Positions 1 through 64,000 of a DNA stretch of 64,000 nt are shown here, piece after piece. The notes below the pieces were generated by a model that saw only the letters and a list, made by a program, of their open reading frames with translations, did no database searches and was not told the DNA's origin. Each line of letters begins with the position of its first letter. Position 1 is the stretch's first letter. The stretch comes from Acholoe squamosa (Eukaryota; Annelida; Polychaeta; Phyllodocida; Polynoidae). The DNA is taken from NCBI GenBank assembly GCA_949317995.1, contig OX439041.1, positions 44,935,269 to 44,999,268 of the forward strand. Reading direction: 5' to 3'. The translations under genes were made by a program, and so were the position numbers.

Positions 1-149
1 GATCACTTCAGAATCATAATACTGTAGGTTTACTTTAAAAAATTATCTGTCATTTGAGGTCTGTTCAATGATCCTAGCACTCATTATCCCCAGTAAAGGT
101 AAATAAGCCTGAAGTTCCTATCCAGATCTTTATTCTATTTGAACAATGC

Positions 150-715
150 TCTAGCATAATCATGACTATGCCCTTTACCATTAGGGTTCCCTTTCCCAAC
201 CTACGCTACTATTAAGAACTGTATGTTGCAATACATCCCTGAGGCGAGACCATACACTTATCTGTGACTATCTGCATAGATTTGGACATGGGGTTCTATG
301 TAAAGCTGCAGTTGCTAGGCAACCACATGACATAGCAATCATTTCTACCTATGTTCATACTATGTGATGTGCACAAGGGAGCTATATGCAATTTGAAATC
401 AGTGAACTATGTCCTTGAGGGGAGACTATGCACTACAGGTATGAATCTAGACATTGTTGCTATGCAAAACTGCTATTGCTAGGCCACCACACAACCTAGC
501 AACCTTTTATCACTTATATTCCTAGTCTATGATGGATGTCACAGAAGAGTTATATACAAGTTTACATCAGGGGAGTATGTTGCTGAAAGGAAACCATGCA
601 GATATGAGCATTCAAGCATATTTTCAGGCTTGGTTGCTATGCAAAGCTGCTGTTGCTAGGCAACCACACCCTTTAGCAACAAAACAAAAGCAGCACTGTA
701 TTCTACTAAGCTGAT
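150..715. repeat. Degenerate ~172-bp tandem repeat, three copies
   Basis: Three diverged copies, about 170 bp apart, share a block reading roughly 'tatgcaaagctgctgttgct' followed by 'aggcaaccacac' (near 295-325, 465-500 and 637-675). The copies also share a preceding 'gaggcgagac...gcac' segment. Two copies carry the palindrome GTTGCTAGGCAAC. A short reading frame at 529-714 lies inside the repeat and has no gene-like features, so I do not call it. Confidence 0.7.
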
Positions 716-1838
716 TTATAGGGGGTAGGACCCACAAGATACTTTCTAGACTGCACATTTATGTAATTCAAAGTGACATCTGAATCTATTGTCAGCCATT
801 TTGAATTTCAGCCATATACAGCCTCGCCATTAAATTTTATGAAGTAGAAACATGCATATCCTTAATCAGCACTCTTTTAAGCACAAGCATCAGGAGAATT
901 GATAAAGATTTAGCATGGAAAAACATCCATTTACATAAAGAGGGAGATTATTGAAATGGAACAGCATCATATTGGCTCAAGGTAGTGTCTTTGCGTCCAA
1001 GGCAATAACGTGTGTCATAGTCATCAAGGAATCCTGTAAAATGTCTCATATTACTCAGATAGGTTTGTCCTACATAAATCATATTAGATATTGTGCTTAG
1101 ATGGGGATAAGGGCAAGTTTTATACATGTATCTGGAGCGCATTTAGGATTTTCAGTAAAAAAAGGAACTTTGTAATTTCAATCTTCCGTCTTCCCGACTG
1201 TCTGGTACACTCAAATCTGAGCTTAAAAACATGTATTAGGCCTTAATGAAAAGCTGATTATGTCTTCTTTCCAACAAGACCAATAGCTTTAGGATCCAGA
1301 CAAGGTAAGATAGTCTTAGAGCTTGGGGATTGAGCATACCCCTTGAATAACATGGTACAAAAATTCACCCAAAAGTGGTCTGAACCCACACATGGATAAT
1401 GAGCCCAAACCGATAGTGCATCCCAAGATAATCAATGTTAACATCTTGAATCTTGTTCAGGGGACCCTAAGGATCGAAAAAATACCCGTCGCGTTGGGAT
1501 GTGGGGGGGGGGTGCATGGTGGGCCCTATCAGCCCCCGGCCTAAAATATCTAACCACTTTCAATGTTAAAACAATATTATACCAACAATGAATCAACATA
1601 GAGCACTAGATTCTGGATTCCAACTTGGAAGCTGTTTATGTGTGATTAAAGTGAATGGATATTTTTTAAACAGTAAATTTGCTCGTTTTATAGTTCACTT
1701 AAATTTTAATGCAAATAGCTGGGTCTTGGATTTATAGTAAAAGAGGGACTAATGCATATTTGTAAGTACCAGGTTGTAGTCAGAAAGGAGCAATTCTTAA
1801 CCAGAGGGAGGGGACGTGCGGTGTCCCAGTCCCATACC
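716..1838. other. Non-genic stretch, nothing recognised
   Basis: No exon with credible splice sites, RNA gene or clear repeat was seen. There is a short G run near 1501. A minus-strand frame at 948-1142 lacks any domain or splice context. Confidence 0.5.
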
Positions 1839-2505
1839 AAAACCTGGAGGTTAATTCAAAAGGTCCTGGGATTTCTACCCCTGCGATTTTAGTGTGGGCA
1901 CATATCATAAGACCTAGCCAGTCTATACCCTATCTAATGCAGTGGTTGCAGGTCAGTCAGGCACAGCAAGTCCTGAGATCACTTCACTATTCCTTTTCCA
2001 GTGATAAGATCACTGCAATCTTAGTGAAATAATTACATAGTGGTTTCACCTGAGTACAAGAGCACTCACAGGGAACACTCCTGCTCCCAAGAGTGAATGC
2101 CCCTGCTGTATACATATAGAGGGGAGGGAGGATGTTTGCTGAGAATCCTTGAGGGCTCTTCAGGCTCTTCAGGCATGAAGTGCTCTTGAATACTGTACAA
2201 GGTCAACTGCACCCTATACTCTATAAGTGGCTCATATAGGGGGGGGGGCGCTTGTGTAATCACCCTTGTGAGAAGGAGTGTTTCTGCTGCTATTCTTTCA
2301 GTATGGGCCTCTTGCCCCTGTGCACAGTGTGTTCTACTTGGAATAGTGTAGGAGGGCTGAGGCTAAGATCACTGCGATCTTAGTGCTGGCTGTGAAAAGG
2401 CAAGACAGTCTAATCTTAAGATCGCTTAATTGGATAAGGCAGAATAATTCCTAAGATCGCTGAGGTAACAATCCCAGGACCTTTTGAGTTAACCTCCAGA
2501 GGTTT
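1839..2505. mobile_element. Foldback element with ~35-bp terminal inverted repeats
   Basis: The left arm 1839-1873 and the right arm 2470-2505 are near-perfect inverted repeats; the shared core is AAAAGGTCCTGGGATT. Inside are further short inverted motifs of the type 'aagatcactgcgatctta' near 1975-2010, 2362-2385 and 2412-2460. There is no transposase frame, so this is most likely a non-autonomous DNA element. The superfamily is not assigned. Confidence 0.75.
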
Positions 2506-4842
2506 CTCAGTTTTCGTCCACCAGGACATGTGCATTATCTTTGAGATTTAATAGCTCCTACTTTAGATAATAATTATGTTATTGTTTTCTGTTTCACACA
2601 ACATGACACCTTATCATACAATGATAGGTATAAGACACGTATATGTTTATCTTTAATTACAGTGCATACCAAAACAGCATTACAGATAAATAGTACCATC
2701 AATTCACCAATTTAAAATAACTCTGATCTCATTTATACACCCAGTAAATCACATTACCTCTGATTACCTGAGCACAGAGATTCTTAATCCTAACTTTTCA
2801 TACCTTAAACCACTATAAACTCCAAACCCTTACCCCACCTATATTTGAGCCTTGGCCCTAACCCCCACATGACCCCAAAGTACAACCTCATTGCGAGGTA
2901 TTAACAACTTGTTTCAACTATCCCTTTCCTACATGCGGTCATCTAAAACCCTCACAAACATCGCTCCTGGGTGTTAGTTGGCGCGGGGTTCTATTCCTTA
3001 AGAACATATTGGCTGCTATGGTGCTGCCCTATGTATGCTCACTCTCCCAATGATTAGAGACATACATAGACCAAGGGCCCCATGTCCAAGCCGCGGGAGG
3101 TTTGTTTTCAGTAGTTAGTCTACACCGCGCTAGGGGGCTGCTGTTTTTTCATTGGTGCACGTGACTAGCGTTGTGCTGGTACCTGCAGTCTGAGCATCAG
3201 CGTCTTGGGGACGCAAGGCGCCAGCGCAATCTATTAGCATTCCCTGCCTAATGGTCAGCCATTGTGGCTCGATGCAATATTGAAAAGATCAAAGTTGAGA
3301 AAGTTTTTCTTCACCTTTCAGCACAGCTACATCTCGGTTAGGACCTAAGGGACTGGTCCATCTACCCTGTGGCCTACGTGAAAAGGCATGTACTCAGAGA
3401 CCTACCAATGGCCAAATATAATGTGGGTAAAATAACAACATTAATGTCAACCTGCTATTTACCAACACACTAGTCTATCGGTACTGATGTGATTGGTGAA
3501 CAATAAGTTAGGTGTGGGGCGTTTGGGTTATTATTGCTGTGTGCCCCACATAGGGGTGTGAACGTGAGAAAGGAATGTAACTCACACATAGCTACATTAA
3601 CACTACAAGGCATTGTAATGACCTCTTAGGTATATGTAATGTAAAATCAAATTCAAAAACTCTCCACTAAATGCCCTTGTGTTTTGTGTGTGATACAACG
3701 ATCATAATACTGTTATAAATGCAAAGCAGAATTTTTATCAAATGTAAACTGTAGATTTCTCCACTCATCAGGCTCTACTATATGAAAGTTGCTGGAGGTT
3801 CAAATCGCGAAATATTCTAACCTGGCAACCCGTTTTGAAATGATACTTCTGAGAATCTCAATGCATATGTTCAACAATTAATTATTAGATAGCTAAATAT
3901 AACATTCCGAGGTATCTAGATAGGAATTAATTATCCCAAGTCTATATAAATAATGGGTTTAAAGTCATGGAACTTTATTCATCAATTTTCAGAGGATGTT
4001 AAGAAAACTCGTGATCTTTATAAATACAACTAATGATATTGGAACTGATACTATCCCTGCTAGCACAACTCATCCAAATGATGTCTTTATGCTTTTTTAC
4101 GTAAATAATATGAGCTTTCATGTAATAATGATGTCAATTGCATGAGTAGGGCTAGCTGGGATAATAATGCTTCAAACATTGCTTTTAGCAATACACAATT
4201 ATTGTCCCAAAATCTGTATATTCCTCGGTTCAATCACTGAATATTTATAAAACTATCACAAGTTGTTTGCAAATATCTGTGGGTAAATTCAATTTTTATC
4301 ACAAGTTATCACTTTACATCACACATTGTTCCAGAAATGTATCCAATTAAGATAATTGTACTCTATGATATATGGAGACGATAAATTGTTGTATAATGCT
4401 TCAATTCCTTATAATGATGCATTCATGAAAGTAACGTATGTGATCTATTTGGCAGTGCTACATTCACAAAATGAATGTGCTGCCCGTGATGACTATGGGT
4501 TAAATACTGCTACACAGATTGAATGGTTCATTTTTTCTTGCATATCTGTGATACAGTTCTCTTCCCCAAAACTCCATCATTATGAATCAAGACAAAAGTT
4601 ACCAAGCATGATCTGTTTTTATCCAAATATAAGAAACCTAGACTATAAAAAGACGTTCTCATCTAAACTTTATAGCTAAGCACATACTATGCCTTGTAAG
4701 TATGTAGTTTCCAATCTCCAGAGAATGTTCAGACATCTTCATGTAAACAGTGGTAAACTCCTAATTTATATATGCAATAGCATAGGCTGTATACAGGAGT
4801 AGAAGATATCCACTTACACTACACGATTCTACATGACTAATG
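2506..4842. other. Intergenic stretch, nothing recognised
   Basis: The sequence is largely AT-rich. A somewhat more CpG-containing segment around 2970-3260 has no open exon with splice sites. A 107-codon frame at 4356-4679 has AT-rich codons, no domain and no splice context, so it is not called. Confidence 0.5.
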
Positions 4843-5082
4843 CCAGAGCTCCACTATGCGGTATGGGGCGGCAGCGTCACAGGCGGCACAGAATTGGAGT
4901 ATCCTTTCTGCTTGCCAGTACAGGAACGCAGCATTTCGCGACAATTTTGCGGTGGAATTGCCGCAATGCACAGGTGAAATTGCTGCGAAACCCTGCGTTC
5001 CTCTACTGGCCAGCAGAAAAGCATACCCCAAACATGTGCTGCCTGTGATGCTGCCGCCCTGTGACGCATAGTGGAGCTTGGG
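4843..5082. mobile_element. Foldback MITE, ~240 bp
   Basis: The ends are inverted repeats sharing AGCTCCACTATGCG with its complement CGCATAGTGGAGCT, continuing inward with GGCGGCAGCGTCACAGG against its imperfect complement. The centre is also palindromic, with CAGGAACGCAG against CTGCGTTCCTC. Open frames on both strands (4833-5108) are mirror images of this palindrome, not genes. Confidence 0.8.
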
Positions 5083-5334
5083 CTTATGTACTCATCTTTA
5101 AAAATCATATTACATATTATTGGCCATCGCCTGATTGTATATCAATGGCAATGGAGTATACATCAACCGTATGACAATGTTATCACTCCTCATAGATCTA
5201 TGAATAAAACAGCAAAGATATTTCTATCTAATTCAAGTCATATGCCCATATAAGTCCACGGCGATCACACAAAGGCATTTTCCGCTATTATACTAACGCC
5301 CCCGTATTAGAAACGCCCTACCGTAGTATCTCCT

Positions 5335-5595
5335 GGAGGGTCTTGCCAAAAGATGACGAGGAAGAACCTCGCTAAATTTTTTCAGAGAGTACTGATGAAA
5401 ACGTGCATAGCCCAACTCGTTTTCATCGTATTGACAAATAATTTAAAAGCAGATTTGAGAATGTATGATTAACTCGTCTTGTGGTGTCAAAAACGTGCAA
5501 GTTTCATCTAAACGATTATCCAAACAATCTTTAGCAACACAAAAACGTGCAGGTTTTCTTTTTGGGTTCACGTTTTATCTTTGGCAAGACCCTCC
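5335..5595. mobile_element. MITE with 16-bp perfect terminal inverted repeats
   Basis: The element begins GGAGGGTCTTGCCAAA and ends with the exact complement TTTGGCAAGACCCTCC, 261 bp in total. Internal copies of 'aaaacgtgca' occur at about 5399, 5490 and 5543. There is no coding capacity. Confidence 0.8.
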
Positions 5596-6026
5596 TCAAT
5601 AGGTCAACAGGCGGCAGAGGCGCGAAAGGGGGCTTTGGGGCTGCGTTGCAGTTTAAACGCAGAAATTGACATGGTTTTATCTCGCTGTGGACTTATGCCT
5701 TAAGCAAGCTTGCAGGGCAGTGGCATTTTTTTCAATCAACAGCAAGTATGCATCAAGAGGAATGGCAGTTTTGAGTGAGCATTTTGTCATACACTGATAA
5801 AAATCTCTTCACAGGTGAAGATGTTTTATATCTAGAAAAATAGGTGAATTTTCCTACCCCGCACTCACGTTACTGAAATAGCACCACTCCCGAAATACTC
5901 TCGCAATACCCACATAGCGATTTTGGTCTCCAATATCTCTGTGATTTTGTCTGTTGTGTTCTATGACCCTTGCCGAGTCCATAAAATGCAAGGATTGTTC
6001 ATCTTATACTGAATCCAACAATAGGT

Positions 6027-6766
6027 CCCAGTAAACACAACTTCGTATATGGATGTTGTAAGAGGTATAGATACATAGGATTTTGGTTGTAACTACGTAT
6101 TTTTTCTTGGTATGTGGACGTTCAAACATTAAGGTTTAACTACGTTCTAGCTACATAGTATTCACAAATACATATTTCTATGGCTTTTTTCCTACCAAAA
6201 TCCTACCTAAAAAAGGGGAAAAACTGAAAAAAAAACGTTGGTAAAATTTCCACTAAGGAGAAGCCTTGAACCCCAGACCTCTCACATCGGACTCCTACTT
6301 GCTAACACTGTACTACAGATTCTGATGATGATATGTGTGTCAAAAGTCCATCAAGTAATTTGCATTACCTTATACTTACAGCCAAGAGAATATGTTATAC
6401 TTTTGGGTGCCAGATATATATTGGTTTCCTGGTTAGCTCAGTCTGTAGAGCAAAGCTTTTCAAATTCAGGGGTCCTGGGATCAATCCCAGCCCATAGCTG
6501 GAAAAGATTTTGATGTTGGGAGCATTACAATTATTTTTTTTTCATTTTTTTTGGGGTATTTTTTAGAATTTTTTTTTGGCAGGAGAAAAATATTAAAATA
6601 CATAGGAAAACGTATTTTAGATACTATGTATCTAGGACGTAGTTAAACCTTAATGTTTGAATGTCCACATACCAACCAGAAAGATGTAATTCAAACCAAT
6701 TTGGTAGGAACCATACCTACTTATACCAGATATCTACGTAGCATTTTGGTATGGTGTTTACTGGGG
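6027..6766. mobile_element. Foldback element with nested inverted arms around a tRNA-like core
   Basis: The outer ends CCCAGTAAACAC (6027) and GTGTTTACTGGG (6754) are inverted. A second, longer pair of arms, 6111-6160 and 6622-6671, is nearly perfectly complementary over about 50 bp (shared core AACATTAAGGTTTAACTACG). A tRNA-like sequence sits between the inner arms. I see no transposase. Confidence 0.8.
6427..6502 (+). repeat. tRNA-like (SINE-head-like) sequence
   Basis: The stretch resembles a tRNA gene, with an A-box-like TAGCTCAGTCTGTAGAGCA and a B-box-like GGATCAATCCC flanked by CCTGG/CCCAG. Overall it looks most like tRNA-Lys or tRNA-Glu, with CTTTT at the anticodon arm. The anticodon stem and acceptor stem do not pair well, so a functional tRNA is unlikely; a tRNA-derived SINE head or pseudo-tRNA is more likely. 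Confidence 0.6.
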
Positions 6767-7155
6767 TGTCAGTCTAATTTGCAGTAACCCTTGTATTTTA
6801 TTACCTCAGCAAGGGCCATATTGCACTACAGACAAAATCGCAGAGGTATTGGAGGCCTAAATTTCCATGCGGGATTCGACCTTATAGAACGTAGAAATTC
6901 TGGATCAGATTCTCCGAGACTGGTAGTGTATCTGGGAATAAAATTGCATATTTGTGTGATGCTAAAATCTCTCTTTGAGATGTTGGAGTACAAAAATATA
7001 GAATATGACAAACACATTCAGAGACATCAAATATGCCACCAAAGCGGATGCTCGATCATTACACCAGAAACACATTCCTTCTAACCAGGTCCACACACCA
7101 ATCAAATTAATTATTTCTCACTTAAAATCTTGGCTAATCACAATTTGTCTGTAAA

Positions 7156-7302
7156 TATTAGTGGAGGCGGAGCAGCTCAAACAGCGTGAGAGATGAGGTG
7201 GGTAAATCTTATCATTTCAATAATATAGGGAAACCAGAAAGAGTATAATTATGGGGGATGCACCCTCACATCCCCTATATATAGCTCCGCCACCAGTGTT
7301 AA
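7156..7302. repeat. Short inverted repeat pair
   Basis: The arms TAGTGGAGGCGGAGC (about 7158) and GCTCCGCCACCAGTG (about 7284) are complementary apart from one extra base. The spacing of ~110 bp suggests a small foldback element. Confidence 0.5.
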
Positions 7303-8875
7303 TACGATTGTGTCTGGAGTTCATATATCACAAGTTATCACTAGATCAATAATCACACCCACTATCTAAGAAACATTCCAAAAGGCCAGAGGGACTTACT
7401 AGTGGATTCAAAGATTTAAGGATGACTTCATGCTTACTTGATGTTTCAACACAATGCTGAGACGTACATTATTCGTGCATCATTCTGAGGGGTTGACATG
7501 ATGTATTTAAATAAATCACTTTTAACATAGAGAACAATGCAGTACCCTAGGCTAAAGTAGTCATTAATTTTGCAAAAGTAACCAGCGATCTAGTAACCCA
7601 TTTTTATATATAGGGTAAACAATGCTTTATGTCATGGCAGATACGGTCGTTACTATATAACAGTACTGACATGTTGTATTCAATGCCTATAAGGCGTCGT
7701 TGAATACGAACAGCCTCACCTCGGTAAATACGATGCAAAAATATTCGATGGTCATTGACATTTCCTTATGTATTCATACATCATGCCAACAAAAATGATA
7801 TGCTGTCCTAAAAGCATTAATCAACAGTATATGCTACGCATTGAATTTATTTTCATTTTGTTCTTTCATGATATTAAATTTAAAACAGACACGATCTGCG
7901 AAAATGGGGCTTAGTGCAGGCGGTTCTAAGACCCCTTCTCCCAGTACATGTCACTGAAATTTCATGATTCCATCATTTTGGATACCAAACACCTTTCACT
8001 TCATATTATGACATGAGCTACATCTAAAAATGATATGCTTATGGTGAACAATAACATCCTGTACTCCACAGAAACATGCGACAGTTCCCTGTACTTATAG
8101 GAAATGAGACCAATAAAGATGAGTATATATACAATGACAATGATCATGTTTCTGCATATAGCCAGGTATAGATATATAGCGCACCTCTATGGTAATACAG
8201 CTTTATACATAGCGGATTATATACTCAGTTTGTAATATTGACCACAGATTGCACATCCACCCAGCAGTTTACCTTTACATGATATGATGCAGAGGCGTCA
8301 CTGCCAGTGGAATATTAGGCCATAAAAAGGTTGTGCTTCAAGTTACCTAACCTAGATGTGAAGACAACAACGCGAGTCACTTCCAATAAAAACAAAATTC
8401 CAACACACCTTATCTAGATTTTTAGACCACGTTACCTGGAACACACCCCTATTTTGGCTTCAATACCTAAATGCATGTAGTTTAGTGTCACTTCAAGTCT
8501 TTTTATCAAGCAGATTGGTACACAAAGTATATACAATTTGATTTTGCAACAGGAATGCCACTTAGAGTGGAAACCCTTATCTAATCAGGTAACTTCAATT
8601 CTTTCGAGTAATCCGAACACTGGGTGGCATAACAATGTTCATCTCCATACCCACTGAGATCAAAATTCCTGATGCCAGAAAATGGGAATAACTACTTCGG
8701 AGACCAAAAGAACTGAAGGTTTCATGTTCTCATAATGCACCAACGCAGCACAATGCAGCACCGGTGATTGACAAACCGAATGGCATTCACATATTTTTGA
8801 AGGTATCCATTTATCATGGGGTCAAGTAATTAGAACAGCACATTTAAATACACCCCTGCCCTGAAAGGCTAAGGA
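7303..8875. other. 3' flank of the lectin/Sushi gene, nothing else recognised
   Basis: No coding exon or clear repeat was seen. The minus-strand lectin/Sushi gene ends at 8876, so its 3' UTR should lie here. I did not find an unambiguous minus-strand AATAAA close to the stop codon. Confidence 0.4.
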
Positions 8876-11800
8876 TTATAGCAGCACCGTCATAGATGAC
8901 ATGGTATTGGTGGCGTTATCAGGATGGTCTGGTACATTGACAAGATGAACCTCATCCTCCTTTGCCTTCCCTCCATCCTCCAACCTCTCCACCACAGTCC
9001 CACCTCCCTCTACGCCCTCCTCCATACCCTCTAACACAGTCTGCTCTGGTCCCCTCCTGGCGCTCACTGGAGGTGCCCTGCTTCCTGGAGGCCCTACAGG
9101 TAAAGATGTGCTGACATTATGTACAGGTACAATTCTATTGTTCCTGTACTTCTCCAGGGTCCTCTTTTTCTTCTTCCTCCTTCTGGGTGAGGGTGGCTTC
9201 CTGAAGAGCCTGACGTCCAGGTACAGGAGAAGGATTATCCAGGCAAGCAGGAGGACGGCACCTGTAGCACCAAAAATGGCACCATAGGCGGCTTCTGTGG
9301 TAGGGTATGCTGAATGGTATGTGTCCTCTGAAAAAGAAATGCAAAAAAGTGTTGATTTATGATTCCCCTCAATGTTCTGCCGTATTCATTCACCTTGGCC
9401 TTCAATGTGGTGATTAGGTAAAAGAAAATATGCTCACAACTACCGCACCTCACTTTTGCAAAATAAAACCATTACTCTTGCTTTACAAGCAGCATAAATT
9501 TATGTTTTGAATGGAAATGCTTTCTTGCTCAAAAGGATAAAGGAAATTAATTGTGCCATATTAATGTTGTGCTATCTTAACTTGTAAATGATACAATAAA
9601 CTGATATATTACAAAGGTTCACTCACTCTCACAAGAAGATAATGGGGGCACCCAATTGCCCCCTTCTCCGCACGTGGATACTAGGTATGTGTCGCCACTA
9701 GGGAACCGGAAGTTAGGCTGACAGGACACATTGACAACCGACATGTACTTCCTGTCTGTTGTGTCTGAGATGAGAGAGTCCCACACGGGGACATGGGGAC
9801 ATGAAATAGCTGTAACATAAAATGCAACAGCCTATTGGTTCAAAAAAGAGAGGGTATATTTACAGATTGTGTATTGTCTGTTTGACACAATTAGCCTATG
9901 TACCACGTTTAAGTTGGGCCTGAGTTGTATGAAAGATATGGAGGGATAATCAATAAAGTTCGGGAGAACTAGTTGTAGATAATATTAAATTTTAATAACT
10001 GTTGCTATAATTAATAATGCCAAAGTATTTATATGCAAATGAAACATTTCATGGAAAACTGTCAATAACCAACACAGTGAGTAACTCGTTGCACTACATT
10101 GGTGCATCCTGCTAACCCTTTGATACTTTAACAATCCCTGAAATAATGTCAACACCCACCAGAACAGTTTGGAGGTGCAGGTGTCCAGTACCCATCAGGG
10201 AGACATTTGGTGGTCACCGCTGTACTACTAATGGTGGTGCCCTCTGGTGTGTAAAAAACGTATCCAGGGGAACATTGTAGGGTGACAACGGTCCCTACCG
10301 CCCTCTGCTGACTGCTCACCATACGATGGGGGCTGTCAGGCAGTTCATCACATGATTCCACTGCCAAGGGAGACCATTTGTTATCTTTCATTTTATTAGA
10401 TTTGTAATCACTAGATCATTCAGTCTATTTAGGACATGGTGATGGCACCAACTGAAACTAGAGTTAAGTCTCTATTGGTGGATGTCATTTAGGTTATCTT
10501 GGTGTAATAAAAGGTGGGCGTGATAACATATGCATCACTTAAACTTTACTGTCCTGTTACTAGAAACTCAGATAGATACTAAAAGATTAGGCAGTTCACT
10601 TTCAAGAACTAAGATATAGAACACTGTAAACCTACCTGATGGTGCCTCTGTTATCTGTGCAGTATCTGCTGTATCTGCGTTTGTCTCTGCAGTTGTGACA
10701 CTGTTCTGCCCAGATAAAACATTGATAATAAAACTTCTCCTCTGACCATTAGGTGTAGAGTTTATGACAGAGCTGTCCTGGGTTGTGACAACAGGTTGTG
10801 TTATAGCACTAGTTATAGAGCCTGTAGTAAGTGTTGTAGTAGTAGTGTCAGCAGTGGTTTCTTCTGTCACTGTGACAGTAGTGGTTGGGATGTTAACAGC
10901 TGGGGGATTTACATCTATAGGGGCAACAGCATGGACTGCTGACATAGCACTCTGGTTAGGTTGGTCAGCTGGAATAAAAAGAAATACATTGTACCATGTC
11001 ATTGTTTTAAATTGGAAATATCCACATTTTCGAACGGTGATGCAGGGCTGGATTACTATAGATCTATGCAATTTGTATTGTTAAAATCTTAAAATATCTA
11101 CACAACTTTTCTAGGTTAGAGTTTCAATTTTATTTACTATCATAGTATTATCACAAAAGCATACATGAGACAGATGATGCGTGATTTACTGTAGACTTCC
11201 TATGATAGGACCGACCAATGCCTCAAGTAATAGTCCAATTACATCCAATCACATGTAGGTCTGTACTTCGATATAGATCTGATATAACAATTATACAGAA
11301 AAAAATAATCCAGTGCACAAACCATTGATAACTGTGCTTTTCTCACACAGAAACACATGCTGCAGGGAGCACGGTGCTGCCACCCAGTAGTCGCTAGCTG
11401 AAAGAGCGGCTCCACATCCAGCGGGGTTCGGTGTCGCCCCCTGCCAGCGGGTCCAGGTAACAGGCCGACCGTCCGCCCAGTGCCATGCTCCACTAGAAGC
11501 CTCCAGTCCCAACCAATATTGGGTATAACTGGAATGGATAAATGAGTTGTGAATTAAAATCTTGGTAGTAAATACATTGCCAGACCCAAGAAGTAAGCTT
11601 GTTTTGTGGTCGAACTTCAATAGGAGTGCACCTGTGTCAATTGCCACTTTTCGTATACTACTTACTCCCATACAATGTGAAATATTCATTCACGGTTTCC
11701 AGCTTCCAAATCCATCATCCTTTGCAAGGGAAATATTTCTATCTATCTCACACATGTCGATTCATTTTCTTGGGGGAAATTGAGCTTTCTAAGGGGTTTT

Positions 11801-14800
11801 AATTCTGAGGTACATGTACCGCGACAAAAGGTTTCAATTCTGAGGTACCTGTACCGCGACAAAAGAGTCTTTTTCTGGCAGAGTCTCCAAAATATGCGGC
11901 CAATTTTACACACTTACCTGAAGCAGACGACATTTTTGCCGGCAAATAGCCTCAAGACTTCCTGTCTCTCATCGCTTGTCTCAAACTGTGCCAGGCTGTA
12001 GCCTAGAGCAGCACATAGTTGGTGTGCCCGTGTGTAGTTAGCCTGGTGTGTCACGTAACAGTAGTGACGGGAATGCACAAGGTCATCAGTATGGATCAAA
12101 CAGTTATCTGAAAAGGACAGATAAATCAATTCATTCTAACAATGTACAAGTAGACTACGTTAGGGAACGAAAACAATGAGGTTCATTAGGGCTTAATCAG
12201 ATATACACTCTGTGATCTGTGAAGATCTAAGTTACACTTAATTACAAGTCATGTATTAAGTTAAATGGAGTATAGCGTTTTGGACGCTGTCCTATCCCCG
12301 ACCCTCCCAATGGAAAAGTAGGCTTGTTATTCTAAGTAAAAACGAAGAGAACATTGGGATCATAATGATGCATTTAGACATTAGTATTTTAATTAAGAGC
12401 CGAATCGTCGAAAAAAAGGAGAAAAAGAATGAGAGAAGAAAATCTTGACAGCAGTCAAAGTGTAGTGGGGTCTATATATGCTACTACTTATCAAGGGAGA
12501 TATACAGGGTCAACCACTATAAACATTACCTTTCACTTTCTCACAGACTATTACATCCGGGATGTTGTTGTCACACGGCCCGGAGCGCCACCTGTGGGCT
12601 GAGCTGGTGGCCACGTATGCGCACGCAGCTGACGTGTTGGAGAGACTTCCCTCTGAGTAAGTGTCCGACTCCCAATTCTTCCAGGTAGGTTCACGACAGT
12701 CGAGCCATTTTAACCACTCCTTTGGTTGGCCATTCTCACGCAGCCGCATCACACGCAACCAGTAAGCATCCACCCTGCAGGATAAGGTAGATAAGATCAT
12801 AGGGTGAAATATGTCTGGTAAGCATTCATCCTGTAGGGTTAGGTGAATAAGAAAGTGGGGAGAAGATTCAACCGGGAACCCCCCCCCCCGCCCCCTCTCT
12901 AGCAGGACGTCATCTGTGGATGGTCCCCAGTGAGCACGCAGTCTGTAGGGCAGGTAGATATGAAATATAACTGAACTATATAAAATAGAGGATTGACTGC
13001 CTGGACATGTTCTGTCTTTGGTCATGTTCTGTGAGCTCCATTGCTGACTGGCCAGGAATTTGTGTTGCTTATGGACAGTTAGCATAGTAAGACCACTATT
13101 GTAGACTGGACAAAGATTTGTGTTTTATTTAGACTGGATAGGAAGTTGTATTCGGTCTTTGGAGACTGGATAGGAAGGGATTTATTTGGTCTATGAAGAC
13201 TTACCTATAATGAGACCAACATTGATATCTGGCCAATAAGATGTGTTGTTCACAGAGACTTTAATATCCTTACTGAGACCACCGTGACCGACTAGACAGG
13301 AAGTTGTGTTCTGATTGACCGTCTATGGTGACTTACCCATACTGAGACCACCATGACCGACTAGACAGGAAGTTGTGTTCTGATTGATCGTCTATGGTGA
13401 CTTACCCATACTGAGACCACCATGACCGACTAGACAGGAAGTTGTGTTCTGATTGACCATCTATGGTGACTTACCCATACTGAGACCGCCATGACCGACT
13501 AGACAGGAAGTTGTGTTCTGATTGACCGTCTATGGTGACTTACCCATACTGAGACCGCCATGACCGACTAGACAGGAAGTTGTGTTCTGATTGACCGTCT
13601 ATGGTGACTTACCCATACTGAGACCGCCATGACCGACTAGACAGGAAGTTGTGTTCTGATTGACCATCTATGGTGACTTACCCATACTGAGACCACCATG
13701 ACCGACTAGACAGGAAGTTGTGTTCTGATTGACCATCTATGGTGACTTACCCATACTGAGACCGCCATGACCGACTAGACAGGAAATGTGTTCTGATTGA
13801 CCATCTATGGTGACTTACCCATACTGAGACCGCCATGGTCGACTAGACTTAAAGTTGTGTTCTGTTTAACTCTCCATGTAGACTAACCCATACTGAGACC
13901 ACCATGACCGACTAGACAGGAAATGTGTTCTGTTTGACTGTCTACACTCTGAGCCTGCATTGTAAATCGGCTACAAATAGCCCTGTAATTAGGCAGGGGA
14001 ACCACTTGTAGCTACAGTACTATGCACTCCTGGTATGGGCATTCATGCCTATACAAGGTAATACTGTAAAGCACAATAAAAAGCCTTACATGGGCGGGTT
14101 GACAGCGTATCATAACTTACCCATACTGAGATCAACATTGCTATCTGGCCAATAATATAAGTTTTTATAGAGACTTTAATATCCATACTGAGACCACCAT
14201 GACCGACTAGACAGGAAATGTGTTCTGTTTGACTGTCTATGGTACCCACTTAACAAAAATACATTATTTAACGTCAAAAAAGCGTTTCTACCGTTTTAAA
14301 ACGTTTTGCCATGATGAGGAGCCATAGGGAAACGTTTTGAAACGTTTTTTGTTGACTGGGTAACTTAGCGATACTGAGACCACCATGGTCGACTAGACAG
14401 GAAGTTGTGTTCTGTTTGACTCTCCATGGAGACTTACCCATATTGAGACCACCATGGTTGAGTAGACAGGAAGTTGTGTTCTGTTTGACTCTCTATGGAG
14501 ACTTACCCATACTGAGACCACCATGGTCGAGTAGACAGGAAGTTGTGTTCTATTTGACTGTCTATGGAGACGAGGAAGTAGCCTTGCTCTATGCATGCCT
14601 CTACTGCATGCTGTATACTAGTTGGTGTTGTGGCCGCTAGGAGGCAGTAGGAGGTGGAGGTGATGGGGTCAGTGGCTGTCTCTGTACACAACAGGCTTAC
14701 TGTAAAAGTAAAATTCGATGTAAGTATAGCAAGATTATGTATAGTAAACATGAACCTACTCAAAAACACAGGATCTCATGGATAGGGTACATATCACATA

Positions 14801-17397
14801 GTGTAACGATTATCCGACTAGGCTTACGTATCATATCCCTGGAAAGCACTACAAAGCCCAGCGACTTCTATTTACTATGTTTATTGATTAGCAACTCAGA
14901 GCCACACCATATTGATAAGTTTTAGAGTCATTGGAGAACTTCTAGATAATCATTTTACTAGATCTGTTGCCACTGCTACCCGGACTTGGCTATCGACACA
15001 CACCGTCTCATATACACTGCAAAAATGGTGTTTAGACCCTAAACACAATTCTAAACATATTCTTGCAACGTTTTTGTAATCTCATTAATTTCCTAAACAT
15101 GTTTAGCAAAACAATGTGCTTAGCTCAGGTATTTAAAAATCTAGGTGCTAAGGTTCAAAATTTGTGTTTAGATATCGATGGAATTTTGCCTTTAGATGTT
15201 TATGAAAGTTTGTGTTTAAAGGTCTAAGGGGTTTGTTGGGAGTTTGCAAACATGTATGCATCAACAATAAGAATATCTTTTGTTTGTTTTCTCATTTACT
15301 AGAGGACATCAGCAGGTAACAACAAAGCTTCCCAAGATGACAGCCACAGCTATATACACATATATGTAGACACTGCACTAGAATGAGAGACTTGAGAAGG
15401 TACAAAAGCTTGAAAGGTCATTGCTTTATTCTTTACAAAATAACATGAAATAGGTGTCAGCCATGGAACTCATTGATTATTTTATGCCAATGGTGGTGGT
15501 TCAGTTGAATTCAGTCAATTTTCGATTGCTGTTTCTATTTTCATGACTTTCAATGAAATGACACTAAGATGAACAAGAGGTTTAAGGACATATGTCAGGA
15601 CAATTGATCATAACAATGTGCAGAGTTGTGGATTTGACGTCCAAGTATCTAAACATATTGATGTTAAATCTAAACACCTAGTATTCAACTGTTTAAAATC
15701 TAACATCTAAACATGTTTAGCAAAAATGTTTATGTATTTAGAATAGAAGTGTTTTTCTAAATGTGTAGCTGATGAGACACCTAACTGGCATATGTCTTTA
15801 GATTTTAAACATGTTTAGACCTAAACATGTTTAGACCTAAACATGTTTAAAATCTAAACACCATTTTTGCATTGTACATGTACAAGGGAACTGCTCAAGC
15901 ACACTTCTGCATATTCTTTGATGTTCTATATAAATGTTGCTGAAGCTACAAAGCATCTTCTGTTTAATAGCCCCTAATATATCTAAATTGTTGTCATCCC
16001 TTGTACTTAGTGTGCACATTGCCGTTGATTCAGTGTTCAATCAATGTTTGCAATGTTTCCATATCAGCAGGTGATTCAGGGTTGAAATATATTTGAACTT
16101 GAAAGTTGACACAGCATATCCAAATCAACTGTGATTCAACATCTAACCATCAGTGCTGATTCAATGTTTGTATTTCTATGTTGAATCAACATGGTTTAAA
16201 TGTTGTTTCAATGTTGATAGTTGCTAGGTGATTCTTAGTTGACATGTCAATGTTGAATCAACATTTAAATTAATTTCATTGATTCCATGTTGACAAATAA
16301 ATGTTGAATCAACGTTGAATTGGGAACAAATTTCAACATCAATATGTCAACTGCTGATCTGCTGTTAAAATGGTGATGATTGAAAAAATGTTGAAGACAC
16401 TATCAACACAAATCAACCAGTTGTCAAAGTTGATTTGATGTTCTGTGCCAACTGGGAAACGGCCACAAGGCTGGCTATAGGGCTGACCCGGAATACATTT
16501 TCAACCAATAAGATGACTCCCTTCATTCACTGCAAGATTTTTTGGGTACATTATGTAACACCTGGTACCCATTATGTGAGTTGTTATCAGTCCTTATCTT
16601 TCCTGGTCCAAGATCAAGCAATGGCGGACCCACTGGACCTCAATACTAAAGCCCTATACTGCAGACATACAATGCACTACACGTTATTACATTCCCTCGG
16701 TTGTGTACTTCTGGGACTTAAAAATTGCAACTCTTTTTTAGGCTACTGGCAGTTACAGGACCCAGTCTTTGAGAACACCTACCCCCACTGTACAGAGTTG
16801 TTGTGAAATTACAGCAATCTTTGGTGTAAATCAATAGGGGAGTGTGCTGTAATCCTAATACAGGCATTATTATGACTCCATAACGGCTTCACATAGGCCT
16901 AATTAGATCTACCTGAAAATTCTTTTATTGGATACTTCAAGTGACATAATATCCCTATCAATACATTGTTAATATGGTAATAACTTTAGGTAAGTTCACT
17001 ATATCACCATGCACAATAAATAACTTGCAATGCTTTGTGAAATAAATCAAGAACAAATAACAATGTACACATTAGGCACTATTCCTATGTCTAAATTTGG
17101 TGCCTGGACTCTGAAGTTGCTGCCACTAGGTCTCTCTAGTGTCATAACTGAGTGGCTGGACAAGTGTCCAAGTGTGTTTAAGTATGGGTAGATTCCTATT
17201 TTCCTGGTACTGCACTGGGATTGGCGACATAGGAGGGATGGGGGACCAACATGGAAAGTTCATAAGATATTCATTATCCCAAGTTGTATACCCCCAAACT
17301 TTATATTATTATAGAACCATAGAACTAGAGTTAACAACTTACCTGGTATGATAGAGGTTACAATAATGAGCACACACCCAGGGTACAGCCGCCACAT
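8876..17397 (-). CDS. Membrane receptor with two C-type lectin domains and two Sushi domains (complete, 9 coding exons)
   Basis: Predicted type I cell-surface protein of 685 aa, probably for glycan or protein recognition. Coding exons, in transcript order: 17397-17343, 14699-14507, 12774-12530, 12107-11918, 11528-11323, 10968-10636, 10360-10160, 9809-9627, 9327-8876. Every junction is GT-AG and phases match (1,2,1,2,1,1,1,1). Total 2058 nt, ending in TAA. Exon 1 encodes a signal peptide (MWRLYPGCVLIIVTSII). Exons 2-3 form lectin domain 1 (about 20-160; ends VIVCEK). Exons 4-5 form lectin domain 2 (about 165-293; YWLGLE, FLCEK). Exon 6 is a Thr/Ser-rich, mucin-like stalk (about 297-407). Exons 7 and 8 each encode one Sushi domain. 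Exon 9 has a membrane segment (about 551-571), then a Lys/Arg-rich stop-transfer stretch and a ~110-aa tail. Neither lectin domain has the WND calcium motif at the expected place (WRSGPC and WVAAPC instead), so calcium-dependent sugar binding is doubtful. No named orthologue is recognised. Confidence 0.9.
9810..10159 (-). other. Intron between the two Sushi exons
   Basis: Phase-1 intron with donor GTGGGT at the 10159 side and acceptor TTACAG at the 9810 side. Nothing else was recognised inside. Confidence 0.8.
12764..12960 (-). repeat. Duplicated exon 3 acceptor boundary in lectin gene intron 2
   Basis: The plus-strand segment 12764-12796, spanning the exon 3 splice acceptor, recurs at about 12818-12849 with substitutions (shared skeleton 'gtaagcat.ca.cctg.agg'). 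A weaker copy lies at about 12929-12962. Read on the minus strand, each copy presents an acceptor-like ctgcag or ctacag followed by exon-like sequence. The G/C run at 12880-12890 lies between copies. Confidence 0.65.
13200..14580 (-). repeat. 69-bp tandem array made from the 3' end of lectin exon 2 plus its splice donor
   Basis: At least 14 units, period 69 bp (68 in some). On the minus strand each unit reads as the end of exon 2 (from 'cagtcaaacagaacacaact' to 'ggtctcagtatgg') followed by GTAAGT. Units are centred near 13290, 13358, 13427, 13495, 13564, 13633, 13702, 13771, 13838, 13908, 14204, 14388, 14461 and 14530. The last one is the true exon 2 end (donor at 14501-14506). Older, more diverged copies extend toward ~12990. 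A small foldback element interrupts the array at 14273-14356. 69 is a multiple of 3. Confidence 0.88.
14273..14356. mobile_element. Small foldback element inserted in the 69-bp array
   Basis: The inverted arms are built from AAACGTTT-type motifs: 'gtcaaaaaagcgttt' and 'ttttaaaacgttttgcc' against 'gggaaacgttttgaaa' and 'cgttttttgttgac'. It separates two units of the exon-end array, so it is younger than the array. Confidence 0.65.
15018..15871. mobile_element. DNA element with terminal inverted repeats, in lectin intron 1
   Basis: It starts TGCAAAAATGGTGTTTAGA and ends with the complementary TCTAAACACCATTTTTGCA, about 854 bp. Many internal copies of 'ctaaacatgtttag' lie near both ends (15050-15240 and 15645-15850). 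There is no transposase frame, so it is non-autonomous. Confidence 0.85.
16020..16440. repeat. Clustered TTGAATCAACA palindromic motifs
   Basis: This AT-rich stretch holds about ten variants of 'tgttgaatcaacatt' in both orientations (for example near 16183, 16245, 16300, 16312). It looks like the core of a foldback element or a degenerate repeat. It lies in intron 1 of the lectin gene. Confidence 0.6.
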
Positions 17398-17545
17398 CCC
17401 ACCTGTCTATCACCTGTTGCCGCACCTTGCCTCCTGGAGGCTGTATGCCAGGCGGACCGTGGAGTAGCAGGAAGCCCCAGCACCTCACACCTTAGTCTGG
17501 GGAATCCCTCCTGTATGCAGCCACTGCCACATCCACCCAGGCTTG
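17398..17545 (-). promoter_or_regulatory. Likely 5' UTR and promoter-proximal region of the lectin/Sushi gene
   Basis: Sequence immediately upstream of the ATG at 17397. It is more GC-rich than its surroundings and has no upstream signal-peptide extension. No TATA box is obvious, and the transcription start is not determined. Confidence 0.4.
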
Positions 17546-19799
17546 ACTGGGGACAAGGGGATGGGGTGAGCTTCAGGTAACAACTAGAGGCGAAATTCTA
17601 AGGATTTTCACCATTATTTTCTTTCAAAACTTGACCTTCCTTTTCAATGTAGATCATATGGAATAGAATTAAGACATAGTAAGCAGACAATTACTTCGAC
17701 TTTGTCAAATTCTAGGGCTTTATAGAGGGCCTATGAATTAATAATGTATATGGAGGCATTGCTGTTTTGTTTATTTATAGTGATGTCTATTTTAACTTGA
17801 AACACCCTTCATATTTATCTAGCCTTGAGGGTTCAACGCCTATATAATGCCCTTTAATAAAGGCTTCTGCCTTGGGTAGATGGTACCTTTGCTTACACCA
17901 AAGCAAATATAAATAAATACAGTAGGGAGCCTAGGGAGCCCGTGGTGGGAAAATCAATGAGCGTGGGGATGAAATGGGAAAAGGAAGTGGGAAAGGGTAT
18001 GGACAGAGTTAAGATAGCGAAGGGGAGGAACGCATCAAGCTCTAACAAGCATATGAATACCTTGATTAATGATGAGTTAATCTAAACGTCTTTAAATTGC
18101 TTGCTTCCATATTTTCAGTAAGGAATATTTTGAAAATACACAAAAACAAGCAGTACCATTCATTTATTCCTCATGTTTGTATAATGTGTCCAAGTGTTTT
18201 AACACATTATTGATCGTCTATTGTGTGCCAGGAGTTATCCCAGCATCCAGAACTAGCGCTTCCTGGTAACCAAGGAGACTTAGTGTATACAAGGAACAAC
18301 ACACATCCCTATGGCGATAATAGGGGATGACGTGTGGTAATGCAATGCTTTTGTCTGCCAAAGTAGACACTTCCTACTACATTTCATCCATCCTGTGGTA
18401 GAGTGAGTGATGCATTATATTTTAGCTTTATGGTATACCTGGCAAGCATCATATATATGCAAGCCTACTTGGAATTATTGGTTCATGTAATGATTTTGGT
18501 GATTTTCTTTTTAAAAATCTGTTTTAGCTAACTTGACATTAATACTTGATGTTCATTGACAGATTTCTCTTACACCTCTGGCATAATGCATACTTGTTGG
18601 CCTATATATTGATTCATCAGAGTTATAGAAACGGAAGTAAGTATGTTTAATTAATGAGACCTAAATTCCAAGCCCGTGCCTTTTTTTTTTTTTTTGCTCT
18701 TTTTTTTTTGTTCTATGCACATTATCCATGGACATCAACATCAACATTTTTCTACTGGAACCTTAACTATTGACCTGAACCGAAGTGGACACTGCCACGC
18801 CTATCACATTATAAAATACTTTGGTATCACCGAGGTTTATACCCTAGCTTTGATTCTATCAAGTGATAACATTGATTGAATCTCTAAAGATTAAGCAGGT
18901 CTGTAGATATGCTGGGAGTGCGTAATGCCACCACATTCATATGCATCAGAGTAACGAAAGGGCACGCGTGTAAACCGTATGCTAATCTACGTTACGTGTA
19001 AACGGCGGTAGTAAATGCATGGGAACAGCATATATGGGATTTGGTCCTGAAACAACTGAGTCGTTCTTATGTACGCACTCCCCTGTCTGAACCACACAAG
19101 TGCTCTTATGGAAGCATGTCAAAATCATAGAGTTGCTCTTACACGCGCATACTTAATGTCTGAACCACAGGGGCCTATCTCACATAGGCTAACGATTCCA
19201 AAATTCACTGATATTACTGGAGAGACATGAAGTCGTCAGAGATCCCTTAATTTAAGCATGACAGTCATGTCTAAATCATAGAATCACTCTCTTCAGGCCT
19301 AGTGCTGTCCTGTGCAAGCACACCACAAGTCCAAACACAGTTCTTTTGATCTTATGATCTATTATAGACCTGCTCTTATAGTGTACTCATCATGTCCATT
19401 CTCCACCCGTCACCCCGACACGAGCAGCACCAGACCGTGGAGGATGACACTGGGTAAATCCCACAGGACCTGCATCCTGGGGACCCGGATCAATGGTCGA
19501 CATGCTCCATTACACATTTACACTCTCCTATCGGATATATAGATATGGTGATCCTGTTGGTAAGCAGGAAACACACAGGTAGAATGGATAAAGTGTTGTG
19601 GATCTATGGAGAATTAGTTACAGCCTCCCCAGATGTTATGACAACGGACCTAGACCTATAATCATATTGCTGGCTGGCCATTATGGTTAGATTTTGGCGT
19701 TAGGGTTAGGGAAGGAATTACCAACATAAGCAGACTTACATCACCCCAATGATATATATGCAGGGATAGGCGAGATTTCTATAATTAACTTCTTTTTGA
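17546..19799. other. Intergenic stretch, nothing recognised
   Basis: No exon-like sequence. It contains poly-T runs at about 18680-18712 and a short TTAGGGTTAGGG at about 19703. A 76-codon frame at 19312-19542 has no domain or splice context. Confidence 0.5.
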
Positions 19800-20325
19800 C
19801 TTCCATGTACTACTCTTCCCCAAATTTAATTTCCTCAACTGCTCCCTCGTTCCCATATACTACTCTATATTTCTACATACTACTCGTTTCCATATACTAC
19901 TCCACATTTCTACATACTACTCCACATTTCTGCATACTACTCATTTCCATATACTACTCCACATTTCTACATACTACTTAGGGAGTGGGCATTTATTAAC
20001 AACAGGGGGGGGGTGAAATTCCGCACATGCGCGGCGAAAATTTTTCCGTCCCCCCCCCTCCGAGGGGTCCCCCCCCTTTTATTCTATAGTCACGCGCTGG
20101 CTTTTTCGCTCAAAAGGGACGAAAATTTTTTTGTCCCCCCCCTTAGAGGGGCCTGAAATTTTTTTGTCCCCCCCAACCCACCAACCCCCTCTGTTGTTAA
20201 AAAATGACCACTCCCTTACTTCAATAAACTACTCCACTTTTCTACATACTACTCGTTTTCATATACTACTCCAGTTTTCTACATACTACTTGTTTCCATA
20301 TACTACTCCATATTCATATATACCT
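19800..20325. repeat. Minisatellite of 'catatactactccacatttc' type units, split by a MITE
   Basis: Irregular units of roughly 16-37 bp built from 'ttctacatactactc' and 'ccatatactactcca' occupy 19850-19980 and resume at 20220-20320. The break is exactly the MITE at 19981-20215, so the array predates the insertion. Confidence 0.8.
19981..20215. mobile_element. PIF/Harbinger-like MITE, copy 1
   Basis: The ends GGGAGTGGGCATTTATTAAC and GTTAAAAAATGACCACTCCC are inverted. The element is flanked on both sides by TTA, a 3-bp target duplication. The interior has G and C runs with repeated 'aaaatttttttgtcccccc'. 3-bp TNA duplications with GGG-starting ends are typical of PIF/Harbinger MITEs. Confidence 0.8.
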
Positions 20326-20959
20326 TGTCTACCAGAACCTGGCGTGGCACACAGAAAGCTTTGCTAATGATTTCTCTGTCGAAGTCTAATACCCGTTGGT
20401 CTGTGGTTACAATAAGGCAAAACTAATGACCATTCCCATAACATGACATCTCTCCTTCAGGGTTGTTAATTGAAGTTTGAATGAACCAGGTCTAAGTTTT
20501 TTATGGTATATTATGATACTTGTATAGGAATGAGGCTGACTGACATTCACACTACCCAGGACTTAAGCTCCGGCTCCTCTCTCCTTTGTAATGGGAAGGG
20601 ACATAACACAGCTAAACAATGTTGACTAATCTCATCAGGTGGCAGCACTGAGTAGCCAGACCTCCAATGACGGGCTTTGCTAACCAGAGAATACCAGTCT
20701 CATTTGTGATGACATATGAAGTTGACCTGGTCTAATAAAGTGTTTGTCAACATGGATGAAAGGCTGGAAGCACTTTATTTTACGTATATATCCTTGATAT
20801 CACCATGCTTAAAACCCAGAGAAAAAAATGAGAAGTTACCAGCACAGTCTAAACAGTTGATGGGTAAAGGAAATCGAGACACTTAAATGTCTTTATATGT
20901 CAACTCTTGTTAGAGCTTTAAGTCTAGGAGGTGGGGGGCGCCAGGTCCTCCCAGATAAC

Positions 20960-21560
20960 CTGTTCCACTTAGGGTGCGGCTTATACGAGGGGTTTTCCGT
21001 ATAAGGGAGTGGTCATTTTTTAACTTTAACAACGGGGGGAGGTCGTTGGTGGGTTGGGGGGGGATTTCAGACCCCTCTGAGGGGGGGACAAAAAAAATTC
21101 AGACCCCTCTTAGGGGGGGACAAAAAAAAATTCGCCCCTTTTGAGTGAAAAAGCCCGTGCGCCACTTAAGAATAGAAGGGTGGACAAAAAAATTCAGACC
21201 CCTCCAAGGGGGGGATGGAAAAATTTCAGACCCCTCCGAGGGGGAAACGGAAAAATTTTCACCGCGCACACGCATAATTTCACCAACCCCGTTGTTAAAA
21301 AATGACCACTCCCTAATACAGTTGTGTATACTTAACTGAACAATGGGTACCACCTAAGACGCCTGCTGCAGCTTATAGCATTCTCCTAAAGTAAGGGTGG
21401 AGCTTCTAGGAGTAAATTCTCTCGTATAAGCGTGGCTTATACCAGAACCCAAAATGAAACGAGGCTTATAGAATCTGCCCCAAATCAGGATGCGGCTTAT
21501 AAGGGTGTATTTAATCCTATAGAACAGTACTAAATCATAATTTTCAACCCTTAGGTGTGG
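20960..21560. repeat. 'Gcggcttata' repeat family, interrupted by MITE copy 2
   Basis: Sequence with repeated 'gcggcttata(c/t)gag' and 'aggcttatagaatc' phrases lies on both sides of the MITE at 21005. Related stretches occur at 28480-28690 and 30525-30600. It is probably an old dispersed element. Confidence 0.55.
21005..21313. mobile_element. PIF/Harbinger-like MITE, copy 2
   Basis: It begins GGGAGTGGTCATTTTTTAAC and ends GTTAAAAAATGACCACTCCC, flanked by TAA on both sides. The interior repeats 'ttcagacccctc' next to G runs. A minus-strand frame at 21099-21353 is a by-product of these repeats. Confidence 0.85.
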
Positions 21561-21888
21561 CCTGTAGCTTCCTATCTAACTCAGGCTCCTTTCCATGCAC
21601 TACTGCACATACTACACATTTCTATATACTGCTATACAGCATTTTCAAGCTCCAGATCCAGTTCAAAGCACAGAGTCAGGGTGCGGCTGATACATTATAC
21701 CAGTTTCTATTGTACAATGAGGTTAAAACTTACCTTTGAGACACTTAATCTACCTCCATTTAGGCTGACATTAGATCTAACATCGGAAAAATTCTAAGAA
21801 CTCCCCCCTCCCTAATAAATGGAAATTCATTAATTTCTCAGTGGATTTGCACAGTTGCCAGGAATGGTCTATGTGAGCATCAAAAACC

Positions 21889-22838
21889 ATTGCCATATAA
21901 GATATTCCACATTTCTACGAGCTCCCCTACCCATTGCCATATAAGATATTCCACATTTCTACGAGCTCCCCTACCCATTGCCATATAAGATATTCCACAT
22001 TTCTACGAGCTCCCCTACCATTGCCATATAAGATATTCCACATTTCTACGAGCTCCCCTACCCATTGCCATATAAGATATTCCACAATTCTACGAGCTCC
22101 CCTACCCTTTGCCATATAAGATATTCCACATTTCTACGAGCTCCCCTACCATTGCCATATAAGATATTCCACATTTCTATGAGCTCCCCTACCCATTGCC
22201 ATATAAGATATTCCACAATTCTACGAGCTCCCTACCCTTTGCCATATAAGATATTCCACATTTCTACGAGCTCCCCTACCCATTGCCATATAAGATATTC
22301 CACATTTCTACGAGCTCCCCTACCCATTGCCATATAAGATATTCCACAATTCTACGAGCTCCCTACCCTTTGCCATATAAGATATTCCACATTTCTACGA
22401 GCTCCCCTACCCATTGCCATATAAGATATTCCACATTTCTACAAGCTCCCCTACCCTTTGCCATATAAGATATTCCACATTTCTACGAGCTCCCCTACCC
22501 ATTGCCATATAAGATATTCCACAATTCTACGAGCTTCCCTACCCATTGCCATATAAGATATTCCACAATTCTACGAGCTCCCCTACCCTTTGCCATATAA
22601 GATATTCCACAATTCTACGAGCTCCCCTACCCATTGCCATATAAGATATTCCACAATTCTACGAGCTCCCCTACCCTTTGCCATATAAGATATTCCACAT
22701 TTCTACGAGCTCCCCTACCCATTGCCATATAAGATATTCCACATTTCTACGAGCTCCCCTACCCTTTGCCATATAAGATATTCCACAATTCTACGAGCTC
22801 CCCTACCCTTTGCCATATAAGATATTCCACATTTCTAA
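21889..22838. repeat. 44-bp tandem satellite, about 21 copies
   Basis: Unit 'attgccatataagatattcc' followed by 'acatttctacgagctcccct' and 'accc'. Two variable positions alternate between copies: CCCATTGCC or CCCTTTGCC, and CCACATTTC or CCACAATTC. Some units are 43 bp. The 44-bp period makes long open frames on both strands; these are not genes. The unit shares TCCACATTTCTAC with the minisatellite at 19800. Confidence 0.95.
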
Positions 22839-22964
22839 CCTCATGCTTAAAGCAGTCTTATACGAAATGATTTACGGCACCATTCCTCCATCTCTAGATT
22901 ACACCATTTGATTATAAGTCCTATTTTCCATATATATGTATACTACCGGGTACTTGCTTATACC

Positions 22965-23140
22965 CGGGCTTCCCTAGCCTACTTAAAAGGGTTTATTTCT
23001 CCTCTTTCCTATCCCCTCGGGATGTGTGTGGTGCACATATGCGCAGGCACTGACACATTCCTGTGAAATTGTGTAATGTAGTTCTCGCCATGAATATGAC
23101 CTTAGCTGTCGAAATGGCTTTAAACATCTATTACTCACTC
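22965..23140 (+). mobile_element. Short retroposon (SINE or 5'-truncated LINE) with 13-bp target duplication
   Basis: The 176-bp insert is bounded by identical 13-mers ACTTGCTTATACC at 22952-22964 and 23141-23153. It ends in a TTACTCACTC microsatellite-like tail, as LINE-mobilised elements do. Its 3' part ('gccatgaatatgaccttagc', 'tgtcgaaatggc') recurs at 50366-50480 and, diverged, near 43700. Confidence 0.85.
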
Positions 23141-23164
23141 ACTTGCTTATACCACTTCATGATT

Positions 23165-24110
23165 TACTTCTACCAGATAATTCGGCCGATATTTCTTTCA
23201 TCTTTTCTCAAGTACATCTATTTGGGAGTTTGAATGTTCCAAGTACTTTGTCCAAGAGTTGGTCAATTCCTGAGAATCCACAGGATTTGTAGTAGAACTG
23301 ACGATTACATTCAACAGGGCCTGATCATGGCATCACATTTTGTACGCCGAGGCTATCCTAAAGAAATGGTAGCTGAGGCCTTTATAAAGGCCTTACGAAA
23401 ACCACGACCTGACCCAAGCATTTGGTGATCTGATAAGAAAAAGAAATCGGACGACGCACCGATAATTCTAATCACAACCTTCCATCCCACCTTCAATGAT
23501 TTGCAAAAAATCATTAGAATAAATTGGGACCTGCTAGCACAATCAGCAAGAACCACGGCCCTACACAGTACTAGACTAGTGATGGGCCTACGGAAACCCC
23601 CGTCGATAAGATCTCAATTGGTACGAGCCAAAATAGATTACCATCCCGGAGAGGTAAGAAAACACAAGGCAGCGATTGGTGGAAAAATTGCCAAAAACTG
23701 CCTAAGTGGTACAAGATGTAGATATATTGCCCCAAACTCAACAAAACAGGGAAAATCACATCAAGAAACGGCAAAGAATTTGAAACAAAATACAATGTTA
23801 CCTGCCGAAGCACAAACCTGATCTACTGCCTAACTTGCAAAAAATGCAAGATGCAATGTGTCGCATTATGGGAAAATCACCCACAAACTTTTAGAAACTG
23901 ATATAGGTCGACACTTCAACACAGAGAACCACAATGGTCTCGATGATTTAGAGATCCATGTCGTAGATTTTATCTACCAGAGTCCACACAGCGATTACGC
24001 AGAAAAACTACGAAACAAAATCGAGAGGAATTGGATGCTGAAATTAGCCACCCAAATCCCCAATGGCCTGAATCTGATAGATGCACCCAACTATTGATTC
24101 ATTTTGGTTT
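23165..24110 (+). pseudogene. Penelope-like element, broken 3' half (RT end plus GIY-YIG endonuclease)
   Basis: Translated fragments match the C-terminal part of a Penelope-like retroelement polyprotein. 23234-23428 carries the distal reverse transcriptase region (RICS and FVRRGYP motifs). After an in-frame TGA at 23426, the same frame continues to about 23770 with a segment ending in 'RKPPSIRSQLVRAKI'. A frameshift then leads to IYCLTCKKCKMQ, and a second frameshift near 23857 leads to IGRHFN and the final PNGLN, ending at 24097. The CxxC and GIY-YIG-type C-terminal region is characteristic of the family. The 5' part is absent, so this is a dead, truncated copy. Confidence 0.8.
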
Positions 24111-24927
24111 TGCCCCAACCCTCCAGCAGAAACAAACCACCCCTAATCCTCGTTGAAAAACAGCTGTTACCGGCTGCCTGCAAGATAGAGATAATTATTT
24201 GGAATCACTTACAAAAAATATTGTAAGTCCCCCATTAATCCTCTGAGCATTACCAATTTACATTGAACACACCAAATCAGAGAACCTCAATGTAATCTCC
24301 CACACATTAACTTTGGAAATACTTTCTAAAAATATGATGTGTTTCCCTCCAGTTGTTAAATAAAACAACTGAGACAGTGACAATGTCACTGGCCTTGATT
24401 AGCGATTATGTGCCTGATGAGACCATAAGGTCGAAACCTTGACTAATAATTCACCCACCACCTCTAGACAATAGTCTGGAAACATTTGCTAGAAATATGT
24501 TTGGCAAAATACACCTATGCAGGGAGAGTGAAATCACTCTACCCCATAGTTGATGATGCAATCACTGATTGTCTCCAGGACAACCACACACAAATTTCAT
24601 TGGTATCCTAGGTGAATACACCAAATGTGATGTCACACTTGGTTGCTATAGAGACCGAGGTCTGGTCTGACTGTGTTTACTCACAGTCATCAAGGTAGCA
24701 CAGCAGAGAGAGGTCGCACCTCAGCCACGTCTTTCGAAGAGTTGGGAATTGGAAAATTCAACCAAAGAAGACTTTATTTTGATGAGATGAGTTTATTTAC
24801 AGGGTGAGTTTTAATGCATATATCATTCATTCCATTCTTAACAATTACTCCAGAGATATATCTGATGAATATATTAGAGATTTAAACATCAAGTATTTGA
24901 GTTGTATTATCTGGTTGTCTATTACTG
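24111..24927. other. Penelope-like 3' flank and URI1 downstream region
   Basis: It contains the hammerhead-like core and, near 24774 and 24791, two TTTATT hexamers. On the minus strand these are AATAAA polyadenylation signals about 140-155 bp past the URI1 stop codon. No further gene. Confidence 0.55.
24414..24437 (+). ncRNA. Hammerhead-ribozyme-like core in the Penelope-like 3' flank
   Basis: CTGATGA, then a perfect 4-bp stem GACC/GGTC with loop ATAA, then GAAAC: the conserved catalytic core and stem II of a hammerhead ribozyme. Penelope-like elements are known to carry hammerhead motifs in their terminal repeats. I could not find convincing stems I and III or a well-placed GUH cleavage site, so this copy may be inactive. 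Confidence 0.55.
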
Positions 24928-27900
24928 TTATCTATTCTGTTGCTTCATTCGCTGTGCTTTAAACTTGGACACCCTGGGTTGTGGCGCGGTGGGTTCGGGC
25001 AAAGTAGGCGCTGTCACCTTGGTGGTATCCTGCCTCTCTACAACAGCACCGGTAAACGCCTGGAAGTATGGACATTGAATCTCATCACGTATTTTTACAA
25101 TAAAATGTCACAGATAGCTCAAATAATTGCGCTCCACTGTATACAAGGCTATTCCCACTGCAGAAAAAAAAAATTACCGGCCTAAGAAATATACCGGGGG
25201 TGTATATGAAAAAAAGATTGGTGCTAAACCTTGAAATTGTGTTAATAATTCGCAAGGTAATGCTTAATTTAGTCCAAATGAATTGAGCATCACATTTACA
25301 ATAATATATTTCAGCATACGAAATCCTTTCAAGCCCAATCATATATACACAAAAGATCTTAGGGGGATCTTACCTTTGAAGTTACTGATACTGGTTGTGG
25401 TTTGGGAGGTATATCTTCCCTCCTGCTCTCTGCCCTTTGAGTGCCTGTCCTCTCGGGTTCTGTGATAGTGACCCGGTGTTTACCGTTGGACCCCGGGGAC
25501 CCTGGAGACTTGAGGATAGAGCGAGGTCCCATATAGTGTGTGTAGATGTCAGATGGGGAGGTGATGACTGGCGCACCATCCGCAGTTGCAGTAGGCTTAC
25601 TCCGACTCGGCTGCGATTATGTAGAATCATTTAATTAAATGTCCATGTGTCGCTGTCTGATTAAACAATTAGACATTGCATATATTTCACCTTCTTGGTG
25701 AGCCTCTATTGTCCAGAGAACCACCATAAACTGTAATATTCTGTTTCAATGTGTCCATCTATACAGGTTTGTACATCAAGTTTTCCTTTAAAAAGGCCCA
25801 GCAATTAATGGATCAAAACAAAATCCAACTTCTCCGCTCTATTAAATTTTCATTGATTATTTTCTGCAAAATTATGCTCAGGGGCAGATCCAGAAGGTGT
25901 GGTCTAGGGGGAGTGGCACAGCCAGGAAAATTGGGTCTAGGAGGGCACCACCAGGGTATCGGGGCACTTTTCCTATAGTTCAGTCATAGCCGGGCCAATT
26001 TTCAGGGGGTCTGGGGGGGGGGGGCATGTGCCCCCTAGGCCCCCCCTCTGGATCCACCCCTGATGCTTCATAAAACGAATTCACTTACACATTTTACAGG
26101 GATGAAAGTCAGGGAATTCCCTGAAGACTTTCATCCCTGATTTTAAATCGGGAAAGTTTTATCAAGACTTATATTACAAATCATGGGACAAGGCTACAAG
26201 AGGGCCTTCTGAAATCTGGCGTCAGTCGGAAGAACCAGGAACATAATTTTTACAACAGATTCTACCACGATTCTGAGATGAATAGTTATGAATGTATCAC
26301 CTGTGTAACTGCAGTGTTTGTGTGCGAGAAGCGTATAGAGACTGGGCGTGGAGGGCCGGCCTGCTCCCCCTCCTCCTCATCTTCATAATCATCACTATCC
26401 TCATCATCCTCACTCTCATCATAATCATCATCAGAGTCATCTTCATCATCACCTCCTGGTAAACCTTCTGTTCCTCTGCCTCCTTCACTGGATCCCTCTG
26501 CAGTTTCCCCAGATGCAAGCTCTTCGTCCAATCTGATGCGGAAACAAATATGAGATTCAGGTGATTAAAATATGGCGACATTTATTTCCTGTGGAAAAGA
26601 AATTCACAGACAGTGTAAGATCTTCCCAACCTCTGTGCACCATACAGAACTGAACTAGACTGTCCAAAATATCACCCCAGATGCGCCTTGTATTTCCTTT
26701 AACTCCTTTGTATCATTTCCTTTATCTCAGGCCACATCTTACAATATCAGGGACGTTGAGTCAGGCGTGGGCAATAATCAGGAACCCATACATTTACTTG
26801 ATATTAAAAGTCCTCCTATTTTTCCTAACAACCCTCCTTAACATTTGTATAGGGAAAATACATGTCATTCAAAATTTTCGGAAATCAGAAAGTCCTGATA
26901 AAACCTGAAGACTTACATCCCTGCAATATGCTAGGGGTGCCTTTTACATAAGAATAACGGTAATATGCTGGGAAAAGTATTGTGGCATCTCGTTGGGGTC
27001 TACTGTAATTCTATTGGATATCTTTTTTTATCATACCCCTGATCCTCCAAATGCGACAAGGTGCCAGAGTCAGAAAATATAAGCAAATGTCCACGACCAT
27101 GGAATATTTTTGCATCTCATTGACCTCAGTGGCATTGGTCGCAAAGCAGAAATATTTTACAGGAGTGGACATTTGCATTTATTTCATGGTTTAGGGAGGG
27201 ATTTAGGCACAATAACATATTTTAAAAATCGCCATCTTGGCCCTATGAGATCAGGTGACCATAGCATGGAATACGAAGACATCGTATTCCATGGCCCCAT
27301 GGAGTACGGTCTTCCTTGGTTAACTCTATGGAGTCGTGGTATCCATCATGAAATAAGAAACAATTCAAAATATCTGTGCATGGCAAAACTCCCCCCGGTG
27401 TGCCCTCTGATCCATGGACATATTGATTTTAAAGATAAATGCTACAGGCTGGCCAATGTTAGATCTTCTATTGATAATTTCAAATAACTTCGCATAGTAA
27501 TAGTTTGGTATATAAGGAACATGGAAATGCGAAAAAAATCCCTATGTCACGGTGATCATTTTGATTTTATGACCACTTAATTGAAAAATGCCTTAACTAT
27601 AGAAATGAATGGGGAAAACACTTTTTTTCAGATTTTGCATCATAGTGACTGACCTTCTATTGTAGACCTACAACACTCTCTGAATATATAAAAGACATCT
27701 TTACAAACACTTTAAGAGAAGAAAAATGGGGGGTCACGGTTGAAATGAAAAAGTTGTGAATTTTTCAAAAATATTAACTATAGGGTCCTATGGGAATTCA
27801 AATGGCATATAAATGTCTTTACTGTATCTATAGTGATCAGAAATGAACTAAAAAAAAAACATATGTACAGGTAAAGTGGTCCTGTTGGGACGAGTAACCT

Positions 27901-30050
27901 TTATAAAATAGTATAACTCATGAGTTCTGATTTCTGCCACCAGGTGGCTTCTGTGTACCGAGTAGCGTTTGTTGTTAAGTCTAATTTCAAATAGCAAAAA
28001 AAAGATGTAACCCGTTGATACCAAATATCTTATCAACTGTGCTTACTTTTCCATTTCTCTATCTTTTCTCTCTTGGTCCTCTAGTTCATCCAGTCGTGCC
28101 CACATTTCAACATCTGTGAGTGGTTCCTTGACAGGTGCCGCTGCGGCCTGCCGCTCATCTACCTTCTGTTCTCTTCTGTACTTCTTCATGTTCTCTTTGT
28201 GCTTTTCTTTAAAGAAGGAAATATTCACGATTACCCCTTTGGATAACATGAAAACTCGATGTTTTATTTTCATTTGTTAACATGTGTTGACCTATCATAT
28301 TGACCCTTTAGCATGATGATTATGTGGACGTATGCCTCATACAATACTGGGCTAGCCTTAACAGAAACTGATGGTCTAAAACTTAACCTTATATGATCTT
28401 TTATATCAACCCCTTCAATTTTCATCTTTGGCTGTGAGGGAGACCACAGTAGAATGATTGCCTACATTCCCACGTGGCAGCCACGGCTTATAAGTGAATC
28501 AGAGGCCTGCTCCAGCTTATAGAATCAACTTGAACTCACATTGTGGCTTATCAGCGGATATTTATTCCTATAAAATAGTACTTAACCATCAATTTTGAGG
28601 CCCCAGGTGCGGTTTATATAGTTTTTCTTAAGTGAGGTGCGGTTTGTACGCTGGGGAGGCTTATATGTCGGAATTTATGTTAATAAATTGGTCTGATGTA
28701 GGATATCTTTTGTCAATAAAATCTAGTATTTTCTCACTTTTCCACTCTCGCTCTTTCTCCTCGTCGAACTCCTCCCTGATCTCAAACGCTCCGTCCTGTT
28801 CACGTCCCACCTCCCATAGGTCCTCAGTGAACTGACGCCGTGGCTCCAGCAGTCCTTTCTGCTGTTCCAACTCGGATAACTGCTGCTTTAAAACTGTCAA
28901 ATATAAAGGCGATTATTGCGTAGAAGTCTTTTGAAATCATATTATGGAAACATGTGATTGATGAATTGCTGCAATCTTACTTCAAATAAAAAAATGTACT
29001 TTATCTCTTGATCTCTTTTAGTATATTCAGTATGCACTCTTTACTTCTTGACCTATAAAGGTAATCGTTGGTGAGTCGTTTCAATAAAACTATCCTTTTC
29101 TGTTACCTTTCTATCTTGATTCATTATCTGTTTCACTATTGATTTCATGGAGCAGACATTATTCACATTGGGTCTAGCCTAGTTCTCTGTAACCCACCAA
29201 GGTAAAGTAATTATCTTACCGTCCACACGTCTGTCGATAATTTCACATGCCTGTTTTGCAGATCGCTCAACAAACCAGTTGTCACCAAGTAGAACCGTGA
29301 TCTCATTAGTATGCACCAGCTTTCCCGGCATGAACGCCAGTTTACCAAATGGTACCTGTACAAAACACAACATACACCCTAATAGTATGTGCTTAATCCT
29401 AAACAGTCTTCTGTCGGTGCATTGACTGTGATCTCAAATGAGCGCATTGACATATTTTACCACAGGGCACCAATGTATTTAAAAAAAAAGAAGGAAGGAC
29501 TCCCCCGCACAAGAAAAAGGCAGGGATATTTAAGTAAAATGGCTATCAAGTGGCTGGAATTATAATAAGGGAATTTTCAAGTAAGTAATCAAGTATAGGG
29601 TGCTAATACTGCTCTTACCATGACATCATGTGTTAACTTGTGTGGAAGTGTCTCCAGCCGTTTGTGTAGGGCCTCATAGTCTTCTTTGAACTTGTTCCTT
29701 TGAAAACAGATGTTAACTCACTGTTATCCCTGGCAGGTAACTTCAAAGCTGTTTTACTAAGAATGATGCGAATGTATTATGTCATTATGCCTAGGCCCTA
29801 TAGATTCTATATAAGTTTTTCATAACATACATAATTTCTACTGGTAGATCTAGTTCTAATTATTGGAGGCTTCCGATATCCGTGTCTTCAAGGGACCCTT
29901 CTGTTGAAGTAGTCCTTCACATCTACTCATCAGCTCATATGGACAAAACATGAATAACTGTGTGACTTACAGTTGCTCGGCGCGCTGTTCGGTCAGTTGG
30001 ATGGCAGCAGTCTGCTCCTCCAGTAGGCGCTGGGCCTCCGCTGTGTCCAT
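24928..30050 (-). CDS. URI1: URI, unconventional prefoldin RPB5 interactor (complete, 8 exons)
   Basis: Prefoldin-like protein. In other animals it binds RNA polymerase subunit RPB5 within the R2TP/prefoldin-like co-chaperone complex, in cytoplasm and nucleus. Coding exons, in transcript order: 30050-29971, 29697-29619, 29355-29220, 28893-28738, 28206-28047, 26532-26301, 25610-25374, 25059-24928. All junctions are GT-AG, phases 2,0,1,1,2,0,0, total 1212 nt (403 aa). Diagnostic URI motifs: VPFGKLAFMPGKLVHTNE from residue 54 with LLGDNWF after it; a coiled-coil helix with LWEV; WARLDELE; an acidic run about residues 230-260; SPSDIYTHY and RSILKS (about 299-315); and C-terminal VSKFKAQR near 390. 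It is shorter than vertebrate URI1, mainly in the linker regions. The start ATG lies in exon 1 with no upstream in-frame extension visible. Confidence in identity is high. Confidence 0.95.
25880..26062. mobile_element. MITE with CAGGGGC...CCCCTG ends, in URI1 intron 6
   Basis: The ends CAGGGGCAGATCCAGA and TCTGGATCCACCCCTG are inverted. The interior has G/C runs and 'gggcatgtgcccc'. A diverged relative lies at about 54739-54876. CAGGG-type ends suggest hAT, but the target duplication is unclear (only ATGCT is shared). Confidence 0.7.
26097..26141. repeat. 45-bp near-perfect palindrome
   Basis: CAGGGATGAAAGTC and GACTTTCATCCCTG flank an inner GGGAATTCCC. Another right-hand end, GACTTACATCCCTG, sits at about 26911-26924. 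This looks like a collapsed element with CAGGGATG ends, in URI1 intron 5. Confidence 0.75.
26533..28046 (-). other. URI1 intron 5
   Basis: 1.5-kb intron. It contains a palindrome at 27266-27294 (CATGGAATACGA/TCGTATTCCATG), inverted 'aatgtccac/gtggacatt' near 27088 and 27163, and a CTCF-like CCACCAGGTGGC at about 27941. A 125-codon plus-strand frame at 27110-27487 lies over these inverted repeats and is not called a gene. Confidence 0.6.
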
Positions 30051-30280
30051 CCTTCACCAGTTTGTGTGCTAGACACCCTGGTCACTGGTACCAGCAGCAA
30101 TATGGAGAGGCTCTTCACTGAAAGAAGATATAATATTATGTTATGTTAATAGACACCAAACCTTGCTTTTCTCTATAGTTCTTGGCACTCACCAGTAGTA
30201 CTGTTACCTAGAATATAAGGGACAGGTCAATAGTATGGATGCCTAGTTGGGTTGATCTGGTACCTGGAGATATGCCCTAG

Positions 30281-30507
30281 TACCGTAATCTCCCGCATAG
30301 AAGGTGCAGCTCACGTAGAAGGCACACCCCCAACTCAGAGAAGGCTTTTCCACGTAGAAGGCGCACCTACCTCTTCTGGATCAGTTTCTGGAAAAACCTG
30401 CGTACAAGGCACACCCCCAACTCAAGGCAATTACCCTCCCGCGTATAAGACCCAGCAGCATTTTGTTTGGCGTAGAAGACGCGCCTTCTACGCAGGAGAT
30501 TAGGGTA
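30281..30507. mobile_element. TACCGTA-ended foldback MITE, copy 1
   Basis: It starts TACCGTAATCTCCCGCATAG and ends with the imperfect complement of that sequence (CTACGCAGGAGATTAGGGTA). It is full of 'agaaggcgcac' and 'gtagaaggc' phrases in both orientations. It lies just upstream of URI1. Confidence 0.75.
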
Positions 30508-31127
30508 GTAGCCAGCATGTTGGTTGCTACTGTAAATTCTCTCGTATAAGCCGCAGCTAGTACCAGAACTCAAATCAAAATGTAGCTTATAGGAAGGTAA
30601 TTGGCACTATACCAACAAAGCGGGATTGATTATCTGCCAATGAAATAGTCCTGACTCCTCACTGCGAGCTTCTTGGGGGCACGTGGTACCTATTTGATAA
30701 CTGTTATCAGTGATAACTGCCGGTAACAGGCTTCATCAATGGCTGCACCCATTGGACAATCCGCTACCTCGGTATAGAACAGGATATTTTGTGCCTACAC
30801 CCCGTAACACTGCAGCTCCGTATCTCACCCTGCGAGATAACCCTCCCCCTTATCAGTTACCGGGTACAGCATCCTAAATGGCCTTATAAATAAATAGGGT
30901 ACTGTAGGCTCTTGTATTGCTCTCAACCTCTATGGGCTTAGTTAGGCCTAAAAAGCATTAGTGTAGATAAGTAGGGAAATCTTTTTCTGAGAATTTCTTT
31001 AAGGCGATGAGGATTTTAGGGATCGTAAAAAAAAACTTCCATGTCCACATAGGGCCAAAAAATTAGGGTAGGTACAAATGTAGCGTTACCTGAAAAAAGC
31101 AATTCCTTTTTACAATTTTAGGCCTTA
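30508..31127. other. Intergenic stretch upstream of URI1
   Basis: Contains a 'cggcttata'-family fragment at about 30525-30600. Nothing else was recognised. Confidence 0.45.
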
Positions 31128-31290
31128 GGGAGTGATCATTTTTAAACAATTGGGGGGGGGGCCTCGTGGGGTTAAAATTTTTTTTTATCCCTTTTTCAAC
31201 TCCTGAGAGGGTCAAAATAATTTGCGCATGATTTTTGGCCCCTCTGGATGGGTCCCGCCTCGGCTCAAGTGGGGGGAGGGGCAAACCCAC
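31128..31290. mobile_element. PIF/Harbinger-like MITE, 5' end only
   Basis: It begins GGGAGTGATCATTTTTAAAC after TTA, with the G-run interior typical of the other copies. I see no matching right end, so the copy is truncated. Confidence 0.6.
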
Positions 31291-31543
31291 CAGGTACATC
31301 AAACACTGCCTGCACCACTCCCCTGGCAGTGTCCATCATTTGTGACGCATTTTTTGTGACCCAACAAATTGCTGCACTGGAAATTAAACTGCACTGAAAT
31401 TGGCATATTCTTACAGAACAAAGATTAAATGAACACATGTAAGAATTTATTTTGGTATATCATGGTTCATTTTACCTATAGGAAACTTTCTCGGGGAAAA
31501 TGGGCCATTTCTAGACATTTTTGTAGATTTCTGAAGTGGATGA

Positions 31544-31705
31544 CCAGGGCTTTTGACAGGATTTTTTGCAATGCGCCAATTGCACACTTTTTAGCAAATA
31601 CAATGCGCCATTCTGTAAATGAATGGCCATTCTAGCCATTTAAATGCGACATTTAAGCATTAAATGCGTGTATTGCGCACTGCGCAGCCCTGTCAAAAGC
31701 CCTGG
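31544..31705. mobile_element. hAT-like MITE, ~160 bp, with GATGAC target repeats
   Basis: The ends CAGGGCTTTTGACAGG and CCTGTCAAAAGCCCTG are inverted and perfect. GATGAC directly precedes the left end and directly follows the right end. The interior has repeated 'aatgcgcca' and 'aaatgcg' motifs. Confidence 0.8.
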
Positions 31706-32407
31706 ATGACTGAAAAGGTCATCCTAATCAAGTTGTCTAAAATGAAAAAGTAGGATGAAACTAAAAGAAAGTAGTATGTTTCATGGCGTTTCATATAAGG
31801 TATAATTTGTGCATGTGGACTGATTGGTATTGCTGGGGACTGCAAAATAAATTCCAAAATAACATTTTCCTGTCTAAAAGGTGCAAGGTGGTGATTTGGC
31901 AGTTTTAAAGACATCACTGCATGGCCCATGTACAACATACAGGTGTGACACTTACAATATCTGCTAAGATAAACTTGTTCTACAAGCTCCCCGATTTTGG
32001 GAGCAATTAACTGATTTTTGATGATTTCCCAACCATGTGAACTTGCTACCACACAGGAAAAAATCATTTAATGCAGTTTGTCAAGAAATCTAGGTCATGA
32101 GCTTATGTCGGTCGAATATATAGGTCAGCAGAAACTAGGTCAATAGGAAACCCATTAGAGGTTAATGTTTGGGTCAAATACCTTTGTTAGGGTCAATCAG
32201 AATGTCTACTTCTTCATATTTTACAGCCTCTGTTCCTATATATTTGATCGTATCAGAACTAGGTCATGAGCTAATGTAGGTCAAATATATAGGTCACAGG
32301 GAAATTAGGTCAAGGTAAAATTTCGTACAGGTCAACATCCAGGTCAGATACCTTTCTATTTCGTGCTGATATTATGATTCATTCCAATGGAATTGATATT
32401 TTACTAA
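31706..32407. repeat. AT-rich region with repeated 'aggtca' phrases
   Basis: From about 32090 to 32350 the phrases 'taggtca', 'gaaactaggtcaa' and 'ctaatgtaggtcaaatatatagg' recur (32093-32165 and 32265-32320). This is a diverged two-copy repeat of about 175 bp. No gene. Confidence 0.5.
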
Positions 32408-32737
32408 GGGAGTGATCATTTTTTAACAACAGGGGGGGGGGGCTGGTGGGTTTGCGCGCAGACGCGCGAAAAAAATTTCGACCCCCCCTCTCAAGGGGGT
32501 AAAATTTTTTCAACCCCCCCATAAGGAACAAAAATCGTGCGCTAACGTCCCCTTCTAGCCTATAGTAACGCACAGGGTCTTCCACTGAAAACAGGTGAAA
32601 TTATTTTGACCTCCCCCCCATCAGAGGTATTGAAAAAATTCTGACCCCCCCCCCCCCGGTCAAGGGGTTGAAAAAATTCTGACCCCCCCCCTCAAACCCA
32701 CCAGCCCCCCCCCTGTTGTTAAAAAATGATCACTCCC
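32408..32737. mobile_element. PIF/Harbinger-like MITE, copy 3
   Basis: It begins GGGAGTGATCATTTTTTAAC and ends GTTAAAAAATGATCACTCCC, flanked by TAA on both sides. The interior has long C and G runs and repeated 'aaaattctgacccccc'. This is the cleanest of the four family members. Confidence 0.88.
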
Positions 32738-33256
32738 TAACTTACATACCTTTCATTTCTTCATTTACTATGCCTAATAGTAATTGGGATCCAGTAGGTC
32801 ACAACAAATTGCCTGAATACTTTGGACAAAAATGTCAGATTTCTAGGTACCGGTACTAATTCTGTGAGAACGAAATGAGATATCAACACTATTCCAAAAG
32901 ATTTGAATTCCTCACACTCTCCTGAATAACATAGGCACAGGGCTTTAACTCTAACTCATTATGTTAATTTTCATGAGATGTACCAACCAGCAAGCACCTC
33001 CCCCCCCCCCAACTGTTGAAAAATGAACAATTATCATGAGCCTCTGCCTAATACTTATACCGTAGCATAGACTGGGGTTCTAGATCATAGGGGACTCCCC
33101 TTTGAGCCCAACAGTGTGCTCCGGCTCATATCACTAGCCTGACATTAGACCTGCCAACCGGTCCCTACATATAGGCATATTTTTAATATGATGATAGACT
33201 CATAGAGTGAAGTGACGGGCGGTGGCCTCCACTAGCCTGACATATGCCACTAGCTA

Positions 33257-33426
33257 GGGATCCACTGCCGCGAGTAGCACTACGAATGTTCTCGTGCGTG
33301 TGTTCTCGCAGAAAACGTTCCAGTAGTGGATATGCTGCTGCGACAGAGTTCAGGCGACGTCCGAGCGACGTGCGACAACATTCGCAGAAATCAAGATTCG
33401 CAGTGCTACTCGCGGCAGTGGATCCC
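33257..33426. mobile_element. Foldback element with 24-bp inverted ends
   Basis: GGGATCCACTGCCGCGAGTA (followed by GCAC) at 33257 and its exact complement ending at 33426. The interior repeats 'gttctcg', 'ttcgcagaa' and 'gcgacgt'. Overlapping frames on both strands are products of the palindrome. Confidence 0.8.
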
Positions 33427-33657
33427 CCACTTATGGCACTTTCCCATATTATCGCCCACAACCATGGGCAGTGAGATTTCTCCTAAAGACAACATTGACT
33501 TTGTATTTCTAACAGTACTCGTGAATCCAAATACCTTTGGGCCCCTAGGTTTTAACTATCATGTGGAATAACCGAATAAATCACTCGAAATAATGCCTTC
33601 TGAATCCAGGCGCTGTGAGACACGGACGTAGCGTGAGCCGAGATTTTTAAAGAATAA

Positions 33658-33675
33658 TGCACTAGATGGCGCTCC
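33658..33675 (+). promoter_or_regulatory. CTCF-like motif
   Basis: TGCACTAGATGGCGCTCC matches the core of the CTCF recognition sequence (CCANNAGRTGGCGC). It lies between the divergently oriented URI1 and JAKMIP-like genes. Motif match only. Confidence 0.4.
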
Positions 33676-34064
33676 GCCGCTGTACTTCTCGTAACACCCA
33701 CTGGGTGGTGCCACAGTCTTGTCCAAGTTCCCGCCACCCATCGACGGCTATATCTACGACTATCCATTTTCTTGGTGTCTGATATACAAAACTGGAGTGA
33801 GACATGGTCTATTCACCCCAGGCATACCATATAGGATTGAGTGTGATTGCAGTGTGATTACAGGCAATTAAAGATGCAATTTCAACTAAAATGACCCTCC
33901 GGGAAGTAATCCATAAATCAATCTGTAGTCAATGTTACCATACCTGTTTTCCTAATAAATGGCATATACTATTTTAATATGCACGGGCGTGGACTGGTTA
34001 CCAGATTTAGTCTGTGTAGGTGTTATCCATATGCTATAGTAAGGGTGAGAAAGTAAAGGGAACA

Positions 34065-34082
34065 GTGCTGCCCTCTGGTGCC
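34065..34082 (-). promoter_or_regulatory. CTCF-like motif, opposite orientation
   Basis: On the minus strand it reads GGCACCAGAGGGCAGCAC, close to the CTCF consensus. It faces the opposite way to the motif at 33658, 400 bp away. Motif match only. Confidence 0.45.
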
Positions 34083-34112
34083 TTTATTTGCTATGCACAG
34101 ACCTTGATTACG

Positions 34113-34151
34113 GAGGTGAGTGGTGACTTTGCCAAAGTAACCACTCACCTC
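34113..34151. repeat. 39-bp palindrome
   Basis: GAGGTGAGTGGT and ACCACTCACCTC are perfect arms, with a further ACTTTG/CAAAGT inner match. It would form a strong hairpin. Confidence 0.8.
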
Positions 34152-36599
34152 TGAGGCCTATTTCAGAGTGAGGCCTATTTCAGAGATTCCCTTAACCCTG
34201 TTGATCCACATATATGCTAAGGGCAGCCTTGACCACAAGGTGCCACTATTGAGCCATGAAGGAACCAACACCACATAGGTGACCACTCATCCATGACAAA
34301 CCAAAACACTGCCTGAGTACTGTCGAGGCGTTCGGTGTACAGTTTTCTTACATTTTGCAGTGCATTGTGGGTGGGGGTGACCTCGAACGCTAACTACACA
34401 ACCTTAGCTTGTTCCCTCCACCCCCTTCCCCCCCCCCCCAGCCAGGTCTGGCTAGGTACCAGGCCCTAACTATGCTTGGGAGGGTAGTAAGTTGACTCAG
34501 GGATCAACATTGACCCACATGGGGAGGACCAATAGGGGATGGCCTTACAAACCAGCATTGATCCCTCGGCCGTACTCCGAACGCCTCGTATGTTATCAAA
34601 TGTTTTTTTTTGTGTTGACCTATACAGTAAACATTTTGAATCTAGATGTGCCTATTTCAAGCTGATATTATGTTTTAAGAATTGGGGAAGAGTTTTAGTG
34701 AGTGGTACCCCTTATAGATCTGGTATGAGCGAAAAATGATAGAAATTTTAGCTGGGATTGGATCTTTAAGTCAGCTTTGGGCAGTGTAGTAGGCCTACTA
34801 CATAGGCATCAACGGGGTAATAGGGTTTTGCATCGTGTCTCTTATGGAGCTACCCTTGCCCTGGTCATTTGACAGGTATGGTGTGGTTTCCCCACTTGCC
34901 ACCATTCACCACCAAAGGGTGTAGCTATTTATTCCCTTGAATAAGGGGGGGGGGAGTACGGCGAAAAATTCAGGCCCAGAGCTATAGGAGCCGCCATGTT
35001 GAATTTTGCTGGTTGAGGTAAAACCCAGTGATAAGACATACCCTGATGGGTACCTTGTCCCTGGTTAACACCCATTTCCAGGGACATGCTGGTCCCATCT
35101 TATCAGTTCTTATCAGTGTGTGTCGCCGGAACCAGCTCCAGGCCAGCTAGTGGCCAATAGACGGAATGGTAGGCCTACCCAATGCAAAACCAGCACAATT
35201 CCCTGTAAGTTATTAACAGAGGTCTGATGATCCAATTGTGGATAAACGTAGCCTACATGTACTATAAAAAGTTATGGTAGGCCCCAACACTCACTTTGTC
35301 TTTGCCATGACAGTTTGTTAAAAACCAATATTCTTTGGTCTAAAGTTAAAGGTTATCAAGTCAGAGGGGCTTCATTGAAGACTTAGGCCTACATGGGTCC
35401 AAATCGTAACAGCGAAATCACTAGATCCACACATTTATTGACTATGAGTTTTTTTTTTTACTTATTTATCTAAGTGAAATAGGGCCAATGACCTGTGCAT
35501 GCAAGTTTATGTCAGCCCAAAGAAAAGTATGTCACTTTTAGTTTGGCGACCATTTATTTCTGGAAATGCTTAGTTAAGAGCACAGTCTTGAGAACCGGAA
35601 TATCTAAACCTTTTTATGTGTGACGCAATGGTTCCTGTACTTTGCATAAATCCGTAATTATAGACTACTAGAGCAATATTGTTCGGAGGAGTAAATGGTA
35701 TGAAATACGGTACTGTATTTCTACCAACTTCATGTTCATAATTGATTTAAGGAAGAATACGAAAACTCCACTTGGCCAATATCAGTAGTTACTGCATTTT
35801 GGTCCAATATCTAAAAATCCGATACAGGGCCAGCATCTGCATTGCAATATAAGCCTACATTGGCATTTGATTGCCATGTTTGGACTAAAATGGGAACATC
35901 AAATAATGGCACAGCATTTGGTCAATACATACACATGTATCACGACTGCAAGCACAGGCTCGCACTCTCCAGCCCTTCGCACCCTGAACTGAGTATCAAT
36001 AGACGCTGGCCGAGGCTGCTGCAAGCATGGTCCAGCACTTGGTCATTGGTCAATCCAGCAATTTAACTATATCGGAATCCCAACATTGAACCATTCTAAT
36101 AATGCACGTGTAAAATTTTTGTTCAGAGAATGGTCAACTACTATTTGACAAACTTAGTACGGTGGTGGAAAACTGAGAACGAAGGAAGGGAAAAATGAAG
36201 ACGACGAAAGAAAAAAAAACAGAGATAAAAGAAGTAAAGAAAGTAAAGAAAGAAAATGGAAGAAAATAAGTGACAAAAGAGAAAGAATGGAGAAAGACAA
36301 AAGACAGACCTTTATAGCTGATCAGGGGAACTCAGAAAATAACACACACCCACAAAAAAACACACACAAAAAAACAACAACACACGACTGTACAAAGATG
36401 GTATTAGTATCTGAATTCATAGGAAATAATATCTGCTGTTTCCTCCTGATATCATTGTGTAGGATTTTTCTTTTAAAGAAAAACCAGATCTATGAACCTA
36501 ATGTCAAGCTCAGCAGGGCTGCCCACCACATGTCGTTTGTTATTAAATGCAAAGTGAAACCAGTTGACCCTTGACCTGAACAGTCACATGATCACTTGG
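34152..36599. other. Intergenic stretch with low-complexity tracts
   Basis: It has an inverted pair GAGGCGTTCGG/CCGAACGCCTC at about 34325 and 34575. At 36170-36310 there is a strongly purine-rich top strand (gaaag/aaag runs), followed by CA/AAC-rich sequence to about 36390. No exon was recognised. Confidence 0.55.
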
Positions 36600-36665
36600 G
36601 AACGGGCGTACACAAGCAACGCACATGGCGGCACCTGAGTTGTGGCTCCGTGTGTGAGTAGGCGG
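36600..36665 (+). promoter_or_regulatory. Candidate 5' exon or transcription start of the JAKMIP-like gene
   Basis: CpG-richer stretch with CACATGGCGGCACCTG, which resembles a YY1/initiator-type ATGGCGGC element. It is followed by CCGTGT|GTGAGT, a consensus donor after 36653. An ATG at 36625 would open a 9-codon start before the donor. This is positional and motif evidence only. Confidence 0.3.
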
Positions 36666-37350
36666 GAGTCAACGACCAAGGTACCTACATCCATATCATA
36701 GCCTAAGCTGAGCAACTGTGTTGGTGAACTCTGCACCAGAAATCATGTAGTCTACTCACAGAGACAGAGGCACACACCAGTTTAAATGGATTCACTGACT
36801 AGGAACCATGTAGATCAAGACACCAGGGAGGAATCTAAGATGTGGACCTAGCAGACAGGACTGTGGGATCTTAAACAGGGGAATACAGGCAGCTATGTAG
36901 CTGTGAGTGTTTGGATTGACAGGTTTAGGCCCACTCAGGTGTGCCTCTTACCATTGAGTGTTGGCTGACTAGCCTATTCACCAGGTCGGTGCGATAACAC
37001 ACATAATCATATCTGACCCAGGTCTACATGCTATAGGCCCTGGGGGATATCAGTGTAACAACTGTGTGCTTAATAATCTAGCCTTGAGTGGTGCATGTCT
37101 ACTCTGCCCTGGAGGTATAGCTATAATTTGGGGTATAATTAAGAATAATTGAGATGATGGGCCCATTTATTTTGGTTGATCTACATTAGGTCTGTATATA
37201 TTATAATATCAGGCGGATCTAGACTTTTAGTGCTAGGCAAGGAGTGAGCGGGGGAGAGAGGAGGGGAAGTATAGGTGAACTGTGACCCAGTTCTGCCTAT
37301 ATTATAATCCCACCACAATCAACCTGAGCCCGTGTATACACCTCCCCCAG

Positions 37351-37476
37351 TCCAGGACCAGGAGAACGGTGGTAGGGGCGGGCTGGACGGCAACAAGTCG
37401 GCACACGTCCCGGCTAAAGAGGACCACAGAGCCGGCCGCCGTCAATTCTCCCTTGGCTCTCACATGTTTATGCAGG
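37351..37476 (+). CDS. Candidate coding exon upstream of the JAKMIP-like exon
   Basis: 126 nt between a good acceptor (cctcccccag) and a GTTTGT donor, open in a phase-1/phase-1 reading that ends RRQFSLGSHMFMQ. GC-rich codons contrast with the flanks. I could not join it to the exon at 38891 in a matching phase, so it may belong to an alternative transcript or not be an exon. Confidence 0.3.
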
Positions 37477-38890
37477 GTTTGTTTTGCCTGCCCAGCTCTC
37501 TGCCAAATATCCCCACAAGAGCTGACCCGGGCATGTTGTAGACCAAGTACACACCTAGTCCCCCCCTCCCTTAGCCAAACTCCCTATTCACTCCCGCCCC
37601 TAAGCGTCTGGGACTGGGGCTGGCTTAATAGTGGAACCATGTATTGAGCTTTTATAAATGTACTAAGCCCTTCATGGCATGATGCATACACCGAGGGCCG
37701 ATGAGTTACTCACCAATTACTGCATTCGTGTACCAAGCTGACCATAATTATGGGGTTGACATTCTTCATAAAGAAGATAATTAGGGATAATGTACTACGT
37801 TATAAGCCATTGTGCCGTCCTTAAAGGGTTAGGCCTAAGCAATGCCCTGTAAACACCTCGCTCATATAGTCATGTATAGTGTATACTACTTGTATACTAC
37901 TTATATGTCATCATATAGCCTTGGGTCTGGCTGTGCCTGAGTCTCGGCTCTACTCCTTTGGATTTGGCTTAAGAGTTGAACACAAGAGAACCAAAGTAAT
38001 TTAGCCCCAAGCCTTTTTGAGCAGCAGGCCCATTGGAACGTGCCTGGCCTGCAGATCTAGACTAAAGCCACTAAAGCATATAGCTATATGTCGACATATG
38101 CCACACGAATTGGCTACAATAGAGGTGGATAACCCATGAAGGGCCGCCTAATGCATCAAAGACCATTTGTCTCCATGATGCACAAATGCAGCCCCAGTAG
38201 CGAGTGTAACCTACTGAGCTGCCCTTGTGCATCATGCCGACTATTTGGGAGTGTATCAACCCTGCATTTAGGTATGATGCATGGTTGATCAGGGGGCATC
38301 AAATCTGTGTGTGGTCCTTAGAGAGTTTCAGGGAGAACTAGTCTCCTACTTCAAAGCTTCAAGGGCAGATTTGGGACGTGTACCTTTAACAATCAGTCTG
38401 CTGATCACCCCTTCAGTGTATATATGTATGGGGCCGTGTAGTGCTTGACATGGTTACTTCTTTTTTTTATAGGTTTCGTGTTTAATGTGTTTACAGGGAC
38501 AGATTCGCTGGTGAACCTACTGGAGCAGTGTTATTCACAGATGGATTAAGAGGAAATCACCGACCGTGGCATGTAAATAATCGACGGTGCATATACTTTC
38601 TTACCTGACAAACGTGTGTTCTGAATACCCAAGTCATTTGCCACACACCACCTCAGGATCCAAGGGATTCAGCCATAGAATTTACAAACACTTATCAAAT
38701 TTCACAGGGATAGCTTTTACTTCTAAAACCCTAAGGGATGCTTCACATTTCGTGTTGATATGATGTATGTAGCAAGTGAAGCATGTCTGTGCGTTTCCTG
38801 AGGTGTGCAAATGCAAATTGTGGGAGATAATACGAATCAGCGCACTGGTGCTAACAAATACATTAGTTTCTACAACACACCGTCTTAACA

Positions 38891-39964
38891 ATGCCAATGG
38901 TATATAAATCCAGCCGCATTGGGGGCATGGAGGGAGGTACTAATGGGGTAACTAGTCCCTCCAACTCAGGAGGAGGGCTGGGAGGGATCCGCTCCCCTCC
39001 TCCCTTGTCCACAGGCTCCCCCATCACCACTCCATCCCCGCGCCTGGAGCTTCCCAAGAACAAAAAAGCCGTTAATAACCAGCGGACTATAGATGAAATG
39101 AGAGCCCATATAGCCAAACTTAAGAATGAACTTGAGCAGGAGAAATCAAAGTACAAACAGTTACATAGAGACAAGGTGGCAGAGATTAAGCAGACTAAGG
39201 ATGCATGTCAGCAGGACAGGGAGTACGCCCTGGAGCAGCTCAGTGTTAAGTTGGAGCAGGAGAAGGTGAATGAGTTACACAAACAGCGGGATCAGCTCAT
39301 TAAGGAGAAGGATTCCGAGATCAGACAGGTGCTCCGACACAAGGAGGAAGAGGTAAAACAAGCTAAGGCACAGTTAAACCAAGAAAAGGAGGATGGCATT
39401 AAAGTGGCCCTCCAGATGCAGAAGAAGGTGCTCACTGATCAGCAGCACCAACGTGAGCAGCTTACCAGCCCTGGGGGTATGTCGAGCAGCTCCCACAATG
39501 GCACTACCAATGGGACATCAACGCCTCCTAATGGCACCAATGGTGGGAGTAACTCAGCCCTCATCATACGCCTCCAGCGGGAGATCAAGCAGCTCAAGGA
39601 CTCCAAAAGGGACACGGAGGAGCAGCTTAAAGTGCGAGTAGCGGCCGACAATGAGAAGCTCGTCCAGCTGCGCCGCATAAGGCGTGACCACCAGAATGAG
39701 ATTGCGCGTCTTGTCAAGGAATACAAACAGGAGGGACAAAGGGACATGCAGCTCCTCCGTAGGGCGGAGGAGGCCGCTGCCGCAGCTAGCAGAAGGACGT
39801 CTGTTACGTCAGTGACGTCAATAACGTCGGTAGACGAGCGGCTGGGATCGGCCGGAAGTAGCCGTCGAGAGCGGACGGAGAGTTCCGGTTCCGCCTGTAC
39901 TACTCCCATCTCCCGGCAGTGGTCGGGCTCAGCGGCTGGCACGGACATGGACGCAGAAGATGAG
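38891..39964 (+). CDS. JAKMIP-like coiled-coil protein, N-terminal exon
   Basis: 358 codons, ending at a consensus donor (GATGAG|GTAAGT) in phase 0. Residues 1-55 are Gly/Ser/Pro-rich. About 60-190 form a long heptad coiled coil (LKNELEQEKSKYKQLHRDK onward). A Ser/Gly/Thr linker follows at about 195-225. A second coil begins IIRLQREIKQLKDSKRDTEE and includes HQNEIARLVKEY (about 226-295). A Ser/Arg-rich region closes the exon. The spacing and residues resemble the N-terminal coils of vertebrate JAKMIP proteins, which bind microtubules and Janus kinases; I judge by pattern, not alignment. The ATG at 38891 is in a weak context. A possible acceptor (acattag) at 38866 keeps the frame open upstream, so the true start could lie in an earlier exon. 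A TBC1- or other coiled-coil family remains possible. Confidence 0.65.
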
Positions 39965-42900
39965 GTAAGTGAAAAGTTACATTCTTATAATATATGCTTT
40001 CTTTCCATTATTTGAGCCCTTGACTGAACTTGACTGGGGCATTAACTTTTGTCTGAACCACATGAGGCATGTTCTGCGTCGTAGTGTCAGCTGTTAATGA
40101 TTTTCACTATACCACAACTCCAATTTCACTGGTATGAAATACACATTATGACCAATGTGCCTGAATGTTAGTCTTTTGGATCCTTTGGATGATGAGTTAA
40201 TTTATGATTATAGATCTCTGTCTCAGAGGCACATTTTAGAACTGGCAAAGTATTATATGGGGGCCGGGTTGAGAACTAGTAGGGCAATGCATACCTTCTC
40301 AGTGGGGGTCACAGGGCTATAGAAATCACTGATCATGATTTTTTTTTTCTTTCAAGCTTAACCATAGAACTAATGATATTTAAGTGAATTAGTGCACCAC
40401 TCAGACCCTACATGGTTGTAAGTATGATGCACCATTGCAATGATTTACGACATATAGCAGTGTATTGGTACATCATGACGACAACTGAGCAGGAAGTGTT
40501 TGAAAATCATACCTCCCTTCAAGGATTAATAGTCACTAGTTTCCAGTTGGTTCCCCCCTTGCTAGGGTTCATGATGGATCATCATAATACTTCCATGACC
40601 GCACTTAAGCAGTTCTATAAGAGGTCCCCTAAGTAATGTACACGCAGCCTACATTGTTCAGGGAACCTTCTTGTGTGTTTTGGGTTCTGGAGTATAGGGG
40701 AAAGTGCCCCAGGCATGTGGCTAAGGCTTGCCTTAATATGTATAAAATGTTTTGTGTGTAAGCACAGGGCATGGTAGGTCTCTAGGCCTTTCCAGTCCCA
40801 GTTAACTGTAACTTATTGAGGTAGGGTAGGTAGGGTTACAATGAATAGAGGGGGTCGTGCAGTGCCTTTATAATAGCCTACATGCTAGAGGACTCATAGT
40901 GCGAGGAGAAATAGCTAACTCCCCCCCCCCAAACTTTACCAAGTCTATGGTTAAAATCATATCAATTCTAAAAAGACGCCTGGTAATTGCCACCTGTTGG
41001 GAAGGAGCTAATAATCTAACAGGTCAATGTTGTATCTTCCCAAAATTGTCAGTCATCTTTTAATGCAACCTGAACAAAAATAGAAGGGATATTCATCCTT
41101 AAAGTATAAATCAAATCCTTTCCTTTATGATCTTCTTCAATGTGCCCACAAAAAAAAATCAATAGATTGTCCAAGGCATATGAGAGTCATGATGTTCACC
41201 AAATCCAAGTTACTTGTGGGGTAGAGGTTTTAATCTTACCATAAAGATAATAAACGTGATATCAGTTATATCATTCATGAGCCTAAGAACCTGAGAAAAA
41301 AAGTCTCATGGAATTATGCTATATACGTGTATGCCATGTATATATTATCCTGAGTTCCACCAGCCCATATATAGCCTACAGGCAGAAAATAGTTTCTTAT
41401 AGTTCACTATATTGCAGTCATCTTTAAGTCACTATGTTACATAGCACAGTCCAAGTACTGCACATAATGGTACACCTTAAGTGTTTTAAAGCACTGTGGG
41501 GCTGGCTATATATAAAGTGTGTAAAAGGTAAATGCTGGTTCAAGTACCTGCTTCAATGTGAGGGGAAGGAAGTGTCTGACAAAATGGGACATGGAAGTCA
41601 CATTTAACTGCGCAGCATGTTTTGATAGTTATGGACTATGCCTTTTAGTCTTACAGTGTAGACCTCAATACATGCTTATACACGTGACTCGTTTAGCCCG
41701 CCATGGACTTTCTTTTTCACATGCGTTAATGATTCAAATTCCTGAGCCGCTGATACAGAATTACACAGGGTTATAGCCAGGCATATTTGCAAAATTAAAT
41801 ACGGGTCTGACAATAGATATAATAGACTAACCATATCAAGTGTAATGCTAAACCCCACCACTCTGTTAATCATTATGATAATAAGATAATAATAGAATGC
41901 CCAGTGCTTTCGTGTAGGTAACGGCTTCAAATACATTTCAATGGCTACAAAATAAGTAGATTTCCTTCTCTCAAATAAGTCTTCACATCATTATCTATAG
42001 GGCGATATCCTTAGGGATATTGTGGTACATAACTGCACCGCATATCGATCTAGGAATTCCACATTATCTGGAAACTGATAAGCAACCTAGCTATCATAAT
42101 ATGAGGAGATGTATCTTTTACCACTTCAAAGGATTCTCTAGGTCTTGAACTAGAAATGTTAGCGTATATTTTAGCTGATGGTCAGCTGGTGGGTGGCTGG
42201 TTTACATAGATTGTAAAACTCCTGGAGACAGGCGAATTTATGCCAATTATAATCAAAATTGATCAATCAACCAAATTCATCTCGATATAAGCTGATACGC
42301 ATCCCATGAGGTAAGCCTGACATTTGATAAAGGAACATGGTAAGAAGTAGATCATTAATGGACGGAGAGGGGCAGCTCTGTGATAAGGAAAAGAGCCAGC
42401 ATGGCAATACACACACAAGAGGTGCTTGGCAAAAGTATTAAACTTTCAGGGGGAAAATGTGACACTTGTGTTGGAACGACCAATAAATCTGTGTAATGCT
42501 AGCATAGGAAGTCAACAGAGCTCTACAACACTCGACATGGCTAAACAATAACCACTCCATTAGCAATGCTTGGCGGATAGCATACGTTCAATAATGTTGA
42601 TATTTATAAATATCACGTGTGTATTGTTCTTTTTGATTTACCGTTGGGGGGGGCTACTCTAACATGCAGTGTCTTATATCTAAAGTATATAAAGCCTCCC
42701 CTTCTAGTGATTTAATTTCAACGGACAATTATATATTTTACATTCCTGAATTATAGACCACGATAGCCTGATAGACTGACACAGAGATGATTAATCTGGG
42801 AATAACACCAATTGCACATATTAATCAATATCTATAATAGTATTGTTAAGATCCTTTATTTTCCATCTGTACATGTATCATGGTTATCTGGATATGCCCC

Positions 42901-44658
42901 AGATGGCAGCACATACTTACTACGACAGAACAGGCGATAGCAGTCGTTATGGACTTGAGATATAAATATGTTCTTTTTATGGGTAGACCGATTTAAATCA
43001 CCCTATTCTAAACAGCGTAAAGATAGACCGATAGTATTATAGACACATTCAAAAGACCTAATCCCAGGCTTTGCATTTGAATTCGATTCAGATCTGGAGA
43101 CTAGATCTCATATATAGATTAGGTCCTCAGATTCCCCCTGTAACTTTAAACTCACGTACCAGATAACGGTCGATATAGTATGGAAGTACTGGATTGAAGT
43201 TGGTATGGACAACATTATTTCACACAACATTTTGGTACAAACCCCACTTATACTAATGTTTACTACAGCCTTGTAATATATACTTAAAAAGATAAAACAA
43301 CAACTTTAGAACGCTGAGATAACTCCTTTGATGGAATGAATTTGGATGGGACATTTTCATAATAGAAGAAACGGAAATGAATTTCTGACACTCATTATGG
43401 GAATTCCATTCCATAGGTGGCTTTTTGGCCAATCTATACTTTATTTCTCAGAACCTGGTTGGCCGTTCTGATCATTAATTCATATGGACCACGTAAGCCA
43501 AAAAAATTGTGCACTTCACCTTGTATTTACTTTATAAGAGATATTATCAGTACTCCTATATTTATGTCATAAAATTGGGTCCCTGGCCCGTTCTAAGAGG
43601 TCTGAATGTGATATTTCCTGTTACTTTTGTGAGTTGTGCAGGAAAGTACACACATTGTTTTATGAAAACTAGGGTTTATGTCTGATGAAGTTTCTCAGCA
43701 TGAATATGACATTTTCTTTCCAAAAATGATGTAAACTAACCATTACTCACTCACTTACTCAAAAACCACAACTTCTACAACTTGTCGCATGAGTATGCGT
43801 TAAGTAGAACCTTTATCAGCCTCGCCAATTGATGGGATATGATATATAATGCTAACTATTGCCCCTATGGTATAAGCATCCAGTAGTGTACGTACCAGGA
43901 GGCAGGCAGGTGTCTCCAGGGGGTAAATGGCAGGATGGCAGGTGAATGCTTTATATTCCCAACGGTAAAACTCAAAATTAAATTTGGTAAAAGATGAAAA
44001 ATAGCTGAGGAAGTTATTCTATTTAGTTTGTAAGAATATGGCCCGAATCAGGTTTATTTTGTATACATCGGCGATACATAGAATACACATTTTACGTTAG
44101 ATTTGGTTAAAGTGAAGTACATTGACTGTAAGGTTAGATAGAGCTACCTGGCAAGAGACCTCTTCATTAATGAAAAGGTATGATGTATGGTATTGCAATA
44201 TCGACAGCTTCACCAAAATTTATTTTTCTAATGAATATGGTCCACACATCTTCATTGAGAGAACATGACATGTTTACAAGATACATATTTTCAGAGGGTT
44301 TAAGGTAGCTCACAATTCAGTTCTGATACGGCCTACCCACTTAACTGTTGCAGCAAGAGTGGACACAGTTCATTGCGGGGTTTATATCATTGTAATACCT
44401 ATGTGGACGGTACAGCTATTTCTAAACACTGATAGGATATATCTATATCTTCATGAGAAGCACATCATGCTAAACCTGCAGGCCTGTGAGAGGCAACCTC
44501 CAGCAAGGAGTGTACTGCTTATACAAAATTTAAAGTTCGACAATTGAAGTCTTGAGGCCATGGGTTCTGACACATGTGACAAATGTGATCCCTTTGAGGG
44601 AGCAGAGCTCTACTTTGAGTAACTCAGCCAATATAAGGCTTTTATCACTAATGGTGAG
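39965..44658 (+). other. Intron or intergenic interval, nothing recognised
   Basis: 4.7 kb of AT-rich sequence without a convincing exon. A diverged copy of the retroposon tail (catgaatatgacattttc ... attactcactcac) lies at about 43680-43765. Short frames at 40412, 41558 and 44359 lack splice sites and domains. Confidence 0.5.
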
Positions 44659-47600
44659 ATGGATAGCTCTAATCCTAATGTAGCTGTAGAGATGACATCT
44701 GATGACAAGGAACCAACTCACAGCTCTCATCTTTACCAATCTGGGATAATACCACCAGCAGAAACAATTCAGAAAAATGATACAACTGACAGATCATTAG
44801 AATCAGAGGCCTTTGGCAGTTACACCCTCCCCTGTCGCCCAGATATCCCAGCCCTGCAACGTAGCACTAGTGTAGGAACAGCAGCAGATATGTCAAGATT
44901 CAAAAGCAAACATGTACACTGGGACCCCAATATTGCTGTACCCTTCTCAAGGAGATGGAGCTACAATGCCCATGGCCAGAGCACCCCAGGGAGGCCACGG
45001 CGAAGAAGGATGGCCTCCAGAGGTAATGATGGTGTTCTCAATGGTGATCCACATAATGAAACCTACTTACAAGTATCACTTTGTATCCCTACAGCGTATA
45101 TCATGGATCAAGATGAAATTGAAAATCTTACTTTATGGTCAGATGAGACTAGGCCCTTATCAGTGTTGGATAAAACTGATATGGAGAGGGGTGTAAGACC
45201 AAAAGTAGACATCTTAGACACCACCGACTGTCTAACAGTTACAGAGGATTCTATTGATATCTCCAATAATCCTTCAGCATGTCATACTGATAAGGGGAGC
45301 AGCCCTAGGAGACAGTCAAAACATCATGTATATAGAGAGGCAACCATCTTAGATGAAGTCGATGAAGACTGTATAAGTCAGTCTATGATAGCAGAATCTG
45401 CGGGACTTGAAATGATGTCAGGATTCATTGCTGATTATACCAATCAAAATACTGCATCTCGGGAGAAATATGATACCACGGACACTGAATTTTCCTCTGA
45501 CAGAAATGAGAAGAGTATCTTGAAAGAAGAAAGTGAACAGGTAGGAGCCTATGAAACCACTGAAAGTATCGGTCAAACTGAACCCAGTGTCATGGGGCAC
45601 ACAGGATCCCAAGATGAAAACACTTTACTGGACACTGCTTTTCCACTGAAGGGCACCGCCCAAGGCGATATTCAGGCAACTGGTGACCAAATTAGAATTG
45701 ATATGAAAACACAACTGCCTCTTGACTCATCAACTCAAGATATTTTTCAGCGAGAAGAAATAGAGGAGACCAGCGTGGAAAGTGCAGATACCCCAGAACT
45801 TTTGCAGGAACCTGTCAATTCAGCTGATCCTTTAGATGAGGATGCTGTCCTTAATCTTGGATACATCACTCTCTGCCTACCCACTGAGGATCAATCCAGA
45901 AGCCAGGTATACTGCAGTTATGCCACCCTGTTCCTAGGAGTGGAGGAAGAACAGCAGGAGGTCTCAGTAATAGAAGATATAGACATTAAAGAACCCACAT
46001 TTTCCTCACCCTCTATACTTAAAGTGAAAAGCTGCAATGGTAAGGATGGATATGTATGTGGTAATACATTGTCTGGGAAAGACACCTCAATGGGCGAAGC
46101 TGTTGGGGAAGCAATATCCATTGCAAGTCCGAGCCTGACCTCTCAACTCGAAGATGGTAGCAACACAGGCATAACGGATGATCTTTCTGATTCAGGTCTG
46201 CAGTGTAACATTGCTGTTGCAGAAGAAACAGATAACATTAGAAATGGGAGTTCAAAACGTAATCAGAACTGTAGTGGTATTTCTGTTGAAGACACCTCAA
46301 TATGCCCTGGTACTTTGTCTGATTTAGCCCAGGTCTTTGATGTAAACATCCAGGAAGACCTCACTGAAAGAATTCTTTCATCAGAAATGGGTATAATCCA
46401 GATAGATGCAGATTTTGAAGATCGGTGTGAGACTGTGGATGTAGTAGATAACGCCCATCTAGATACAGTGTGCCTAGAAAAGGGCATGGGACTCACAGGG
46501 GCCAGCAATACACTTCATATTAAAGAGTCTTCTACAACAAATGTCGAAGGCATTTGCTTCAAAGATCCACATGTTGGAGAAGACCTAACTCATGAGGGGA
46601 GTGTAGCACAATTTGGAGCAGGTCATACTCAGTCCTCCCCTAATGGGTCCAATAGTTATCATGATGTCACGGGGAATGAGATGTGTAATAAGGAATTCAA
46701 ATTGCACAAAGCAGACAATGATTGGCAAATCTGCGTAATAGATCCAGAGAAAGAGAGCATTAACAATGCACATTCCCTTACTCAGCTCCACTCTGGTGCC
46801 TATCCCGCTGCAGGCGAGGAAGGCAAAGATATGGCTCTAGTGACAGAAACAGTAGGTGAGAGTAGCTCTGATGGTTCAGATCTGAGTAACAACTATCCCT
46901 GTATAGACTTAGATCTAACTGAGGCCTCAGCCATAGACAAACAGCTGACAGCCCTGGCTGATCTGCAATCTACACCCTTCACTGGTCTCCTTGACATTGG
47001 GTCATCTTCAGATGAAGAATACTTTCTAGTAGTCACTTCAAGCAGTAACTTGCAGAACGAGCCCCAGTCATTGGTTGATCATTTCGATAAGTGGCTGATT
47101 GATGAAAGGAGTGAGGATGTGATAGAAGAGGAGGATGGTGATGCCATAGAGGATGGTGATGTATTAGAAGATGTGTCTGGTAATGTTAAGAAAGATGAGG
47201 TTGGTGATGTCATAGAAGATGAAGCTCTTGATGCTCTTGGTGTGAAAGACGATGAGGTTGGTGCTATGATGGAAGATGGGGCTGCTCATGTGACGGAGGA
47301 TGTGGTGGCACCGGTCAACGAGCCCTGTGTTACTTATAGTATGGTGGAACACAACATGCGTCAGAGTAAAGGAGAATTGTATTTACAGAACAGTTGTGGT
47401 GATTCCTTTAAAAACGAAACAGGACTGTATGAAGTTTGCATGATGGATAATAACAACGCACCATTTCAGATTGATCATTTTGAAGCAAACGCTGTAAGTT
47501 TTAGCCGAAATTCCTCGTACTCAAATGAGTTGACCGAAATTGACGGTGATGCCAATTTTGACCAACCAGCAGAGGAAGCTAGAGAGAAAAGGAATGTCCC

Positions 47601-49113
47601 AGAAGATGCTGACATTATAACGACGGCAGGCTCATCCTACATTGTCAATGAAGACGTACCATCAGATCAGCAGGACCTAGTGCCTATAACTGATAATATC
47701 AATAATTGTATCGCAGCTGGGGGAAGTACAGTAGATATTGCATCTATGGAAATAGTTGATACCCCGCCACATCGTAACAGTCGCATTCCAGGGAAGCACT
47801 ATTTACAAGTCCCTTTACCAGAATGGCAAGGCGGTGAGGGAATTGCACATAATAATGATTTGGCCAAGCCTTGTGGTCCCAAAGATGCAAATAACATTGA
47901 TAGTTTGGATAATATCCACCGTGCAATAATCAATAAGCGTGTTACTCTTGGTCTTACAATGGAGGCAGGGTGCCTTGAAAATCTGGTGAAAGGTGTTCAG
48001 TGTAATGTGGCGTTAGATAATAAAGACTCTGACTTTGATATTGCCGACATCACACACAATTCAAATGGGCCAGATGATAATTTGGGAAATGTCTCTGAGG
48101 AAAATGACATCTTGGGTGAACCTACTGAGTCTGGTCATGGAACTACCAGCAAAGAAGATGAACTATGTCCAATAGGTAATAGGGAGGAGAAGGTAGAGTT
48201 CCAAGAACAGATGAATGCAGACATCGCCACTGGGGTGGAGGCTGATATGCATGAGAACACTATCACACGTAGTTTGATACAGATACTGAACAATCAACAG
48301 AGAAGCTCACCCTCAGATGGTGGAGACAGCAATATTGGTATTGAAAGAACTGACGCTGCTAGAATGGAACAGGATGTCAATAGAATAGTCCCTGTAACAT
48401 ATGCTGAATGTGAAGTATACATTGGAACTAGAGACCCAGATACTGGCATTGAATCAAAAGATGAAGAAGAAAGACTTCTGAATGAGGTTATAATAGAATC
48501 AGGCCACGTAGCAGAAACCCCAAGTTCAAGATTACACGAACCACGAAAGGACACGATCCACATAACAAAAGATGTACCTGAAGTTTTCCAGGCTACTCCT
48601 GGAGAATCTCAACAACCACCATCCACAGCAAGAGGATCGTTAACACATAGAGCCACATTCCCACTGGAGGAGACCTTCTCCACAAACACCTCCAGGTCCA
48701 TTAATAGTACTAAGGCCCTCCACAGCCATCCTCCAGGGTCTAGGTTTGGGCGGCCACGGCTTCGACTATTTGACCCCTCCCGACTGTGGCGGCGGCTGTT
48801 TGGTGGGCGGAGGGAGAAGGAGTTACCAGAGAACCACAGCCAGAGATACATCGTGCTCCAGGGTGCTGGAGGCACCCGGGAGGAGGCAGGGCGAAGGGGA
48901 GGGGGAGGACACTGGAGGAGGTCAAGCAGTATGTCCTTCCTCCAGCAGGGTGATGTGGTAACGGCTAGAAGTACAGCGGCAGGATCATATCCTTCACACC
49001 AGGGCCTGCACCAGTTGCTGTTTATGGTAGGTAGTGTGTACTATGACATGCAAGTTACTAATTGGGAAACTCGTATACGTACAGAACCCCTGATACATTT
49101 TCGCTTTGGATGA
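44659..49113 (+). CDS. Giant acidic single-exon reading frame, 1484 codons
   Basis: A 4.45-kb uninterrupted frame in an otherwise stop-dense region, so clearly coding. I recognise no family. It is rich in Asp, Glu, Ser, Thr and Asn and looks intrinsically disordered. A basic patch lies near residues 95-120 (RRWSYNAHGQ, RPRRRRM). Short acidic repeats of the type DGDVLED/VGDVIEDEA occupy about 815-890. The C-terminus turns basic and Arg-rich (SRLWRRLFGGRREKE, then GGGGHWRRSSSMSFL), about 1360-1440. A consensus donor (ATG|GTAGGT) after 49026, phase 0, would give a 1456-codon exon and drop the last 28 codons. The in-frame stop at 44620-44622 makes the ATG at 44659 the first Met; alternatively 'ggtgag' before it could be a phase-0 acceptor, making this a symmetric internal exon of the JAKMIP-like gene. 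It may equally be its own first exon. Confidence 0.8.
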   Translation: MDSSNPNVAVEMTSDDKEPTHSSHLYQSGIIPPAETIQKNDTTDRSLESEAFGSYTLPCRPDIPALQRSTSVGTAADMSRFKSKHVHWDPNIAVPFSRRWSYNAHGQSTPGRPRRRRMASRGNDGVLNGDPHNETYLQVSLCIPTAYIMDQDEIENLTLWSDETRPLSVLDKTDMERGVRPKVDILDTTDCLTVTEDSIDISNNPSACHTDKGSSPRRQSKHHVYREATILDEVDEDCISQSMIAESAGLEMMSGFIADYTNQNTASREKYDTTDTEFSSDRNEKSILKEESEQVGAYETTESIGQTEPSVMGHTGSQDENTLLDTAFPLKGTAQGDIQATGDQIRIDMKTQLPLDSSTQDIFQREEIEETSVESADTPELLQEPVNSADPLDEDAVLNLGYITLCLPTEDQSRSQVYCSYATLFLGVEEEQQEVSVIEDIDIKEPTFSSPSILKVKSCNGKDGYVCGNTLSGKDTSMGEAVGEAISIASPSLTSQLEDGSNTGITDDLSDSGLQCNIAVAEETDNIRNGSSKRNQNCSGISVEDTSICPGTLSDLAQVFDVNIQEDLTERILSSEMGIIQIDADFEDRCETVDVVDNAHLDTVCLEKGMGLTGASNTLHIKESSTTNVEGICFKDPHVGEDLTHEGSVAQFGAGHTQSSPNGSNSYHDVTGNEMCNKEFKLHKADNDWQICVIDPEKESINNAHSLTQLHSGAYPAAGEEGKDMALVTETVGESSSDGSDLSNNYPCIDLDLTEASAIDKQLTALADLQSTPFTGLLDIGSSSDEEYFLVVTSSSNLQNEPQSLVDHFDKWLIDERSEDVIEEEDGDAIEDGDVLEDVSGNVKKDEVGDVIEDEALDALGVKDDEVGAMMEDGAAHVTEDVVAPVNEPCVTYSMVEHNMRQSKGELYLQNSCGDSFKNETGLYEVCMMDNNNAPFQIDHFEANAVSFSRNSSYSNELTEIDGDANFDQPAEEAREKRNVPEDADIITTAGSSYIVNEDVPSDQQDLVPITDNINNCIAAGGSTVDIASMEIVDTPPHRNSRIPGKHYLQVPLPEWQGGEGIAHNNDLAKPCGPKDANNIDSLDNIHRAIINKRVTLGLTMEAGCLENLVKGVQCNVALDNKDSDFDIADITHNSNGPDDNLGNVSEENDILGEPTESGHGTTSKEDELCPIGNREEKVEFQEQMNADIATGVEADMHENTITRSLIQILNNQQRSSPSDGGDSNIGIERTDAARMEQDVNRIVPVTYAECEVYIGTRDPDTGIESKDEEERLLNEVIIESGHVAETPSSRLHEPRKDTIHITKDVPEVFQATPGESQQPPSTARGSLTHRATFPLEETFSTNTSRSINSTKALHSHPPGSRFGRPRLRLFDPSRLWRRLFGGRREKELPENHSQRYIVLQGAGGTREEAGRRGGGGHWRRSSSMSFLQQGDVVTARSTAAGSYPSHQGLHQLLFMVGSVYYDMQVTNWETRIRTEPLIHFRFG

Positions 49114-49239
49114 ATATCAGGCGTAGGATTATTTTTCTCTTCACATTACATTAGTATTAAGATATATCTTTTGGTTTGGGGATATCAAATGGCATCAATT
49201 CTACTGATGGTAATGGATATCTGGATTCAAAAATTGTCT

Positions 49240-49453
49240 TACCGTAGTGCCTCGCGTTTAAGGCACGTCTCGCGTAAAAGGCGCACCCTCAACTTCTGAG
49301 AATCATAACGGGCGTACTTGCAACTTGATTTGGAACTAGTTTAAGATACAATATCCTCGACTCTTAGGCCCCGACTTCAGACAGATTCTATATGGCACAG
49401 CAAGGGACTATCCTCGCATTATAAACCGAGCCTTAACGCGAGGTATTACGGTA
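49240..49453. mobile_element. TACCGTA-ended foldback MITE, copy 2
   Basis: It starts TACCGTAGTGCCTCGCGTTT and ends AACGCGAGGTATTACGGTA, inverted. The interior has 'aaggcgcacc' as in the copy at 30281. Confidence 0.8.
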
Positions 49454-50352
49454 TGTATACATGGGTACCAACCATTGACTTAAAAGAAGTGCGTCATCTC
49501 TTATAACATCCCGAACTCACGTAAGTAGTATACAAAGAAAGGGCTCTGACTCAGGACGTCACCAGTGACACCGCCCCGTCCACATGACCTATAGCCTCTT
49601 CTCGCATTCGCCAAATGAGTTTATATCTCTGTGGTATGAACGCAAAACAGAGTGAACCTTCACCCTGTAATGTTATCTTTTTGAATGATATCAGTTTAGA
49701 ATATATTAGTGGTGTCGCTAACGTGGCCTCACACATTCCTACTGTCGCTACTGGGATATCATAAATGTATATGCTTTTTTGTATGACACACGTGCACACA
49801 AGTTATGTCAGTCAGGGTTTTTGTGTAGTCACACAATGTGAGTCGTGTCTGTGTGTGTGTGTGTGGGGGGGGGGTAGAGGATAGAGGGTACAGGATGGTG
49901 GCTCTACTCACCCATGGACCAAAACAGCTGGCACCATACCACCCAGACTGTTAATGCTACATATCATATCTCAACATCAAGCTACTTAACGATGGGTAGA
50001 CCATGTTTCGCTAATGGTGTTTCTGGTATTACAATGACTTGGCTCCTTCTACTTTAGACAGCCTTAGGAAACCAGTAGAGTACCTCCTTCCCTTATGGGC
50101 ACCCCACCTCCTGTTCAATACATGTATGTGCACGCATTATATGCACTACAAACATCCCGTCATACAGTCGTATCGTACATGTATGAGCCAAATGGCGTGC
50201 ATGCAAACATATTACACACCACTATTAATCCAAGCTAACCCCATAGATCAGGCATTGGTTAAAGTGCTTGCTGTAATTTTATATCGACGTGTTCGTTATG
50301 GATATGATGTGATATAGTATGCAATAGGGTAATGTAGCTGGTAGGGTAATCT
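49454..50352 (+). other. Intronic stretch, nothing recognised
   Basis: Contains a (TG)n tract followed by a G run at about 49846-49873. No exon was recognised. Confidence 0.5.
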
Positions 50353-50365
50353 TCTTATAAAATCC

Positions 50366-50480
50366 CACATATGCACGGGCACTGACACATTCCTCTGTGA
50401 AATTGTGTAATGTAGTTTTCGCCATGAATATGACCTTAGCTGTCGAAATGGCGTTAAACATCTATTACTCACTCAATCAC
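50366..50480 (+). mobile_element. Short retroposon, second copy, with perfect 13-bp target duplication
   Basis: The 115-bp insert lies between identical TCTTATAAAATCC copies (50353-50365 and 50481-50493). It matches the 3' part of the element at 22965-23140 and is shorter at its 5' end. It ends in the 'attactcactcaatcac' tail. 5' truncation with a long target duplication is the signature of target-primed reverse transcription. Confidence 0.88.
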
Positions 50481-50589
50481 TCTTATAAAATCCATGTGTA
50501 TCAAATTAAAAAAAAAACTACATAATATTAAAGGTGGGTATGTGGGAGGCCCAATGTAGCTGCTCATTGTGCGGCAACTGGGGTTAAAG

Positions 50590-51545
50590 AGTGAGTTGAG
50601 TGAGGTGAGTCCTCACAGTGCCCTTAGTCAGGGTGGCTGATGCAGAGGGAGAGAGCAGAGTGCCTGGGGGAGTGAGGTGAGTCCTCACAGTGCCCTTAGT
50701 CAGGGTGGCTGATGAAGGGTACAGAGAGCAGAGTACCTGGGGAGTGAGGTGAGTCCTCACAGTGCCCTTAGTCAGAGTGGCTGATGAAGGGTGCAGAGAG
50801 CAGAGTGCCTGGGGGAGTGAGGTGAGTCCTCACAGTGCCCTTAGTCAGAGTGGCTGATGAAGGGTGCAGAGAGCAGAGTGCCTGGGGGAGTGAGGTGAGT
50901 CCTCACAGTGCCCTTAGTCAGGGTGGCTGATGAAGGGTGCAGAGAGCAGAGTGCCTGGGGGAGTGAGGTGAGTCCTCACAGTGCCCATAGTCAGAGTGGC
51001 TGATGAAGGGTGCAGAGAGCAGAGTGCCTGGGGGAGTGAGGTGAGTCCTCACAGTGCCCTTAGTCAGGGTGGCTGATGAAGGGTACAGAGAGCAGAGTAC
51101 CTGGGGGAGTGAGGTGAGTCCTCACAGTGCCCTTAGTCAGGGTGGCTGATGAAGGGTGCAGAGAGCAGAGTGCCTGGGGGAGTGAGGTGAGTCCTCACAG
51201 TGCCCTTAGTCAGGGTGGCTGATGAAGGGTACAGAGAGCAGAGTACCTGGGGGAGTGAGGTGAGTCCTCACAGTGCCCTTAGTCAGGGTGGCTGATGAAG
51301 GGTGCAGAGAGCAGAGTGCCTGGGGGAGTGAGGTGAGTCCTCACAGTGCCCTTAGTCAGGGTGGCTGATGAAGGGTACAGAGAGCAGAGTACCTGGGGAG
51401 TGAGGTGAGTCCTCAAAGTGCCCTTAGTCAGGGTGGCTGATGAAGGGTGCAGAGAGCAGAGTGCCTGGGGGAGTGGGATAAGTCCTCACTGTGTCCCTGG
51501 TGGGGGGTGGCTGATGAAGGGTGCTGAGTTGACGGAGTCAGGTAC
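50590..51545 (+). repeat. 73-bp minisatellite, about 12 copies
   Basis: Unit of 72-73 bp, beginning 'gagtgaggtgagtcctcaca' and continuing 'gtgcccttagtcagggtggc', 'tgatgaagggtgcagagagc', 'agagtgcctgggg'. Two unit types (gggtGC...agtGCctg and gggtAC...agtACctg) are interspersed, and in the middle of the array they alternate. Each unit holds a GAG|GTGAGT donor-like site in the sense of the surrounding gene. Confidence 0.93.
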
Positions 51546-51599
51546 AGATAAGTCCTCACTGTTTCCCTGGTGAGGGTGGATGTGACAGGGTGCAGAGGA

Positions 51600-51815
51600 G
51601 GGGGGTGTGGCAGTGTACAGTGTAGGGGAAGTGAAGTCCGCACTGTACCCCTGTGTCTTGCAGAGTGTAGAGTGGGGGAGGGAGGTAAGTCCTCACTGTA
51701 CCCCTGTGTCTTGCAGAGTGCAGAGTGGGGGAGGGAGGTAAGTCCTCACTGTACCCCTGTGTCTTGCAGAGTGCAGAGTGGGGGGGGGGGAGGTAAGTCC
51801 TCATGATTGTTGCAG
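51600..51815 (+). repeat. 55-bp array repeating an acceptor, 21-nt block and donor
   Basis: Three successive units contain 'cccctgtgtcttgcag' (a strong acceptor), then a 21-23-nt purine-rich block (51664-51684, 51717-51737, 51770-51792), then GTAAGT. The GTAAGTCCTCACTGT part is homologous to the 73-bp unit next door. The 21-nt block would add seven codons without shifting frame. Confidence 0.75.
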
Positions 51816-52983
51816 CATGGGGGTAGTATGATGAGTCTTCACAGTGCAGGCTGCGGACACAGGGTGCTCGGCTCATCCAGGCGTATAACCACCACCCATA
51901 ATGATCGTTAATACTGCACACCCACCACCCCAACATCCAAGCTAATGTGCTCACTGAGCAATATGGCCAGCCTCCAGTCTATGTGAGTAACACTGTCCAC
52001 AGTTAGGGAGGGGTCCACACCGTAGCTGTAACACACCGGGCCTAGCATTTACTATCAAGTTCATCGGGTGGGAGGTATGGGGTTGTGTGAAATCAGCTAA
52101 AGTGGTAAATCATAATTAGTACAGTCATGAGAATGGATATAAAATGTTTGACAAACACTTATGGGACCGAATGACAGTTATGCATTATAGGTATATCATA
52201 ACACAATGACATTAGGGCAAAACCTGGTGAAACAAGATACTGGCAGCAAGAAATATATGAAAACAGTATGGGACGCAAAATAAACAGCTGGGAAAGCAAT
52301 GCAAAATGTTTTGTGTATAAGAATTTCCAGCTTACTGCTGCTGGTACCTACTAGTCACATGGGGACCCCAGGAGCATTGTCGATTGAATGCCACATAGTT
52401 ACTCCTTCACACACCCTTGTCATGCCACCATGTACCTACCTATGCTATATCTGTCCATCAAGGACAATGGTCCTGGCTGAATGAATGACACAGTAGTACA
52501 ACATTTACTTTTAACTGGCGTATCATCTGGCTATTTCATAGGGTTATATATAGTTTGCCAATTTGCAGTACAAGGTTGTGTGAACTGTATTACTGTTTAT
52601 GGGGGTTTAGATGCAATTTCCATATGAATGTATGTATTCATGGAGTAATGTATAACTGGTATTGTTCTCCCTGACACCATTACTGCACCAGCTGCAGGCC
52701 CCGTTCAGAAAAGATCTATAGATATTATAAACTTGTATTCATTGATTGGCCTGTATTACAAACGTACTCATGAATACATATGAATAATGGCATTTTAAAT
52801 TCTAGTGAAATTATGTAAGTAGTTAAAAGCATTTTATAAGATAATGGTTAGAGGTATATCCATTCAAGTGATAACTAAATATATTGGGATGTTAAAGAGT
52901 TTACGAACAGGCCCAGTTTATTTTAGTCAATATGAGCATATATATCTCAAAGTGTGTCAACATTGGCCAGTGCAAGCCTATAG
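51816..52983 (+). other. Intronic stretch, nothing recognised
   Basis: AT-rich, with no exon-like sequence or clear repeat. Confidence 0.5.
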
Positions 52984-53087
52984 ACCACATCGGTGGATGA
53001 ACCCGACTCAAACCCTACCAACTCCCGCTCCCGACCCCTCGATGAGCAGCCTGTTGCCGCCCCCTTGGGACCAGTGCCAGACACCTG
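52984..53087 (+). CDS. Candidate coding exon (JAKMIP-like/acidic gene)
   Basis: 104 nt, GC-rich between AT-rich flanks, open in phase 0 after 'gcctatag' and ending at CTG|GTGGGA in phase 2. It encodes a hydrophilic, Pro/Asp/Ser-rich peptide (TTSVDEPDSNPTNSRSRPLD onward). Phase 0 entry fits both the donor at 39964 and the donor at 49026. Confidence 0.5.
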
Positions 53088-54088
53088 GTGGGAGAGTGTG
53101 TTTATCTGGGGGTGTATGGAGAGTGTAGAATGACACATTTCACATTATTGGTGAATAGCTCTACCCACTCACATGTTGTGGGATGGGGCCAGTGGGACTC
53201 AACAGCTAGACAGTGAGCTACATTTACAGGGGTAACACTGAAATATCAACACACTAGCAGCGATGCCTATGCACAAGTACATCTACGAAGGCTATAGTGG
53301 TAGTAGCATCATAACTCACCCAGAGAGGAAATATTACCAGGAACATATTGTGGATATCATGTAGAGTCATGGCAGTTATAGTCATGGTTATTGTACAGGA
53401 GATAGCCAACAGCTGTGGCCTTACACTAACAGGAGGGGTATCAACCCACTGGAGCAGCATTGGTGACTAGGTAGGCCTACGGTGACATACCGTACACCAG
53501 GATTACCCAGGAGGAGTGTTATTAATACCCCAATCGCTGACTAAGTATAAAATACTTCATACAGTGGGAGGATATCATCCTTTATCAAACAGCATTAATG
53601 GGTCACTCGATATATACAGTATAGTACATGTTGTACTCGTATATATCCTAAACCGGCTCACGTATAAACATGGTGCTAACTGCATGGTGAAAACTACTGG
53701 AGGATTACGAGCATTGAGCTTAATGGTAGGCAATTCTACATCTTAAGCGAGATCGTCACATCAAGAGTCCCATGGTGGAACCCATCCTACATTCAATATG
53801 AATGATACACACACACACCATCTTTTTAAAGCTGACCCAAGGTGAGGGTTGTGACTGACTGTAACGTTACACTCAGTGTGAAACACACGTGAATTTCTAA
53901 GCATTAATGACGGAGGTCTACATGAAAAGAGTACTCTAGGCCCGGTAGGCCGATACATATACCTTTTGAATCTTGATATTCTGCACCTACATTTAATAAC
54001 TAGGGGTAGACCTATGATCCTACATCATTCTGTTGACAATTGACCTCAGACAGGCTCCCCACCAATGTCCACCATATGTCGCTGGGAG

Positions 54089-54302
54089 TGTTGGACCCGT
54101 TACCACCATGATGGATGATCTCCACCGGGAGGCGCTGTGGCGGCGGTACCTGCTCACCTCTCCCCCGGGGGTCACGGCCGGGGTTACTGGAGTGGAGCAG
54201 CTCATGCTGAAGGAGCACCTGCTCCAGGAGCAGCTCGCCAAGGCCGCCCTCTCCTCCCCACCACCTCCTGTGGTATCTGAGCTGCCTGTACGCCTGTTGC
54301 AG
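54089..54302 (+). CDS. Candidate coding exon, Leu-rich amphipathic
   Basis: GC-rich open segment ending at a clean donor (TTGCAG|GTACTT, phase 0). It encodes MMDDLHREALWRRYLL, then an EQLMLKEHLLQEQLAKAAL helix, then a Pro-rich stretch. I chose 54089 because a phase-2 acceptor there fits the exon at 52984. An acceptor at 54053 (cagacag, phase 0) is an alternative, and ATG 54109 in a strong context (ttaccaccATGATGG) could instead start an alternative first exon. Confidence 0.55.
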
Positions 54303-54738
54303 GTACTTAGTGCTCTTTTCGTATACTACTTGCTTATCTTACTGTTTGAATCCGACATTAATGCACTATCATACCGTTTTGCTTCCATGATGTCCTAATG
54401 CTGCTAGTGACGATTTATTGATGGGTATGCGATTTTTTTTTACCAATGATCAATTCCCTCCTTTGCCGCAGAATTCTTAGTGGTCAATGATCTCCATCAA
54501 TTGGCTCTTGCCACGGCCAATCCCGCAAATGCACGTAGGGTGAAAATACCGAATTTACTCTGTGTAGACCTCCATGTGATAATATCTCATTTATGAATAT
54601 ATGTATAAAGCGGTGCTTTACCGATACCATGGCGGAGTAGATTAGTATTCGGTACTTAATTGAATGACAGAAAATCTCTTTGTGCTCTTTGTGACTATTT
54701 CATCTACTCAGATACAACCATAAGCTACTGCAGGGAGC

Positions 54739-54876
54739 AGTGGTGGGAGGGGGTACAACTACAGGATATTTGGTCGGGGAGGGGCACCGCCCGGGTCTTT
54801 TGCGAAATTTCCTATAGTTAAAAAAGCCCATTTTCATTATGTCGGGTGGGCATGTGCCCCTGGATCCGACACCGAG
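54739..54876. mobile_element. Diverged relative of the CAGGGGC-ended MITE
   Basis: Shares 'tcctatagtt', 'gggcatgtgcccc' and 'ggatcc' in the same order as the element at 25880-26062. The left end is degraded. Confidence 0.55.
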
Positions 54877-55010
54877 CTATTATACCGAATATGGATGTAT
54901 AAGATAATTTTAACACCTATATGAGTACATGCCTTATGGTATTGAAACGATACCATAAGGCCTAGCTAATCAGGCATGAATCCTGTTTACGTAATACAAA
55001 CTGAGAGCAA

Positions 55011-55251
55011 AGTACCGTAAATTCTTGCATATAACCCGGGCCTTAAATTAGTTGCGTCTCATAGGGATGCATCTTATAGGATGCTGCAGCATATAGGATG
55101 TATCTTATAGGAGTTTTTTCAATATAATATATATTTATGATACATGTAGTACCAGCTTCCCAAAACCTGACTAGTTGCTCGCTATAGGCTGGTATGAACG
55201 CTGAGTGCACCCCATATAGTGGGGGTGCACCTTATACCATAGTACGGTACT
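55011..55251. mobile_element. TACCGTA-ended foldback MITE, copy 3
   Basis: The ends AGTACCGTA and TACGGTACT are inverted. The interior has 'cttataggatg' and 'gcaccttatacc' phrases, as in the related copies. Confidence 0.7.
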
Positions 55252-56296
55252 CTGGAGAAGGTTGGGTTAAAGTGATGGTTTTCTTATATAAAAGATGTCT
55301 ATCCATAAAGCAAAACTACTGTCCACGTTTTATAGCTTATGTATTGAATGGAAAAATTACCACAAAGTTTATAGCATACAGGCCTATGTCAATTTTTTTA
55401 TCAATTAACCTGCCACCATTCTAGGGTATACACACAACTGTTTTCACAGAAAACTCCCAAAGCACGTGGGCACATTTATTCACGCTCTATAATTCTCTAC
55501 AATACAAAAATAAGGCTTTCATGAACGAAAACCGCTTTTGTCATTAGGTGCATCCATGTGGATAATTCTCAGATTCTTGGAATTTGTGGCGTTGGAATAT
55601 TGCACTTGAATGCAACTAGATTATAGACCATATCGTCGCCTTAGAGCAAGAAGGTTGTAACTGACATTTAGGTAAAAATGAGTTTTCCTATGTTTTAACA
55701 TTTATTGGACTTTATCTAGCTTCTATCAGAGTATTGAAGCTCTATCTCTGGTGCATGTCCCTACAGGCCCCAGTGCAATGTTGCTGTATCTACTTAGTGC
55801 TATAGTAAGTGGAACACTTCTTTTGCCTCTCCTGCAAAACTTGAAAAATGCAATTATAACCTTCTTGCACTAGGGCGACATATACTCGCCCGACCGACGG
55901 CAGTGGAACTAGCGCTTTAGAGGCAAAGAAAGAAAAGATTCTCGTGAGATTCCTGAGAGCTGTTGACTACCTGTTGAGTTCTGATTGGAAACCAATATCA
56001 CCTACCCACATTTCCCCGGTTTCATGACCATTTTGTGTATAAGGTCATATGTAGAGTTTTAGGAATGATGTTATCAATCTAGTGGTTTCCTTCTTAGAGA
56101 GAAGGACACTTGTGTTTTTTTGTTACTTTTTCACTTCTTTTCCTTTTCTTTTCTCTTTTCTTTTTGAATAAGAGGGCGGGGTTGACGGGTAAGGGCCAAT
56201 ATTCAATATCTTCTGTCCTATTGAGATAGAGTCACACCTCTATCATCTGAAATCAGGACCTAATAACTCTTTATTCCCCATTTCTCTATTGGTGCT
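55252..56296 (+). other. Intronic stretch, nothing recognised
   Basis: A pyrimidine-rich tract (ctttt/tctttt) at about 56115-56170 is the only distinctive sequence. Confidence 0.5.
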
Positions 56297-56374
56297 ATAT
56301 GTGGATCAACACGGCAAAAGGTACCCCCATGCACCCCCTCGCGGGCATACCTTTTACCATGTTGATCCACATAT
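56297..56374. repeat. Hairpin, two ~27-bp complementary arms
   Basis: ATATGTGGATCAACACGG with AAAAGGTA, against TACCTTTTACCATGTTGATC with CACATAT. A short related fragment (GTTGATCCACATATA) is at about 34200, so this is probably a dispersed foldback family. Confidence 0.75.
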
Positions 56375-56920
56375 CATCGATTGGTTATATTAATTCATAC
56401 TGAAGGCCCAGTCCTAAGCCACCAGACATGTGTTGTATAGAATATATAGGCTGTTCTAACCTGCCCAATATCAGGAGTGCGTTATGACATCTATAGTAAT
56501 CATTACCCTTACTACTGTGATATGTTGATATATCATAACTCTGATCATGGTTTGATTACCTTGGGAATTGAAATAGCATGCTTACGCATATGTATTCAAA
56601 TTACTTTATTTATCCTGGCATCCGGGAAAAGAACATCAGCCAATGGTTTAGGTGTAAAGAAAAAGAGAGTCTGGTCTCCTAGCCACTACACTGGTATCAG
56701 ATAAGGAGTGGGCACCTCCGGGGGCACCTTTATGCATATCATGAGAGGTTTACATCTATAAAGCCATATAAATCTCCAAACACTGTCCCTAAAGAAGTAA
56801 GCAAATGAATAATATAAGAAGATAAAATCATTTGGCACAACCACGACAAAAAAAGTTGATTCCTATTGCCCTGTGTTGACTGATTAGAACATTTATTTTG
56901 TTTTGCTTTGGGCATTTTAG

Positions 56921-56981
56921 AAAGTAGGTCTTCCCGATAAACTCAATGCTACTCCACTGAAGAATGAGAGTGTAGAGAAAG
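56921..56981 (+). CDS. Candidate small coding exon
   Basis: 61 nt with an excellent polypyrimidine tract and acceptor (ggcattttag) and a consensus donor (AAAG|GTATGT). It is open in phase 0, which matches the exon ending at 54302, and encodes KVGLPDKLNATPLKNESVEK. It exits in phase 1. No following exon was found with certainty in the window, so the gene probably continues beyond 64000 or through exons I could not recognise. Confidence 0.6.
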
Positions 56982-58892
56982 GTATGTTATCATTCTGATA
57001 TGAGTTGGATAATATTGACTTATCGTTAAAGGTACAAGTGCCAAGCTGCTGAGTCTCTAATGATGTGGTCATCAATTTTATACCCTGCTATTTACATTGG
57101 TAATATATCTATCATATTTCAAAGGACGTATTAGTGACCGTATGTACAATATATAATTGTAAAATCACTCATTCTCTTCACAATCTAGAGTTAGTCTGAA
57201 ATGATTTACTATAACCACATTGATCCAAGTATCAATCGTGTTGTAACATACTCAAAGTAATTATATGTGACAAATTGTGCATGGCCATAATGTCGATCAC
57301 TTACCATGGCTCACCAGTGCCATTTTTGAGCCAACGTTGAACCAACAGTGATTTTTTGGAGGTTGGAGTATTATGATCATGTTGTTGAATTTTCCCCTGT
57401 TATGTTGCTCTATTATGGTAGATAAAGTTCTCCCGTTGTTTTGTTCATAATGAATTCGAAATCAAATGATTTCATCGTATGGGCTAATTGGAGACGAAAG
57501 CTCGCTTACAAAATCCACCAGAAGCCCTGTACAGTGTTAAATGACATGGTTGCATACATCATTATTAAGATCAGAGTTATGAGGGGGAAAACGCCTTCAT
57601 CGGAGATAGGTGATGGAATATTTAAGTCTAAAATAGCAATACTATCATCACAGGTATAAATGATAGATTAGAGACACACTATATGTGCATATATATATAG
57701 TGGTCATTTTTATTGTATCTTATTAACATAGCAGGCATGATATAATGATATACACTGTGGCCTATATCAGCCGCCTGTATAATAGTATGTTATCAGTATA
57801 AATTGCAATAAACCAACCCTATGTAATCTATACAGAGGAGCAGCTGATAACATCATCAATCCTGTTCTCTGTATAATCCCCACCCCCACAGTACCCCCAC
57901 CTGGTGTGTAGTGTCTGAACTATGAAAGCCTCCTGCTTAAGAAGAGGACTGATATTAACGCTGAATCAGCTTTAATGTCCTCAAGATGAATGTGTTGTAA
58001 TAGATGTCGAATTTGATATTCTGTCTGATTCCTTAATGTAATACAGTAAGGGTAATGCATTCTCAGATAATTCACTAGAGTATACCTCACCACTGTACAC
58101 AACGAATCATCCTTAACCGGGGTCTAATTATCAGGTCCCTATGTTATATCGTACACCTCGATAAAGGACGAGGGTATGAATCAGGTTATGTTATAATCCT
58201 CTAAGGATGAATAATATCATATAAATCTTCAGGAAATCATTACCTTATGATCCATGCTTGCTGATAGCACTATAGCTGACAGGAAACTACTCTTGTTTTA
58301 AGCTGGAATTAGAAAATTCAAATGTTCTGCATTGGTTTGCCATCTACCACTTTCATCATTAGGTTGTTTATAATCACCATCAATTATTTATGAGAGACAA
58401 CTAAGAGGGGCCCAAGCCCTCCCAAGTACACCGTACCTTATCTCCCATCTCTTTACATTATAGCGCTTGTAAATCACCCAACTATTATATCTTACCCTAC
58501 CCTGAGTGTCTTTATACCAAAGTAGGCACATGTGAAATCTAAAGTGAGTGACTAGTTGTGAGAAGTTAGGCTACAGTTGATCAATACATACTGGTAGTGC
58601 ACATGTGCTCCCTCTTCTCCGTGAAACAGTTATTCCCTCTGGTGAATGGAATGGAACTACAAGCGTATTAAATGAAAAGTCTCTTGCCATGCAGTGGTTA
58701 CACCTAGTGGTTGGTGCACGTACCAAAAGCCTTGTCTTGGATTCATGAATTATGGCGATCAAGTGTATAGGGTATTATGTATAATCTACAACACTGTAGG
58801 CAATTGAAACGGTATATTTTAGGTTACTACTTTCTGTGTAACTGTGCTTTTAGCATTCAATGTTCCACTATAAAAGCCCAGTTCAACCTCTC
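56982..58892 (+). other. Downstream intronic or intergenic stretch
   Basis: A 72-codon frame at 57441-57659 ends near a GTATAA donor-like site, but its upstream acceptor is weak, so it is not called. Nothing else was recognised. Confidence 0.45.
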
Positions 58893-61141
58893 ATATGGGC
58901 CAAATTTTTGAATGTGGTACTTTTGGCCCTGACAAAGCAAAAACAGTGAAACTCAAAATAAGTTAAAACAACTTTACTACATTCAAAGGGCAATGTCTTG
59001 GCTATGTAAAAACACCTGACATACGCAGCAACTCCTAGCGGGTCCGTTTTTATAAGCGTTCAAAGATAATCTGTTGTAATTTGTGTTACTCCCTGCTCAA
59101 AATTCAGATACCAACTGGATATACCTCTTAACTATATCCTAATGACTCCTAAATCCATTTACAACATCTACTAGTAAGTATGTATCATGATTCAAAAAAT
59201 CAATATGTTCCTTTAAAAACTTTCCGAGATATCGGATATTGAACGTTTGTCATTGACTGATTTTTCTGAGAATTTTTTTCTAAAACCCCAATTTTCATCT
59301 AGCTTTGTCAAAAGTTGTCAAATAATCACCAACATTCATCCATATTAACTTCAATATGCATACTTTAATATGCAACTACCATCTGTTCCATATCTAGCAG
59401 TAGTTTGTGATAGAACTGGTCACAAGTTGGACCACAATTTGACTTTTTTGAGCAGGGAGTAACACATTACTCCCTGCTCAAAATTAATTTCACCCCCCAA
59501 ATAGCACAAAGTGCAAATTATGTACACAAATCTACATAAATAGGTTAGGAGGACTCCATAACAAGCAAATGAAACAGTAGTAGGTGGAGTTTGATGGATA
59601 TTCCTCAAAAAAATTAAAACAAGTTCCTATCAGGTGTTACTCTCTGCTCAAAATTCAAATTCCCCCATTGATTGGGTTAGTGGGGCTAAATAATTGCATG
59701 TAGGTAACATATAACACATTTTTTGAATAAGTGAGGGGTACATCTATCATAAAAGCCACAAAAAACAGTAATCTTTACAATATTAGTGACATGAGATGTG
59801 AAAAAGTGGGATAAATCTTTAGGTCCGATACAGATTTTTGGAATTTCCACACTCAAACAGACACTTAAAGTATTAGGATCATAACCAAATACTGCAGGAA
59901 GATGCAGGAGTGTATAATCTATCAGAAGGATATCATAAGTACACATTTTGATAACTGACAGACAGGAGAGTGAGTTTTAGCAGCAGAATCTATTTTTGAG
60001 CAGGGAGTAACACACATAGGGCTCGGGCAGGCGACATGCTTCAACCCCATATAACGCCCAGTCATTTAGAAATAATGGCAAAATTCCACCACTTGCCAAT
60101 GGACAACATCAGTTTTGATCAAAATAAAAGCATTTGGACCCCAACAAAATATATCAACATGTGCCCTACACCTTCATACATTTTATAAAAGTGAATTTTT
60201 GGCTGATCCCTTACCTTTCTTTTGCTTTAGGAATAAAAATTGTCAGTAAAATTGGACAGAAAGAGGATCAAACGATAGGTGGAAGTGTCCTTGTTGTGAT
60301 TAGAAAAGACCCATATGGATGCGCCATGCGAGGGACGACAGAGATGTCATCTGGTTTAGAGCGAAAGGACTTAGAATTTTGAGCAGAGAGTAACATCCAA
60401 CCATATTTTATGGTCTACAAATGGCACAAAGAGTCAATATGGAACCAATTTTTGTTCATGATTAATTAGGAGGTGCCAATACAATATGCAAAGCAAAAAT
60501 TTACTGTATGGAAGCAGTAGAATTTGATTCATTAACCAAAATGTTAAATGTTACTCCCTGCTCAAAAATGTGTATGCCAATACACTTTAGGGCCAGGACT
60601 AAAAGAAAATGGGTGTGGCCGCAAATATTTTACACCATATAAACCCCTTAAATGTCCCTCAAAATTAGGTGCAGCATGGATGGTAGAAACAGAATATTTC
60701 ATTGGTATCTTGAGAAGTTTTATTTTTGAGCAGGGAGTAGCATAATGCTACCTTTATTCAGTATAAAGGGGAGAAAAAAAAATCTACCATGTACATTAGG
60801 TTAAAACCCTTTGGATCTCACAGTTAACATATGTATTGAATTCCAAAAGTGATTTTAGGGGTGTTGTACAGTATAAGCAACATGTGGGGGTGTGTGAAAA
60901 TTGTATTTTTTTCAGCAAAATACACACTTTTTGGTCATTTTTCAACTCTGTAGACCCATAACTCAAAAAGATTATGGTCTGATTCACTAAAGTTTACTGT
61001 CATTTGAAAGCTTGGGATGTTTTCTCTTTAATGAAACCAAAAAATGCCAGGCTAGTGCATAGGTTTTGACCCTATTGGTAGGTAAAGCTTAAAAACCCTG
61101 TAAAATGCTAAAAGTACCATTTTCAAAAATTTGGCCCATAT
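58893..61141. mobile_element. 2.25-kb modular inverted-repeat element
   Basis: The outer ends ATATGGGCCAAATTTTTGAA (58893) and TTCAAAAATTTGGCCCATAT (to 61141) are perfect inverted repeats of 20 bp, with further similarity inward (GGTACTTTT/AAAAGTACC). Inside are eight copies of an 18-bp motif, GTTACTCCCTGCTCAAAA or its complement. Forward copies start at 59085, 59466, 59636 and 60550; inverted copies start at 59446, 59994, 60377 and 60724. They delimit modules of roughly 380, 170, 376, 383, 156 and 192 bp. No transposase or other domain was recognised in the short frames inside. Confidence 0.85.
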
Positions 61142-64000
61142 ATGTTTCAATTAAAATAGATGGTACGAAGCACGAAAAGTGTGTATAGCAGAAACTGCAC
61201 ACCCACACTCCTCTGCCGAATCTGTGTATGTTGCCCCCCCCCCTTCCACCATATATGCAAATGCTTTCAAGGTGTAATGAAGTGCTATCCATAATTTCCT
61301 GCCCTTAATCTTTGGTTATAGTGGAAGATATACAGGGGTAAAAGAAACAGAGCAAAGGGCAAACAAAACAAAATAAATTATTTCGTTCATCCTATATGGT
61401 ACTAGTATATATGCAGAGTATGATATCATAATGTGCGTGAGAAGGGTAAATACATGAAACATGTATAATTAACCAGGTATACTACTCTGTCCTAGGTAAG
61501 GTGTAACCCCCTCAAACGCATACAGGAGTCCCTTAATCCACCCAGGATCAACAGGATTAACAGGCAGAACTAAACCTTTACACACGGTCTTAATGCACCT
61601 ACCTATAGTATCGGCCCACTCCGTCCCAGTATTATAGTGATGATAACCCAGACCTTACCTGGATACATTGGGATCAAAATGTACAAAAGGTTCAATACTT
61701 TTCTCCCATCGATATATAAACCTTTCTCGTATCTTTCTAATGGAATTGGATTTACTAGACGACCCCACCCATCATTAATGCAGCTTATTTCAAGAAGAGA
61801 ACTACAATCCTAAGTAAAAAGAAAACTTCAAAGTAGCGGAATTAATTCTCACGATCTGTATATCTCAGTTGCTAATGGTTCCTGTCTGAATTATACCTAT
61901 TTACACATACCAGGGTCGTGCCCTGTTTGGATGTTTGTGGTTTGATAATGACTTGGTACAGTTACAGGTGGGTGTACTAACCCTTTACGAGTAACAGTGT
62001 TTTGTTGTTAGCATTCTTTCTGTGACATACAATATAAATTCAGGATTGTGCATTCCTGCATCAGGACAATCCTATACATGTATACTGGGCTACTTCACTT
62101 CCAGGTAAGATGTGTAAATATACACTGTAATGCACCCAGCAACACCAGAGTGTTACCCACTCAAGCTGCATTGTTGCATCACGATGACCCATGAATTAGC
62201 AGTATTTTGGTATCCTGCACTGTCCTATAAAAAGGGTCAAAACCACATCCCCTGCACCCCTTCCCCTCTACACACACACGCTACCTGTTGGTAGGTAGAC
62301 ACACAGGAAGGATGGACTTCCCTCTCCTTGATCAGCAACACAAGTCAACTGTATGCATGAGTACTTAATAAGGGGTAATCCCCAGTATTCTATTGATAGA
62401 GTCGTGGTGCAAAGGGATTGAATGATAGGTCCCGAATATGGGGATTATAGACAGAATTATATGCAAGTTCATGGGCTGAATGCTGGGTGCATTGCTTTTG
62501 ACGTTGGGGGACGAAAAGTAACCGCTGTGCTCATAGGCACAGTATGATAATTATACAATTCATATGAAATTATACACTAAATGTTAAGGAGAGTAATTTT
62601 TGAGAGTCACTCGGTTAATGACATGTATGAATCATAACAATGTAAATTTCGCCTGATATTAAATTGGGGTAATTATAAGTCCTTGCAAATGAATATAGGT
62701 GTGGTATAGTATGGTTTGTTGATATTGATCTCTGTCATGCTGTTGAGTGATGTTGAAGAGGTGGTTGTTTTTGTTTTTTGTTGTTGTTTTTTGTTGTTGT
62801 TTTTTTTATGGGGGGGGGGGACTTATCCGGAGTGTTCCAGGTGTGGTGACACACTTTTCACCTCGCTCTGGTGATCGCCAATGTCTATGGAATTTGGTAA
62901 ATAAAATAAACTTGGCTAGGTAGATGTGTTGAAATGGCATTTCTATCCTCGGTTCACTTAGACTAGATCATCATCACCGTTGTGCAAAGATCACTGTGTG
63001 TCACCCAGACACTTTGTGTAAATTCTCAAGGAGCTTTGAACCCCAAGTCTGTGAAGCACGTGCACACTACAGCCAGCCTGTGGAGGCTATCCATAGGGGC
63101 CATCCATTAGTGGATCCACGTGGTCCTCGTAGCCCCGCCCCCCCCCCTCCCTTCTCAAGTTTGGCCTTTTCCCCCAAAAATGTTCTCAGGATATTTTTGG
63201 TTTGCTATGCCCGAGCAGTTACATATTTCGCCAGTTGAGTTTTCACCCCCCCCCCCCCCCAACCACTTTTTAACCGTAGGGTCTCCATGTAGCTTGACCA
63301 GCTGCAGTCTTTATGGGTATCCACCCTGTGAGCTGTACAGAGCTGGGCCGGTATTTTGGCATTATGGACCATGATAGGGAGATCAACTCACTGTGGGATT
63401 AGAGGGCATTGAGGAGAGGGGAGCGTTTGCAAAGTATGCTACCTGCATATACTATATGTAACCAACAGGCTGCCAGTAGGGGGAATCGTTCTGTGTAAAT
63501 GCGATGTGGGTTTGTCTCATTAAAAATAAATGCGGTATGTGAATGGAATTTATGGAATGTTGGCATGGGTATTAATCACATTATGATGAACACGAAATGA
63601 ACAGGTTTCACATAAATCGCAATATTTTTAAATTGAGGAGGTATATTTTCAGAAGAGACATGCACAAGACAAGAGACGAGCTGTGGAAATACCTCAGGAC
63701 TCCACAAGAAGATAATGTTTTGCATTCCTATAGGTATGGCATGCATTAAAGCAAAACCGGTGAGGGAAAACTTCCATTTCAAAATTCAATGCCCCCCGAG
63801 GGGATAGATACCTGTTTTCCCACAGTTTGATATTGAATCTTTCCTAGCCCTGTCCCCTGTTCCAAAACTTAGACCACACATCAACCTGCCCACCCTGACT
63901 CAATGTACAAATACATGACATTGTTCACGCAGTACAGTTGCATTAGAAGAGTGGGGGCCATGCCTTATGTTCTAGCCCGGGGTGAGTTTAGACATCACAA
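61142..64000. other. 3' end of window, no supported gene
   Basis: Contains C runs at about 61235, 63135 and 63247, and a T-rich GTTGTTTTTT tract with a G run at 62762-62820. A 40-nt segment at 62063-62102 sits between a possible acceptor (catcag) and a GTAAGA donor and would fit phase 1, but it is too short to call as an exon. Confidence 0.45.

Follow-up and report, generated by a model that had tools for sequence, protein, structure and literature searches.

The lectin gene and its second exon

The window, meaning the whole 64,000-nucleotide stretch of DNA that was analysed, carries on its minus strand a lectin gene whose exons were predicted from acceptors, donors and reading frame. When splicing is taken to proceed from the first donor of exon 2, nine exons join with consistent phases into an open frame of 685 residues. 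In the joined translation a hydrophobic leader is followed by two C-type lectin domains and a Ser/Thr-rich stretch, after which come two sushi repeats and then a hydrophobic stretch with a basic tail behind it. Pfam gives Lectin_C matches in both halves of the product and two Sushi matches, and the hydrophobic stretch and basic tail were read from the translation. The product is predicted to be a membrane lectin, a recognition receptor. A protein search of the genome with the lectin gave 34 matches. Nine belong to this locus, the other 25 are weak (best E 0.0013), and the search found no close paralog of the gene. The features of the gene are as follows.

17343-17397, minus strand: proposed exon 1, with start codon, hydrophobic leader and donor CAG/GTAAGT; a prediction that joins in frame
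14507-14699, minus strand: exon 2, 193 nt, first half of lectin domain 1; placed by acceptor, donor and frame
14501-14506, minus strand: authentic donor GTAAGT of exon 2
14506-12775, minus strand: intron 2, 1,732 bp
12530-12774, minus strand: exon 3, second half of lectin domain 1; its acceptor closes intron 2 at 12775
8876-12107, minus strand: exons 4-9, encoding lectin domain 2, the Ser/Thr-rich stretch, two sushi repeats, the hydrophobic stretch and the basic tail

The proposed exon 1 was the sole candidate to pass a scan of 14720-24000. One of the Lectin_C matches spans lectin domain 1 as it is joined from exons 2 and 3, the two exons that flank the intron of interest here.

Anatomy of the 69-bp array in intron 2

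The original prediction held that the end of exon 2 is tandemly repeated, along with its donor, as a 69-bp array in the sense of the gene, and a profile search shows that this array is real. The repeat unit joins the terminal 65 bp of exon 2 (14571-14507) to GTAA of the donor. Its exonic side opens with GTCTCCATAG and its donor side closes with GTAA, which becomes GTAAGT through the GT that starts the following unit. There are 14 clear copies of the unit, namely the exon itself and 13 copies in intron 2, all in the gene's sense; the 13 intronic copies have nhmmer E values of 2.7e-17 to 4.4e-26 and are beyond chance. Intron 2 also holds, on the same strand and between 14150 and 13029, five faint copies with E values of 2.9e-4 to 0.083. 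The proposed figure of at least 14 copies inside intron 2 thus becomes 13 clear copies, the fourteenth being the exon, plus the five faint ones. The next-best matches to the unit in the window are on the opposite strand and elsewhere, with E values of at least 0.53. When the whole genome was searched with the unit, the best candidates, which were the ones scored, included 14 matches, all at this locus. No Rfam family reached the gathering threshold in 12000-15500. Following the gene away from exon 2, the array is organised as listed.

14365-14502, minus strand: the two units nearest the exon, with the donor intact at 14437 and broken at 14368
14251-14364, no strand assigned: insert between units, of which 97 bp have 88.7% identity to an unrelated sampled stretch (L048:5409-5505)
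14117-14250, minus strand: a clear unit with a broken donor, then a faint unit with an intact donor at 14120
13952-14116, no strand assigned: spacer between units that matched none of the other DNA it was compared with
13264-13951, minus strand: main block of ten clear units, with eight intact donors from 13818 to 13336, GTTAGT at 13887, and a broken donor in the last unit
13023-13263, minus strand: four faint, decayed units, one of which retains the donor TAGGTAAGT at 13204

Because the 97 bp recur in an unrelated stretch of the genome, the insert at 14251-14364 is taken as a dispersed repeat.

The authentic donor had been correctly assigned, as GTAAGT at 14501-14506, which reads 14506-14501 on the minus strand. 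The sequence TGGGTAAGT is found at this donor (14506) and again at 14437, 14120, 13818, 13750, 13681, 13612, 13543, 13474, 13405 and 13336. It had also been claimed that each copy has a usable-looking donor, which was too generous: the donor is intact in only nine of the 13 clear intronic units, to which two faint units (14120 and 13204) can be added, giving 11 later donors. The donors of the other four clear units are broken, as CTAAGT at 14368, ATATTA near 14182 and near 13267, and GTTAGT at 13887. The two that have one form (GGATATTA) are located in blocks that resemble each other, and may therefore represent a single event. These blocks (14117-14250 and 13201-13332) look like mutual copies, as from a larger duplication within the array, and in both a clear unit with a broken donor is followed by a faint unit with an intact one. 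Pairing with the U1 end is equally strong at all 12 donors (-10.3 to -10.5 kcal/mol), whereas the next best of the 153 GT sites in the intron reaches only -6.4 kcal/mol, and there are thus 12 strong U1 sites within 1.3 kb. Counted over both strands of the window, 63 of the 7,495 GT sites match the authentic donor in strength, and the 12 are among them.

Sequence change among the copies was assessed over the 13 intronic units. The GGTAAGT columns depart from the majority in 11% of cells and the other columns in 7%, and 54 of 65 seven-column windows are as quiet as GGTAAGT or quieter. With the exon as reference, the donor columns differ in 11.0% of cells and the body in 13.0%, and there are two faint units in which the body has decayed and the donor is perfect. 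These last observations leave a little room for selection on the donors, and taken as a whole the alignment gives no clear sign that the donors are held by selection. It had been suggested that the units act as a decoy array controlling donor choice. As the donor bases are no better conserved than the rest of the unit among the copies, a decoy role finds no support here. Identity to the exon is highest in the two nearest units (94.4% and 91.5%) and falls to 81.7-88.7% in the other eleven, and at one column the exon differs from all 13 intronic units. This gradient and the exon-only column are the pattern of units that are homogenised internally with the edge of the array left out.

Donor choice, reading frame and possible microexons

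Reading on past exon 2 gives GGG TAA directly. The donor itself completes an in-frame TAA, and the use of any later donor therefore leads to a stop after residue 83 (11 of 11 cases). With nine of the 11 later donors the message would grow by a multiple of three nucleotides, and the stop is unaffected. The original prediction had drawn attention to a unit length that is a multiple of three; this is true of the length, yet each intact donor brings its own in-frame TAA. It had also been proposed that the locus could splice from many donors; such splicing would cut the protein short and would not vary the receptor. Protein variants made by donor choice alone are thus ruled out, and the donor-built stop shows why such arrays cannot easily lengthen proteins in this way. 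With the later donors, the distance from stop to junction is 65 to 1,298 nt. Under the 50-55 nt rule, which comes from vertebrates, such messages would be targets of decay.

Which donor is used may be predicted from the architecture of the exon. Exon 2, with 193 nt between introns of 2,643 and 1,732 nt, falls into the exon-definition class. Since an exon of this size between two long introns would be recognised across the exon, the first donor is probably the one used. One study reports that exon-definition minigenes with two equal donors 52 nt apart used the upstream donor exclusively, that intron definition favours the downstream donor, and that in about 60% of human events the downstream donor is the preferred one before strength matching (PMC9225289). 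As the minigene cases differ from the present one (human cells, two donors), first-donor use at this locus is a prediction. The locus offers a natural test of how a spliceosome settles on a single donor when a dozen pair equally well with U1.

A second route to altered proteins would combine a later donor with a new acceptor. Cassettes of 20-400 nt were assembled by pairing an AG with any of the 11 donors, and of the 292 tried the frame is fully open in 13. Nine of these 13 are 24 nt long, and eight of the nine lie in clear units.

13337-13842, minus strand: eight possible in-frame 24-nt microexons, each flanked by a weak TAG as acceptor and by an intact donor, the first at 13842-13819 and the last at 13360-13337; a sequence prediction

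In most units the predicted insert would be the eight residues RSWRSQYG or RSWWSQYG, the second of which was read from one unit, and it would sit in lectin domain 1. The minisatellite might then serve as a bank of interchangeable in-frame 24-nt microexons, the AG having arisen inside the copied exon. The TAG acceptor is present in 12 of the 13 clear intronic units and is missing from the exon and the nearest unit. Acceptor strength was judged with a crude matrix built from the gene's eight real acceptors, each of which was scored by leaving it out in turn. Six of the eight candidate acceptors score 1.1 and the others 5.8 and -5.4, compared with 0.4 to 9.2 for the real ones, but the matrix rests on only eight real acceptors, and a score of 1.1 or higher is reached by 1,204 of the 7,886 AGs in the window. 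There is little variation in the acceptor columns, and of 60 twelve-column windows only four are equally or less variable, a figure that is not significant once the choice of window is counted. Against such a bank, a single base change that created the AG and was spread by homogenisation is enough to explain all eight candidates, and no more than 45 nt would separate one microexon from the next. We regard it as very improbable that the array works as a microexon bank; a microexon route to protein variants is possible on the sequence, but it is not indicated and is unlikely. If it did exist, array length would set the proportions of normal, variant and dead messages, since use of a donor alone leads to the stop.

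Origin of the array and comparison with known boundary repeats

We are fairly confident that the array is a mirage-type minisatellite, and most likely a tolerated passenger that enlarges intron 2. The original prediction was right about the origin, namely an exon boundary turned into a minisatellite, as the unit consists of the exon edge and the start of the donor and recurs in 13 clear sense copies. The array would have started when the final 65 bp of exon 2, together with the first four donor bases, were duplicated into the intron, probably with the aid of the GT that is common to the donor and the exon at the join, a plausible slippage point. The copies would then have spread and been made alike through slippage or unequal exchange, with the exon itself left out, while the older ones decayed and acquired inserts. 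The first donor is probably still the one at which splicing occurs, and any messages from later donors would stop after residue 83 and be lost; for these two reasons the array is most likely a passenger.

Other readings of the array give it a function or deny that it exists. The later donors might be partly used, in which case the stop after residue 83 would send those messages to decay and copy number would set the amount of lectin. The tie in U1 pairing between the 11 later donors and the real one agrees with this, as does the location of every resulting stop 65 to 1,298 nt before the junction. However, four of the 13 clear copies have lost their donors, the donors are no better conserved than the body of the unit, and the exon-definition data predict use of the first donor (PMC9225289). 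We therefore consider a rheostat or decoy of this kind unlikely, if less so than the remaining candidates. The array could also be a platform for U1 that would protect a long transcript from being cleaved too early. The 12 strong sites in 1.3 kb would suit such a role, but extra conservation of the donors is again not seen among the copies, and we give this idea very little weight. Tandem arrays are in general prone to misassembly, and the repeat could be an artefact of the assembly; the copies differ by point changes and are separated by inserts, which makes this the least probable of the readings.

Boundary minisatellites called 'mirages' are known from amphioxus, in Adh3, troponin C, the globins BflGb6 and BflGb9, and PGBD5 (PMC3087553, PMC3902484). 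The lectin array is a real example of this known kind and shares three structural features with it. It is a tandem repeat across an exon-intron boundary, comprising 65 bp of exon 2 and GTAA; many but not all of its units have splice signals (9 of 13 clear units); and it shows the same homogenised inside with the edge left out that is described for the globin mirages (PMC3087553). Mirages may also differ in length between haplotypes or cells; the lectin array is represented here by one assembled copy. In detail, the BflGb6 units are 150-160 bp long and repeat an acceptor side; the lectin unit, at 69 bp, repeats the donor side, which it has in common with BflGb9 (PMC3087553). The host gene also differs, as a lectin is not among the amphioxus mirage genes named. 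As to effects on splicing, one report has RT-PCR on Adh3 and the globins suggesting no interference of the mirages with regular splicing (PMC3087553), and the other states that the Adh and troponin C mirages generate no aberrant mRNAs (PMC3902484).

Two human cases offer partial parallels. In the interferon-induced gene IFI6 (6-16), a minisatellite supplies several donors at an exon end, and two downstream repeat units act as donors, giving three mRNAs (PMC4526556). The later donors of IFI6 lead to protein isoforms, whereas all 11 in the lectin array would lead to the stop after residue 83. In genes of human segmental duplications, boundary minisatellites are tied to new introns and cryptic splice sites (PMC2812944), and alter exon or intron length between close paralogs; for the lectin gene the genome search found no close paralog. 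The description of the lectin array as unusual must accordingly be tempered, given similar arrays in several amphioxus genes (PMC3087553, PMC3902484) and in human IFI6 (PMC4526556). In one open-access library, searched with a few sets of terms that did not include 'lectin', reports of boundary minisatellites concern amphioxus and human genes only, and novelty for other animals is not established. If the host is not a lancelet, boundary minisatellites are no lancelet peculiarity. The interest of the locus lies in its extreme donor competition and in a probable extension of such arrays beyond lancelets.

When each exon of the gene was compared with the DNA within 1.5 kb of it, exon 2 had 22 same-sense matches and none of the eight other exons had any. 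Of the 25 weak lectin matches elsewhere, 11 loci (E 0.0013 to 0.018) were examined, and none of these has a donor-bearing array; at one of them (L019) the hit is accompanied by a same-sense match, which is an AT-rich stretch. Arrays in general were sampled in 20 evenly spaced 10-kb stretches from only the three largest contigs (C1-C3, 200 kb), counting those with a period of at least 25 and a TRF score of at least 100, with GTRAGT sought on either strand. In this small sample there is no sign of a genome-wide class of donor-bearing arrays (2 of 18, against 1.2 expected from shuffled units, P = 0.34).

Several further features were seen. On the plus strand of the window, 44623-49110 is a stop-to-stop open frame of 1,496 aa with no match in Pfam (E up to 0.001) or PDB (E up to 0.01). 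Two arrays at 50598-51528 (73 bp) and 51626-51803 (53 bp) are related and have units with GGTGAGT or GGTAAGT, the 53-bp unit also containing CTTGCAG; we do not take them as boundary repeats, because each resembles the other and the rest of the window holds no match to either. A 44-bp array of about 22 copies lies at 21887-22837, with faint matches to arrays near 19.9 kb. In the random sample, a 50-bp array (L033:6579-7147) has units with an AGGTA motif and a GTAAGT-like motif, and a single 10-kb stretch holds two long minisatellites of 52 and 37 bp, with about 22 and about 35 copies (L044:342-1475 and L044:8188-9465).
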